A stretch of DNA of 42,827 nucleotides from a virus. Made by a program: the position numbers and the translations under genes. The notes under the pieces are model-generated. The model did not search any database and was not told the origin of the DNA. It worked only from the letters and a program-made list of their open reading frames with translations. The stretch lies in IMG/VR virus record IMGVR_UViG_3300046167_000490, positions 1 to 42,827 of that record; one strand, 5' to 3'. Of this stretch, positions 1 to 42,827 are shown piece by piece; within the stretch, counting starts at the first letter, position 1; every line of letters starts with the position of its first letter.

Positions 1-141
1 CGTCGGCTTTTTCTCCGTAACCGCTTCCTTCAAATTGGAACCCGTCTTGCGATTGTACTTCGCCCTGCCCTTCGCAGTTAAGCCAGCACCACTCTCAGTG
101 CTGCGCTTCTCGCCACGACCCTCTGACAGACTTACTGACAT
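1..141 (-). CDS. Small basic phage protein, N-terminal part (gene crosses the contig ends)
   Basis: The ATG at 141-139 opens a frame that reaches base 1 exactly on a codon boundary (47 codons) with no stop. Continuing from base 42827 downward it stays open for 42 more codons and stops at 42699, giving an 89-residue protein. The left part has the pattern SEGRGEKR...AGLTAKGRAKYN and the right part RKKSFCARMNG...TRKGAALKRW. I recall these two blocks as adjacent halves of one family of small lysine/arginine-rich proteins in phage late operons (DUF6321-like). It is the first gene after the promoter at 173-201. Its role is unknown; the basic charge suggests nucleic-acid binding. The seamless join is the main evidence that the molecule is circular. 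Confidence 0.85.
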   Translation of the reverse strand, partial: MSVSLSEGRGEKRSTESGAGLTAKGRAKYNRKTGSNLKEAVTEKKPT

Positions 142-373
142 CCGTTGATCCGTTTCCACTTAAGTTGATTGCATTATACCGCTGTTGCGCGCAGCAATCA
201 ACAAAACGAGTGAAATGTTCAAAATCCCACAAAATTTGTAGGGACGTCCATAATACGCTGATGCCAGGGATGCGGACCATGCCGGGGGGTGGGGTCGGTC
301 GGGGGCCGCACTACTATCCCCGACGGCGCAAATGGTCCTGATTGCACCATTCGATCCGTTGTTTTCATTGCAG
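142..373. other. Intergenic region between TerS and the rest of the late operon
   Basis: This 232-base stretch has no convincing gene. It holds the strong minus-strand promoter at 173-201 and a G-rich tract at about 281-307, with runs of six, four and five G on the plus strand. Its place immediately downstream of terS is where some phages carry the packaging recognition site (cos or pac). That assignment is inference from position only. Confidence 0.5.
164..202 (-). promoter_or_regulatory. Late promoter framed by a 9-bp inverted repeat
   Basis: On the minus strand, TTGATT (201-196) lies 17 bases from a perfect TATAAT (178-173), about 32 bases upstream of the ATG at 141. The perfect inverted repeat GTTGATTGC (164-172) and GCAATCAAC (194-202) brackets it, with one arm covering the -35 element and the other starting just past the -10. 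The spacing fits a regulator that blocks or bends the promoter. A further GTTGATC site lies at 145-151. It would drive the small basic genes and the structural operon that wraps to the right end of the window. Confidence 0.7.
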
Positions 374-826
374 TTATTCGTCGTTTTGCGCCGCCGTCAC
401 GTCTTTTGCCATGTCCGCCCGTTCCGCCTCCCACCGATCGATCATGCTTGCCAGCTGGTCAGGTGTCATCTCGGCGAGGCTGCGCCCGTCAGCTGCGCCG
501 TCGCCGTTCTTGTTCAGGTCTCCGGCCAGCTCGAGCGCCGTGCGGGCGGCTGAAACCTTGGCCGACGCCGGTGCATCAGGGTCGACCATCACCACGCGCA
601 GCGTATCAGCTGCCAAGTTGGCGAGGTCGGTTTGATAGAGTGTTTGTCTCGCCTGCCGGATAAGTAGCATGACGGAAGGATTGCGGGTTAAATCATAGGC
701 TGACTGCTTTGGGTGCAGATAGCCTGCCATTCGTGCGGCTTCAGTGGGCTTCTTATTCTCTCTGACCAAATACTGCACGAAGGACTTTTGTTGGTCCGTC
801 GCCTGTCTCTGCCTAATCATTCCCAC
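374..826 (-). CDS. terS: Terminase small subunit (TerS)
   Basis: A 148-150 residue protein. The N-terminal part (about residues 5-55) has the TerS-type DNA-binding layout: a T-D-Q-Q-K-x-F-V helix, then PTEAARMAGY, then a block ending in NPSVMLLI. The middle is a helical oligomerisation-like segment (LAADTLRVVM...SAARTALELAG), and the C-terminal third is acidic and glutamine-rich. TerS recognises the packaging site and hands DNA to TerL. The start may be GTG 826 or ATG 820. It sits alone at the head of the late transcript, about 10 kb along that transcript from TerL. The fit to family layout is good, but no single residue is diagnostic. Confidence 0.7.
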   Translation of the reverse strand: MGMIRQRQATDQQKSFVQYLVRENKKPTEAARMAGYLHPKQSAYDLTRNPSVMLLIRQARQTLYQTDLANLAADTLRVVMVDPDAPASAKVSAARTALELAGDLNKNGDGAADGRSLAEMTPDQLASMIDRWEAERADMAKDVTAAQNDE

Positions 827-856
827 TGCCTGCTGCCCTCGCTGTTTCCCGCTCTA

Positions 857-885
857 ATTGTACCGTTGCACAACTGTGTTGACAA
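857..885 (-). promoter_or_regulatory. Promoter for terS, overlapping a GTTGACAAC palindrome
   Basis: On the minus strand, TTGTCA (885-880) is separated by 17 bases from TACAAT (862-857), and transcription would enter terS. The -35 box lies inside the palindrome GTTGACAAC (878-886). Read on the plus strand, the same palindrome supplies TTGACA (879-884), a possible -35 for the divergent early operon, although no good -10 follows it. A second palindrome, TGTCGACA (908-915), lies just downstream. The region looks like a shared control point for the early and late arms. Confidence 0.6.
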
Positions 886-937
886 CTAACGGCCATTTTG
901 GCAGTTTGTCGACAGGTGCCGACCGTAGGCATCAACA

Positions 938-949
938 AGCGCAAACAAA
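938..949 (+). repeat. Leader repeat AGCGCAAACAAA, copy 1
   Basis: The 12-mer AGCGCAAACAAA is followed by GGAAACACT and the ATG at 959, so it forms the 5' leader and ribosome-binding region of the first early gene. The same 12-mer occurs at 2144-2155 before ArdA and on the minus strand at 12256-12245. All three copies lie outside clear coding sequence. Confidence 0.75.
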
Positions 950-958
950 GGAAACACT

Positions 959-1261
959 ATGTTAAATGTACTACACGAAAGCGACGCAGGCCACGGCTGG
1001 TTGATCGTATCAGCATCAGCAGTCAAAGAGCTGGGCCTGACAGCCAACGACTTCAGCCACTATTCTTATACCAGCGTCATCGATGGTGAGCGCGTATTTG
1101 CAATCGAAGAAGACTGCGACGCCTACAAACTGCACACAACGTGCAAGGCGCAGGGCATTGAATGGAACTACACCGAGCGCACATGCACCAGCAGTGACGT
1201 ACGCAACTGGGACAGCATCGAGCGCATACAGAAACACGCGCTAGAATTGGCGGTGATGTAA
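959..1261 (+). CDS. Small early protein, unknown function
   Basis: First gene of the plus-strand early cassette, 100 residues, acidic, no membrane segment. The N-terminus reads ESDAGHGWLIVSASAVKELG. I recall an H-G-W-L-x-V pattern followed by an E-E-D-C-D-A block in small proteins of phages and plasmids, without known function. The start is supported by GGAAA seven or eight bases upstream and by the leader repeat shared with ardA. The stop overlaps the next start as TAATG, so translation is probably coupled. Its place next to an antirestriction gene makes a host-takeover or counter-defence role possible, but this is inference. Confidence 0.8.
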   Translation: MLNVLHESDAGHGWLIVSASAVKELGLTANDFSHYSYTSVIDGERVFAIEEDCDAYKLHTTCKAQGIEWNYTERTCTSSDVRNWDSIERIQKHALELAVM

Positions 1262-1527
1262 TGGCTCAACAGGTTTATGTTGTTTTTTACACGACCCGCA
1301 GCACGACAGGCACACCGGAACAACAATGGGCACCCAATGTTTTCCTGACTGACCATTGGGAGATTGAGGAAAGCAAAGCTGATGCAGAAAGTAAGTACAA
1401 TGATTTGCAAAACTCTTGCCTCGACATTCATTTGGCTGGCATTGCACCGATTGATCCAGAGTTTTCAACTGACTGGTTTGACCCAGAGGGGTCCGCATCA
1501 ATCACTCGGAGGGAGTTGTCATGTTAA
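1261..1527 (+). CDS. Hypothetical small early protein
   Basis: 88 residues, starting at the ATG that shares a base with the preceding TAA. It begins with a strand-like hydrophobic stretch (VYVVFYTT) and is otherwise soluble and acidic (WEIEESKADAESKY, FDPEG). I do not recognise a family. It ends by overlapping the next start at 1521 by seven bases, consistent with one tightly packed operon. Confidence 0.65.
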   Translation: MAQQVYVVFYTTRSTTGTPEQQWAPNVFLTDHWEIEESKADAESKYNDLQNSCLDIHLAGIAPIDPEFSTDWFDPEGSASITRRELSC

Positions 1528-1748
1528 AGAAGAATTTTAAAGAATTTGTGATTGAATACGTTTACCACTTTGAAGGCGAAAACGGCATGATCTCCGGTTC
1601 TGTAACAGCCAAGAATATATGGGCTGCTCAACAGGAGCTTGAAGGAATGTTTCCTGACGATCTGGGTGCTGATGGTTTCTGGACCAACCCAGACGGCGAT
1701 GATTTCCCGCTAAGATGGGGCGGAAAGAAACAGGAGCAGTCATGCTAG
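1521..1748 (+). CDS. Hypothetical small early protein
   Basis: 75 residues, acidic, with a preceding GGAGGGAG ribosome-binding site about five bases upstream of the ATG at 1521. It has an antiparallel-strand-like N-terminus (FVIEYVYHFEGENG) followed by a helix and an acidic aromatic C-terminus (FWTNPDGDDFPLRW). No family is recognised. It overlaps both neighbours by a few bases. Confidence 0.65.
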   Translation: MLKKNFKEFVIEYVYHFEGENGMISGSVTAKNIWAAQQELEGMFPDDLGADGFWTNPDGDDFPLRWGGKKQEQSC

Positions 1749-1957
1749 ACCATTTAAAGACAATTATGCGCACACCTTCCGACGCTTTGCACAACGCTTT
1801 AATTTTGGCAATTACTGCGCCGAACAATGAACGTTTCGCCCAGGCAATGGAGCAAGTCGGGCACTTTGCGTCAGCTGTGCCTGATGCAACCGTTGAGCAG
1901 ATCAAAGCAAACATCGAAACATTGTTGACAGATACGGCCGACAATGCAGGAGAATGA
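1742..1957 (+). CDS. Hypothetical small early protein
   Basis: 71 residues from the ATG at 1742, which overlaps the stop of the previous gene. A GGAGCAG ribosome-binding site at about 1733 favours this start over the in-frame ATG at 1715. Predicted all-helical (DHLKTIMRTPSDALHNAL..., then VEQIKANIETLLTDT). Function unknown. Confidence 0.6.
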   Translation: MLDHLKTIMRTPSDALHNALILAITAPNNERFAQAMEQVGHFASAVPDATVEQIKANIETLLTDTADNAGE

Positions 1958-1961
1958 AGAC

Positions 1962-2093
1962 ATGACCACAATGGAACAGATCAAAGAAGCCTTTGAGTAT
2001 TACACACGCAACCCGGCGGAGCTTGCAGGCGATTTGGTGGGCATATTGGCGCTGTGCGTCATGCTCGTCACTCTTTTGACATTCGGCGGCTGA
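1962..2093 (+). CDS. 43-residue single-span membrane protein
   Basis: A short ORF starting at ATG 1962, four bases after the previous stop; GGAGAA lies about 10 bases upstream. The N-terminal half is polar and helical (EQIKEAFEYYTRNPAELAGD). The C-terminal half is one clear hydrophobic span (LVGILALCVMLVTLLTF). It would sit in the inner membrane with most of its mass on one side. Its place in the early cassette suggests a host-takeover or exclusion role, which is inference. Confidence 0.6.
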   Translation: MTTMEQIKEAFEYYTRNPAELAGDLVGILALCVMLVTLLTFGG

Positions 2094-2104
2094 CAACAGC
2101 GGAG

Positions 2105-2124
2105 AGCGCCCCTCTGGGGGCGTT
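2105..2124 (+). terminator. GC-rich hairpin before ardA
   Basis: CGCCCC (2107-2112) pairs with GGGGCG (2117-2122) around a TCTG loop, extendable by two weaker pairs. No T-run follows, so it is more likely an attenuator or mRNA-stabilising hairpin than a full terminator. It separates the first five early genes from ardA. Confidence 0.45.
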
Positions 2125-2143
2125 CCTAGATGTTATCACATCG

Positions 2144-2155
2144 AGCGCAAACAAA
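2144..2155 (+). repeat. Leader repeat AGCGCAAACAAA, copy 2
   Basis: Same 12-mer as 938-949, here followed by AAGGAACACACA and the ardA ATG at 2168. The match extends into the GGAA ribosome-binding site and the AC-rich spacer, so the two leaders are probably related by duplication or held by a common regulator. Confidence 0.75.
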
Positions 2156-2167
2156 AAGGAACACACA

Positions 2168-2677
2168 ATGCAAATTTATATCGCATGCCTAGCCTCGTAC
2201 AATCAGGGAATTTTGCACGGCAGCTGGATCGAGCCGACCAGCGACATCGAGGAGCTGGCAGCAGAGGTCGCCAAGGTGATCGAGACCAGCCCGGCGGAAG
2301 GCGCAGAAGAGCACGCCATTCACGATTATGACGGATTTCCCGACTTGGGCGAGTATCCAAGCCTGCAAGATATTTGTGATTTCGTTGAAATGGTCGAGGG
2401 GTCTGACTTTGACGCCGATATTGTTTCAGCGGTCGTCGATGAATTTCCCAACGACAAAGGCACAGCGCAGCATGTGCTTGACGAGAATTTTGGCATTCAT
2501 GACAATTTCCAAGCCTATGCAGACGAATTTGCAGACGAAATGATGGCTTGCCACGACTGCGGCGGTGGCGAATGGATCAAAGAATATTTTGATTACGACA
2601 AACACGCCGACGCCTTATCGTATGACTATATTCAAATTGAAGTAAAAGGCGGCGTGTTGATCGCCCCCAACAAATAG
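2168..2677 (+). CDS. ardA: ArdA-type antirestriction protein (DNA mimic)
   Basis: 169 residues. The opening IYIACLASYNQGILHGSWIE matches the ArdA N-terminal signature (strand, then Y-N-x-G-x-L-H-G-x-W). It is followed by the helix EELAAEVAKVIETSP, then EEHAIHDYDGFPDLGEYPSL, the second signature block. It is strongly acidic throughout (FDADIVSAVVDEFPND, YADEFADEMM), as expected of a protein that mimics DNA and blocks type I restriction-modification enzymes. ATG 2168 was chosen over the longer frame from 2054 because AAGGA lies 7-11 bases upstream and homology begins there. It is the best-recognised gene of the early cassette and suggests early protection of the entering genome. Confidence 0.9.
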   Translation: MQIYIACLASYNQGILHGSWIEPTSDIEELAAEVAKVIETSPAEGAEEHAIHDYDGFPDLGEYPSLQDICDFVEMVEGSDFDADIVSAVVDEFPNDKGTAQHVLDENFGIHDNFQAYADEFADEMMACHDCGGGEWIKEYFDYDKHADALSYDYIQIEVKGGVLIAPNK

Positions 2678-2686
2678 GGGCCAATA

Positions 2687-2869
2687 ATGACAATAATACT
2701 CTGCCCAGAATGCAAGACGAGAACAGGCACAGAAGAAAGCCGCCATCATTTCAAGTATGGCTTTCCGACTGTCAGGCGAGTGCGGCGCTGTAAGAAGTGC
2801 CGTTATCGCGTGGTCACGGTTGAGCTGCCGGAGGAGATTGGCGACGAGGTTTTTCTGGAAGAGGAGTAG
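2687..2869 (+). CDS. Zinc-ribbon protein resembling the NrdR N-terminal domain
   Basis: 60 residues with Cys6-x2-Cys9 and Cys35-x2-Cys38. The spacing and the sequence between them (ESRH near residues 17-20, VRRVRRCKKC at 29-38, then R-V-V-T-V-E) resemble the zinc ribbon of NrdR-type repressors, but the ATP-cone domain is absent. It could be a small DNA-binding regulator of the early cassette. The start follows the ardA stop by nine bases with AGGGG upstream. Its 3' end overlaps the 3' end of the convergent gene 3230-2814 by 56 bases. Confidence 0.65.
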   Translation: MTIILCPECKTRTGTEESRHHFKYGFPTVRRVRRCKKCRYRVVTVELPEEIGDEVFLEEE

Positions 2870-3230
2870 CGTTTACCGCATCAACTAAGAGATCGAAGAG
2901 GCTGGCTTCTGTGTCAGCCTTTTTTATTGCCTCGTAACCAATGGAGGCATATCCGGCCACATCGGTCCAGCTGTCCAGCTTTGTCGGATCGTGTGCCAGT
3001 CTGCCTAGTTTGAGGATGATACCAAAGGCGGCAACGTCGTGCGCCTCTAGCTCTCTGCCTGTTCGATGTCCCATGTATGCCGCCAGCATTTCTGCGGTTC
3101 GCGCCATGTTGGTGGTTGGGTCTCCATATTCCTTGTTGCGTCCATTTGCTACCAGCTGCTCGGCTTCACGCAGCATCTGTTGACGTGGTGATGGTGTAGC
3201 GTCCATTTCATCAGAATGGGATTTCGTCAT
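2814..3230 (-). CDS. DUF6378-type phage protein
   Basis: 138 residues (130 if translation starts at ATG 3206). It shows the pattern I associate with DUF6378: EAEQLVANGRNKEYGDP, then DVAAFGIILKLGRLAHDPTK, then DSWTDVAGYASIG. The arrangement of acidic residues in these helices recalls MazG-like nucleotide hydrolases, but that link is inference. GGAAAGG lies about 10 bases upstream of ATG 3230. It overlaps the preceding gene by 20 bases and is the last gene of the minus-strand early operon. The terminator of the opposing operon lies inside its coding sequence. Confidence 0.7.
   Translation of the reverse strand: MTKSHSDEMDATPSPRQQMLREAEQLVANGRNKEYGDPTTNMARTAEMLAAYMGHRTGRELEAHDVAAFGIILKLGRLAHDPTKLDSWTDVAGYASIGYEAIKKADTEASLFDLLVDAVNATPLPEKPRRQSPPAAQP
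2899..2925 (+). terminator. Rho-independent terminator of the early plus-strand operon
   Basis: AGGCTGGC (2899-2906) pairs with GTCAGCCT (2913-2920), eight pairs with one G-T, around a six-base loop, followed by TTTTTT (2920-2925). It begins 30 bases after the stop of the zinc-ribbon gene. It is embedded antisense in the coding region of the convergent gene 3230-2814. Confidence 0.8.
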
Positions 3231-3822
3231 CGAGTATAACCTTTCCTTTGGTTGGTGTGATCTTTGTGATTTTGGAGTCTGGGAATATTTCTTTGGTTTT
3301 GGCGATCATGTCGGTCTCTACCGCTTTTATGATCCGGCAGATTTCATCGAGGCTGTAGACCTTTGGGTATTCTGTTCGGTCGACGGCTGCGGTGTCGGCT
3401 TCATGCTTGACGATTGCAAATTTCTCGCCACCAGCATCAGGGGGCGCGATTGCGTACCATACGTCAGCATCTCCAGGGTTGTTTCCATTTTTGATCGCGT
3501 ATGCTTCGACGGCTTTCCAGCCTTGAATTAGGTTGTCGGCTTTCTGGACGAGGTAGTTGTGGTCATCGCCTAGCGCAGCATCAGAGAAGTTTTGTCTGGC
3601 TTGCTCGAATGCGACAGCAAGTTTAGGCGGTGCTAGTTCTTCCAGCTTTCCGATCCCCCATTTCATTTCCAAATCACGGGCAACCTTGTCGACGGATCTT
3701 ATAGCTGCGTAACAAATGTCAGATCGTTTATCCGAAAACATCGCTGGTGCTTTCCAGCTGTCATCCGCAACAACTTTTTTTCGGCTCTTCTTTGGTTCGC
3801 TATATCTTGTTTTCGTCGTCAC
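3211..3822 (-). CDS. Phage protein with an SSB-like acidic tail
   Basis: 203 residues from GTG 3822, which has GGAGGAGG about six bases upstream; a longer in-frame start exists at 3843. The body (SDICYAAIRSVDKVARDLEMKWG, then a helical middle and GDADVWYAIAP) recalls an unnamed family encoded near primases in phages. The last residues, LDDEIPF, closely match the C-terminal tip of bacterial SSB proteins that docks repair and replication partners, but no OB-fold SSB sequence is recognisable upstream. It may mimic SSB or bind SSB partners. Just upstream lies the GGCGGAAGT repeat array. Confidence 0.7.
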   Translation of the reverse strand: MTTKTRYSEPKKSRKKVVADDSWKAPAMFSDKRSDICYAAIRSVDKVARDLEMKWGIGKLEELAPPKLAVAFEQARQNFSDAALGDDHNYLVQKADNLIQGWKAVEAYAIKNGNNPGDADVWYAIAPPDAGGEKFAIVKHEADTAAVDRTEYPKVYSLDEICRIIKAVETDMIAKTKEIFPDSKITKITPTKGKVILDDEIPF

Positions 3823-3857
3823 GTCGTACCTCCTCCAATACACTACTAATCCGCATT

Positions 3858-4056
3858 GGCGGAAGTAGTGTGTAGGGGGTACGGGGGTTTACTTCCGCCC
3901 CACTTCCGCCCACTTCCGCCACTTTTGCTATATTTTGAAGCTGTCTCATTTCTTACTTCCGCCAATTTTCGGGGTTCCCCCCCTTCACTTCCGCCAATTT
4001 CGAGGGTTCCCCTGCGTTACTTCCGCTGGCGGAAGTGCGAGAATTTTGGCGGAAGT
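3858..4056. repeat. Array of the 9-bp repeat GGCGGAAGT / ACTTCCGCC
   Basis: Nine copies in 200 bases. Minus-sense copies ACTTCCGCC are at 3891, 3902, 3912, 3955 and 3987, with an imperfect copy (ACTTCCGCT) at 4019. Plus-sense GGCGGAAGT copies are at 3858, 4028 and 4048. Copies at 3902 and 3912 are 10 bases apart, about one helical turn. Copies at 3955, 3987 and 4019 are 32 bases apart within two near-identical 32-bp units, each carrying a GGGTTCCC core. The array overlaps the end of the gene 4318-3953 and the leader of the gene at 3822. It looks like an iteron-type replication origin or a multi-site operator. Confidence 0.8.
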
Positions 4057-4318
4057 GACGATTTTCGGGTGTTTCGCCCCGCATCCATTTGATGTCATTT
4101 AGGAGCTGCAATTTCTCTTTTGTAGCTGCCTCGAGCTTGCGCGTTAGCATTGCAATTTCGTTTCTTTGCGTTGCGATTTTCGACTGCATCCGATCCACCT
4201 TCGCGGCGTTTCCGTCTACTTTCCGTTGCTGCTCTCTCCAGTATTTCCGGCAAGTTTCGCAGTTTTTATATTCTGGGTTTTCGTTCTTTATCCCGCACGT
4301 TCTACATGTCTCGTTCAT
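3953..4318 (-). CDS. Zinc-finger coiled-coil protein
   Basis: 121 residues. Cys5-x2-Cys8 and Cys20-x2-Cys23 form a small zinc finger, followed by a basic stretch and a coiled coil (about residues 38-75, MQSKIATQRNEIAMLTRKL). The C-terminal 40 residues are encoded by the GGCGGAAGT repeat array and read as low-complexity N/S/G/E. The start overlaps the previous stop as ATGA. The combination suggests a dimeric nucleic-acid-binding protein, possibly acting on the array in its own 3' end; that is a guess. Function unknown. Confidence 0.65.
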   Translation of the reverse strand: MNETCRTCGIKNENPEYKNCETCRKYWREQQRKVDGNAAKVDRMQSKIATQRNEIAMLTRKLEAATKEKLQLLNDIKWMRGETPENRHFRQNSRTSASGSNAGEPSKLAEVKGGNPENWRK

Positions 4319-4482
4319 TCGTCTTCCTCTTCTTCGATCTGCTTTGCGCCGTTGCAGTCTTCACAGGTTTCCCATTCGGTTTCGTATTCCCCGACGTCAC
4401 GGGTGAAGCTCTGGCGCATTGGCACTTCGACGAGGTATTCGCCTTCGCCGTCGCATGTTGGGCAATCGATCCACTTAGTCAC
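4315..4482 (-). CDS. Small DnaJ-type zinc-finger protein
   Basis: 55 residues from GTG 4482. It has two C-x-x-C-x-G motifs (CPTCDG at 7-12 and CEDCNG at 40-45), the layout of a single DnaJ-type zinc-binding module, and ends in the acidic run EEEEDE. No J domain is present. The GTG overlaps the stop of the preceding gene and its own stop overlaps the next ATG as ATGA, so it is firmly embedded in the operon. Likely a protein- or nucleic-acid-binding accessory factor; exact role unknown. Confidence 0.65.
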   Translation of the reverse strand: MTKWIDCPTCDGEGEYLVEVPMRQSFTRDVGEYETEWETCEDCNGAKQIEEEEDE

Positions 4483-4624
4483 GGATCAGGTTCTCTGCGA
4501 TTGCGGCGATGTTCTCCGCGCGCTGCACTTGCGTGAGGCGTTGGGGCTTTCTTTTGAGGTCCAGCACCATGATTTCGGCTTGGCGTTTGATCGCTTCGAT
4601 CATTAGCTTTTCGGCGTCGGTCAT
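4475..4624 (-). CDS. 49-residue helical protein, unknown
   Basis: Starts at ATG 4624, overlapping the methyltransferase stop as ATGA, and ends eight bases inside the next gene. The protein is almost entirely helical and basic in the middle (EKLMIEAIKRQAEIMVLDLKR, then AENIAAIAENLI). No family is recognised. The start was chosen by coupling, since an upstream in-frame extension to 4735 has no support. Confidence 0.55.
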   Translation of the reverse strand: MTDAEKLMIEAIKRQAEIMVLDLKRKPQRLTQVQRAENIAAIAENLIRD

Positions 4625-5112
4625 GGTTTTCTCCAAACGTCGAAGGTTGTTTGATTGGCGCATGGCGAAGTCCAGAACGACGCTGCCAGCGCACGGTCTG
4701 GCGCACCACCCTTTCCAAGGTAGTCTTCGCGCCATGACATATTGATGAATTTAGATGGGCGATGCCGGTTAAACTGCTCCATGCCGACCTTGCTTGCCCA
4801 TATGCGTTCCGGCACGATCAGCGCCATTTGTTCTATGCCGATCTTAAATGCGTGATCTATGAATTTTCTGATGTCTTTGAAGGGTGGGTTTGTTACCAGC
4901 ACCGGGGCTTTTGCCTCTTGGTATTCAAAGAAGTTTTGGCCGTAGCAAATGTCACCGCTGTAAACCGTCATGCCCTTTTCGCGCATCATGTTTACTAATC
5001 TGCCATCGCCTGCGCACGGCTCCCAGATGTTCTGGCCCATGCTTTCGACGTCTTTGATAAGCAGTTCGGCTATCGAATACGGCGTTGGGTAAAAGTCGTT
5101 TGCCACCCTCAT
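4621..5112 (-). CDS. DNA N6-adenine methyltransferase-like protein
   Basis: 163 residues from ATG 5112, which overlaps the primase-helicase stop (ATGA). Near the N-terminus FYPTPYSIAELL is followed by WEPCAGDGRL (SAM-binding motif I) and later VTNPPF (catalytic motif IV, NPPF). A C-terminal aromatic strand ends DVWRKP. It is shorter than free-standing Dam enzymes (about 270) but typical of phage Dam-like proteins that lack a target-recognition domain. It may modify phage DNA to evade restriction, which would complement ArdA. Confidence 0.75.
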   Translation of the reverse strand: MRVANDFYPTPYSIAELLIKDVESMGQNIWEPCAGDGRLVNMMREKGMTVYSGDICYGQNFFEYQEAKAPVLVTNPPFKDIRKFIDHAFKIGIEQMALIVPERIWASKVGMEQFNRHRPSKFINMSWREDYLGKGGAPDRALAASFWTSPCANQTTFDVWRKP

Positions 5113-5882
5113 GAGTATGCCCTCCATTGTTGCTGGTCGGGCGTCTTGATGACTTTGATGCCCTTTGTCTTTGTTTTGCTGTCGTGGACTGCGCTTTCGA
5201 TGAAGCCTTGGTCTGACCACGCCTTGATGTACGACTTGGCTGCGCGCTTCGGCATTCCGTAGTCTCCATGCAGGAAGCTCTGGAGGCTGCGCTGCGTGTT
5301 GACGGCCATTGAAAACGGCTCTGACGTGTTCCAGCGACGCGAAATTTCGTCGAAAACGGCTTGCGTCTGCCCTCGATCCAGCTTGGTCGACGCGTCTAGG
5401 ATGCCGCTGATCTCCATTGTCCGGTCCATCAGCAGTCCGGTTTCGCCTCTGATAAAGCTGCGGATGTGCATGTCACACTGGTCGTTTGTTTTGACGACTG
5501 CACCCTGGGCGCACATTCCGACACCCGCTTCGATGTTGTCCAGCTTCTGCGCTAAAACCAGTTCGTCGGCTTCATTCATGGCCCAAAGTGAGTATGCCCA
5601 CCGCGCACCATCGACGAGCGCCGTTGTGCCTCTGATTGCTTCTCTGGCTTGGCTTGCTTTTGTTATGTTGAACGCGCCATCTTTGCGCATGTGATGCGCG
5701 ATTAGGATGTTTGCACCTGTTTCAACGCACAGGTGAGACATGAGCGACCACCAGTATTGCGCTGCTGCGGGATCGGTGTTGATGTCGGCTGCTGCAAAGG
5801 CTTGGAGCGGATCGATGATGATTAGCGCGATGTCTCCAAGCTCGAGCAACTGCCTGCGTATCTCCACGAATGCCGGTGTCAC
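5109..5882 (-). CDS. Primase-polymerase/helicase, C-terminal part (RepA-like ATPase)
   Basis: About 257 residues in a third frame relative to the N-terminal part. It begins TPAFVEIRRQLLEL and continues ALIIIDPLQAF (Walker B, hydrophobic strand then D), AHHMRKDG, and REAIRGTTALVDGARW, all typical of RepA/RecA-fold hexameric helicases (AAA_25). A C-terminal winged-helix-like segment follows (MPKRAAKSYIKAWSDQGFIE). Between this part and 7273-5879, about 30 conserved residues (NLFVVPMPDAGG) lie in another frame at about 5990-5895. Removing one base from CCC at 5985-5987 and one from GGGG at 5893-5896 (minus-strand sense) restores one continuous protein. Confidence 0.8.
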   Translation of the reverse strand: MTPAFVEIRRQLLELGDIALIIIDPLQAFAAADINTDPAAAQYWWSLMSHLCVETGANILIAHHMRKDGAFNITKASQAREAIRGTTALVDGARWAYSLWAMNEADELVLAQKLDNIEAGVGMCAQGAVVKTNDQCDMHIRSFIRGETGLLMDRTMEISGILDASTKLDRGQTQAVFDEISRRWNTSEPFSMAVNTQRSLQSFLHGDYGMPKRAAKSYIKAWSDQGFIESAVHDSKTKTKGIKVIKTPDQQQWRAYS

Positions 5883-7273
5883 GCTGATACTGCCCCATTG
5901 CGTTGACGATAAGCGGTGTTGGTCCCCCTGCGTCTGGCATTGGCACGACAAACAGGTTTCCAGGCTGCTCGATCTCTGAGGTTTGGGCCTCCGATGCTCG
6001 ATATGCGTCTGTGCATAGAGTTGGCGCTGTCTTCTGCCCCGAAAAAAACGACCTTGCCATTGTGAACGACGTCCCCTCCAAGAGCGTCTTCGCGGTGCAT
6101 ACCTTGATCGCCACCCGCGACCTTCATGGCAAGGTCCAGAAGCATGAACGATTTCCCCAGACCGCCAATCGCAGAAATGAGACCCGGCACACGTCGGGGC
6201 AAAACCCCATCGATCAGCCATTCCATTTCTGGCGGTTCCCCGATGTATCGGTTCATGCCCCAATCTGAAATCCGAAAGCCCTCGTCAGAGCTTGGGGTCA
6301 CTGACGAAGGGCTTTCGGACATACCGGCAGCAGTATAGGACTGCACCCCAGTATTCGCTTCCGATCCCGGCTCGACGTTTTGCAGGATGCGGAGTTCGTT
6401 GTTGTTTGCTCGCTTGAGTTGATACCAGCACTTGCGTTGAAACAGGTCTTTGCCACGGCCATCGTCGGCCAGCGACGAGCCGCGCGCTTTTGCTTTCAGC
6501 TCAAAGGTGGGCCATGCGTCTTCAACCAGCTCTTCGACTGTCGGCAGCACACCTTTTGTAACCCACCATGTTCGGATGGTTCCCAAGATCAGTTCAACCA
6601 TGTAGCCTTCACGGCCATCGGTTAGGTCGCCAAACATATCGGTCTTCTTGTCTTGAATATGCGTGTCGTCGTAGCGCGCAGCATCGATTTTGCTGAGTTG
6701 CGTCACCCACGCTGGACTGTCTGCGATTTCGTTGTCGAGCGCCCAGTCTTCGATCAGGTATTTGCCACCCGATTTGTGATTAGATGGTGCGACGACGACG
6801 AACCCGCCCTCGCCTCTTGTATCTATGCCATCGCCCAGGACGTTCTTGCCTGTTATGATTGCTGTTCCTTCTGGTGCGCGCAGAAAGACGTGCTTGCCGC
6901 CTGATCCGGTGCGCTGCTCAAAGGTTTCGGGCATGTCATCGTGCGCCATGCACAGATCATCGAGCGTGTCTTGGCCTACTTTGCCTTCGCTGACGTCTAC
7001 ATCGACAGCATAAACGTTGCCGCTGATGGAGCCAGTAACCACACCGAGGTTGTAATCTTTGAATCGACCTTCGAACCACATCTCTAACTGGTCATCGTCG
7101 GCACGTTTCTCTTGATACCGCTTCCAGCGTGATGGCGCAGGGTGTTTGCCGGGGCTATCGCAACCGGCTCCAGCTGAACAGCTGCATGATCCGTCTTCTT
7201 TTACATAGTGGACTGGTACAACACTGAAGCCCTTGTCGGCCCAGAATTTCGCCCATCTTAATTTATCTGCCAT
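5879..7273 (-). CDS. Bifunctional primase-polymerase/helicase, N-terminal part
   Basis: Starts at ATG 7273. Residues 1-200 form an AEP-type prim-pol domain: WADKGFSVVPV at the N-terminus, the catalytic-like DVDV at 91-94, GGKHVFLRAP at 125-134 and RGEGGFVVVAPSNH. A linker leads to the ATPase domain with Walker A SAIGGLGKS at 367-375 and FFGAEDS. The protein would unwind and prime phage DNA. The frame runs into non-homologous sequence after about residue 430 and stops at 5879; the rest of the ATPase domain is in two other frames. The predicted repaired protein is about 720 residues. It lies just beyond the terminator at 7292-7319. Confidence 0.85.
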   Translation of the reverse strand: MADKLRWAKFWADKGFSVVPVHYVKEDGSCSCSAGAGCDSPGKHPAPSRWKRYQEKRADDDQLEMWFEGRFKDYNLGVVTGSISGNVYAVDVDVSEGKVGQDTLDDLCMAHDDMPETFEQRTGSGGKHVFLRAPEGTAIITGKNVLGDGIDTRGEGGFVVVAPSNHKSGGKYLIEDWALDNEIADSPAWVTQLSKIDAARYDDTHIQDKKTDMFGDLTDGREGYMVELILGTIRTWWVTKGVLPTVEELVEDAWPTFELKAKARGSSLADDGRGKDLFQRKCWYQLKRANNNELRILQNVEPGSEANTGVQSYTAAGMSESPSSVTPSSDEGFRISDWGMNRYIGEPPEMEWLIDGVLPRRVPGLISAIGGLGKSFMLLDLAMKVAGGDQGMHREDALGGDVVHNGKVVFFGAEDSANSMHRRISSIGGPNLRDRAAWKPVCRANARRRGTNTAYRQRNGAVSA

Positions 7274-7291
7274 GATTGACCCCAAGTTAGT

Positions 7292-7319
7292 AAAAAAGGG
7301 GGACAGCGAACCGCCCCCC
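7292..7319 (-). terminator. Intrinsic terminator inside the replication operon
   Basis: On the minus strand GGGGGGCGG pairs with a segment ending TCCCCC (nine pairs including G-T), followed by TTTTTT (7297-7292). It lies between the stop of the SSB-like gene (7332) and the ATG of the primase-helicase (7273). It should reduce transcription of the primase-helicase and downstream genes unless it is read through. Confidence 0.75.
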
Positions 7320-7331
7320 AAGTTGTGACGA

Positions 7332-7754
7332 CTAGATTTCGAATGAAACGTCGTCGTCGGCTCCTGATGCGGAAGAGGTCGAATCATCAGGAGCGGGAGC
7401 TGCGGCCACAGGCGAACCGCCAGCTAACTCAGAAGGTCTATCCATCCATGCCTTGATTTCGTATGGCGGAACGCGGGTTGAACCAGCGCCGATCTTCATC
7501 TTTTCCTTGGCCTTAGTGATTGCAATGGCTGGTACTTTGCCAGCCTTGAAGTCAGGCGAGGCTTCGCATTCTTCGTACAATTTCTTGATGAAGATATTCA
7601 TGCCGGTCTGACTGGTGCATAGTTCACGCACAGGCTCGTCACCAAACAGCTTGTTGCTGAACATCTTAACGAGGAAGCCTTGCTTGTGCTGATCGCTGGG
7701 CCGGGGTGCTTTTGTCGGATCATTGCTAGGGCCATTCGACCCAATCGCGCCCAC
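7332..7754 (-). CDS. SSB-like DNA-binding protein, C-terminal part
   Basis: 140 residues as an open frame from GTG 7754. It contains RPSDQHKQGFLVKMFSNKLF, then ELCTSQTGMNIFIKKLYEEC, a lysine-rich middle, PPYEIKAWMDRP, and an acidic C-terminal tip (GADDDVSFEI) like those of single-stranded-DNA-binding proteins. I recall this block following a short N-terminal domain in a phage family encoded beside primases. That N-terminal domain is here in the frame 7926-7726. Removing one base from the run at 7750-7752 fuses them into about 197 residues. Confidence 0.65.
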   Translation of the reverse strand: MGAIGSNGPSNDPTKAPRPSDQHKQGFLVKMFSNKLFGDEPVRELCTSQTGMNIFIKKLYEECEASPDFKAGKVPAIAITKAKEKMKIGAGSTRVPPYEIKAWMDRPSELAGGSPVAAAPAPDDSTSSASGADDDVSFEI

Positions 7755-7926
7755 CGGATAGCTTGAGCCAGCCTAGCTGAACGTTTGCGATGTCTACTAC
7801 AACGCCGGATGACGGATCAAATTCCTTTAGATCGCCACCTTCGCTTGAGCGCAGCCACTCGTTATCTTCTACACTGAAACGCACAAATGCGCCTCCGCCA
7901 CCTTCGTTTACAAAATTTAACGGCAT
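7726..7926 (-). CDS. SSB-like DNA-binding protein, N-terminal part
   Basis: Starts at ATG 7926. The first 55 residues look like an OB-type strand series (GAFVRFSVEDNEWLR, then GVVVDIANVQLGWLKL). The last eight residues before the stop at 7726 read through out-of-frame sequence. The natural continuation is in the frame ending at 7332, one base shifted. It lies 24 bases downstream of the gene ending at 7951. Confidence 0.65.
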   Translation of the reverse strand: MPLNFVNEGGGGAFVRFSVEDNEWLRSSEGGDLKEFDPSSGVVVDIANVQLGWLKLSGGRDWVEWP

Positions 7927-7950
7927 TAAATATCCTTTGCAGTCCGTTGT

Positions 7951-8295
7951 TTAGCGCCCAAAATTAAAGTGATGGGCGAACACTTGGGCCAGGAAAGCCC
8001 GGTCATATCGTTCAGTCACAGATTTCAGCGTGACTGCACGAAATTGGTCTGGATTGACGCCAGCGAGATTGCATACGGCGTCAAAGTCGTCGTCGTTTCC
8101 GATGACCCACCAAAGCGCTTCTTGTGCATCGCGCGCCTTGTAGACATCGGTGTTGTCTATGTCGTGGCAGTCGCGCCACGCTTGTTCTATGACCCGCAGC
8201 CACAGCACCTCTAAGACCGTTGGCTCTGCGTCACTGGGGACGGTGAACCAATAGGCATCAGGAGCCGTAAAATGTCTGGCGGATCTTTTCGGCAT
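7951..8295 (-). CDS. Conserved-type phage protein, unknown function
   Basis: 114 residues from ATG 8295. A longer frame from 8334 exists, but its extra residues overlap the nuclease C-terminus and look like shadow sequence. Helical and rich in aromatic and acidic residues (YWFTVPSDAEPTVLEVLWLRVIEQAW, VYKARDAQEALWWVIGNDDDF). It resembles unnamed proteins of replication modules in marine podoviruses. It overlaps the repaired nuclease gene by 38 bases. No catalytic motif is evident. Confidence 0.65.
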   Translation of the reverse strand: MPKRSARHFTAPDAYWFTVPSDAEPTVLEVLWLRVIEQAWRDCHDIDNTDVYKARDAQEALWWVIGNDDDFDAVCNLAGVNPDQFRAVTLKSVTERYDRAFLAQVFAHHFNFGR

Positions 8296-8380
8296 TGTTC
8301 CAGTAGAAGGTGTCGGGATTATGCGGCAGCACACTGATGATCTTCTGGCTGTCGTCTGACATGCTTAGTAGAGCCTCCAT
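8258..8380 (-). CDS. Nuclease C-terminal tail (fragment)
   Basis: A short open stretch from ATG 8380 to the TGA at 8258 (40 residues). Upstream in the same frame, without an ATG, it reads DEDAADFLKQFKQTVIQ. Joined to the nuclease segment ending at 8430 by removing one base near 8433-8435, this gives ELTDEDAADFLKQF followed by ISVLPHNPDTFYWNNAEKIR, a plausible natural C-terminus. Taken alone it would not be a credible gene. Confidence 0.5.
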   Translation of the reverse strand: MEALLSMSDDSQKIISVLPHNPDTFYWNNAEKIRQTFYGS

Positions 8381-8429
8381 TTGGATTACTGTTTGTTTGA
8401 ATTGCTTCAGAAAGTCGGCCGCATCTTCG

Positions 8430-8675
8430 TCAGGTCAGCTCCAGCTCAACGTATGGATCTTTCTTTCGCGTCAGCGCGTATGCAAATTTGACAGCTGGCT
8501 TCTTGCCGGTCATCGACTCGATAGCTTTCTGGTACACAGCAGCCTGTATGCCGTGACCCAGTGACCACTTTGACGGCGATTTCGACGTTGTTTTCAGATC
8601 AACAACCAGATTGTGCTGCGGATAATAAAAGTCGAGGTAGCCCAAGCAAAGGCACAGTTCCGCCCGGTCCCTCAC
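8430..8675 (-). CDS. PD-(D/E)XK-type nuclease, catalytic part
   Basis: The frame reads LCLCLGYLDFYYPQHNLVVDLKTTSKSP, where GYLDF...VVDLKTT matches the D-x(n)-(D/E)-x-K core of RecB/Cas4/lambda-exonuclease-like nucleases. GHGIQAAVYQKAIE provides the usual following Q-x3-Y helix. The preceding part lies in the frame 9078-8599. Removing one base from the run at 8669-8671 joins them (FREDRAELCLCLG). The enzyme would act in phage recombination or DNA processing, as its position beside a RuvC-like gene suggests. Confidence 0.7.
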   Translation of the reverse strand: MRDRAELCLCLGYLDFYYPQHNLVVDLKTTSKSPSKWSLGHGIQAAVYQKAIESMTGKKPAVKFAYALTRKKDPYVELELT

Positions 8676-9078
8676 GAAACCTCACATCGATACCAACACT
8701 GTGCTGCCGTCTGCCTTCAGCTGGCTTCTCTGGTGCGCCGAGCGGCATAAGGTTTTCGAGTGCAGTTTCGGTCATGCGAGTTACAATCGGAATGCGCTTC
8801 TCAAGTTCCTCTGGTCGGTTGTTCAGCACCATCGACGCGCTTTTAAGCTGATCGATGCTTTCCTTCACGCAATCATCGATACCTCCGCCGCCGAACAATC
8901 CTAGCTCAACACCGCTCTCAACGGCTTGGCCTTGAACCGCAGCCCAGCCCGTTGGGAAGCGATGACCGCCCAAGTATTGACAAGCCCAAGCATCTGGAGC
9001 TTCTCTGAACTTATTAACGTTTGATACGCTAATCCGCTTGATCCCGTGCGTTATAAATCCGTTTATGTCATCCGTCAT
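8599..9078 (-). CDS. PD-(D/E)XK-type nuclease, N-terminal part
   Basis: Starts at ATG 9078, overlapping the RuvC stop; the frame extends upstream to 9189 without support. The helical N-terminal domain includes RISVSNVNKFREAPDAWACQ, like the S-x-S-x-L-x-x-F/Y-x-x-C/A-P opening of RecB-family nucleases, then WAAVQGQAVESGVELGLFG. It runs to VGIDVRFRE before the frame breaks at about 8670. The last 20 or so residues to 8599 are out-of-frame noise. Confidence 0.7.
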   Translation of the reverse strand: MTDDINGFITHGIKRISVSNVNKFREAPDAWACQYLGGHRFPTGWAAVQGQAVESGVELGLFGGGGIDDCVKESIDQLKSASMVLNNRPEELEKRIPIVTRMTETALENLMPLGAPEKPAEGRRQHSVGIDVRFREGPGGTVPLLGLPRLLLSAAQSGC

Positions 9079-9544
9079 AATCAACACTTTCGACAAATAA
9101 AGCGCCATAATAGGCGAGTAAAGCAGCATCAGCTCTGCCATCGTCTTTCTTTCGGGCGAACAGCTGCGAGTATGCTGGAAATAGTTCACAGGCGCGTTGA
9201 CGGTTGCCGTCTTTGCCTTTTTGGCATTTCAGCGCGCGCTGCCATTCAACAGGCGTTATAACTGTAGTCGGCATTTGTAATCCAGCAGCACAGCCCAGCA
9301 ACACACCGTAAGAGCGACCAAAGGAAAACATCGAGCTAACCCCCTGCCCAGGCATTGCGCCGACCTTCTCTATGTAAACTGGAGCATGTTGCTGGCGCAA
9401 TATATCGCTAACGAGCTGCGGAGATACAGACTTCTTTTTATTCACTTCCATTATAGGCATGTCGTGAATTTCCAAGAAGCCTTCCGTCAGATCGAAGCGC
9501 GCTATTGCGCCAGACAAACCGGGATCAATGCCGTACACAATCAC
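9068..9544 (-). CDS. RuvC-like Holliday-junction resolvase
   Basis: 158 residues from GTG 9544. RNase H-fold signature: GIDPGLSGAIA with Asp7, VYIEKVGAMPGQGVSSMF with Glu59, and RKKDDGRADAALLAYYG near residues 131-145 supplying the final acidic pair. The P-G-Q-G motif is typical of phage RuvC relatives. It would resolve recombination or replication branches before packaging. It overlaps the upstream gene by 20 bases and the nuclease gene by 11, consistent with a recombination module. Confidence 0.85.
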   Translation of the reverse strand: MIVYGIDPGLSGAIARFDLTEGFLEIHDMPIMEVNKKKSVSPQLVSDILRQQHAPVYIEKVGAMPGQGVSSMFSFGRSYGVLLGCAAGLQMPTTVITPVEWQRALKCQKGKDGNRQRACELFPAYSQLFARKKDDGRADAALLAYYGALFVESVDYDG

Positions 9545-9821
9545 GCATTTTTTCCTTTATGATTTCTTGGAGCATTTCGTGTCCACCTTCTAGCTTGCAG
9601 AAGATTGGAAAGAGGTCTGAGCTTTCGAGTAAAACGCGCGCAGCATTTAACCTAACCTTGTGGTCAACCGTTTCGCCTGTCGCGATTTGCGCCACCAGCG
9701 TTTGCAAGTGTATCTTATCACTACTAAGCGGCTCTGAGCCTTTAAGCTCTTGTTCAAATTCAGCTAAATCATAGCTTAAATCGAATTGATCTTTAACTAA
9801 TTTTATTACGTTGTCATCCAT
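9525..9821 (-). CDS. Hypothetical helical protein of the early operon
   Basis: 98 residues from ATG 9821 (GTG 9833 is also possible). An N-terminal acidic helix (VIKLVKDQFDLSYDLAEFEQEL) is followed by HLQTLVAQIATGE...RLNAARVLLESSDLFPIF, which resembles the helical repeats of small terminase-like or replication accessory proteins. No catalytic motif is seen. It overlaps the small gene upstream and ruvC downstream. Confidence 0.6.
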   Translation of the reverse strand: MDDNVIKLVKDQFDLSYDLAEFEQELKGSEPLSSDKIHLQTLVAQIATGETVDHKVRLNAARVLLESSDLFPIFCKLEGGHEMLQEIIKEKMRDCVRH

Positions 9822-9922
9822 TTTGCTGACCACGCTTTACCAGGGCCGTTTGCCATCCATCCCCAGGTGGACACAGGCCCACCCCAGAATGTTGGGTTGT
9901 CTACTTTTATAACGCTTGTCAT
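9806..9922 (-). CDS. 38-residue tryptophan-rich small protein
   Basis: Starts at ATG 9922, one base after the Cro-like stop, with AAGGAG about nine bases upstream. The sequence is unusual: five Trp and seven Gly in 38 residues (FWGGPVSTWGWMANG, then AWSAKW). There is no membrane span. The operon position, ribosome-binding site and tight spacing support it as real. Function unknown. Confidence 0.55.
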   Translation of the reverse strand: MTSVIKVDNPTFWGGPVSTWGWMANGPGKAWSAKWMTT

Positions 9923-9923
9923 C

Positions 9924-10157
9924 TTACATCTCCTTTTTTACGACGTAATCCAGCAAATCAAATCGCTGGTTCTTGTGCTTTGCTAACACAGCAAAGGCTA
10001 AAATTGATTCCGTGGGCAGGCTGTCACGCCTGCGCCACTTATCGACGGCGTTCTTCGTTATTGTATGACCCATTTCATTGAGGCCGCGCGTTGCTGCCGT
10101 TAAACCTCCGAAGTCTTTGACTAGAAGTCTCGCATCAATACTTATATTTGTTTTCAT
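9924..10157 (-). CDS. Cro-like helix-turn-helix regulator
   Basis: 77 residues from ATG 10157; the longer frame from 10223 would cross the promoter. The sequence LLVKDFGGLTAATRGLNEMG...ITKNAVDKWRRRDSLPTESI is a Cro/carph-isopro type HTH in which the G-G, the W-R-R-R recognition segment and the S-x-P-x-E turn are recognisable. It is transcribed divergently from the CI-like gene and is the first gene of the replication operon, the classic place for a Cro that represses the lysogenic promoter. Confidence 0.75.
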   Translation of the reverse strand: MKTNISIDARLLVKDFGGLTAATRGLNEMGHTITKNAVDKWRRRDSLPTESILAFAVLAKHKNQRFDLLDYVVKKEM

Positions 10158-10193
10158 CACGCACCAAATGTAGTTAGAAATCCGTATTTGCTG

Positions 10194-10223
10194 ATTAAAA
10201 GCACAGCCAATATGACAGGTCAA
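10194..10223 (-). promoter_or_regulatory. Promoter of the cro/replication operon
   Basis: On the minus strand TTGACC (10223-10218) is followed after 18 bases by TTTAAT (10199-10194), one mismatch from TATAAT. The Cro-like ATG is at 10157, leaving a short leader. It lies in the 151-base divergent region between cro and cI, adjacent to the repeat elements at 10250-10285. Confidence 0.65.
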
Positions 10224-10246
10224 TATAGTTTTTATAAAATACTACA

Positions 10247-10274
10247 TTGCCAAATTGTCCGTTGTGTGTACATT
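10247..10274 (+). promoter_or_regulatory. Promoter of the CI-like repressor
   Basis: TTGCCA (10247-10252) and TACATT (10269-10274) are 16 bases apart, upstream of the repressor ATG at 10309. Both boxes overlap the repeated elements at 10250-10265 and 10272-10285, so the repressor or Cro probably binds directly over this promoter. Confidence 0.5.
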
Positions 10275-10285
10275 GTCGATCAACA
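10250..10285 (+). repeat. Operator-like composite repeat, copy at the cI/cro control region
   Basis: Contains CCAAATTGTCCGTTGT (10250-10265) and ATTGTCGATCAACA (10272-10285). The first recurs exactly at 12048-12063. The second recurs as its exact reverse complement at 12061-12074. The pair therefore brackets the cI-xis-int cassette. The overlap with the repressor promoter suggests operator function. Confidence 0.7.
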
Positions 10286-10308
10286 GAGGTTCATTGCTTG
10301 GGGGCAAT

Positions 10309-10722
10309 ATGACAAAAACCATAATGACAAGAGGCGGAAATACGCCAACAAATGACATAGATTACAGTCAAAAAGTTTTAACGCGGCAAGAATTTGGCAA
10401 AAGATTGTACAATTTTATGATGCAAAGAAGGATGTCGCAAAGCGATTTATCGCGCGCGTCTGGAATGGGTCGTGACAGCATCAGCCAATATGTCAGGGGG
10501 CGATCAGTCCCTTCACCTCTGAACCTCACCAAATTGGCCGAAGCACTAAATGTTGAGGTCGATGTGCTGTTCCCTAACTATGACGCGCAAGCAAACGCAT
10601 CTGAGCAGCCAACGCTGGAAATCAAAAGTATCGAGGCTGACGCAGAACATTTCTGGCTGCGCGTGAACATGAAGGTTCCAGCCGAGAAGGCTTTAGAAGT
10701 TATGAAAATCCTAAAAGGCTGA
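10309..10722 (+). CDS. CI-like XRE-family repressor without a peptidase domain
   Basis: 137 residues from ATG 10309; GGGGGC lies just upstream, and the longer frame from 10255 crosses the promoter. Residues about 25-85 form an HTH_3 domain (FGKRLYNFMMQRRMSQSDLSRASGMGRDSISQYVRG, then LTKLAEALNVEVDVLFP). The C-terminal 45 residues are a small domain (HFWLRVNMKVPAEKALEVMKIL) likely for oligomerisation. There is no S24/LexA-like Ser-Lys peptidase, so induction is not by classical RecA-stimulated cleavage. It probably maintains lysogeny by repressing the cro promoter. Confidence 0.8.
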   Translation: MTKTIMTRGGNTPTNDIDYSQKVLTRQEFGKRLYNFMMQRRMSQSDLSRASGMGRDSISQYVRGRSVPSPLNLTKLAEALNVEVDVLFPNYDAQANASEQPTLEIKSIEADAEHFWLRVNMKVPAEKALEVMKILKG

Positions 10723-10726
10723 CGAT

Positions 10727-11026
10727 GTGCAACTCCTGACTCAAAAGGAGGCTGCGCGCTTGCTGTCGGTGTCGATCAAGACGGTCACCAGATACAGAAA
10801 GAACGGTCTTCTACCCACCATTCTCCTGACAAACACGGCAGTCCGCATCCCCAGGGTGGCTGTTGAAAAATTCATTGAGGTATCACGATGTCAAAACCAC
10901 CGGAGCTGCAACAACACAAAAACGGAACGTGGTATGTCGCGTTTCGAGAAAACGGACGCAGCAAAAGAACATCACTTAGGACAAAGGATCAGGAAATCGC
11001 AACGCTGCGGTTTTCGGGTTGGCTAA
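10727..11026 (+). CDS. Excisionase/MerR-type HTH protein
   Basis: Starts at GTG 10727. The first 55 residues are an HTH_17 excisionase-type winged helix (LLTQKEAARLLSVSIKTVTRYRKNGLLP, then AVRIPRVAVEKFIE). From about residue 57 the sequence overlaps the start of the integrase and looks like shadow translation. The natural protein may end near 10888, and the long overlap could reflect a missing base nearby. It probably assists Int in excision or regulates int. Confidence 0.65.
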   Translation: MQLLTQKEAARLLSVSIKTVTRYRKNGLLPTILLTNTAVRIPRVAVEKFIEVSRCQNHRSCNNTKTERGMSRFEKTDAAKEHHLGQRIRKSQRCGFRVG

Positions 11027-11727
11027 AGGATTACAAGCTGCACACCGAGGTGGTTAGCGATCCAACTGTGAGCGTATGCCTAGACCTGTGGATGTCACAA
11101 TGGATCGAGGGTCGGATGCTTAGTGAGGTCCGATACCCTGCTATCGTAAACAACTTGAATGCGTATTTCGGCAACATGCCTGTCAGCACTATCGAGCGTG
11201 ACCACGCTAAAAAGTTTATTGAGCTGCGCGCTAATGGTATTATCGGATCTAACAAGGCAGCGTCTGGCACTATACGCGGTGAGCTGCAACGGTTGCGCGC
11301 TTGCCTGCGCTTTATGAGTGAGCGCGTGGAGCCTAAAGAGCAGCGGATTTCTAGCGATATTATCCCATACATCGATCTACCGCCTCCGTCACCGCCCAGA
11401 GACCGAGTGCTGACTGAAGACGAGGTGCAGCTTCTGCGGGATACATGCTCGAACCACGTCATCAACGGACCTGGACGACGCCCCTCCAATCGTATGTCGA
11501 GGGTGGGGCGCTTCGTAATGATCGCGATGGAGACAGCACAGCGCAAGACGGCCATCGAGCAGCTGCGCTGGGATCAAGTCAGCATCGAGCGCAACCAGAT
11601 ACAGTTTAATCCGCAGGGGCGCTTGCAATCGATCAAACGACGCCCAGCCTTGTCCATCAGCCCCTATGCTGAAACCAGTGCTGGAGCGCGCCAAGAGCGA
11701 GGCAGTGAACGAATATGTGCTGGATAA
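10888..11727 (+). CDS. int: Tyrosine integrase, N-terminal and core part
   Basis: Residues about 10-50 form an arm-binding domain (GTWYVAFRENGRSKRTSLRTK). Residues 60-165 are the SAM-like core-binding domain. The catalytic domain starts with TEDEVQLLRD and the first catalytic Arg in TAQRKTAIEQLRWDQV (Arg219). After SISP at about 11664 the frame continues with non-homologous sequence to 11727. The remaining catalytic residues are in the overlapping frame 11666-11944. Removing one C from CCCC at 11661-11664 gives one protein of about 351 residues. Confidence 0.85.
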   Translation: MSKPPELQQHKNGTWYVAFRENGRSKRTSLRTKDQEIATLRFSGWLKDYKLHTEVVSDPTVSVCLDLWMSQWIEGRMLSEVRYPAIVNNLNAYFGNMPVSTIERDHAKKFIELRANGIIGSNKAASGTIRGELQRLRACLRFMSERVEPKEQRISSDIIPYIDLPPPSPPRDRVLTEDEVQLLRDTCSNHVINGPGRRPSNRMSRVGRFVMIAMETAQRKTAIEQLRWDQVSIERNQIQFNPQGRLQSIKRRPALSISPYAETSAGARQERGSERICAG

Positions 11728-11944
11728 GCCGTCGTCACTTTACGAGGCGGTGCGGTCTTTAGGCCAGAGCCTCAACATAGATGATTTGCATCCGCATGTA
11801 TTCCGTCATACATGGGCTACGCGCGCTATCACCCGTGGTGTGCCAATCGAAAAAGTAGCTAAGTTTATGGGAGATACGGTTGAGACAGTCAGGAAAAATT
11901 ACGAGCACCTTGCTCCCGACTATCTGGATGACGTCCATGAATAG
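11666..11944 (+). CDS. int: Tyrosine integrase, C-terminal catalytic part
   Basis: 92 residues beginning LKPVLERAKSEA. It contains the H-x-x-R box and following His/Trp (HPHVFRHTWATRAI) and the nucleophile Tyr in VRKNYEHLAP. This is the missing half of the catalytic domain of 10888-11727, offset by +1. The join lies on a CCC-T stretch where a proline tRNA could also slip to CCT, so programmed +1 frameshifting is a formal alternative to a sequencing insertion. Confidence 0.85.
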   Translation: MLKPVLERAKSEAVNEYVLDKPSSLYEAVRSLGQSLNIDDLHPHVFRHTWATRAITRGVPIEKVAKFMGDTVETVRKNYEHLAPDYLDDVHE

Positions 11945-12047
11945 CTGCCACACTGGCCCAAAATGTGGCGCAAAATAATGTTGTTGATCGCTCATATCGA
12001 CATTAACTTCAGTGGCTTGGCCTGTCTTGTAGATAGTTCTAGCCCGA

Positions 12048-12074
12048 CCAAATTGTCCGTTGTTGATCGACAAT
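12048..12074 (+). repeat. Operator-like composite repeat, copy downstream of int
   Basis: CCAAATTGTCCGTTGT (12048-12063) is identical to 10250-10265, and TGTTGATCGACAAT (12061-12074) is the reverse complement of 10272-10285. Here the two elements overlap by three bases instead of being six apart. Another CGACAG follows at once. Confidence 0.7.
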
Positions 12075-12140
12075 CGACAGCTTAAAATAAGGGGCTTCAG
12101 AGCATCGAGGTCCACATACTGTCGACAGGAACGGACAAAA

Positions 12141-12172
12141 AGCGGCGCAAATTGTGCCGTTTTTCGTTTTTT
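12141..12172 (+). terminator. Terminator after the integrase (partly bidirectional)
   Basis: AGCGGCGC (12141-12148) pairs with GTGCCGTT (12154-12161), eight pairs with G-T wobbles, around AAATT, and is followed by a T-rich tail (TTTTTCGTTTTTT). On the minus strand the same stem, with mismatches, is followed by CTTTTTG. It would therefore also stop the late operon arriving from the right. Confidence 0.6.
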
Positions 12173-12244
12173 GGCGCAATTTGGGCTCTTGAAATTTGAT
12201 TCGTATTTTCGTAACTAGGGCCGTGGCATTGGCGGCATAAACCT

Positions 12245-12256
12245 TTTGTTTGCGCT
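12245..12256 (-). repeat. Leader repeat AGCGCAAACAAA, copy 3
   Basis: On the minus strand AGCGCAAACAAA is followed by AGGTTTATG, very like the two early-gene leaders, but the ATG opens only a seven-codon frame. It lies 30 bases past the last late gene. It may be a remnant of a lost gene or a protein-binding site. Confidence 0.6.
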
Positions 12257-12285
12257 TAAGTCGAAACGCTGTCTCTGCCACACCA

Positions 12286-12387
12286 TCACCACCAGTGAAG
12301 CATCATTAGGGCGCCCACGGTGATCGACGATCCAGCGACTGCTCCCAGTACAAATCCAATTAGGCCGGCCAAATCTATTTTGGTCAC
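12286..12387 (-). CDS. 33-residue membrane peptide at the end of the late operon
   Basis: GTG 12387 overlaps the stop of the preceding gene as GTGA. After MTKID the protein is one glycine-rich hydrophobic span (LAGLIGFVLGAVAGSSITVGALMML) ending HWW. The coupling and the clear transmembrane character support it. A role in ejection or lysis regulation is possible but unknown. Confidence 0.5.
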   Translation of the reverse strand: MTKIDLAGLIGFVLGAVAGSSITVGALMMLHWW

Positions 12388-12929
12388 TGCCAGGGACTCC
12401 GTTCCTCTGACTTTCCCTTACGCCCAGATCGCCCAGGTCGATACTCTTCATCATATAGCTGGTATATTATGTTGCGCAGCACCCAGTGCTTTACAGCTGG
12501 CGACGACCCGGCAGCTGCCGATACACCGGCTGCGGCTTGCGCAACTCCGCCAAGCCCAGAGTGCGTGGCAAGGATACTCAAGGCAAACGGAACAACTATA
12601 TCGTAAGCACCGCGGGCAAATTGGTATTCGGCAGATACTGTGTTCGGACTGTTAGTCCCGCCCATGAACTCAGGGCGAATACCAGCCATACGTTGAGCCG
12701 CTTTGAGGTAGTACGAACCAGAAGCACCAACCATCATATTTGACAAGTCTGACTGGTACTTGAGTGACGTCATTGCGTTTACCAGTGGGTCCATGCGTCC
12801 GATAAATCCAGATCGCGAAAGGCCAAGAGTAAGCAAGTACATTTCAAGGTTGTCAGCTTCCTTTTCTTCTTCCCATTTGTCTGGATTCAACAGCATTTCG
12901 CGTACAGCCGAGACAAGCGTGTGCGTCAT
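12384..12929 (-). CDS. Giant polyvalent protein, extreme C-terminal part
   Basis: 181 residues. The ORF starts at ATG 12929 but reads open from slightly upstream (LPLGSLF before the Met). It is largely helical with a hydrophobic stretch near GAYDIVVPFALSILATHSGLGG. It is one base out of frame with 13270-12926. Adding one C to the CCCC (minus-strand sense) at 12947-12944 would give RYPLGSLFMTHTLVSA as one chain. It is therefore more likely the C-terminus of the large ejected protein than a separate gene. Confidence 0.6.
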   Translation of the reverse strand: MTHTLVSAVREMLLNPDKWEEEKEADNLEMYLLTLGLSRSGFIGRMDPLVNAMTSLKYQSDLSNMMVGASGSYYLKAAQRMAGIRPEFMGGTNSPNTVSAEYQFARGAYDIVVPFALSILATHSGLGGVAQAAAGVSAAAGSSPAVKHWVLRNIIYQLYDEEYRPGRSGRKGKSEERSPWQ

Positions 12930-13270
12930 GAAGAGCGATCCAAGGGGTAGCGCAACATTTCAGGGCTGCGTAAGGCGCAGCTCGATGCCAACCCTCTGTT
13001 TTTGTATTCACGCTCAACGCGCTTTGCAGATGCAATCAGCACATTGCGCTGGAATGCAGCAACAAACGACTGGATACCGAATACAATTCTACCCACGGGA
13101 CTTTCTGCATACATTGGTCTGTCGATGATCTTAGGGTCTTGAATAGTTTGGTCTGTGAACCGGCGTGTAGCAAGAGCCAGTATTTCACCCATGTCTGACA
13201 GCTCACCAGATCGATCTATGATGCTGTCAATTTCGTACATGCCTTTTTCATTCTTCTCCAGGTTCATCAT
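12926..13270 (-). CDS. Giant polyvalent protein, near-C-terminal part
   Basis: 114 residues from ATG 13270, overlapping the 2251-residue frame as ATGATGA. The block ATRRFTDQTIQDP...AESPVGRIVFGIQSFVAAFQRNVL matches a segment I recall near the C-terminus of giant phage internal proteins. The gene was therefore probably continuous with 20022-13267 (adding one T to TTT at the junction fuses them). The overlap could also be normal coupled translation. The last 10 or so residues are out-of-frame sequence. Confidence 0.6.
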   Translation of the reverse strand: MMNLEKNEKGMYEIDSIIDRSGELSDMGEILALATRRFTDQTIQDPKIIDRPMYAESPVGRIVFGIQSFVAAFQRNVLIASAKRVEREYKNRGLASSCALRSPEMLRYPLDRSS

Positions 13271-16200
13271 AAATCAGCAAACTGATCCATGTCGTCTGGA
13301 CGCACTCCGAAGTCTTGCAGAACCTCACGCGCTCGATCCTTCATTCGTGGGCTGGAAGGCTTTGCGTATTGCTCTCCAAGCTGACCAAGGTAACGTATGC
13401 CAACCCGCAAACTGCCACGGCGCTGCGCGTTAGTAATCGAGATCAAACCCGTCCTAAAAAAGAACCGACCGAGGCGCGCTGCATTCTTTGAATCTTCCTC
13501 TGCTGTACCTCCGACACGGTTAGCAATGACCTCTCCGCTTTCCGGCAGATCTATCACACCTAATATGCTGCCCAGTTGTTTGTAGTATTGCTTGCGCTCT
13601 CTGGCTGTCCGGCCTCTGACAAACGTGGCAAACTCGTCCAGAGAATAGGCAAAAGTACGAAACCCGTCAGTCACGCTTCCAGTTGTAACAGCTGCCGTCA
13701 TCGGTTCAGCGATGCTTGATATGACAGCCCGTGGAAGCAAGGCCATAGTGCCAAACGTGTTGAGAGTATTGAGAACTGTTTCTAGTGCAAAATCAGCTGG
13801 CGCTCCAGTTCCAGTAACCACTTGTACAATATCCTGTATTTGACGTACTTCGTGTTCCTTCATGCCAGCTGCGGCCATTTCTTCAGAGACATAGCTCATA
13901 AAGTCGTGAACATTGCCTGCCGGATCGATAGAGTTTCCACTGGTCCGTTTGCGCTTTCCCTTTGGAACCGTCTTCGTGCCAAAGCGTTTTTCATACTCAA
14001 CCTTGCGCGTAACACCTGAGATATAATTTGTTATTGCCTCTGTTGGATCGAGGTAGAAGTCTACCATGTATGTGTCGGCCTCTGGCGGTAGCTTACGGGA
14101 TTTAGCAAAGCTACCCTGCACCCCGTGGCGCGATATGTCGCCAACCTGACGGCGCACAACTCGATCATACCAATCATTCGCAGCTTCTGTGCTGTAGGGG
14201 TCGCGCAAATCTTCATAGAGCTGTTGGTGCAAGTCCACCACTTCCTCTTGTAGCTGCATTATGTTGGCTTCAACATCACCTGGGTCTACCTCTGGATCAT
14301 CCAGCTTTGCGCTTTCGCGCTCTATTTGCTTCAGCTTAAACTTTAGCTCCTCAGCCGCATCTGCGGTGCTTTCATCTAACGAGTCTCTGAGGCTTCTAGC
14401 CATTTTAACCAAAGCCGACGCCTGCTCTGCGTCGTTTACATCCAGCGCGCCCAACTCATTTTCGTAGATGACGTCAGAATATAGCGCCTTGGCTCCACGC
14501 TTTTTCTCTCCTGGCTTACCATTTACAAACTTCTCTTTGCTGTCAGCAACAAGAAGAGCATCCATCATACGAGGCATGAACCCGCCTTCTGGCAAGTAGT
14601 TTACATCCAAACCGTTCTTGCGCATGTAATCGTACATAGGGTTCAGCAACTTGTTGCGGATGTCACCGGCTGCGCGTTTGATTCTGTCTGGCGCATTTGC
14701 TTGTGTTGTCTCGTCACTTGTAAGGAACAAACGAAGTTCTTTGTTATCTAAAGCACCAAAGCTGTCTAGCTTATGTTTCTCCAGCAATGTCGCCCATATA
14801 CCAGCGTAACGCCTAGACGCGCCGCGTACAGCCTCTTCAAACGTTCCTCCTGATACCGTAACGCGGTTATCAGTTGAGCCGGGATCTGTAGCTACCCGCT
14901 CGATGACACTTTCGATCAATGCTTTTGCCCGAGTATTATCTTTGTATCTACTCGCCATGTTGAACAGGATGCCGCGCTTCGTGTTGATTATTACAACACC
15001 AGCTGTATCTTGAAAGCGCGCTAAGTCAGATTTGTAACGCTGTGGGCGGCTTCTAATCTTCTGCCGCATAACTTTATGTTCGTTCCAAGCTCTCTTTTGA
15101 TCGGCAATAATTCCAATGCGCTCTTTCTTTGTCAGATCGACTTCTTTGTAAAACTCTGCTTGCGCATCGATCATGTCGGTATCGCCAGGAGCATCTGCGG
15201 CCTTACCCTCTTGGATAACGTCAGCGCGCAGCTCGTCCATCAAACGATCCATTGCCATGAATATCCGCATCCGGTCGGGGTCATTAGGATACGTTAGCGC
15301 CAAGCGGTCATCGCCACCCTTAACTTTATCCATAGCCATTTCGTATGCTTCGTTCTCAAATGAAATAAATTCTGTGTTGCCGCCAGCCGCCTCTACGTTT
15401 CGAGCGATGTAAGCCTCGAATGCTCGAGCAAACATTTCTGTTGGTCGGGTCCAGTAGCTGACGTCACTTTTGTTTTCGGTGGCAAATGTCTCTGCATCCT
15501 TTCGGTACTGCGACTTAGCTATTGGTTTCTTGGAGCTGCCTTCGCGCAACTTCCGCAGCTGTTCTTTCGCATCAGCCAGTTTCTTAATGGGCTTACCGCT
15601 AGTGCGCTTGTCTTGTTTGGCTTGCAGTCTGGCAACTTCGCCTTCCAGCTTCATTATCTCGGCAGATACCTCGGCGTTATCCATAAACATGGCGTTCATA
15701 AGATCGCCCATTGCCTCGACTACATTCTGCGGGGCGTTGTCAGAGTAAACCATTTCGCCACTTTTAAGGTTGGTGCGAATACGGCCAGTAACACCTCTGT
15801 CCCAGTTTTTTCCAATCCGGTCTAAGATATGGTAATCTAGCGCGTGGCCCCATTCATGGGCGAAGCTGTTCGAGCGCCCAGGCATTAAAATCACTGGACC
15901 AGTTACGGGGTTTACATCAGACTGGTAAGAGTCCGGTGTAGTTGCTTCTTTGTTGACATAAGCGGCTAGGTATCCACCCCAAGCATTTTGAGGGAGCGCC
16001 AAGCCCAATGTCCCGTCAAGGCCGATAGCCTTGTTAGGCATTGCCATTGTATGCGTCATCCACTGTAGGTTGTGGTAAGCATCGAGCAAAGCATTCACTT
16101 GGTCGTAACCAGCGCCTTGCTGTGGCTTCTCAACAAAACTTAGGCCAAACTTTTCTTTGACCAGCTTTGATAATATTCTGTACTGATTGGTGATCGGTAG

Positions 16201-19200
16201 GTTGACTGCCGTATCTACGTCAAATCCAGCATCCGCAAACGCATCCCGGTAAAGCGATTGCCTTAGTGTTTGGGACTGCGCAATCGTGACGCGGCCAGCT
16301 TTTGTGCCTCTTGTGTTTTCTTCTCGGGTGTCGGCATTGGCTGGGCTTGTGCTTTCGGTGTTCCGTAGTTCAGCAACACCCTCGAGACTTTGCTCCACTT
16401 CACTTTCGGATCGGGCGTCATCTACTTTGCTTTCGGCTTTTGGCTTAACTGCTTCAGTTCTTTCGCCACTTCCCGCATTTCTTCGTTTTTGTACTTGTTT
16501 GCCACGCGCATCATTGCGTTTGACATTGCCTGATGCCGCAAGCTCAAGTCCTGGCTGGTTTTGTCCTTTTGCTTCACTGCGTTTCTCCTCAGTACGTTGA
16601 CGTCCAGCTTCAATTATATCTGATGCTGTTGTTTGATCTGGCAGCAGACCGCCACTTTCCTTCTGTAACGCTTCTGTTGTGTAGAAATCCAGAAAATCTT
16701 TCATTGCCTTGGTCGAATTTGCGCGGGTCAGACCTTCGTTGTAAAAAGCACGAACAAGTCTCTGAACCTCTGGGTCTGGCTCTGAAAGCATGTCTGTCTG
16801 ATTGTAGTAGTCTTGCAGCTTAGTCCCTTCACGGCGCAAGCGGCTGACTAGATTAGCCATTTCGGCAAGATCAGACGTAATGTCAAATTGCGCATCAGTC
16901 CGACCATCGGCAATTTGCTTTTTTAGCTGTGCGAACTTGGGCGCAGCAGACATAAAGGCGTTGCTGATGGCTTTAATATTTTCGTCGCTGCTTTCCAGCA
17001 TAGTTGCCAGTGTGTCTGGGTTGTCGAATGCAGAGGCTAGTATCGCATTTTTGACGCGAGATATGCCCTCCTGGCTAATTTCGCCCTTACTATTAAAGAA
17101 TGCACCTTGCTCCGTAGGTGACAGAATTTTCTTTGCATATTCGCTAACAAATCCTCTGTTTTGGGCAGCATCGATGTCGAAGTCCCCGCGATAAAGATCG
17201 ATAATCTTGCTATCGGTTAATCTTGTGGAGTCACGACTTGCGCGCTCGGTCATCGACATTTGCGCTTGAGCCTCTGTATTCGACAAGTCAGCAAACCGCT
17301 TCAGCTCTTGCACGGTCATGTCATCTGCCAGCTGCCGGACAAACACTGGCTGAGAAAAGCCTTCTGTGCTTATTCCAGCGTCTTTTAACGCGGATTGGTA
17401 ACGAGAAAGACTGTCCGATTGACTTGCGTACACCTCTTGCATCGTTAAGACGCGACCGTTGCCAGACATGATTGTACCGTCACGCGCAATGATCGGCGCT
17501 CCTGATCCCGATGTCGGATCATCCAGCAACCGGGCTGGGTTAAACATGGACCCCGCCCGTTCTTTAGCTAATGCTGCGCTTTCTTTTCTTGATCGATCAC
17601 GCGGCTGAAGATCGCCGGTTGCTTGCTTAAGATCCGCAAGCTCGATCACCCTGCCCTGCACATTGAAGTTAGCCTGTCCGTCCGGCGTTTGTACGCTTGT
17701 CACTGGCTTCGATGGAACTTCTTGACCCACCGGCTCTGCCTCTTGCGGATTAACTGCTGGAGCCTCTTCTGCAACTGGAGCCGCTGGTTGTGGCGGCGCA
17801 GTCTCTTGCACCGCTGGTGCTGTAGGTGCTTCAGTCTCCACGCTCGGAGGAGAAGGTGCAGCCGGTTGCGGAGGCAAGTCTGGAGCGTTTGCCACGTTTA
17901 CCGGCTGCGAGTTGGCCGACGGTGGCTGGAGTTCACCATCGGCTTCGGGAGGTGTGGGGTTCGGAATAGTGCCTTGAACGGACGGATTAGCAGGGGCGGA
18001 TTGAATTTTCGGTATAGCATCTTGCGACAAGACTGCCTGCAACCGGCCAATGGTCTGATCTATGTCTGCGTCAGACACCGCTCGACTACCTTTATAACCT
18101 TTAACATTTGCATTAATCTGCCTGATTAAACGCATTGCGATGCCAGCGTTAGCTAAATAGTCTCTTCCGTCTTTTATTGAATCAGGCATTTTATCGTCGT
18201 TTTTGCGCACGTCGTTATAATGGTATCCCATTTCGTGCATTTGGTCAGAAATGGCCTGCATAGTCTTCTGTAGCTCACGCAGTATAGGTCCAGTCCTAGT
18301 ATCTTCTAACGCCTGATCTAGCTCCGCTTGTTCTTTCGGGCTTTGGCTAACAAAACTGGTAAATACGTTTTCGTCTCGCGGCTTTAAAGAGGAAGTGCTT
18401 GACGCTTTGCGCTCCGCTTCATCCACTTTTGCTTTAAGAAATTTTAATTGTTCTGGATTAATTCCGTCAGGATTGTCGAGTTTGCGCCTGTAAACGTCAG
18501 CCATCTTGTCGTCGCCGACTGCGCGAAGTCGCATTTCTAAGTCAACAATTTGCTCTTCCAAAGACAGCTCTTGAGGCCGCGACACGTCTATCGCCTCTTG
18601 TTGCGCCGTAGTTGAAAACTCAAAGTTGTCGATGTCGCGCATAGTCTGCTTTGCGGCAAGAGCGACAGGATCACCACCCGCAGTTGTTGAAACTGCAACT
18701 TCACCAGCGCCAGGAACAATCTCAGCAACGCCCTCCAAGGCGATCTCTCCAAGATTTAAGCCATCACGGAAACCGCCCTGTTGCTCCAGTAGTTGAGCTG
18801 AAAACTCCCCAACACTGCCTAACGGCCCTTGCACACCAGCTAGTTCAGCTGTGGCCGCACCGCCAACCCCCAAGCGACCGCTGCCGCGAACCTTTGCCAT
18901 GTTTACTAATTTACCGGCCATGCCCATCGACAAAGCATCAAATAGACCGATTGCAATACCGCGCCGTGCGCCACGCTCTCTGGCGCGACCCCAAAACTCT
19001 GGATTGTCGAACAGCTCTTGCACTGCTGCATCATCATTTAAATCAACGCCTGATGATCTGATCTCTTCATCGAGGACATTGCCAAACTCTATCGCGCCAG
19101 ACGTTGCGCCGACAGCTGCCGCGCCAGCAAAGATATTGCCACCTGTTACTATAGTAGTGCCTGTTGCCGCCAAAAGGCTCGGGATCATTTGCGGGATACT

Positions 19201-20022
19201 TTCGCCAACAACACTGAGAACAGCGCCGGGGTTGTCCTTCATAGCGCGAAATGCTTCGCCCCAAGTATTGTTTTCGTCTGTGATTGCGCGCAGCCCATCT
19301 TGCACGTCCTTTGGAGCTTCTGGGATTATCCGGTTAAGCTCTTGCATACGGTCTATGTAATCGCCGGTATCCTTTAAGCCCAGTTGCTGTGCAAACAGAT
19401 TGAACACACCTAGCATCCGTCCTGTGCCGCGCGAAATGGCATTGTTCGACATTTGGTAAGTGTTGCCGAAAGCCATCTCGTCTATTGCCGCAGCATCACT
19501 TATAGGCATCCCGCTAACTGGGTTGCGGGTCGTGGTGTAGTTTCCTGGAAGACCTTGCACCTGTGATATGCTTGGGTTTATGTTTGCTTCTGTCTTTGCA
19601 ATCGTTGGGCCTGGTTGCTGCATCACATCTGCAAGCCTTTGGCGTTCTGTTTCCAATGCTTGCTGCCCGGTAACAGCCGGGTCGAAAGTCTTAGGATAGA
19701 ACACAGAGTCCAGCTCAGTTGTATTGGGCGCATTAGCAATCTGCGCTGCGCGGTTTTGATCTGCAATCTGCTGCGCCAGCAACGCATTCGTTTCAGTCAC
19801 TCCAGACGTCGGGCTGCGGAAACCACCTGTCGGGTCTACCGGCGGCATGTCAGTTATTGGGGAGGGTTCACTGATCGCCGCAACAGGAGGGATTGCAGTT
19901 TCCGCCGGTAGGTCTGCGAAGGGATTAAAAATGTCAGAGGAATTTGTGTCTTTGAAGGGATCAAAGATACTTGCCTTTTCCGCGACTTTTTCATCTTCAA
20001 AGGGATTGAATATATCGGCCAT
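13267..20022 (-). CDS. Giant polyvalent internal virion protein (DdrB/ParB-like and metallopeptidase-like domains)
   Basis: 2251 residues. The N-terminus repeats an I-F-(N/D)-P-F motif three times in 40 residues. A Gly/Ala-rich hydrophobic segment lies near 270-310, and a Pro/Ala-rich linker near 680-775. Residues about 780-1070 resemble the DdrB/ParB-like nuclease domain (SGAPIIARDGTIMSGNGRV, then FVRQL, SNTEAQAQMS). Residues about 1240-1440 resemble a large polyvalent-protein domain ending in FAHEWGHALDYH, an H-E-x-x-H zinc-peptidase motif at 1389-1393. Long helical regions follow. Multi-domain proteins of this kind are thought to be ejected with the DNA and act early against the host. Full length with the two downstream pieces would be about 2540. 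Confidence 0.8.
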   Translation of the reverse strand: MADIFNPFEDEKVAEKASIFDPFKDTNSSDIFNPFADLPAETAIPPVAAISEPSPITDMPPVDPTGGFRSPTSGVTETNALLAQQIADQNRAAQIANAPNTTELDSVFYPKTFDPAVTGQQALETERQRLADVMQQPGPTIAKTEANINPSISQVQGLPGNYTTTRNPVSGMPISDAAAIDEMAFGNTYQMSNNAISRGTGRMLGVFNLFAQQLGLKDTGDYIDRMQELNRIIPEAPKDVQDGLRAITDENNTWGEAFRAMKDNPGAVLSVVGESIPQMIPSLLAATGTTIVTGGNIFAGAAAVGATSGAIEFGNVLDEEIRSSGVDLNDDAAVQELFDNPEFWGRARERGARRGIAIGLFDALSMGMAGKLVNMAKVRGSGRLGVGGAATAELAGVQGPLGSVGEFSAQLLEQQGGFRDGLNLGEIALEGVAEIVPGAGEVAVSTTAGGDPVALAAKQTMRDIDNFEFSTTAQQEAIDVSRPQELSLEEQIVDLEMRLRAVGDDKMADVYRRKLDNPDGINPEQLKFLKAKVDEAERKASSTSSLKPRDENVFTSFVSQSPKEQAELDQALEDTRTGPILRELQKTMQAISDQMHEMGYHYNDVRKNDDKMPDSIKDGRDYLANAGIAMRLIRQINANVKGYKGSRAVSDADIDQTIGRLQAVLSQDAIPKIQSAPANPSVQGTIPNPTPPEADGELQPPSANSQPVNVANAPDLPPQPAAPSPPSVETEAPTAPAVQETAPPQPAAPVAEEAPAVNPQEAEPVGQEVPSKPVTSVQTPDGQANFNVQGRVIELADLKQATGDLQPRDRSRKESAALAKERAGSMFNPARLLDDPTSGSGAPIIARDGTIMSGNGRVLTMQEVYASQSDSLSRYQSALKDAGISTEGFSQPVFVRQLADDMTVQELKRFADLSNTEAQAQMSMTERASRDSTRLTDSKIIDLYRGDFDIDAAQNRGFVSEYAKKILSPTEQGAFFNSKGEISQEGISRVKNAILASAFDNPDTLATMLESSDENIKAISNAFMSAAPKFAQLKKQIADGRTDAQFDITSDLAEMANLVSRLRREGTKLQDYYNQTDMLSEPDPEVQRLVRAFYNEGLTRANSTKAMKDFLDFYTTEALQKESGGLLPDQTTASDIIEAGRQRTEEKRSEAKGQNQPGLELAASGNVKRNDARGKQVQKRRNAGSGERTEAVKPKAESKVDDARSESEVEQSLEGVAELRNTESTSPANADTREENTRGTKAGRVTIAQSQTLRQSLYRDAFADAGFDVDTAVNLPITNQYRILSKLVKEKFGLSFVEKPQQGAGYDQVNALLDAYHNLQWMTHTMAMPNKAIGLDGTLGLALPQNAWGGYLAAYVNKEATTPDSYQSDVNPVTGPVILMPGRSNSFAHEWGHALDYHILDRIGKNWDRGVTGRIRTNLKSGEMVYSDNAPQNVVEAMGDLMNAMFMDNAEVSAEIMKLEGEVARLQAKQDKRTSGKPIKKLADAKEQLRKLREGSSKKPIAKSQYRKDAETFATENKSDVSYWTRPTEMFARAFEAYIARNVEAAGGNTEFISFENEAYEMAMDKVKGGDDRLALTYPNDPDRMRIFMAMDRLMDELRADVIQEGKAADAPGDTDMIDAQAEFYKEVDLTKKERIGIIADQKRAWNEHKVMRQKIRSRPQRYKSDLARFQDTAGVVIINTKRGILFNMASRYKDNTRAKALIESVIERVATDPGSTDNRVTVSGGTFEEAVRGASRRYAGIWATLLEKHKLDSFGALDNKELRLFLTSDETTQANAPDRIKRAAGDIRNKLLNPMYDYMRKNGLDVNYLPEGGFMPRMMDALLVADSKEKFVNGKPGEKKRGAKALYSDVIYENELGALDVNDAEQASALVKMARSLRDSLDESTADAAEELKFKLKQIERESAKLDDPEVDPGDVEANIMQLQEEVVDLHQQLYEDLRDPYSTEAANDWYDRVVRRQVGDISRHGVQGSFAKSRKLPPEADTYMVDFYLDPTEAITNYISGVTRKVEYEKRFGTKTVPKGKRKRTSGNSIDPAGNVHDFMSYVSEEMAAAGMKEHEVRQIQDIVQVVTGTGAPADFALETVLNTLNTFGTMALLPRAVISSIAEPMTAAVTTGSVTDGFRTFAYSLDEFATFVRGRTARERKQYYKQLGSILGVIDLPESGEVIANRVGGTAEEDSKNAARLGRFFFRTGLISITNAQRRGSLRVGIRYLGQLGEQYAKPSSPRMKDRAREVLQDFGVRPDDMDQFADL

Positions 20023-20041
20023 GCACTGCCCCTCGACTTTG

Positions 20042-21295
20042 CTAGTTCGTCGCTCTTGCGTCTATCAGTAATCTTTTTGCCTGATCTTTACTAAGGCCGT
20101 ATAGTTGAACAATTTTCTCTGCTGTCATCCGGTCATCTCGAGCGGCGTTTGCAATAAATGCCGGAACGGTAAAGTTCGATCCCGTCCTGACGACAAACAC
20201 AGAACTTCCGTTGAATGTCTGAGAAAGCAAATTTTGCAGTTGCGCTGAAACATCCTCGATATTCTTGCCCTTAGCTGCGCTGGTAATGTTTGCTCTAATT
20301 CTTCGAGCCAGAGATTTAGGTACGTTAGCAAACTCGTCTGCGCCAAAAAACTCCGCAAGCTGCGCATCTATTGTTTCAAGTCTTTCCGTACCATCTTTAG
20401 GGTCTCCGGTCCCTGGCGGTCCTTCAATCCGTGTCTGTGAGCCATCTGGACTCACAATAACAGCAACCTCTCCAGCCTCTACCTCCACTTTGACAGTCTC
20501 TGGAGCGGTGTATGTTTCCACTTCCCCATTAGCATTAGTGGTTCGAATAGTCTGACCGGCATTAAGAATTATTCGACCTTCGGCGTCGGTCTTGGCTTTG
20601 TTAAGTTTTGCTGCGGAGTTTCTTTCTGCGGCTTGAGCTTCATTTGTGGCAATCATAGATGGTGTAAGCGCAGCAGTTTGGGCTGCACTAGCATCGTAGT
20701 TTCCAGCTTGCGCGACAGAGCTTTGAGCACTAGCTTCATTTTCGGCAATCATAGATGGCGTCAACTGATTGCGTTGATTTCCCAGAGCAGTATCAGCAAA
20801 CGCAGCAGCCAACCCTTTGCTGGCATTAGCTTCATTTTCGGCAATCATAGATGGCGTCAACTGATTGCGTTGATTTCCCAGAGCAGTATCAGCAAACGCA
20901 GCAGCCAACCCTTTGCTGGCTTGAGCCTCATTTTCGGCAATCATAGATGGTGTAAGCGCCGCAGTTTGGGCCGCGCCAGCGTTTCTTTCGGCCGCTAACG
21001 CCAGTTCTGCTTGCGCTTTTGCAACTTCAGTCTGCACTCGAGGATCGCGCAACTGTTCTTCTGTCAACGTTTGCGCTAGACGAAGTGTCTCCATTGCCCT
21101 CGCCGCAGCTGCACTAGCATTGCTGCCAGATATTTGCGCTTGGATTTGTTGCTTTTCCAAAGGCAAAAGCTCGTTGACCCGGTTTGTCCTAGCCACCTGA
21201 TAATCTGTTTCGGGATCGCCAATCAGAGCCTTCGTCAAATTCGAAAAGCCTTGCGCCAGCAAAGGGTCCATCTGGTAGGGGTTTTGGCGTGGCAT
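20042..21295 (-). CDS. Internal virion protein with tandem 32-residue repeats
   Basis: 417 residues. After a Q/A-rich N-terminus, residues about 110-215 consist of repeats built on LTPSMIAENEA...KGLAAAFADTALGNQ, two full copies plus partial ones. A central strand region (TYTAPETVKVEVEAGEVAVIVSPDG) is followed by a C-terminal domain ending VQLYGLSKDQAKRLLIDA. The composition (Ala, Gln, Asn, no Cys) resembles the small ejected core proteins next to the giant protein in podoviruses. The start overlaps the previous stop. Function inferred from position. Confidence 0.65.
   Translation of the reverse strand: MPRQNPYQMDPLLAQGFSNLTKALIGDPETDYQVARTNRVNELLPLEKQQIQAQISGSNASAAAARAMETLRLAQTLTEEQLRDPRVQTEVAKAQAELALAAERNAGAAQTAALTPSMIAENEAQASKGLAAAFADTALGNQRNQLTPSMIAENEANASKGLAAAFADTALGNQRNQLTPSMIAENEASAQSSVAQAGNYDASAAQTAALTPSMIATNEAQAAERNSAAKLNKAKTDAEGRIILNAGQTIRTTNANGEVETYTAPETVKVEVEAGEVAVIVSPDGSQTRIEGPPGTGDPKDGTERLETIDAQLAEFFGADEFANVPKSLARRIRANITSAAKGKNIEDVSAQLQNLLSQTFNGSSVFVVRTGSNFTVPAFIANAARDDRMTAEKIVQLYGLSKDQAKRLLIDARATN
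20731..20926 (-). repeat. 96-bp tandem repeat within an internal virion protein gene
   Basis: The stretch beginning near 20731 is repeated almost perfectly from near 20827, an offset of 96 bases or 32 codons. Partial copies of the conserved core (GGCAATCATAGATGG) occur on both sides near 20647 and 20938. The near identity implies recent duplication, or collapse and expansion during replication. Confidence 0.85.
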
Positions 21296-21927
21296 TATAC
21301 AACGTCCTTTACTATCTGGTCAGTCGGAACAACTTTGTCAGGATCATACATGCCGTAGGACATTCCTGCTTTGCCTGCACCAGAAAGTATCTGAGCCATA
21401 GGCGAGTACGCCTTCGATGCTGCATATTGCAGTCCAGTATCCGTAACGGCGCTGTTGCCGCTCATGAAGTTTCCGGTCATGCCGCCGATAGCGGCTGCAT
21501 CAGCAATTTTAGGCGCAATCGTTGTTCCCAAATACTTGCTTGTGGCGTCTAGGTTGGCAATTGCACTTGCCCGTTGGTTCGCTTTCATCATTGCCGCTTG
21601 AGCCGCAGCTGCCTCTGCATCGCGCACAACCTGAGGCGCAGAACTGGTTCGTGTATTTGTTTGCGCTCCGCCGCCTGTTATTGCGGCTTTTAGTATGTTG
21701 GATAAATCAACAGCAGCAGCTTCGATACCCGGCTTCCCGGCTGTAGAGTCAGCTACGGATGTCGCCTCTTGGATCGCCGCGCGTTGCGTATCTTCCAGCA
21801 TCCTGTTCTGTTCTGCGTTTTCTCGCATCAGAAGGGCTTTGCCAGCGTTTGCACTTTTGACCGCATTGCCTTGCACTTGCTGCCCAACAATTTGAGCGCC
21901 GATACTTGCTAAAACTGGATTACACAT
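21295..21927 (-). CDS. Internal virion protein (small, Ala-rich)
   Basis: 210 residues beginning MCNPVLASIGAQIVGQQVQG, an opening like that of small podovirus internal proteins that embed in the envelope during DNA ejection. It is helical and Ala/Gln-rich (RENAEQNRMLEDTQRAAIQEA, VRDAEAAAAQAAMMKANQRA) with a Gly/Met-rich C-terminal part. Both ends overlap their neighbours. Assigned by composition and position. Confidence 0.6.
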   Translation of the reverse strand: MCNPVLASIGAQIVGQQVQGNAVKSANAGKALLMRENAEQNRMLEDTQRAAIQEATSVADSTAGKPGIEAAAVDLSNILKAAITGGGAQTNTRTSSAPQVVRDAEAAAAQAAMMKANQRASAIANLDATSKYLGTTIAPKIADAAAIGGMTGNFMSGNSAVTDTGLQYAASKAYSPMAQILSGAGKAGMSYGMYDPDKVVPTDQIVKDVV

Positions 21928-23462
21928 TAACCTATCACCTTCACGCTGCCGCCTGCTATTGGATCGAGTATGCCTGCAATCGTTGACGGTTGAGCGCCAG
22001 CGCCAAGCTGGTCAACAGAGCCAGAAACTCGGCTCGGGCTACCACTGGCAACCGCTGTCGGATCAACATTGTAACTTGGATCGTAGGACCGCTTCACAAA
22101 GTCAGTGAAGAAATCCACGACTTCTTGTTCTTTTGGCGTCTTAAACGGCTGCGAATTGCCCGCAACATCATAGCCCAGAATTTGCGCTGTCTCGGCATCG
22201 ATTGTTGGTATGTCCTGTGTACCGGTAACAAAGCCTTGCAGAGTACCTTCCATGCCGGTGCGCCCGTCATTAACGAAATTTCGGTTGGCTGCGGTGTACT
22301 GGTCAACGATACCATCAATGCGGCCTTCCTCGCCACCTTCGGCACTCGCCAATATGCCCATAGAGTCGTCGACACCTTGCTGCGTTAGCATACCAGCAGA
22401 CTTGAACGTATCGTAAATGCCGCGAGTGGCATCATCGTAAGCCGTTGTAAATGCTTCTGATAGTCCACCTTCGCGGTAATCTGTCCCTAGCTGATTGTAG
22501 TAATCGTCATTCGAAAACCCGAATGCCGTTCCTATGTTGCCCATCTGTGTCGATAATGCAGCATCACGCCTTGCTAATGCGTCTAGGAGTGCCTGGTTAA
22601 CTGGTGGAGGTGCTGGAGTTCCGCCACCACCGCCTCCACCGCCGGTAGTTGTTGTGCCGCCTCCGCCGCCAGAAGTAACTGTTGATCCGCCTCCGGCTGT
22701 GTAATCGCCATCTGCGTTAATCGTGTTTATTGCCCCTTCTGCACCGGCGATTGTGACACCGTTTCCGTTTGTATATGTAACAGTACCACCGGGTCCGTCT
22801 GGAGCGTCTATTCGTATTAACCCGCCATCATCACCAGTGTTTATGAGGTTATTAACTCCACGAACATTTGCGTTGTTGACCGCGTTATCAGTCGGGTAAT
22901 AAAGCGACCCATCAGCATTCGTAGCTACGCTTGCTGGTTTGCTAGAATCAAGAGCGCCAACCACTTTGTATTTTCCAGTGGAACCATCGTACTCAAGAAT
23001 TGGCGGATTACCTGGATTAGCTGGCGCTGCTGGAACAACCTTTCCGCCGACGTTCATCACGCCAGTATTAAGCATGGTGTTGGCTAATTGTGAATTTGCA
23101 TTGCTTTTATTGTTATTGTCGTCATTGGCTGTAGCATGTCCCGACAAACTTGTAACGCCAACACTTTGCATTGACTTCGCAGCTTGTTCATTTGCATTGC
23201 TGCTCGAATTACCGTTGTAGGTCTCTGTATGGGCTGCGCCACCGGATGTGATTTCGCTAATGGTATCTCTAGCCCAGTCCATGAAACTGCCATAAACAGG
23301 AATGCCTTCCGGCCCAGGCGCTTCTGCACCCCCTGCCCGTTTTAGCATCTGGCGTTCCGCCTCATTAATGTAAGCCAGCATATGCGGCTCACCCATTAAG
23401 TGCGCTTGACGCGGAGCGCCGCCAGTCTCACCCTTACGCTTAGAAAGCTGCATAATCTTCAT
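21927..23462 (-). CDS. Virion protein with glycine-rich linker
   Basis: 511 residues. A polar N-terminal region and an Asn/Ser-rich section are followed by a strand-rich middle (TVTYTNGNGVTIAGAEGAINT). A low-complexity Gly/Thr/Pro linker follows at about residues 265-290. A helical C-terminal domain begins DALARRDAALSTQMGNIGTAFG and includes FFTDFVKRSYDP. It lies within the run of internal protein genes, so a tail or ejection role is likely. It overlaps both neighbours by one to four bases. Confidence 0.55.
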   Translation of the reverse strand: MKIMQLSKRKGETGGAPRQAHLMGEPHMLAYINEAERQMLKRAGGAEAPGPEGIPVYGSFMDWARDTISEITSGGAAHTETYNGNSSSNANEQAAKSMQSVGVTSLSGHATANDDNNNKSNANSQLANTMLNTGVMNVGGKVVPAAPANPGNPPILEYDGSTGKYKVVGALDSSKPASVATNADGSLYYPTDNAVNNANVRGVNNLINTGDDGGLIRIDAPDGPGGTVTYTNGNGVTIAGAEGAINTINADGDYTAGGGSTVTSGGGGGTTTTGGGGGGGGTPAPPPVNQALLDALARRDAALSTQMGNIGTAFGFSNDDYYNQLGTDYREGGLSEAFTTAYDDATRGIYDTFKSAGMLTQQGVDDSMGILASAEGGEEGRIDGIVDQYTAANRNFVNDGRTGMEGTLQGFVTGTQDIPTIDAETAQILGYDVAGNSQPFKTPKEQEVVDFFTDFVKRSYDPSYNVDPTAVASGSPSRVSGSVDQLGAGAQPSTIAGILDPIAGGSVKVIG

Positions 23463-24076
23463 GAGTTTACATTCCTTGCTGACCCGCCGTTCAAATTAAA
23501 CAATTCAGCCATGTCGTATCTATTCTTGCCACGCGCCTCTAACTGAGACTGCGTAGCCAAGCCTGAAGTCGCGTCAGCGAATATCTGAGCAACTGGATTG
23601 TAGGACGGCAACTGAGAAGCTGCATTACTCTGGTTTGCCGCCATACTGGCAATCAAAGTCGGATCAGCTAACGATTGGTTTTGAGCTATGAGGTTATTCT
23701 TCACGCCTGCGAGTGCTGTTCGCGTGTCGTTAGCAAACGCTTCGCCCTGTCGAGCTGCATCAACTTGCGCGTTATTAAGTTTAGTTTGTAAGTCAGCTCT
23801 TCGCTCCGCAGCCATCGATGATTGGCTCGTACCGTTTCGAGCCAAAGCGCGCGTCAAGCTGCGCATTGCATCAGTGTACTGGTCCTCGATCTGAGGAGTG
23901 GCGTAATCCATATAGTTTTGAGCTTGACTGGCATAAAAATCGTCATCGTAGCCAGCCATTGCGCTGTCTATAGCCGCTTTACCAGCAGTTATACGCCCTT
24001 GCCGAGCTTCCTCTTCAGCCCTTTGCCGTGCGTACTCATCTTTAAGAAAGTCGTCTCCGCCGCCACCAAAACACAT
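23459..24076 (-). CDS. Internal/tail virion protein
   Basis: 205 residues. The opening MCFGGGGDDF is followed by a long charged helix (YARQRAEEEARQGRITAGKAAI), then YYASQ-like aromatic and Ala-rich helices (MRSLTRALARNGTSQSSMAAERRADL). The composition and size match the small helical proteins that follow the tail adaptor genes in marine podoviruses and are probably ejected or line the tail. No enzymatic motif. Confidence 0.6.
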   Translation of the reverse strand: MCFGGGGDDFLKDEYARQRAEEEARQGRITAGKAAIDSAMAGYDDDFYASQAQNYMDYATPQIEDQYTDAMRSLTRALARNGTSQSSMAAERRADLQTKLNNAQVDAARQGEAFANDTRTALAGVKNNLIAQNQSLADPTLIASMAANQSNAASQLPSYNPVAQIFADATSGLATQSQLEARGKNRYDMAELFNLNGGSARNVNS

Positions 24077-24077
24077 A

Positions 24078-24584
24078 CTAATTCAACCTCCGATTGCGCC
24101 AGACAACACTGTCTTCTGTTGACCGCACCCAAGAAAAAACCTTGAAATCTTCACCGTTTTTCCCGTAGCTTTCCAACGTGCATTCCTCTTCAAGCCCTAA
24201 AAAATCCAGCCAACTGTGTACTTCGTCGTAACCTTCGATGCTGAACGCTTCGACACGGTGTGCTTTGGCTCGATCCAATGCTGGTATTATATCGCGGATT
24301 ATGCGCTTTGTCAGGTAAAGTCCTACACTTTTGAACCTGTCGGTCGCAAACATCCCCAAATTCCAGACACCCGGTCGAACAGGAAGATATGAAACAATAG
24401 CAACTGGCTCCGTATCTCCAACAACATATACCGTTTCAAACTCTGCAATTTGATTGGTGATATTATATGCCAATTCATTTCTATCATCGTCGTATCGAAG
24501 TGCGGATATTTCTTGAAAGTCCCGCTCACGCATATTCCGAGCAACTGTAAAGATGTCTTGAGGCTCCGCATGGCGTAAAAACAT
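24078..24584 (-). CDS. GNAT-fold acetyltransferase-like virion protein
   Basis: 168 residues from ATG 24584, coupled to the previous stop (TAATG). A longer frame to 24788 only shadows the tail gene. The pattern VYVVGDTEPVAIVSYLP, then GVWNLGMFATDRFKSVGLYLTKRIIRDIIP, then HRVEAFSIEGYDEVHSWLDFLG follows the GNAT strand-helix order. The acetyl-CoA loop appears as R-F-K-S-V-G-L, weaker than the usual R/Q-x-x-G-x-G/A. Podovirus genomes often carry such a gene at this place and label it internal virion protein. Enzymatic activity is uncertain. Confidence 0.65.
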   Translation of the reverse strand: MFLRHAEPQDIFTVARNMRERDFQEISALRYDDDRNELAYNITNQIAEFETVYVVGDTEPVAIVSYLPVRPGVWNLGMFATDRFKSVGLYLTKRIIRDIIPALDRAKAHRVEAFSIEGYDEVHSWLDFLGLEEECTLESYGKNGEDFKVFSWVRSTEDSVVWRNRRLN

Positions 24585-26650
24585 TAACCGCTCTCCGCTG
24601 ATGTATAGTGTACTGCTAAGTTTCCGAGCTTTGCTGGACCGGGCTTTTGACACGTCAACCTGGGAGCAACGTGAGTGGTATAACCGTTGACCGCTGCGCG
24701 CCCTAACCCGTAAGTCGTCTTGTAGACTGTCGCAACTTCCTCCAGCGCCGTTATGTCTTGCGGATCGGTGGCTATCGATACCGTCCATACGTTTTCACAA
24801 GTAACGTCGATACCCGTTAAATCCTTGAACGTTGCTGGACTGCTGCCATCAAGAAACGGCATCTGCACAACAACTTCGGAGCTGTCATAAATGTTGCCGT
24901 TCTCACCGCCCAATGAATAGAGCTTGTTGCCGCTTCTGCACAACGTTTGCCGACCATCATACGCCCACTGATCCACAACAAACCCAGGCTCGTAGACAGA
25001 CCAAGCTGACACTTTCGACGACGGAAAGAAGCTGAACACATACATTCTGCTGCCAATAGCCAGTATGTAACGGCCATCACGCTGTTCGAGCGTTGCCTTT
25101 GCCAGCTCCGCAACAGATCGGTTTGCTTGGATCTGGTCAACAATTAGCTCGTCAATAGGATTGCCGATGTCGCCAACAAACGCGGCGTTAGAGCTGTCTC
25201 GTGAACGCAAACTGCGCAATCCAGACAACGATAAGTAGAACACGTCGTTCTCGCCAAACTCAACAACACTATCCGGCGCAATCGTTCCAGTGTTTTGCAG
25301 AACCTGTATTTGTTGATTGAGGGCTTCATCAGCATCAACAAACCAAATTTGGATCGCCTCTTCGGCCAGAACCGCAATGTTGTCAAAATATGTCGCAATA
25401 GCTTTTAGGTCTTCAGAACCGCGTGAGTGGTTAGCAAGGTTGATAAAACCCGCACCTAACGTTGTGTCGTTCCATTCGGTCGGATCATCTATCGCGGAAA
25501 AGTGAAGCAAGCTGTCTGACAGCGCGTACATCTTAGTTTTCACCGGAATGACGAAAGCCCCAGGACTGTATGCGTTGATTGTAGCTGCATCTGCGCCACC
25601 GTCTAAGTAAGTCTGCGAAACAGGGTCAAACGCTGTGGTGACGTTTCCGCTAGTTGTGATCGAGACCGCCTTGTTATTTTGGTTCGATCCACTTTCCTTG
25701 GATATTATGTTCACAAATTGATTTACGCTTGTCGCTTCGTATTCCGGGCCGGATGCAAAATCGTTTATAGCTTCAGCAATTTTCAGTGCTGTGTAGGTAT
25801 GCGAAGTTTCCCAAGTTACCTGATCCCCAATAAGATTAACGCCATCAACGGTAATGGCCGTTATCGCGTTATCAATGCCGCCAGAGGCGTGAGAAATATT
25901 GCCAAGGGTAAACGCTCCATCGACTTCAGAAGTAAGCTGAAATCCGTTATAAGCAATGCCAACCGCAGGCGCTGTAATCGTAACCACGTTAGCAGCCGCT
26001 TGAGCTGTATAGTCGCTAGGGCCAGAGGTAATAGCCGCTGCAACATTAGATGCTGTTAGGTTGTTCGAGCCATTGTGCGAAACGGGACTACTAATTAAAT
26101 CGACAGCGTTAATGCGCAAAATTCGCAGTTCGTCCCCAGGGTTGCTGGTCCCGCCAGTCACCTCAAAAGAAGCTGTAGCGGCAGTACCCCCAGCAGTACC
26201 GGCAGTCACTTCAAATGTGTTGCGCGCACGACCATCAAACCAATCAGTTATTCGTGTGCCATCAAAATAGTGATATATCCGGCCATCTGCAAATTGCGCA
26301 GCTGCGTACACTTTTCCGTTGTAAAACGTTGCTTTTAAAACGTCAGTCAGCTCCTCCCCAGAAGGGTGCTGCAACCTAATGTAAGTCACGTTAGACGGCG
26401 TATCGGCTGGGAAGGTGACGCTAGACTCAGCATCGGAGCCGAAGGTATAAATCTGACCAGCAGAAGCGGCCAACCCAATGGTATTAGTTGGCAAAGTAAC
26501 AAGCTCGACAAACGCAGGGCGCTTCTCAATTTCGCCACCTCGCGTGATATGCGCGTTCTTTAGCTCGATCAAAGTACCTGGAGCGGCAGTGACGTTCATG
26601 CGCCGACGATCTAAGCCGCCACGGAAGTCTTCGACCAGTATGTAAGGCAT
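24584..26650 (-). CDS. Tail tubular B-like nozzle/stabilisation protein
   Basis: 688 residues. The start LVEDFRGGLDRRRMNVTAAPGTLIELKNAHITRGGEIEKR matches the N-terminal signature of podovirus nozzle/stabilisation proteins (D-F-x-G-G, then N-x-x-I-x-x-G-G-x-I-x-x-R), given here as spaced key residues. The C-terminal half shows beta-propeller-like strands (ESVAVL..., VWTVSIATDPQDITALEE). It would form the tail tube below the adaptor. The start shares a base with the adaptor stop. Confidence 0.75.
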   Translation of the reverse strand: MPYILVEDFRGGLDRRRMNVTAAPGTLIELKNAHITRGGEIEKRPAFVELVTLPTNTIGLAASAGQIYTFGSDAESSVTFPADTPSNVTYIRLQHPSGEELTDVLKATFYNGKVYAAAQFADGRIYHYFDGTRITDWFDGRARNTFEVTAGTAGGTAATASFEVTGGTSNPGDELRILRINAVDLISSPVSHNGSNNLTASNVAAAITSGPSDYTAQAAANVVTITAPAVGIAYNGFQLTSEVDGAFTLGNISHASGGIDNAITAITVDGVNLIGDQVTWETSHTYTALKIAEAINDFASGPEYEATSVNQFVNIISKESGSNQNNKAVSITTSGNVTTAFDPVSQTYLDGGADAATINAYSPGAFVIPVKTKMYALSDSLLHFSAIDDPTEWNDTTLGAGFINLANHSRGSEDLKAIATYFDNIAVLAEEAIQIWFVDADEALNQQIQVLQNTGTIAPDSVVEFGENDVFYLSLSGLRSLRSRDSSNAAFVGDIGNPIDELIVDQIQANRSVAELAKATLEQRDGRYILAIGSRMYVFSFFPSSKVSAWSVYEPGFVVDQWAYDGRQTLCRSGNKLYSLGGENGNIYDSSEVVVQMPFLDGSSPATFKDLTGIDVTCENVWTVSIATDPQDITALEEVATVYKTTYGLGRAAVNGYTTHVAPRLTCQKPGPAKLGNLAVHYTSAESG

Positions 26651-26868
26651 CAGCTGTTTCCTGTTGTGGCAATCAATGGTGGGCCTTTGGGCCGATACAT
26701 GCCATCCGGCTCGCCGCCGCCAATGACAAAGGTTTCAGTCTTAGCCATACGCGCCTTTAGACGTGCGTAATGCGCTTGAGCCTGTGCAATCTTGTTTTGA
26801 GCATCAGCTTGCTTTTGACGCGCCAGAATTTCGGCTGAAGCGTACAAAACAATCAGCTGGTCATCCAA
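26650..26868 (-). CDS. Head-tail adaptor, C-terminal part
   Basis: 72 residues opened by a TTG in the track frame. In the same frame upstream it reads LPGEADTADL, so DLDDQLIVLYASAEILARQKQ is the natural continuation of the adaptor frame 27367-26861. The C-terminal helix-turn-strand (AQAHYARLKARMAKTETFVIGGGEP) is usual for the end of gp4/gp11-like adaptors. Removing one T (minus-strand sense) from TTT at 26896-26894 joins the two. Confidence 0.65.
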   Translation of the reverse strand: MDDQLIVLYASAEILARQKQADAQNKIAQAQAHYARLKARMAKTETFVIGGGEPDGMYRPKGPPLIATTGNS

Positions 26869-27367
26869 ATCCGCAGTATCGGCCTCGCCAGGTAAACTGA
26901 CTTAGGTTTTTAATACCATGAACACGAACACTGTCTGTGCCTGTTGCAGCATCAGAGTTATTGGAAGGGATAGGCCACATTTCAATCTGATTGTTTTCGT
27001 ATGCGTCGTAACGACGGATAGGTGACGAGCGAATACCTCGATCGCTGTCATGCTGATTGTAATGCTCGGCAGTGATACCATAATGCAGCTTGCTCCAGTA
27101 ATCGCCGTGCTTAACTTCCATGCGCTCGATACGCTCAAACACTAGATCATCAGGTACGTCATAGTAACGCTGACCCGCACTAATATTGATGTCACGACGA
27201 ATGCTTAAAAAAGGCCAGCTGTAGTCCTCCCACAGCCGCCTTTGCGTTCTTTGTAACATATTAATGAATACATCGCGTGTCGCCTTGCCTAAATTCGGCT
27301 GCAATGAATGCCCGACTTCCGCTCTTAAATCATCAATTAGCTGCCCTAATGACGTACCTCTAGCCAT
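26861..27367 (-). CDS. Head-tail adaptor, N-terminal part (tail tubular A-like)
   Basis: Starts at ATG 27367. SLGQLIDDLRAEVGHSLQPNLGKATRDVFINMLQRTQRRLWEDYSW is written here as scattered elements: a helical N-terminus, then R-x-L-W-E-D-Y-x-W-P-F. Strands follow (YYDVPDDLVFERIERMEV) with conserved W-P-I-P near residue 130. This is the layout of the podovirus adaptor that binds the portal. The last seven residues (after NLSQ) are out of frame. Predicted repaired length is about 240 residues. Confidence 0.7.
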   Translation of the reverse strand: MARGTSLGQLIDDLRAEVGHSLQPNLGKATRDVFINMLQRTQRRLWEDYSWPFLSIRRDINISAGQRYYDVPDDLVFERIERMEVKHGDYWSKLHYGITAEHYNQHDSDRGIRSSPIRRYDAYENNQIEMWPIPSNNSDAATGTDSVRVHGIKNLSQFTWRGRYCGFG

Positions 27368-27370
27368 GAT

Positions 27371-27787
27371 TTATTCCTCAACAAATGCCTCGTTCTCAGG
27401 CGTTGCGGGGTCATCCTTAACAAAATGTCCCTTTTCAGTACGGGCGCGCTTTTTTGTTGCCCTTCTTTTAATCGGCTTCAGAGGTTCCGGCTTCCATGAT
27501 GGATCGAGCAATTCGTCTGGGATGCGCGCAGCTTCTAAAGTCGCAGGCAAGTCACCAAACTGGTTAAACATACCAATCACCTTTTCATCTTTGTAGAAGC
27601 TACCAAGGCGGTTACGCTCTTGGTCGACTGTTGCGTCTGTTTCCCCAACAATCCGAATGTTGGTTACAGCATCAGCGCCGTGGATGGACTGCAACAACAT
27701 TATCTCAGCCGGTGTAACTTGGGTTTTTGGTACAACGCTACGAATATCCCCACCAATAGCGACCGTACACTTACATAGTTGAAACAT
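27371..27787 (-). CDS. Small capsid-associated structural protein
   Basis: 138 residues. N-terminal strands (FQLCKCTVAIGGDIRSVVPK) are followed by VTPAEIMLLQSIHGADAVTNI, a block I recall from unnamed podovirus structural proteins encoded between capsid and adaptor. The C-terminal third is strongly basic (KPIKRRATKKRARTEKGHF) and then acidic. Possible capsid decoration or connector-associated role. It follows the capsid gene after a strong hairpin. Confidence 0.6.
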   Translation of the reverse strand: MFQLCKCTVAIGGDIRSVVPKTQVTPAEIMLLQSIHGADAVTNIRIVGETDATVDQERNRLGSFYKDEKVIGMFNQFGDLPATLEAARIPDELLDPSWKPEPLKPIKRRATKKRARTEKGHFVKDDPATPENEAFVEE

Positions 27788-27810
27788 AGTTTTCTCCTGG
27801 TTGTGATGGA

Positions 27811-27827
27811 GGGGCGCAGTGCGCCCC
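27811..27827 (-). terminator. GC hairpin after the major capsid gene
   Basis: A perfect seven-base stem, GGGGCGC and GCGCCCC, around a three-base loop, preceded on the minus strand by more G. There is no T-run after it on the minus strand. It probably protects the 3' end of the capsid mRNA or partly attenuates downstream expression, lowering adaptor relative to capsid. Confidence 0.55.
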
Positions 27828-27838
27828 CCCCTTTGAAA

Positions 27839-28891
27839 TTATGCAATTTCATAAACACCGTGGCAGTTTAGCTGAGTTGCTGAAAGTGCCGCAGTAGTGG
27901 TGATAGCGCGGTACATAACGTACTGCGTTGCTGGACGCGCAGGGCTGTGACGCTTCATCTTTTCGCCGTCCATGTAGTACATGCACAGTTTGGATGAATC
28001 GATGATGTAGCAACGTTTGCTGGGATCTTTTCCAGAAATAGTCAGATCATCGAGCGTCGGGTCATAAGCGAATGTCAGACCATTGTAGCTGATCTCGCCC
28101 ATTGCGATATTCTGGCCGCGTGAGAAGCCAGTCTGCGAGTAGTTACCATTGCGGCGAAGTTCGTCACCAAGACGATCCAAGAATGCTGAACCACAAACTG
28201 CAACGTTTGGCTTACCACCAAAACGCTTGAGTTGGCGCATTTCTGAATGAAGAGTTTCAATCAGCTCTTGACCGCCAGACGTTGTAGAAATCGCAACGTT
28301 AGAGCGGTTGCGCCACCATGTGTTAGACACTGTGGACAAACCGCCGACAGTAGTGCCAGCAACAGTCGGATCATCCAAAACTAAAGTCTGAATACCAGCA
28401 ATCGCATTGGCGTCTGCTGTGCCGTCGCCATAAAGGAAGTCATTGATACCGCGTGTGTACCCTTCCATCATGTCGTCGAGCTTGTCTTCAAACAAGTTTG
28501 CAAGAACAGTCTGGTCGCGCCCAGAGTGATTAGAAACACCAGAAGATGTGGTGCTGTCCGTAACGCTAATGCCGTCCTTTTTAAGTTCGGTCAGCGTCAA
28601 GGAAATACCAGCGTGGTGCTCTTTCCATGAGTAGTTTGCGCGCTTGATGTTTGCTGGGTTTGCATAAGTTACTGTATCGTTATGCGTATAGCCAGAAACT
28701 GAAGTGGTGTAAGTGCCTTTTACGGCTACACTCATTTCACCCTTGCCCCCTGGGAATGTCTTAGACCCAGAGTCCATTGCTTTAAGCAAAGGCTTATCTT
28801 GCAGTGATTGTGAATAAACGTTGCCTTTGTCGATATAGTAATCGAGGGCAGCGTTAGCGATGTTGTCGAGTTCGGCTGAACTAAAAGCCAT
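27839..28891 (-). CDS. Major capsid protein (HK97 fold)
   Basis: 350 residues. N-terminal helix (ELDNIANAALDYYID), then strands of the E-loop region (GKGEMSVAVKGTYTTSVSGY) and W-K-E-H-H-A-G-I-S-L-T-L. The P-domain helix FEDKLDDMMEGYTRGINDFLYGDG is followed by an A-domain with ETLHSEMRQLKRFGGKPNVAVCGS and RCYIIDSSKLCMYYMDGEKM. This order is characteristic of podovirus HK97-fold capsid proteins. It lies directly after the scaffold gene. Confidence 0.85.
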   Translation of the reverse strand: MAFSSAELDNIANAALDYYIDKGNVYSQSLQDKPLLKAMDSGSKTFPGGKGEMSVAVKGTYTTSVSGYTHNDTVTYANPANIKRANYSWKEHHAGISLTLTELKKDGISVTDSTTSSGVSNHSGRDQTVLANLFEDKLDDMMEGYTRGINDFLYGDGTADANAIAGIQTLVLDDPTVAGTTVGGLSTVSNTWWRNRSNVAISTTSGGQELIETLHSEMRQLKRFGGKPNVAVCGSAFLDRLGDELRRNGNYSQTGFSRGQNIAMGEISYNGLTFAYDPTLDDLTISGKDPSKRCYIIDSSKLCMYYMDGEKMKRHSPARPATQYVMYRAITTTAALSATQLNCHGVYEIA

Positions 28892-28908
28892 CTTACTTTC
28901 CTAACGTG

Positions 28909-29859
28909 TTATGATTGGCCCAAAGCATTGGCAATCGCATCTTGTAACGACTGTGGTTCCGCTTGTGGGCTTCCTCCAATTTTGCCACCTGATGCCGTCT
29001 TAATTGGGCGTCGGTCTGCAAAGCGCGTTTGGAAGCGGGTGTTTACCGCATCGTAAGCCTCTTTCGCCATAGATATTGCATCTTGCGGCGTGTTTGGCCT
29101 TCCTCGCTCTGAAACCATAACCCTAATTCGGTCATCAATTTCTTCTTGCTTGAGGTTAAAGTCAGGGTCCGACTGTCGGGCTTTCTCTTCCCACGCAGTC
29201 ACCGTTTCAGCCAGCGAGTTAATATGCTGACGCGCGACGTTCTGCTGTTGCGCTTGAGCATATTGATTTACTTGGGCGTTAGCCCTTTGCTCACCAGCTC
29301 TTGCAACCGCTAACTCGCGTCCCGCATCCTCGTCTAAGTAGCCATCGTCAACACGGGTCTGAATATCTTGCGGCAGCACAATTCCAGCTGCTTGAGATAA
29401 ATTCTGCACATACGGTTTTAGAGCATTAAGTGCGGCCATCGGATCGGCTTTCATCAAAGCCATGATCTCCAAACCTTTCGCAGCTTCATCACCAGACAGT
29501 TGGTTGTCCATCAGGTAATTCTGCATCACGTTAAACTTTTCAGCACTATCCTTGTATGAGTTCCGTTCTTCCAATACTTTCTTAAAACGTGGATGTTTAT
29601 GAAACGGTTCGTCAGAAAAATCCTCTGCGTCATCGACTACTTCATCGTTTTCAGCATCAGACTCAGCTACAAGCGTATCCGGTTCCTCAACCTCGTTCTC
29701 AGAGTGCGACTCTGGCTCCTCTTCGGGCTGTATCGCGTCTTGTATGACACTCAACAAATCCGCTTCGGTTTCGCTTTCTGCGGCAGACGACACCGCATTA
29801 TCGTCCTCGATTACTTCGGTCTCGGTGGACGGTTCCGCAACCTCGGTTTCTTCAACCAT
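28909..29859 (-). CDS. Scaffolding protein
   Basis: 316 residues, extremely acidic in the first 90 (ETEVAEPSTETEVIEDDN, then EEEPESHSENEVEEPD), with a long helical middle (KVLEERNSYKDSAEKFNVMQNYL) and a C-terminal basic helix ending near DAIANALGQS. Position between portal and capsid plus this composition are typical of podovirus scaffolds. A ribosome-binding site AAGGAGAAGG lies upstream of ATG 29859. Confidence 0.8.
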   Translation of the reverse strand: MVEETEVAEPSTETEVIEDDNAVSSAAESETEADLLSVIQDAIQPEEEPESHSENEVEEPDTLVAESDAENDEVVDDAEDFSDEPFHKHPRFKKVLEERNSYKDSAEKFNVMQNYLMDNQLSGDEAAKGLEIMALMKADPMAALNALKPYVQNLSQAAGIVLPQDIQTRVDDGYLDEDAGRELAVARAGEQRANAQVNQYAQAQQQNVARQHINSLAETVTAWEEKARQSDPDFNLKQEEIDDRIRVMVSERGRPNTPQDAISMAKEAYDAVNTRFQTRFADRRPIKTASGGKIGGSPQAEPQSLQDAIANALGQS

Positions 29860-29889
29860 CTTAGCGTCCTTCTCCTTTTATTTTACATC

Positions 29890-29910
29890 TGTTGATCGTA
29901 GTTATCAACA
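29890..29910. repeat. Inverted repeat TGTTGAT/ATCAACA between portal and scaffold
   Basis: A perfect seven-base inverted repeat around a seven-base loop, in the only 63-base gap of this part of the operon. TCTGTTGATCG (29888-29898) matches the reverse complement of 10277-10287 in the repressor control region. It may be a regulator site or an RNA hairpin. Confidence 0.5.
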
Positions 29911-29922
29911 AATTGCAAAAAT

Positions 29923-31992
29923 TTACTGGTTATTAGCCCCCATCGGCGCTGGGCCTCCCCCGCCCCCTGGAAGCTGCCTCGGTGCATTATCTGCACCCCC
30001 TCCTGGTGGACCCTGCAAAGCTGGATCACCAGTTCCCGGTTGTTGCGCTTGGTTCATTGCAACAATACTAGGAATCTTATCTGCAAACGCGGAATCAAGC
30101 TCGAGCTTGTCATCGAGGCGTTTAAGCAATTCTTTAGCCAGCCATTTCGGATCTATACCCGGTATTTGCAGCAAGAACGGCATGATCCGCTCGATGTTTG
30201 CAAGCTCGGCTGCGCGGTTAGGCTTACCCGTCGATCCCGCTTCGATCTCCAAGTAAATTTCTTCCATAATCTGATCGCGCGTCATTTCGGGCCAAACAGC
30301 GCCGGGACCAACAATCTTCTTAACTTCATCGATAGACAAGTTAGCCAAGACAACTTGACCGGCAGCGCGCGTCATTTCGGACATAAAGCTGTCTAGCTCG
30401 TCAACATTCGCGCCCATCGTTGACATACGCGCGCTTTCGGCAATCGATGTCTCTGTCGCCGTAGCTCTGGACAGCCCACCAAACTGAGCCTCTTGCGCCC
30501 CAACAACAAGCTGAATGTCGTCAAATATGGTGCGTACTTCATACAAGTTCGGATCAATGCCAATCTGACCCACCGGCTGAATTACGTCATTAACCTTCTG
30601 ACCAGCTGCAAGCGCCTGCAACTCGATGACTGCGTTTGCTGGGTGCGTAGCCAACTTTTCCTTATCAGCATCCTCCAGAACACCGGCTGGTGCCGCATAC
30701 TTCGGGCGATTAGCCCTTCTGTGTTCACGCAAACCTTGACGCGCACGGTTATATTCATGCTGCATAGGCATCAAAAGGCTTATGTCTGATGGAGGATATA
30801 GATGATCTTTATGCTCGATCTCATTGAACACCAACGAAAAGATAGGCCAGAATGTTTCGACTTTTACGTCTGGCCCCATAGGCTCCCGCAAGAAGTCATT
30901 GTGACCATCGGCAATACAATACTGAACGCCAGTCTTGCGGTCATACACCTCAAAGATTTGAACTAGACCATCAGGCGCGCCTTCACCGTTAATATCGTCA
31001 TGAGAAGATCGCTGACGGTATTCATCGTATGGGCCAGTTGACCGACCCTTCATGTCATATGTTCTGTAGCTGTCTTTAAGATCGACGTCGTAAATCTCTT
31101 TTACTTCGTCTGGCGTTAAATACATTTCGTGGGCAATCCATTCTGCACCAACGAACCCGCGCAGCTGACGGCATCTAGGGTCTACAATGATTGAATTGGC
31201 CTCTGGGAAGTCAAACACCAAGCCTTCACGAATAGTAATCATAGGCTCTTCTAGTAGCGTCTGCATAGAAAGCATCAGCTCTTCGATCTCTGGGTCATCC
31301 TTTTGTATTTCACCCTTCTCTGCCTCTTGGGCTACGCGGCGAAGGAAATCCACTTGGGCTTGAACGTCTGCAATTCTAGCTGCAACTTCCGGCGCCCTAT
31401 CAACGTCACGCTGAAAGCCAACCTTAACAAAGCCAACCCCAGTAGTAATAACGCGGCGAACCAGTGCTTTCATTTGCGCCTTGAACGCTGGTTGCTGTTC
31501 TTTCATGTAGTAGTCAAAGAGATTTTCGAGCGTCTTTGCGACGTTATCGAGCATCTTACTCTCGTTCTTACCATTCATGTAATCTTGAATAATCATCGAG
31601 GCTTCTGGCGGTACGGGTAAACCGTTTTGCGAAGACGCCTCAGAAGCCATAAAGGCTTGAGCCAGTGTGTCAGACTCGCCATCCCAAACCTCATACGACA
31701 TACGGTTACGTCGCTTGGCGACTGCCTTGGGGTTTTTTGCGTAAAGAGCTGCTGTGCGCTGTTGGACGTGGCGCTGCAAGATATTGGCAACATAGTTGTC
31801 ACCAGACCAGTTCTTTTCGTCATAGCCATTAAGAACGGCGTCCATGTCAGTTCGCATTTGCTTAAACGACTTTTCGTGAAACTTCTTGGCGTGCTTCACT
31901 TTAGCCAGCCATTGATTAACCAGCGCAGTTCGACGTTGTGTAGGTTCTGACCGCTCTTCGTCTGCCGTATCTATCATCATTTCTTCGTGCAT
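29923..31992 (-). CDS. Portal protein
   Basis: 689 residues from ATG 31992, which shares a base with the TerL stop (TAATG); the in-frame TTG at 31998 is less likely. Motifs include NYVANILQRHVQQRTAALYAKNPKA, WDG, the central RRVITTGVGFVKVGF, DPRCRQLRGFVGAEWIAHE, and PPSDISLLMPMQHEYNRAR. The C-terminus is Gly/Pro-rich. This is the large-portal type of podoviruses with a barrel-like C-terminal helix (about residues 480-640). Confidence 0.85.
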   Translation of the reverse strand: MHEEMMIDTADEERSEPTQRRTALVNQWLAKVKHAKKFHEKSFKQMRTDMDAVLNGYDEKNWSGDNYVANILQRHVQQRTAALYAKNPKAVAKRRNRMSYEVWDGESDTLAQAFMASEASSQNGLPVPPEASMIIQDYMNGKNESKMLDNVAKTLENLFDYYMKEQQPAFKAQMKALVRRVITTGVGFVKVGFQRDVDRAPEVAARIADVQAQVDFLRRVAQEAEKGEIQKDDPEIEELMLSMQTLLEEPMITIREGLVFDFPEANSIIVDPRCRQLRGFVGAEWIAHEMYLTPDEVKEIYDVDLKDSYRTYDMKGRSTGPYDEYRQRSSHDDINGEGAPDGLVQIFEVYDRKTGVQYCIADGHNDFLREPMGPDVKVETFWPIFSLVFNEIEHKDHLYPPSDISLLMPMQHEYNRARQGLREHRRANRPKYAAPAGVLEDADKEKLATHPANAVIELQALAAGQKVNDVIQPVGQIGIDPNLYEVRTIFDDIQLVVGAQEAQFGGLSRATATETSIAESARMSTMGANVDELDSFMSEMTRAAGQVVLANLSIDEVKKIVGPGAVWPEMTRDQIMEEIYLEIEAGSTGKPNRAAELANIERIMPFLLQIPGIDPKWLAKELLKRLDDKLELDSAFADKIPSIVAMNQAQQPGTGDPALQGPPGGGADNAPRQLPGGGGGPAPMGANNQ

Positions 31993-32795
31993 TACCAACC
32001 ACCAGTCTTGTTTTCCAAAAATTGTTGTTTACGGCGTTGTGCGGAATCCCACTTAACCCACGCCAACGTACCGACTTTTGGAAGGCTATCTGACTTCACT
32101 ATACCACCTCCAGGGGTGGTTAGTCGAGCCAAGCCCATCCCCACCCACGCAAGGGTGTCTACAAAGTCGTCATTGCGCCCATTGGGAAACTTCAAAAGCT
32201 CGTCAGTTGCCTTTTGGGTCCATACAGATTGACGTGGAAACAATACCTTATTCATCGCCATCCGGCCCAGTATAGACTGTGCGCGCTGCACCTTGTTGGC
32301 TACCGGCGTGACTTCCTCGATGCGACAGTAAACCTTTTCCTCGCCCATGCGCTTGCGTAAGAACGGGCCAATAGCTTTAGATATGTGGCCTTTTTCCGCC
32401 CACCATATTAGAGGCTTCCACTTGCGCATCAGCTCCAACATGGCGTCCACAACCTTGTCTGTAGTTCGCTTTTCCCACCAGCAATCCAGCAAATATATGT
32501 CGTCGTTTCTGTCTACACCCACAATCAACAAACACGTCGCATCGTTCCGCGTCTTGTCCACACCGACGGCATGGTCAGATGCAGCGTAAATACGCATATC
32601 GTCTGGAACGTCTTTGCGATTAAAGTATTTGATGTTTTCGCGCCGAAACAGATCACCGTCTTCTGCTGTCGGTCTGCCCTGATACAACGCACTAAAACCG
32701 CGCGGATCAAGACGCCGCTGCGCTTCCATAAACTCCATATCAAACCGCTCGGGCCACAATAGTTCACCCGGCTTGCGGCCAAGAGGGATCTTCAT
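31992..32795 (-). CDS. terL: Terminase large subunit, nuclease part
   Basis: The frame is opened by an internal Met at 32795. It continues TerL with P-G-E-L-L-W-P-E-R-F and R-x-F-S-A-L-Y-Q-G-R-P. The RNase H-like nuclease domain has Asp in IYAASDHAVG, Glu in WWAEKGHISKAIG and Asp in NGRNDDFVDTLAWVG. It is offset +1 from the ATPase part. Removing one C (minus-strand sense) from CCC at 32787-32785 gives EDEDPLGRKPGELLW. The C-terminal WKS-like basic tail ends at 31992. Confidence 0.85.
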   Translation of the reverse strand: MKIPLGRKPGELLWPERFDMEFMEAQRRLDPRGFSALYQGRPTAEDGDLFRRENIKYFNRKDVPDDMRIYAASDHAVGVDKTRNDATCLLIVGVDRNDDIYLLDCWWEKRTTDKVVDAMLELMRKWKPLIWWAEKGHISKAIGPFLRKRMGEEKVYCRIEEVTPVANKVQRAQSILGRMAMNKVLFPRQSVWTQKATDELLKFPNGRNDDFVDTLAWVGMGLARLTTPGGGIVKSDSLPKVGTLAWVKWDSAQRRKQQFLENKTGGW

Positions 32796-33573
32796 CTTCT
32801 GCTAAAGCCGGTAGGTTAATGATCTTCCACTTTGCAGCCTCTTCGGGGCTGTAATGCGGGTTTGTGGGGTCTGTAAGGCGACCAATCAAGTCATCCTCAT
32901 GCCAGCGCGTCTGAACGATAACAATAGATGCTGATGCTGTCATAAGGCGCGTCATCAACACTTGAGTGAACCACTGCCACAGCTGTTCTCGCAACGTCGG
33001 GCTGTTGGCCTCTAGGCTGTCTTTAATTGGGTCATCGAGGATAACAAAATCGCCACCACGACCAGTGATCGAACCACCTCGACCAACAAACACCGACATC
33101 CCACCAGACGTCGTTTGTATTCTGGACTTCGATGCACCACCCTTGCGCAATCCAAAGCTGGGGAAAACGTGCTTGTATTGAGGCAGTGTCATAATGTTTC
33201 TGACATCCGCACCAAAGTCTTTCGCAAAGTCTTCGTTGTATGTGGCGAAAATCACATTTCGGTACGGATCTCGCCCCTGCACCCAGGGTACGAACCGGCG
33301 CGAAACTAACTCCGACTTACCGTGTCTGGGCGGCATAGATACGATTAGTCGTGGAATGTGGCCCTTCTCGACCTTCTCTAGCACTTTGGCTAACGCTCGA
33401 TGGTGCTTCGCATCTTTAAACATGCTTTCGTCAATGTTCTCTGGATCATCTGCATCAGGCATTGTGTATTTAACAAAATCGACAAAGCTAGTCCGGCACT
33501 CGATAGCTTTTTTAAGCCTCCGCGCCGATGCAATCTTTTTGTCTAGCTCGTCAAAACGCTTGTTTTCACTCAT
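32764..33573 (-). CDS. terL: Terminase large subunit, ATPase part
   Basis: 270 residues from ATG 33573, overlapping the endolysin stop by eight bases. The motor domain has SMPPRHGKSELVSR (Walker A at 81-87), VIFATYNEDFAKDFGADVRN, FVILDDP (Walker B at 177-182) and the coupling motif IVIVQTRWHEDDLIGRL. The frame ends soon after NLPALAEDED with the out-of-frame PSWPQAG. The full enzyme, about 528 residues after repair, packages DNA through the portal. Confidence 0.9.
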   Translation of the reverse strand: MSENKRFDELDKKIASARRLKKAIECRTSFVDFVKYTMPDADDPENIDESMFKDAKHHRALAKVLEKVEKGHIPRLIVSMPPRHGKSELVSRRFVPWVQGRDPYRNVIFATYNEDFAKDFGADVRNIMTLPQYKHVFPSFGLRKGGASKSRIQTTSGGMSVFVGRGGSITGRGGDFVILDDPIKDSLEANSPTLREQLWQWFTQVLMTRLMTASASIVIVQTRWHEDDLIGRLTDPTNPHYSPEEAAKWKIINLPALAEDEDPSWPQAG

Positions 33574-34111
33574 TGGCTAAACCCAACGCCTTCTCCAAAG
33601 TTTCGGTGTTGCGCCTACTCCAGCCCTTTCCGTAGATTTTGTAATCATCTAAAGACCGATAGAACGCCTCACGCCCATCATAATATTTGTGAAGAACGTC
33701 CACAGGGTCAAAGTCATACACAGCTGCAATCGTCTTAGGGCCGATAGCTCCATCAGCCGTTGCCGAGACTGAACGCTGCAAAATCTTGGCAGCGCGGCCC
33801 GGTCCGGCATTAACACAAAGATCAGCGCAGCTTACGTCGATACCAGAAGGGAGTTCATCTGCCTTAACCGCATCCCAGTAGTTCTTTTTGTAAAGAGGCT
33901 TAACATCATCAACGGTCAGCTCCCGCATCACGTCCTTTGGTGCAGGCTTTCCGGTATATTTAGCCCAGTTCCAAGACGTAACGCCAAGCATCGTGCTACC
34001 TTCATTGCCGTGGCCGTCACCTTTGCTATTACCCTTGTCGCGCTGGTCATCTGTAAAACCACCTTCGTGCTTTATCAGCATTTCAAAAAACGTTTCCCAG
34101 TTCTCTTTCAT
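33566..34111 (-). CDS. Endolysin (GH108-type N-acetylmuramidase)
   Basis: 181 residues. The opening FEMLIKHEGGFTDDQRDKGN has the catalytic Glu16 in H-E-G-G, as in glycoside hydrolase family 108. GSTMLGVTSWNW and YKKNYWDAVKADELPSGIDVSCADLCVNAG are the usual second and third blocks. The C-terminal SVSATADGAIGPKTIAAV is the small peptidoglycan-binding part. No signal peptide is visible, so export would depend on the holin encoded immediately upstream. Confidence 0.85.
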   Translation of the reverse strand: MKENWETFFEMLIKHEGGFTDDQRDKGNSKGDGHGNEGSTMLGVTSWNWAKYTGKPAPKDVMRELTVDDVKPLYKKNYWDAVKADELPSGIDVSCADLCVNAGPGRAAKILQRSVSATADGAIGPKTIAAVYDFDPVDVLHKYYDGREAFYRSLDDYKIYGKGWSRRNTETLEKALGLANE

Positions 34112-34503
34112 TTCTTACCTCCAAAAAATTGCTTGCCACCTCGAATGCCAACCGCAGCGGTGCATACAGTGAAGACTAGCCATGTGTACCACTCAGGAAG
34201 CTCAGAAAGACGGTCGAAGCCGTTCTTAACTGTTTCTTCCATGCCCGGTATGAAGCACAGAATGACGGGTATAAGGACGGCAAAAGTTACCACCTCGTCC
34301 TTGATAGATGACTGTGTACCTTCAGCCATAATCCGCTCCCAATCGGCAGTGGATGTCTCTTTGGATAATAGGATTTTTGCTTTGCTTTCGGCCTCAACCA
34401 GCTTTAACTGCGCAGTTGCCGCGTTTCTGTCTGCCTTGCCTTGGAGCCAGGAGCCAGCAAGATTGGCTATAGGACCAAGTGCCGTAGTCAGTAGGTTCAT
34501 CAT
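34108..34503 (-). CDS. Holin (three-helix GTA/phage type)
   Basis: 131 residues. An amphipathic N-terminus (LLTTALGPIANLAGSWL) and a charged coiled segment (LVEAESKAKILL) are followed by two clear spans: VVTFAVLIPVILCFIP and WYTWLVFTVCTAAVGI. DWERIMAEGTQSSIKDE before the first span is typical of the holin family found with GTA-like endolysins. It overlaps the endolysin start by four bases, so they form a lysis pair. Confidence 0.75.
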   Translation of the reverse strand: MMNLLTTALGPIANLAGSWLQGKADRNAATAQLKLVEAESKAKILLSKETSTADWERIMAEGTQSSIKDEVVTFAVLIPVILCFIPGMEETVKNGFDRLSELPEWYTWLVFTVCTAAVGIRGGKQFFGGKK

Positions 34504-34799
34504 TTCTTAGCTCCCATTGCTGAAAAGCCAAAGAAGGCGGCAACCAACCCGCTAATCGCTATGAAATATGTGGGGGCAATGTCAGCAAGCAATCGGCCTG
34601 TGGTGTCATAACCCCAGATGTCTGCCGCAACGATGCCGACCGGATAAATCAACAAACCAAACAAAGCGAACCACGTCATCCGCAGCTTCGCATCGCGCTT
34701 GTGATCTTCGTCCTCAATACGCAAACGACGGTCTTCCAGCATTAGCTCACGCTCGTCGGCGTCGATCTTTCCGTTTTTATTCAGATCATATTCAGTCAT
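34500..34799 (-). CDS. Two-span membrane protein with an EF-hand motif
   Basis: 99 residues. The first 16 residues contain a canonical EF-hand loop, DLNKNGKIDADE (residues 5-16, ligands D5, N7, N9, E16), followed by a charged helix (LMLEDRRLRIEDEDHKRDAKLR). Two spans follow (MTWFALFGLLIYPVGIVAADI and APTYFIAISGLVAAFFGF). It lies directly upstream of the holin (ATGATGA overlap) and could be a second holin or a calcium-responsive lysis regulator. Only position and topology support that. Confidence 0.7.
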   Translation of the reverse strand: MTEYDLNKNGKIDADERELMLEDRRLRIEDEDHKRDAKLRMTWFALFGLLIYPVGIVAADIWGYDTTGRLLADIAPTYFIAISGLVAAFFGFSAMGAKK

Positions 34800-34914
34800 T
34801 TTTCAAACTCCTGGCATACTCAATGGCATAACGTTTGTGGTGCGTGATAATCACAACTCTCATCTTCTCGTCATACACAATGTAATCCCCTCGTTTATTG
34901 CGGTATAACCTCAA
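34792..34914 (-). CDS. Small basic protein of the lysis cassette
   Basis: 40 residues if it starts at TTG 34914, or 28 from GTG 34878, which has GAGGGG eight bases upstream. The sequence (NKRGDYIVYDEKMRVVIITHHKRYAIEYA) is strand-rich and basic. The stop overlaps the start of the EF-hand gene by eight bases. No family is recognised. Confidence 0.45.
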   Translation of the reverse strand: MRLYRNKRGDYIVYDEKMRVVIITHHKRYAIEYARSLKND

Positions 34915-35059
34915 AACAATACACCGTAGTCTGGCTTGTAGTTATCAAAACCTTTGCATCCTCAAGGGCTTCTTTACACTCATTCTCAGTGGGAAACTGA
35001 TTAAGCTGATAATGATCTATATTGTTATTGATTACTACAAACCAAACCAAAAACCACAT
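34895..35059 (-). CDS. 54-residue protein with a hydrophobic N-terminus
   Basis: ATG 35059 shares a base with the stop of the preceding gene (TAATG). It begins with a hydrophobic segment (WFLVWFVVI) that could be a short anchor or signal-like sequence. A soluble domain follows (TENECKEALEDAKVLI, TTVYCFEVIPQ) with two cysteines. The hydrophobic start and location suggest an envelope role such as a spanin-like or signal-anchored lysis accessory, but no family is recognised. Confidence 0.5.
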   Translation of the reverse strand: MWFLVWFVVINNNIDHYQLNQFPTENECKEALEDAKVLITTSQTTVYCFEVIPQ

Positions 35060-35535
35060 TACCAACGCCCCTGATGCTTACCCCATAGGTAGAAAAACAA
35101 GAACAAAGCCCCCCCACTAATTGCAAAAATCACAGTTCCGATAACAAAGTTAATCACAGCATCTATTTGCGCCTGCTTTCTGTAGATTTCATCCTTGCGC
35201 TGTTTACGCATCTGAGCCTCAATACCTAACACTTCCTCCCATTTTTTTGGCCCGTAATGCCATGAAATGTAATCTTTTAATTCGTTTCTCATTCGAGAAA
35301 GCTCTTCTTTTTTTGACCAGATCAAAATTGCTGTTTCTTCATCTGATCCCTTGAAGGTCTTTTGCCAAAACGGAGGGTTCTTTTGCCGCTCCTCAAGGTG
35401 GTTAAAGTCAGCGCAAGCCTTCCCCCAAGTTGCTAAAGACTGACCCATCTCGGAAATGTCCTTGTAGGTGTCAAGGCCAGCTCGGAGCGTCTTGTAAGCG
35501 CCAGTAGCCATCAAGGTGATGCTTACCGGGTCCAC
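35059..35535 (-). CDS. Membrane-anchored phage protein, unknown function
   Basis: 158 residues. MDPVSITLMATGAYKTLRAGLDTYKDI at the N-terminus is typical of a family I recall in marine podoviruses and cyanophages. A helical region (IWSKKEELSRMRNELKDYISWHYG) is followed by KQRKDEIYRKQ and one C-terminal span (VINFVIGTVIFAISGGALFLFFYLW). It was probably made with the late genes and inserted in the membrane. Function unknown. Confidence 0.65.
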   Translation of the reverse strand: MDPVSITLMATGAYKTLRAGLDTYKDISEMGQSLATWGKACADFNHLEERQKNPPFWQKTFKGSDEETAILIWSKKEELSRMRNELKDYISWHYGPKKWEEVLGIEAQMRKQRKDEIYRKQAQIDAVINFVIGTVIFAISGGALFLFFYLWGKHQGRW

Positions 35536-35539
35536 AATT

Positions 35540-35734
35540 TCAGCCCATCTTAGTCAGCACTGCGACCAGCAACCCAATAATAGACGCCGTTGCTGCAATC
35601 ATAATGCTTTCCATGCGCTTCACGCGACCAAACAAATCCTTAAACTGGATTTTTACCTCAGTCTTTATAGCGATCACCTCCTTCTCAAGGCCGTCGATCC
35701 GTTCATGAGCGGATGATACTGTTCGTTTGTCCAT
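35540..35734 (-). CDS. XhlA-like coiled-coil membrane protein
   Basis: 64 residues: an N-terminal amphipathic coiled coil (HERIDGLEKEVIAIKTEVKIQFKDLFGRV) followed by a C-terminal span (IMIAATASIIGLLVAVLTK). This is the layout of XhlA (haemolysin-type) proteins that assist holins. It opens the lysis section, in line with a lysis role. A 68-base gap before it (35735-35802) shows no clear promoter. Confidence 0.65.
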   Translation of the reverse strand: MDKRTVSSAHERIDGLEKEVIAIKTEVKIQFKDLFGRVKRMESIMIAATASIIGLLVAVLTKMG

Positions 35735-35802
35735 TTCTAAGTCTTTCTGTTTACCGTATTAATCGACACTTTTGGATATGTACCAACCTTCTTGGTTTTG
35801 TG

Positions 35803-37887
35803 TCATCCCGTGAAGTGTATTCCCACATAACCGTGGTCATTGTAGGAATTGCTATAGTTAAGGCCAGAGTCACTAATTAGGGTAACTCCAGACGCAATAT
35901 ACGATCCGCCGCCACCAGAAGGCGCTCTTGTACCCGCAGAAGAGTGTACTTTAGCACCGCCGCCAGAGTAGCCTCCTCCTCCTCCAGCCGCACCCCAACC
36001 CGCAGAGCCGCCGCCAAAGCCACCCCAGCTGCTATTGTAGGGGCCGCCGATCCCTGATCCGGTCTTTAGTATAATTGCACCGTTGGGTGAAACGGTTTGA
36101 GATGCGCCTGTACCATTTGAATTAACACCAGCACCTGATGCACCATGCTCACTGCCGCTGCCCGTACTACCGCCGTTACCATAAGTTCCTGCGCCCGTAC
36201 CTCCGCCTTCTCCAGTAGACGTAACTGTCTGTCCGTTCATATGACCAACGGTAAACGAAGTTGAGCTATAACTATTTTGATTTCCTCCGCCGCCGCCTCC
36301 AGCCCCGATCAAAGTGGATAAGGTTCCAGACCTAGTACCTGAAAACAGAAAACTTCCACCGCCGCCACCGCCGCCTTGTCCACCTGTGTAGCTACCACCT
36401 CGGTGGCCGATTACAAAAGTGTTAGAGCTACCAGCTACAAGGTCTACGTCTGCAACTACAATTCTACCCTGACCGCCGCCCCTTTGATTATTAGCAGTTG
36501 TGTATGATTCATCTTCACCACCCCCTCTTGCCCCTGCGACTGTAAATCTGTAGGTTCCCGTGTAAGGCGCTGTAAATTCAGTGTATCCCGCCTGAGAAAC
36601 TGCTAGAGATAAGCCAGAATTTACCTGTGAATAATGCGTGGAATTACCTATAGCCGCCTGAAGTTGGGCTAGAGTTCGACCAGCAATGGATTCTGTCACC
36701 CCAGTGGCGTTACTGAAGAATATAAAGTTAACATTATTAGACAAAAGATACGGCGGAGCTACATTAATAAAAAAGTTCCGTACAACTGACGCATAACCAT
36801 CAGAAGCAGTGACGGCAACGCCAGTAGTAGCCTCAACTGTAGGCGTTCCAGAGATAACATTGCCGCTTAAAGAAAGACCTGTAGGCAGCGGACCAGAAGT
36901 ATAGCTAACGGCCTCACCTTCGGGGTCTGTAGCATTTAAGGTTATAGAACCTGACGCATCTATCTCTAATTCTTCTGTACCCCCCTCCGCAGGACTGCTC
37001 CAAGTGGGGGCAGCATTAACAATCTGAATGTTAAACTGACGGGTGTTTGTGTTGCCTACGCTGTCAGTGGCTTCAATGGTAAACGTATAGGTGGTCGTAG
37101 TCTGTTCAGTAGACGTTCCCGTGATAGCACCTGTTGTGGTGTTCAGAGCAAGCCCTGCGGGTAAGTTACCTTGGGTGATTGCATATCCTGATATGGTATT
37201 TTCAGCATCCGTAGCAGCAACCGTTACAGATACCGCATCATCCCAGCGTGTTGTCGTAGCAATATTGCCTGCGGCTGTTGTGAAGGATGGGACAGAACCA
37301 GCATCAATAGTGGTAGTGCTTTCTATAGATAACCCAGCACCGTTAGTAACCTTAACCTTAAAAGGCTCGTTAGCTACAGGCAGATTTGTAGCGTTTGTAA
37401 TGGTAATCTGGGAGCTATTAACAAAGGTAACTGTAGCAGCTGCATACTCTGTTCCGTCAGATCCTGTGAATACCGCTGTGGTAGAAGAATCAAAGAATGC
37501 ACCATTGACCGTAAAGGTAGCACCAGCCTCGCCGTTAAAGTTGTTAGGGTTAATACCAGTAATACTCGGAGGTGTAGCCACAGCGCCCCAACCAGAGCCT
37601 GTGAAAGTCTCAAAGAAGCCCGTGGTTGTGTTGTAACGCAGCGAACCAACAACAGCCGCTGGGTCACGCTGTGCGGTTGTACCTGACGGGACTTTAATCC
37701 CGCCAGCGTTAAACTCAGCATTATCAGCGCCATCCACACGAACAACGACTTTGCCGCCGCTGCCTGTGTCGCTGACTTCAACGATAGTGTCGCCTTGCTG
37801 GATTGCGTTTAGTTCAAGACCTGTGATTTCGGATGCCGTGATCTGACTGTCGGAAATCAGGTCGGCTAATATTCTTGCTTTGCTCAT
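35803..37887 (-). CDS. Tail fibre/adhesin with Ig-like domains and glycine-rich tip
   Basis: 694 residues. The N-terminal 110 residues (ILADLISDSQITASEITGLEL..., VRVDGADNAEFNAGGIKVP) match the virion-attachment type of marine phage fibres. Residues about 110-200 look like an IPT/TIG fold (PSITGINPNNFNGEAGATFTVNG). Residues about 200-380 hold two cadherin/He_PIG-like repeats (LPAGLALNTTTGAITGT and LPTGLSLSGNVISGT). The last 230 residues are a glycine-rich domain (GGGQGRIVVADVDL, many GGGG) like phage receptor-binding tips. Confidence 0.75.
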   Translation of the reverse strand: MSKARILADLISDSQITASEITGLELNAIQQGDTIVEVSDTGSGGKVVVRVDGADNAEFNAGGIKVPSGTTAQRDPAAVVGSLRYNTTTGFFETFTGSGWGAVATPPSITGINPNNFNGEAGATFTVNGAFFDSSTTAVFTGSDGTEYAAATVTFVNSSQITITNATNLPVANEPFKVKVTNGAGLSIESTTTIDAGSVPSFTTAAGNIATTTRWDDAVSVTVAATDAENTISGYAITQGNLPAGLALNTTTGAITGTSTEQTTTTYTFTIEATDSVGNTNTRQFNIQIVNAAPTWSSPAEGGTEELEIDASGSITLNATDPEGEAVSYTSGPLPTGLSLSGNVISGTPTVEATTGVAVTASDGYASVVRNFFINVAPPYLLSNNVNFIFFSNATGVTESIAGRTLAQLQAAIGNSTHYSQVNSGLSLAVSQAGYTEFTAPYTGTYRFTVAGARGGGEDESYTTANNQRGGGQGRIVVADVDLVAGSSNTFVIGHRGGSYTGGQGGGGGGGSFLFSGTRSGTLSTLIGAGGGGGGNQNSYSSTSFTVGHMNGQTVTSTGEGGGTGAGTYGNGGSTGSGSEHGASGAGVNSNGTGASQTVSPNGAIILKTGSGIGGPYNSSWGGFGGGSAGWGAAGGGGGYSGGGAKVHSSAGTRAPSGGGGSYIASGVTLISDSGLNYSNSYNDHGYVGIHFTG

Positions 37888-37901
37888 TTTTACACCTTCC
37901 T

Positions 37902-38348
37902 CTAAGCCTCAGAAGGCCAATCTTCAGCATCCAAATCAGGGAAATTTTCGTGGTCCGTAATGTCCCGTAGAGCTTGCCGATAAGTTGCGGTGGCAGTTGG
38001 GACAGATACCCCCGCTTCTAAAGATTTAATGACCACCCAATCTGTCCTAGCCAACATATCATCTCGTATCCTACGAGTGTTGTTAGATGCTACTGTAGTG
38101 TCAGGGGTATCCCGAAGTTGCATAGTAAAGGTCTCAACGGCCAACCCATCTGCATTAATAGAGTAACCATTACTTACGGGAGTATGGGTGGAAGTGCTTC
38201 CTGGAGACCTACCAAGCCGACACATGGCAAATCCCAAATCTGAGACTTCGCTTTCCTCTGCACCGGGATGAAGTTGCTGAAAGTTTTCCCACAAGATAGG
38301 AAATCCATCAGGAGAACCGTCAACGAGTTTTATTACATAGTTTGTCAT
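37902..38348 (-). CDS. Tail fibre assembly chaperone-like protein
   Basis: 148 residues. The C-terminal half (LRDTPDTTV..., then RRIRDDMLARTDWVVIKSLEAG, YRQALRDITDHENFPDLDAEDWP) matches the phage tail-fibre chaperone/XkdW pattern of R-D-x-L-L-x-x-T-D-W and Y-R-Q-x-L-R-D-I-x-x-x-x-x-F-P. It lies between two glycine-rich adhesin genes and probably helps fold one or both. The junctions at both ends are short (11 and 14 bases). Confidence 0.75.
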   Translation of the reverse strand: MTNYVIKLVDGSPDGFPILWENFQQLHPGAEESEVSDLGFAMCRLGRSPGSTSTHTPVSNGYSINADGLAVETFTMQLRDTPDTTVASNNTRRIRDDMLARTDWVVIKSLEAGVSVPTATATYRQALRDITDHENFPDLDAEDWPSEA

Positions 38349-38359
38349 ATCAAAAATCC

Positions 38360-40306
38360 TTATACGTCAGCGGTATTAGTTGAAGGGAAAGCTCTACTTG
38401 GCCCCCAAATGATGCGAACTGCACCGACACCGCCGTTGCCTCCGTAATTCCCGGCAGAATTGGAAGAACCTCCGCCAGCGCCACCATATTCACCCGCATC
38501 ACCTCTATAGTATGATGAAGAACCCATGTAGGTGTCAGATGCATCAGATCCTCCAGAACCCCCAATACCCGGGTTACCTACATAAGAACCTACCCCGGTA
38601 GCGTTAGTACCTGTTGTTCCTAGTCCCATTATACCTACGCCGCCGCCGCCAGAGCAGGCTCCGTTGTTGAAGCCATAACCAGCACCGCCGCCGCCGCCGC
38701 CTGCTACTGGTTCAACCATACCATCGCCATTATAGCTTCCAGCACTACCCCCCTTACCTGAATAGCCGCCAGCACCAGCGCCCCCAGATCGGTGATTGTT
38801 ATTAAGTGAGGCTCTGTTATCACCCCCGTCGCCACCACCGTCACCGACGAAATCCCCGCCAGTATTAAGACCTCCTGAGTAAGAAGCACTAGTAGTCCAG
38901 CCGCCGCTGCCGCCGCCGCCTTTAACTGTGCTACCACTTATAAAGTAGCTGTCATTTCCGTTGCCGCCGTTACTGCCTCCGTTAGAGCCAATACCTGCAG
39001 AGCCAACAACTACAGTGTAACTTTGGCCCGGTGTAACAGAGATGTTATTTTTCCAACCTAAACCACCTCCAGTACCGCCGTTGGAATCGTGCGCCCCAGA
39101 GCCCCCGCCGCCGCCGCCGACTGCGACTACACTAACAGATGTTACATTCGCAGGAGCTACCCATGAGAAAGTACCCGGAGTTGTAAACGCTTGTTGGCCA
39201 GCGGGAGGAGTAGTATAGGACACTGTACCATAATCTGAAGATGCGCCGTTTGCATCTATGTATCTTGCCCTTGCGTAATAAGTGGTGTTGGCCGTAAGCG
39301 CCTGACCGTGAGTTTTAGATAGCAAATTCCCTGTATCAGCTAAAGACTGATAGACGATTGTAGTAAAATTAGCGTCACTTGCAATCTGCCAATCAGTGCT
39401 TGTGTGGGCAGAAGCGTCACCCCCAGAAGCTGAATACGCACTACCTGTAATTGTGGTGGTGTCTAATGTAACCGTAGGAGTGCTAAATGTAACATTTACT
39501 AAATTTACAGAGTGGCTAGTAGTGGCACTTTTGTTACCAAGGCTATCTGTGGCAAATACTTTTAAAGCAACTGTAGTACCATTAGTTCCTGTGACAGTAA
39601 TGGTTGGACTCGCAGCACCTCCACTAGCACTAACTGTAGTTTCTGAACCATCATCTATTTTATATGTAAATGAAACAATGGTAGCAGTGCTGAGTTCTGA
39701 AGTTGAGCTAAAGGTAAAAGTGTTTGCAACACCCGTATAAAGCGCACTCGTAGGGCCGTTTACTGTAGGGCCGTTTAAAACTACTGTATTTTCAATCCCT
39801 ACATAACTATCTGCCGTAATTGAGCCTGTCAGAACTAAGTCACCAGAACTATCTAAATGTACTAAAGGATGCCAAGAACCCGCATGAGCAAAATAAGCCT
39901 TTCCTGTTGCATGAACATGGGCGAACATTCCGTGGTACGAGGCTGCTGATGGTAAATCACCAAGCGTAGAATACACGTTAGAGAATTTTATTTTATTTGT
40001 GCCAAGGTCTACATCACCCGTAAAGGTAGCACCAGATAGTGTGGCATAATTAGAGCCTGCCGCTTGGACCGCAGCTACTTGAGTTGAGCCTTCCGTATTT
40101 ACTAAGCCTACCTGAGTAGTACCCGCCGTATTCACTAATCCGACTTGCGTTGTGCCTTCGGTAATCACGCTGTTAACAGTAACCGTGGGCGTGAGAGCCT
40201 CGACAGCCTTGCCTAGCAAAAGAAACTCTTTGCCTTCGGTTGTGCCTGTCGTGGCATTCATTTTTGTGTTGAGGTTTGTCTCAAGAGTCGTTGTATTCAA
40301 AGCCAT
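38360..40306 (-). CDS. Tail fibre/adhesin with glycine-rich tip
   Basis: 648 residues. The N-terminal region includes a short repeat (TEGTTQVGLVN, TAGTTQVGLVN, TEGSTQVAAVQ) and a GDVDLGTNKIKF fibre strand. Fibronectin-like domains occupy about 190-380 (SFTYKIDDGSETTVSASGG, TPTVTLDTTTITG...YYARARYID). The last 250 residues are extremely Gly/Ser/Asn-rich (VVAVGGGGGGSGAHDSNGG). The tip resembles that of the gene at 37887-35803, so the phage carries two related adhesins. It follows the upstream fibre gene with one intervening base. Confidence 0.75.
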   Translation of the reverse strand: MALNTTTLETNLNTKMNATTGTTEGKEFLLLGKAVEALTPTVTVNSVITEGTTQVGLVNTAGTTQVGLVNTEGSTQVAAVQAAGSNYATLSGATFTGDVDLGTNKIKFSNVYSTLGDLPSAASYHGMFAHVHATGKAYFAHAGSWHPLVHLDSSGDLVLTGSITADSYVGIENTVVLNGPTVNGPTSALYTGVANTFTFSSTSELSTATIVSFTYKIDDGSETTVSASGGAASPTITVTGTNGTTVALKVFATDSLGNKSATTSHSVNLVNVTFSTPTVTLDTTTITGSAYSASGGDASAHTSTDWQIASDANFTTIVYQSLADTGNLLSKTHGQALTANTTYYARARYIDANGASSDYGTVSYTTPPAGQQAFTTPGTFSWVAPANVTSVSVVAVGGGGGGSGAHDSNGGTGGGLGWKNNISVTPGQSYTVVVGSAGIGSNGGSNGGNGNDSYFISGSTVKGGGGSGGWTTSASYSGGLNTGGDFVGDGGGDGGDNRASLNNNHRSGGAGAGGYSGKGGSAGSYNGDGMVEPVAGGGGGGAGYGFNNGACSGGGGVGIMGLGTTGTNATGVGSYVGNPGIGGSGGSDASDTYMGSSSYYRGDAGEYGGAGGGSSNSAGNYGGNGGVGAVRIIWGPSRAFPSTNTADV

Positions 40307-40307
40307 G

Positions 40308-42374
40308 TTATATTCCTGCCAATGCTAGTGTTTCCACGTCGTCGATCAAAGCATCGACTGCTGTTTTGCTGTAGTGGTCAGCGAGTAGAAAAGTGCCATA
40401 CGCAACGATGCTGACCACATCACCAGTCGCTGCCGCAGAATTAAGAACTATGTTGCTGCCATCCGTGGCTGTGAAATCTACGCCATCAAACAACTTCACG
40501 CCGTTCAGCCAGACATGCACATAGCCTGAGTCGTAAGCCGCTGGAAACGTTGATAAACTACCAGCGTAAGTGCCGCTGTTCGTCCCGACGGTGTACGCCT
40601 TGCTCTCAACCGTGCCGTTTACAGAAGAGCCAGCGTTCTGAAACGCATTGCCATCATAAACCTTCATGATGTCAGCAGTAGTGTCGAACCAGAGAGTACC
40701 CTCGATAGGCGATGCAGGCTGATTAGCTGAAACCTTATAAGCATCAGCAAAGTCAGCAATGCCGCTAAAGTTAGCCGCAGTCTGGACAACAGACGATGAA
40801 ATTCCAGAAACAGTCGATATATCAGAATCTATCGTCGCAAGAGCGTTTATGTTCGTCGAATTGGCGTTAACTGCATTAATGTTGGCAGAGTTGTTGTTAA
40901 CGCTCGTAAGCGTAGAAGAAATACCGCTTAAATTTGTGATCTCAGAATTTAAACCGGCAACAGTGTTTATGTTCGCGGAATTGTTATCAACATCAACAAT
41001 ATTAGAGCTGATATTGTTAACCGCCGTGACAGTCGCAGAAATCGCATTAACGCCAACCACAGCAGTGTTAATCGCAGCCAAAGTATTAACAGACGATATG
41101 GACCCGCCAACCAAGTCAACATTCGTTATCGCGCCAGCAACAACCTCGATCTCACTGACAGCCTCATTCAAATCATCGGCAACAGTCTCAATCTCGCTGA
41201 TAGCCTCAGTCAGATCATTCGCAACAGTGATGACCTTAGCTATGTTCGTCGCAACCGTCGTCACCGAACCTATGTTCGTCGCCACAGTATTCAAATTAGA
41301 AGAACTTAAAGCGGCGACAGTCGACACATCCGCCGAAATACCGCTAACCGTAGACACATCCGTGCTGATACCGCTTACAACAGTTATATCAGCATTTATA
41401 CCAGCCAACGTAGCAACGTTGTTTGTAGGAGTGATCTGCGCAGCAACAGTGTTTATTGATGCAATGTTCGTCGCTACAATCGGAATATCGCCCTGAGTCG
41501 CCCAATACTTCGATGAATACTCGCTCGTATTGCCAACCGTAGCACCCAGCTTACTAGCCCAGTCTTTCGCAGAACCAGAACCCGTATCGACGCCAGTACC
41601 ACCAGTCGCCCATGCCTTAGACGAATAATCCGTACTCTCAACAATCCCATTCGTCTTAGACGCCCAGCTCTCAGCCTCGTCTGCATAACCACTCGCATTC
41701 GATTCAGCAGCTTCCGCAGCCTCTTTAGCCGCCTGCCCGACAACACTAGCACCCCAAACAATAACGTTCTCATTACCAGCAACAGTAGGTAACCCAGGAG
41801 CCGTAAATAACGTCAAAGTAGAACCAGATAACGTATAATCATCAACAGGGTTCAATAACTCCCCATTAACAAAAACTAAAAACGATGTCTCGCTCTCATA
41901 AGAATAAGATAACGTAAACGTAGTCGCGGACCCGTCGCCCTCAAACTTGTCAACCGCACTACTCGTACCAGCAATCGCAGCATTAGCTATCAATATCCAA
42001 CGCGATGCAGCAATGTCAGTCGCAAAAGCCGCGCTCGATGTATGAGCCGCAGTCGCAACATACGTCGCACCATTGAAATCAACAGCATCATTCACAGCAT
42101 AAGACGAAGCCGTAGACCATGTACCCCGTGGCGTAAACGTACTGTTGATAATCGCTAACGCACCCTGGTCAAACGCATCCTTGTGAACAGTCGTATTGCC
42201 CAACTTGCCATCGTCGCGCTGTATCTTCGCAATGTTCGCATTCAAATCGTCCAACGTCAGCTTGACAGCATTCAACTCACCGTCAACCTCAGATCCGCGC
42301 AGAGGATCGCTGGGACTGGTAGCCTGATAATCGTTGAAGTTATACTGACGTGTGTAATCCCGTGGTTGTGCCAT
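40308..42374 (-). CDS. Tail fibre with heptad-like repeats
   Basis: 688 residues. It opens PRDYTRQYNFNDYQATSPSDPLRG, a conserved attachment start of podovirus fibres. Residues about 80-130 resemble a carbohydrate-binding CBM5/12 strand set (PRGTWSTASSYAVNDAVDFNGATYV). Residues about 290-520 are a long fibrous repeat (NIGSVTTVATNIAKV, ISSNIVDVDNNSANINTVAGL) likely to form a trimeric rod. The C-terminal domain (FQNAGSSVNGTVES..., GSIVLNSAAATGDVVSIVAYG-like) may bind receptor. It is the first large gene of the fibre section. Confidence 0.75.
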   Translation of the reverse strand: MAQPRDYTRQYNFNDYQATSPSDPLRGSEVDGELNAVKLTLDDLNANIAKIQRDDGKLGNTTVHKDAFDQGALAIINSTFTPRGTWSTASSYAVNDAVDFNGATYVATAAHTSSAAFATDIAASRWILIANAAIAGTSSAVDKFEGDGSATTFTLSYSYESETSFLVFVNGELLNPVDDYTLSGSTLTLFTAPGLPTVAGNENVIVWGASVVGQAAKEAAEAAESNASGYADEAESWASKTNGIVESTDYSSKAWATGGTGVDTGSGSAKDWASKLGATVGNTSEYSSKYWATQGDIPIVATNIASINTVAAQITPTNNVATLAGINADITVVSGISTDVSTVSGISADVSTVAALSSSNLNTVATNIGSVTTVATNIAKVITVANDLTEAISEIETVADDLNEAVSEIEVVAGAITNVDLVGGSISSVNTLAAINTAVVGVNAISATVTAVNNISSNIVDVDNNSANINTVAGLNSEITNLSGISSTLTSVNNNSANINAVNANSTNINALATIDSDISTVSGISSSVVQTAANFSGIADFADAYKVSANQPASPIEGTLWFDTTADIMKVYDGNAFQNAGSSVNGTVESKAYTVGTNSGTYAGSLSTFPAAYDSGYVHVWLNGVKLFDGVDFTATDGSNIVLNSAAATGDVVSIVAYGTFLLADHYSKTAVDALIDDVETLALAGI

Positions 42375-42526
42375 TAAGCTCTCCGCTTGCTCTTCAGTCC
42401 AGACGAACCCAACAGCTTGCCTAAACGCTTCAATGTGACACGCTTGCCAGTATGCCGGCGACTAGGTGAAACAACACCCAAATCCTCAACCCGCTTATCC
42501 ATAAGACGACGTGGGTTAGACTGCAT
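42374..42526 (-). CDS. Small basic late protein (50 residues)
   Basis: The ATG at 42526 shares a base with the previous stop, and its stop overlaps the fibre ATG (TAATG). The protein is strongly basic (NPRRLMDKRVEDLGV, RRHTGKRVTLKRLGKLLG) and ends SKRRA. It is too short for a domain assignment. With its two neighbours it forms a trio of small basic proteins between terS and the fibres, possibly DNA-binding or packaging-related. Confidence 0.6.
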   Translation of the reverse strand: MQSNPRRLMDKRVEDLGVVSPSRRHTGKRVTLKRLGKLLGSSGLKSKRRA

Positions 42527-42702
42527 CAGCTGTACCCCATAGCCTTGCTGGTCCGTGATGCCGCCTTCTTAGCCTTGTTCTTCTTACTATTAGGAAAACC
42601 AGCCTTCATATCAGCGTATGCCTTCGGACTGATCGTCGACTTGGACTTGGACCGAGACTTGCCAGACTTCTTCTGGGCATTCATGTTCTCATACAAACTC
42701 AT
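42526..42702 (-). CDS. Small basic late protein (58 residues)
   Basis: ATG 42702 overlaps the stop of the junction-spanning gene as ATGA. The sequence MSLYENMNAQKKSGKSRSKSKS is lysine/serine-rich, followed by TISPKAYADMKAGFPNSKKNKA. I recall the opening M-S-L-Y-E-N-x-N with a K-S-R-S-K-S-K-S-T-I block in phage late operons, without known function. It is coupled to both neighbours. Confidence 0.7.
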   Translation of the reverse strand: MSLYENMNAQKKSGKSRSKSKSTISPKAYADMKAGFPNSKKNKAKKAASRTSKAMGYS

Positions 42703-42827
42703 GCGAAATTACACCTCCATCGCTTCAAAGCAGCGCCCTTGCGCGTTAACTCGCCGTCCTTGCTCGTCGGACCAGAAACACCGTTCATGCGAGCGCAAAA
42801 ACTCTTCTTACGTCCAGCGCGACTACC
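42699..42827 (-). CDS. Small basic phage protein, C-terminal part (continues from bases 141-1)
   Basis: Read downward from base 42827 in the phase set by ATG 141, this encodes GSRAGRKKSFCARMNG, then TSKDGELTRKGAALKRWRC, and stops at 42701-42699. That is the second half of the 89-residue protein described at 1-141. The stop overlaps the next start (42702) as ATGA. The arginine/lysine-rich C-terminus with F-C-A-R-M and K-R-W-R-C is conserved in the family as I recall it. Confidence 0.85.
   Translation of the reverse strand, partial: GSRAGRKKSFCARMNGVSGPTSKDGELTRKGAALKRWRCNFA

Follow-up and report, generated by a model that had tools for sequence, protein, structure and literature searches.

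A probable counter-restriction operon with exchangeable gene slots, one of them holding ardA, in a probably temperate phage

Described systems and the layout of the cassette

Proteins of the ArdA family mimic DNA and inhibit type I restriction enzymes, and bacteriophage T7 carries an anti-restriction gene of its own (0.3, ocr) in its early region, within the first-expressed run of small genes. Early anti-restriction genes of phages are therefore already known. In Rhodococcus phage WC1, an ArdA homologue is transcribed early (PMC10986025). On plasmids, leading-region anti-defence islands combine an anti-restriction gene with other small genes of the same strand, methyltransferases and an upstream structured element (PMC11541004). 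In cluster K mycobacteriophages, some non-structural genes bear a short asymmetric repeat at their start codons with an inverted repeat just upstream (SAS/ESAS; PMC3203893).

The DNA analysed here (the window) is a full IMG/VR virus record, a single record of 42,827 bases from a phage described as marine. A terminal repeat was absent. A minus-strand ORF was continuous in frame over the joined ends (42680-42827 and 1-160). As it reads through the joined last and first bases, this is probably the full genome of the phage, assembled as a circle. The presence of a repressor and integrase block at 10309-11944 indicates that the phage is probably temperate. The integrase frameshift lies near 11660 and may represent an inactivated gene, a programmed shift or an assembly error. 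The terminase large subunit, assigned by reading, consists of two overlapping ORFs in different frames (31992-33573), where a frameshift or assembly error is possible. The structural region includes a single ORF of 2251 aa (13267-20022, minus strand); in Microcystis phage Mae-Yong1326-1, a related phage that bears a portal gene, the structural block likewise ends in a very long gene, annotated as a peptidoglycan transglycosylase.

Seven plus-strand ORFs were found at 959-2869, between the conserved minus-strand genes for TerS and a DUF6378 protein. The features of the locus, with the repressor and integrase genes, are as follows.

374-826, minus strand: TerS (small terminase subunit), divergent left flank; phrog_51, E 2.5e-6; conserved in relatives
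879-907, plus strand: candidate promoter, TTGACA (879-884), 17-nt spacer, CAGTTT (902-907)
907-914, plus strand: candidate operator palindrome TGTCGACA, overlapping the promoter
915-951, plus strand: g1 leader, a small hairpin (915-933) and AGCGCAAACAAAGG (938-951)
959-1261, plus strand: g1, constant first gene, 100 aa, alpha/beta fold
1261-1527, plus strand: g2, 88 aa, acidic, variable slot 2
1521-1748, plus strand: g3, 75 aa, acidic, variable slot 2
1742-1957, plus strand: g4, 71 aa, often conserved
1962-2093, plus strand: g5, 43 aa, membrane microprotein with a single span, just 5' of the ardA slot
2089-2147, plus strand: E1, between the g5 stop and ardA, a long imperfect stem with an inner hairpin (2104-2125)
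2144-2160, plus strand: ardA leader AGCGCAAACAAAAAGGA, a start-associated repeat with a ribosome-binding site
2168-2677, plus strand: ArdA, 169 aa
2687-2869, plus strand: g7, 60 aa, four-cysteine, zinc-ribbon-like
2814-3230, minus strand: DUF6378 protein, convergent right flank; PF19905, E 9.8e-21; conserved in relatives
2896-2925, plus strand: Rho-independent terminator, a stem and six T; -18.3 kcal/mol, z -3.60
10309-10722, plus strand: HTH_3 repressor
10888-11944, plus strand: tyrosine integrase, split by a frameshift

An earlier note on this DNA had described seven short, mostly overlapping genes that stand alone on the plus strand and have their own terminator. The seven ORFs were confirmed, with overlaps at only three of the six junctions (1, 7 and 7 nt) and gaps of 4, 74 and 9 nt at the others. 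They are not alone, as the repressor and integrase genes are read from the same strand. The terminator was upheld, with its stem and T6 run preserved in six relatives; it sits within the antiparallel DUF6378 gene, the 3' end of which overlaps g7 by 56 nt.

The product of 2168-2677 is certainly ArdA. Residues 3-160 matched positions 1-150 of the 155 in profile PF07275 (E 4.3e-26; 92.8 bits, cut-off 27), and matches to phrog_2059 and to the structure of Tn916 ArdA (PDB 2w82; E 9e-7) were also obtained. The likeness to the Tn916 protein (ORF18, PF07275) includes a full-length sequence match, strong acidity and a mobile-element context, and nothing notable set the two apart. The dN/dS of ardA against relatives was 0.13-0.19 in unsaturated pairs. 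From the function established for the family, this ArdA is predicted to be a type I restriction inhibitor. ArdA homologues were found in marine and rhizobial T7-like phages; the genome studied here is not T7-like, and it carries ArdA where T7 carries Ocr.

ArdA was, as the earlier note had it, the only recognised product, and the other six proteins lacked a convincing family match. The small proteins had been called mostly acidic or membrane proteins, which is accurate for the hydrophobic g5 (its C-terminal stretch, as read from the sequence) and for g1 to g4 in a mild form (net charge -6 to -10); only ArdA is strongly acidic, at -32 in 169 aa.

Gene exchange among relatives

Scans with ArdA, g1, TerS and the 3211-3843 protein yielded about 25 distinct IMG/VR contigs, mostly fragments. 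In each of them, the genes between TerS and DUF6378 were called anew and clustered, and loci from one contig were merged where recognised. Flanks and gene order were conserved across these contigs. The first gene was g1 in most relatives, g5 was present in most (a cluster of 21 membrane proteins of 38-50 aa), and g4 was frequent (13 members). Slot 2, filled by g2 and g3 in the window, held a DNA methyltransferase of about 250 aa in most relatives (phrog_757, E 1.5e-53) and small proteins in others. ORFs related to g2 occurred only in L080-L082 and L059, and g3 shared 35% identity with the C-terminal portion of a slot-2 protein in L018 and L023. The ardA slot was occupied by ArdA, by a family of 128-153 aa (c5), by a 96-aa protein (L024/L025) or by a 193-aa protein (L059). 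These four types are mutually unrelated, and ArdA and c5 were never seen in one cassette among the roughly 25 relatives.

The nearest relative, L011, has a TerS protein identical to that of the window, and in it c5 replaces ArdA from start to stop. The two sequences align in three blocks at about 92%: 164-1264, which takes in the first codon of slot 2; 1772-2170, which stops at the start codon of ardA; and a last block from 2677 on. The TerS tree indicated at least four changes between ArdA and c5, a count that is only indicative since TerS may itself recombine and its tree may not track the cassette. This pattern of swaps also fits any fast-evolving accessory island.

A check of the neighbourhood for other anti-defence genes, which had been proposed with the cassette, was positive: L014, L020, L036 and L065 combine a phrog_757-type methyltransferase with ArdA in a single cassette. 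In the window cassette ArdA was the sole known counter-defence gene recognised, rather than one of two or more. The description as a counter-defence cassette is supported by a genuine ArdA and by the methyltransferase in most relatives' slots; most of the cassette genes have no known function. The locus resembles the plasmid islands in its same-strand small genes with an anti-restriction gene, in the methyltransferases of its relatives and in its upstream structured element; it differs in belonging to a phage, in the lack of Frpo -35 and -10 sequences in that element, and in that only one anti-defence gene is recognised in the window (PMC11541004).

In T7-like Prochlorococcus phages (P-SCSP1) a c5 homologue comes first in the gene order, upstream of the RNA polymerase gene, which is the place of the anti-restriction gene in T7 itself. 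A search for c5 on plasmids found none. Judged by position only, c5 may do the same kind of job as ArdA.

Low dN/dS against relatives (g1, 0.08-0.22; g4, 0.21-0.39; g5, 0.07-0.13; g7, 0.06-0.11) indicates that these four genes are coding and under purifying selection. For g2 and g3, which have too few relatives for this test, the coding assignment is based on the open frames, the overlaps of starts with stops and a small number of distant relatives. Searches with g1 to g5 gave no above-threshold Pfam match and no convincing PHROG, NCBIfam or PADLOC family. The four cysteines of g7 have a zinc-ribbon arrangement, and its match to TIGR00244 (NrdR; E 3e-4) was below the cut-off. Among viral contigs, g1 had 19 related loci; pattern and tblastn searches of sequenced bacterial genomes found no g1 relatives. 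Tiny membrane proteins that look unrelated in sequence to g5 are encoded directly upstream of ArdA in phage Pasto and two genes upstream in phage ProddE.

Structure prediction, another check proposed earlier, gave a confident AlphaFold2 fold for g1 (pLDDT 93.9) and no clear solved relative. Foldseek comparison of the g1 and c5 folds with the PDB returned no significant match, and the best VIA-align Z scores (5.0 for g1, 5.2 for c5) are both too low for interpretation. The best of these for g1 were the MutS N-terminal domain and eIF1, which are common arrangements; three uncharacterised viral models resembled the g1 fold.

The five genes before ardA had been put forward as new inhibitors of restriction, CRISPR or abortive systems. 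Nothing connects g1 to g5 to CRISPR or abortive infection. The near-constancy of g1, usually g5 and often g4 in the operon argues against all five being independent new inhibitors. What stands of the proposal concerns the genes exchanged in the slots: the best candidates for new inhibitors are g2/g3 here and c5 in relatives.

A common N-terminus, Q-x-D-[ILM]-F followed by GSASQxGERQTDLEEL, is carried by slot-2 proteins whose C-terminal parts are unrelated, in L011 (4436-5191), L014 (6303-7088) and about 15 further slot-2 genes of relatives, with no example in the window. Its first part resembles the bacterial sliding-clamp binding motif and may bind the clamp. The codons of Q-x-D-[ILM]-F vary synonymously, as if it were selected at the protein level. 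A palindrome, E2 (AGCGCTTCCCANNNNGGGGAGCG), lies inside the slot-2 coding sequence at 4470-4493 of L011 and at equivalent positions in about 25 relatives, in a region of reduced synonymous variation (0.22 against 0.49). All 18 of its 18 IMG/VR matches appear to come from this phage family, and it is absent from the window.

Promoter, leaders and the E1 element

A promoter scan reported no strong plus-strand promoter before g1. The candidate sigma-70-like promoter at 879-907, with its overlapping candidate operator, is proposed from conservation in relatives, most of which have TTGACA or TTGACT and a downstream TTTGTC upstream of g1. Similar TGTCGA/GTCGATCAA motifs occur upstream of the repressor and near 12063-12130. 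As the TGTCGACA palindrome resembles these sequences near the repressor, expression of the cassette may be early and repressor-controlled.

The conserved leader reported before g1 and ardA was confirmed. The sequence AGCGCAAACAAA occurs exactly at 938 and 2144, and the two leaders change jointly between clades (AGCGCAAACAAA, AGCGCAAAAGAAA or AGCACAAAAA). It is also exact at 21656, on the minus strand within a structural gene. A further leader-like copy, AGCGCAAACAAAAGGT followed by TTATG, lies at 12237-12256 on the minus strand, with AGCGCAAACAAA exact at 12245; it precedes only a seven-codon ORF and is possibly the vestige of a lost gene.

As in SAS/ESAS, an inverted repeat lies immediately upstream of the start-associated repeat, here E1 before the ardA leader and a weaker hairpin before the g1 leader. 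The latter (915-933) was not significant alone (z -0.9). The SAS repeat is a 13-bp GGGATAGGAGCCC, whereas the cassette leader is AGCGCAAACAAARGGA and so is not an SAS; there are two cassette copies here against 11-19 in the mycobacteriophages, and E1 covaries, whereas little support for mRNA hairpins was found there (PMC3203893).

In the E1 alignment, which included the L059 variant found by covariance model R1, 99.0% of cells were paired and four pairs showed two-sided change (17 cells). The covariation score was reached by none of 500 shuffles and was lower for slid versions; E1 scored 74 bits with R1. The outer stem starts at the stop codon of g5. Its 3' arm, GATG, has an alternative partner in an invariant CATC downstream, with which it can form a competing hairpin. 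Single-sequence folds chose different alternatives for the window and for L036; both arms are invariant and give no covariation evidence either way. The inner nine-pair stem is nearly invariant in sequence. As much of E1 does not vary, the evidence consists in part of simple sequence conservation, which would be expected of a DNA site too.

An exact IMG/VR search with GAGAGCGCCC-N2-8-GGGCGTTCC returned 22 stretches, and those inspected carry the cassette, except L083, which looks unrelated. E1 with its leader is almost exclusive to this phage family in IMG/VR, and it precedes ArdA, c5, the 96-aa protein and the 193-aa protein alike. The R1 model found no second E1 in the window and none in the ArdA phages Pasto, ProddE, Jormungand and KM23. 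In ProddE (Desulfovibrio phage, L107), which is an unrelated phage, an annotated terminator hairpin lies directly before ardA (2329-2380), the same hairpin-then-start layout with no E1 match.

Several known classes were considered for E1 and rejected. Rfam gave no match at the gathering score in the window, and a search of 850-2950 that admitted E values up to 5 was also negative. The stem is followed by CTAGATG rather than a U-run and was not reported by the terminator scan, unlike an intrinsic terminator. A Frpo single-strand promoter is contradicted by the lack of a TTGACA or TATAAT-like hexamer and of any promoter-like hit. An integron attC site does not fit an element 5' of its gene, and informal reading found no attC-type core site.

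Proposed operation, alternatives and meaning

With fair probability, we read the cassette as an accessory operon for counter-restriction in a phage that is probably temperate, one in which a fixed frame (g1, g4, g5 and g7) is combined with swappable slots and a structured leader in common. A single sigma-70-like promoter upstream of g1 would transcribe the cassette, and the phage repressor, through the operator-like palindrome, would probably silence it in the prophage. ArdA would be made from its own slot after E1 and the start-associated repeat, and would block type I restriction enzymes by mimicking DNA, as its family does. In sister phages, slot 2 would supply a DNA methyltransferase and the ardA slot unrelated small proteins such as c5, swapped from start to stop. 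E1 would most likely set expression of the slot gene, either by refolding or through RNA processing that frees this gene from coupling to the translation of g5. Because E1 is conserved, it may also serve as a homologous-recombination arm for gene replacement. The early timing, the roles of g1 to g5 and g7, and the mechanism of E1 are what we infer from sequence. A stronger version of this proposal is tentative, and we would sooner doubt than rely on it: that E1 is a new phage cis-regulatory RNA leader with two exclusive stems, driving at least four unrelated slot proteins, and that the slot is an anti-defence gene trap. Conservation of E1 would then make gene-precise exchange of effectors possible.

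The same swaps, which stop exactly at the start codon after E1, could point to a DNA element, a recombination site or protein-binding palindrome for gene insertion with no effect on expression. The nearly invariant inner stem and the second conserved palindrome, E2, at the start of the relatives' slot-2 genes agree with this. It is rather unlikely in view of the compensatory changes at four pairs, including those of L059 in the otherwise invariant stem; moreover, E1 lies only 5' of the swapped gene, and no recombinase is evident besides the phage integrase.

The cassette as a whole might instead be an island expressed from the prophage for superinfection exclusion or host benefit, with g5, a conserved membrane microprotein, as an exclusion protein and ArdA protection as incidental. 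The probably temperate lifestyle suits such an island, and variable hotspots of P2-like phages are described as carrying anti-phage defence genes (PMC9122126). We regard it as improbable, because no cassette protein tested had a PADLOC defence match, ArdA and the methyltransferase are counter-restriction functions, and the operator-like palindrome at the promoter of g1 suggests that the cassette is repressed in the lysogen. A real possibility, if not quite what we would expect, is that g1 to g4 are host-takeover or replication-modulating proteins that have nothing to do with defence and that ArdA only shares their promoter. Nothing specific speaks against this, and g1, usually g5 and often g4 stay near-constant whatever the slot effector, as core early functions would; Roseobacter phage CRP-810 also has a weak g1-like match (E 0.01) close to its left end.

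On the counter-restriction reading, the new feature is a fixed frame in which slots swap whole genes under a single conserved structured leader, and the operon resembles a rack into which counter-defence genes are plugged. If this is true, the E1 pattern together with slot position would provide a search handle, and a gene that follows E1 would be a strong counter-defence candidate. The short list would then consist of c5, the 96-aa protein and the 193-aa protein, with g2/g3 for slot 2.
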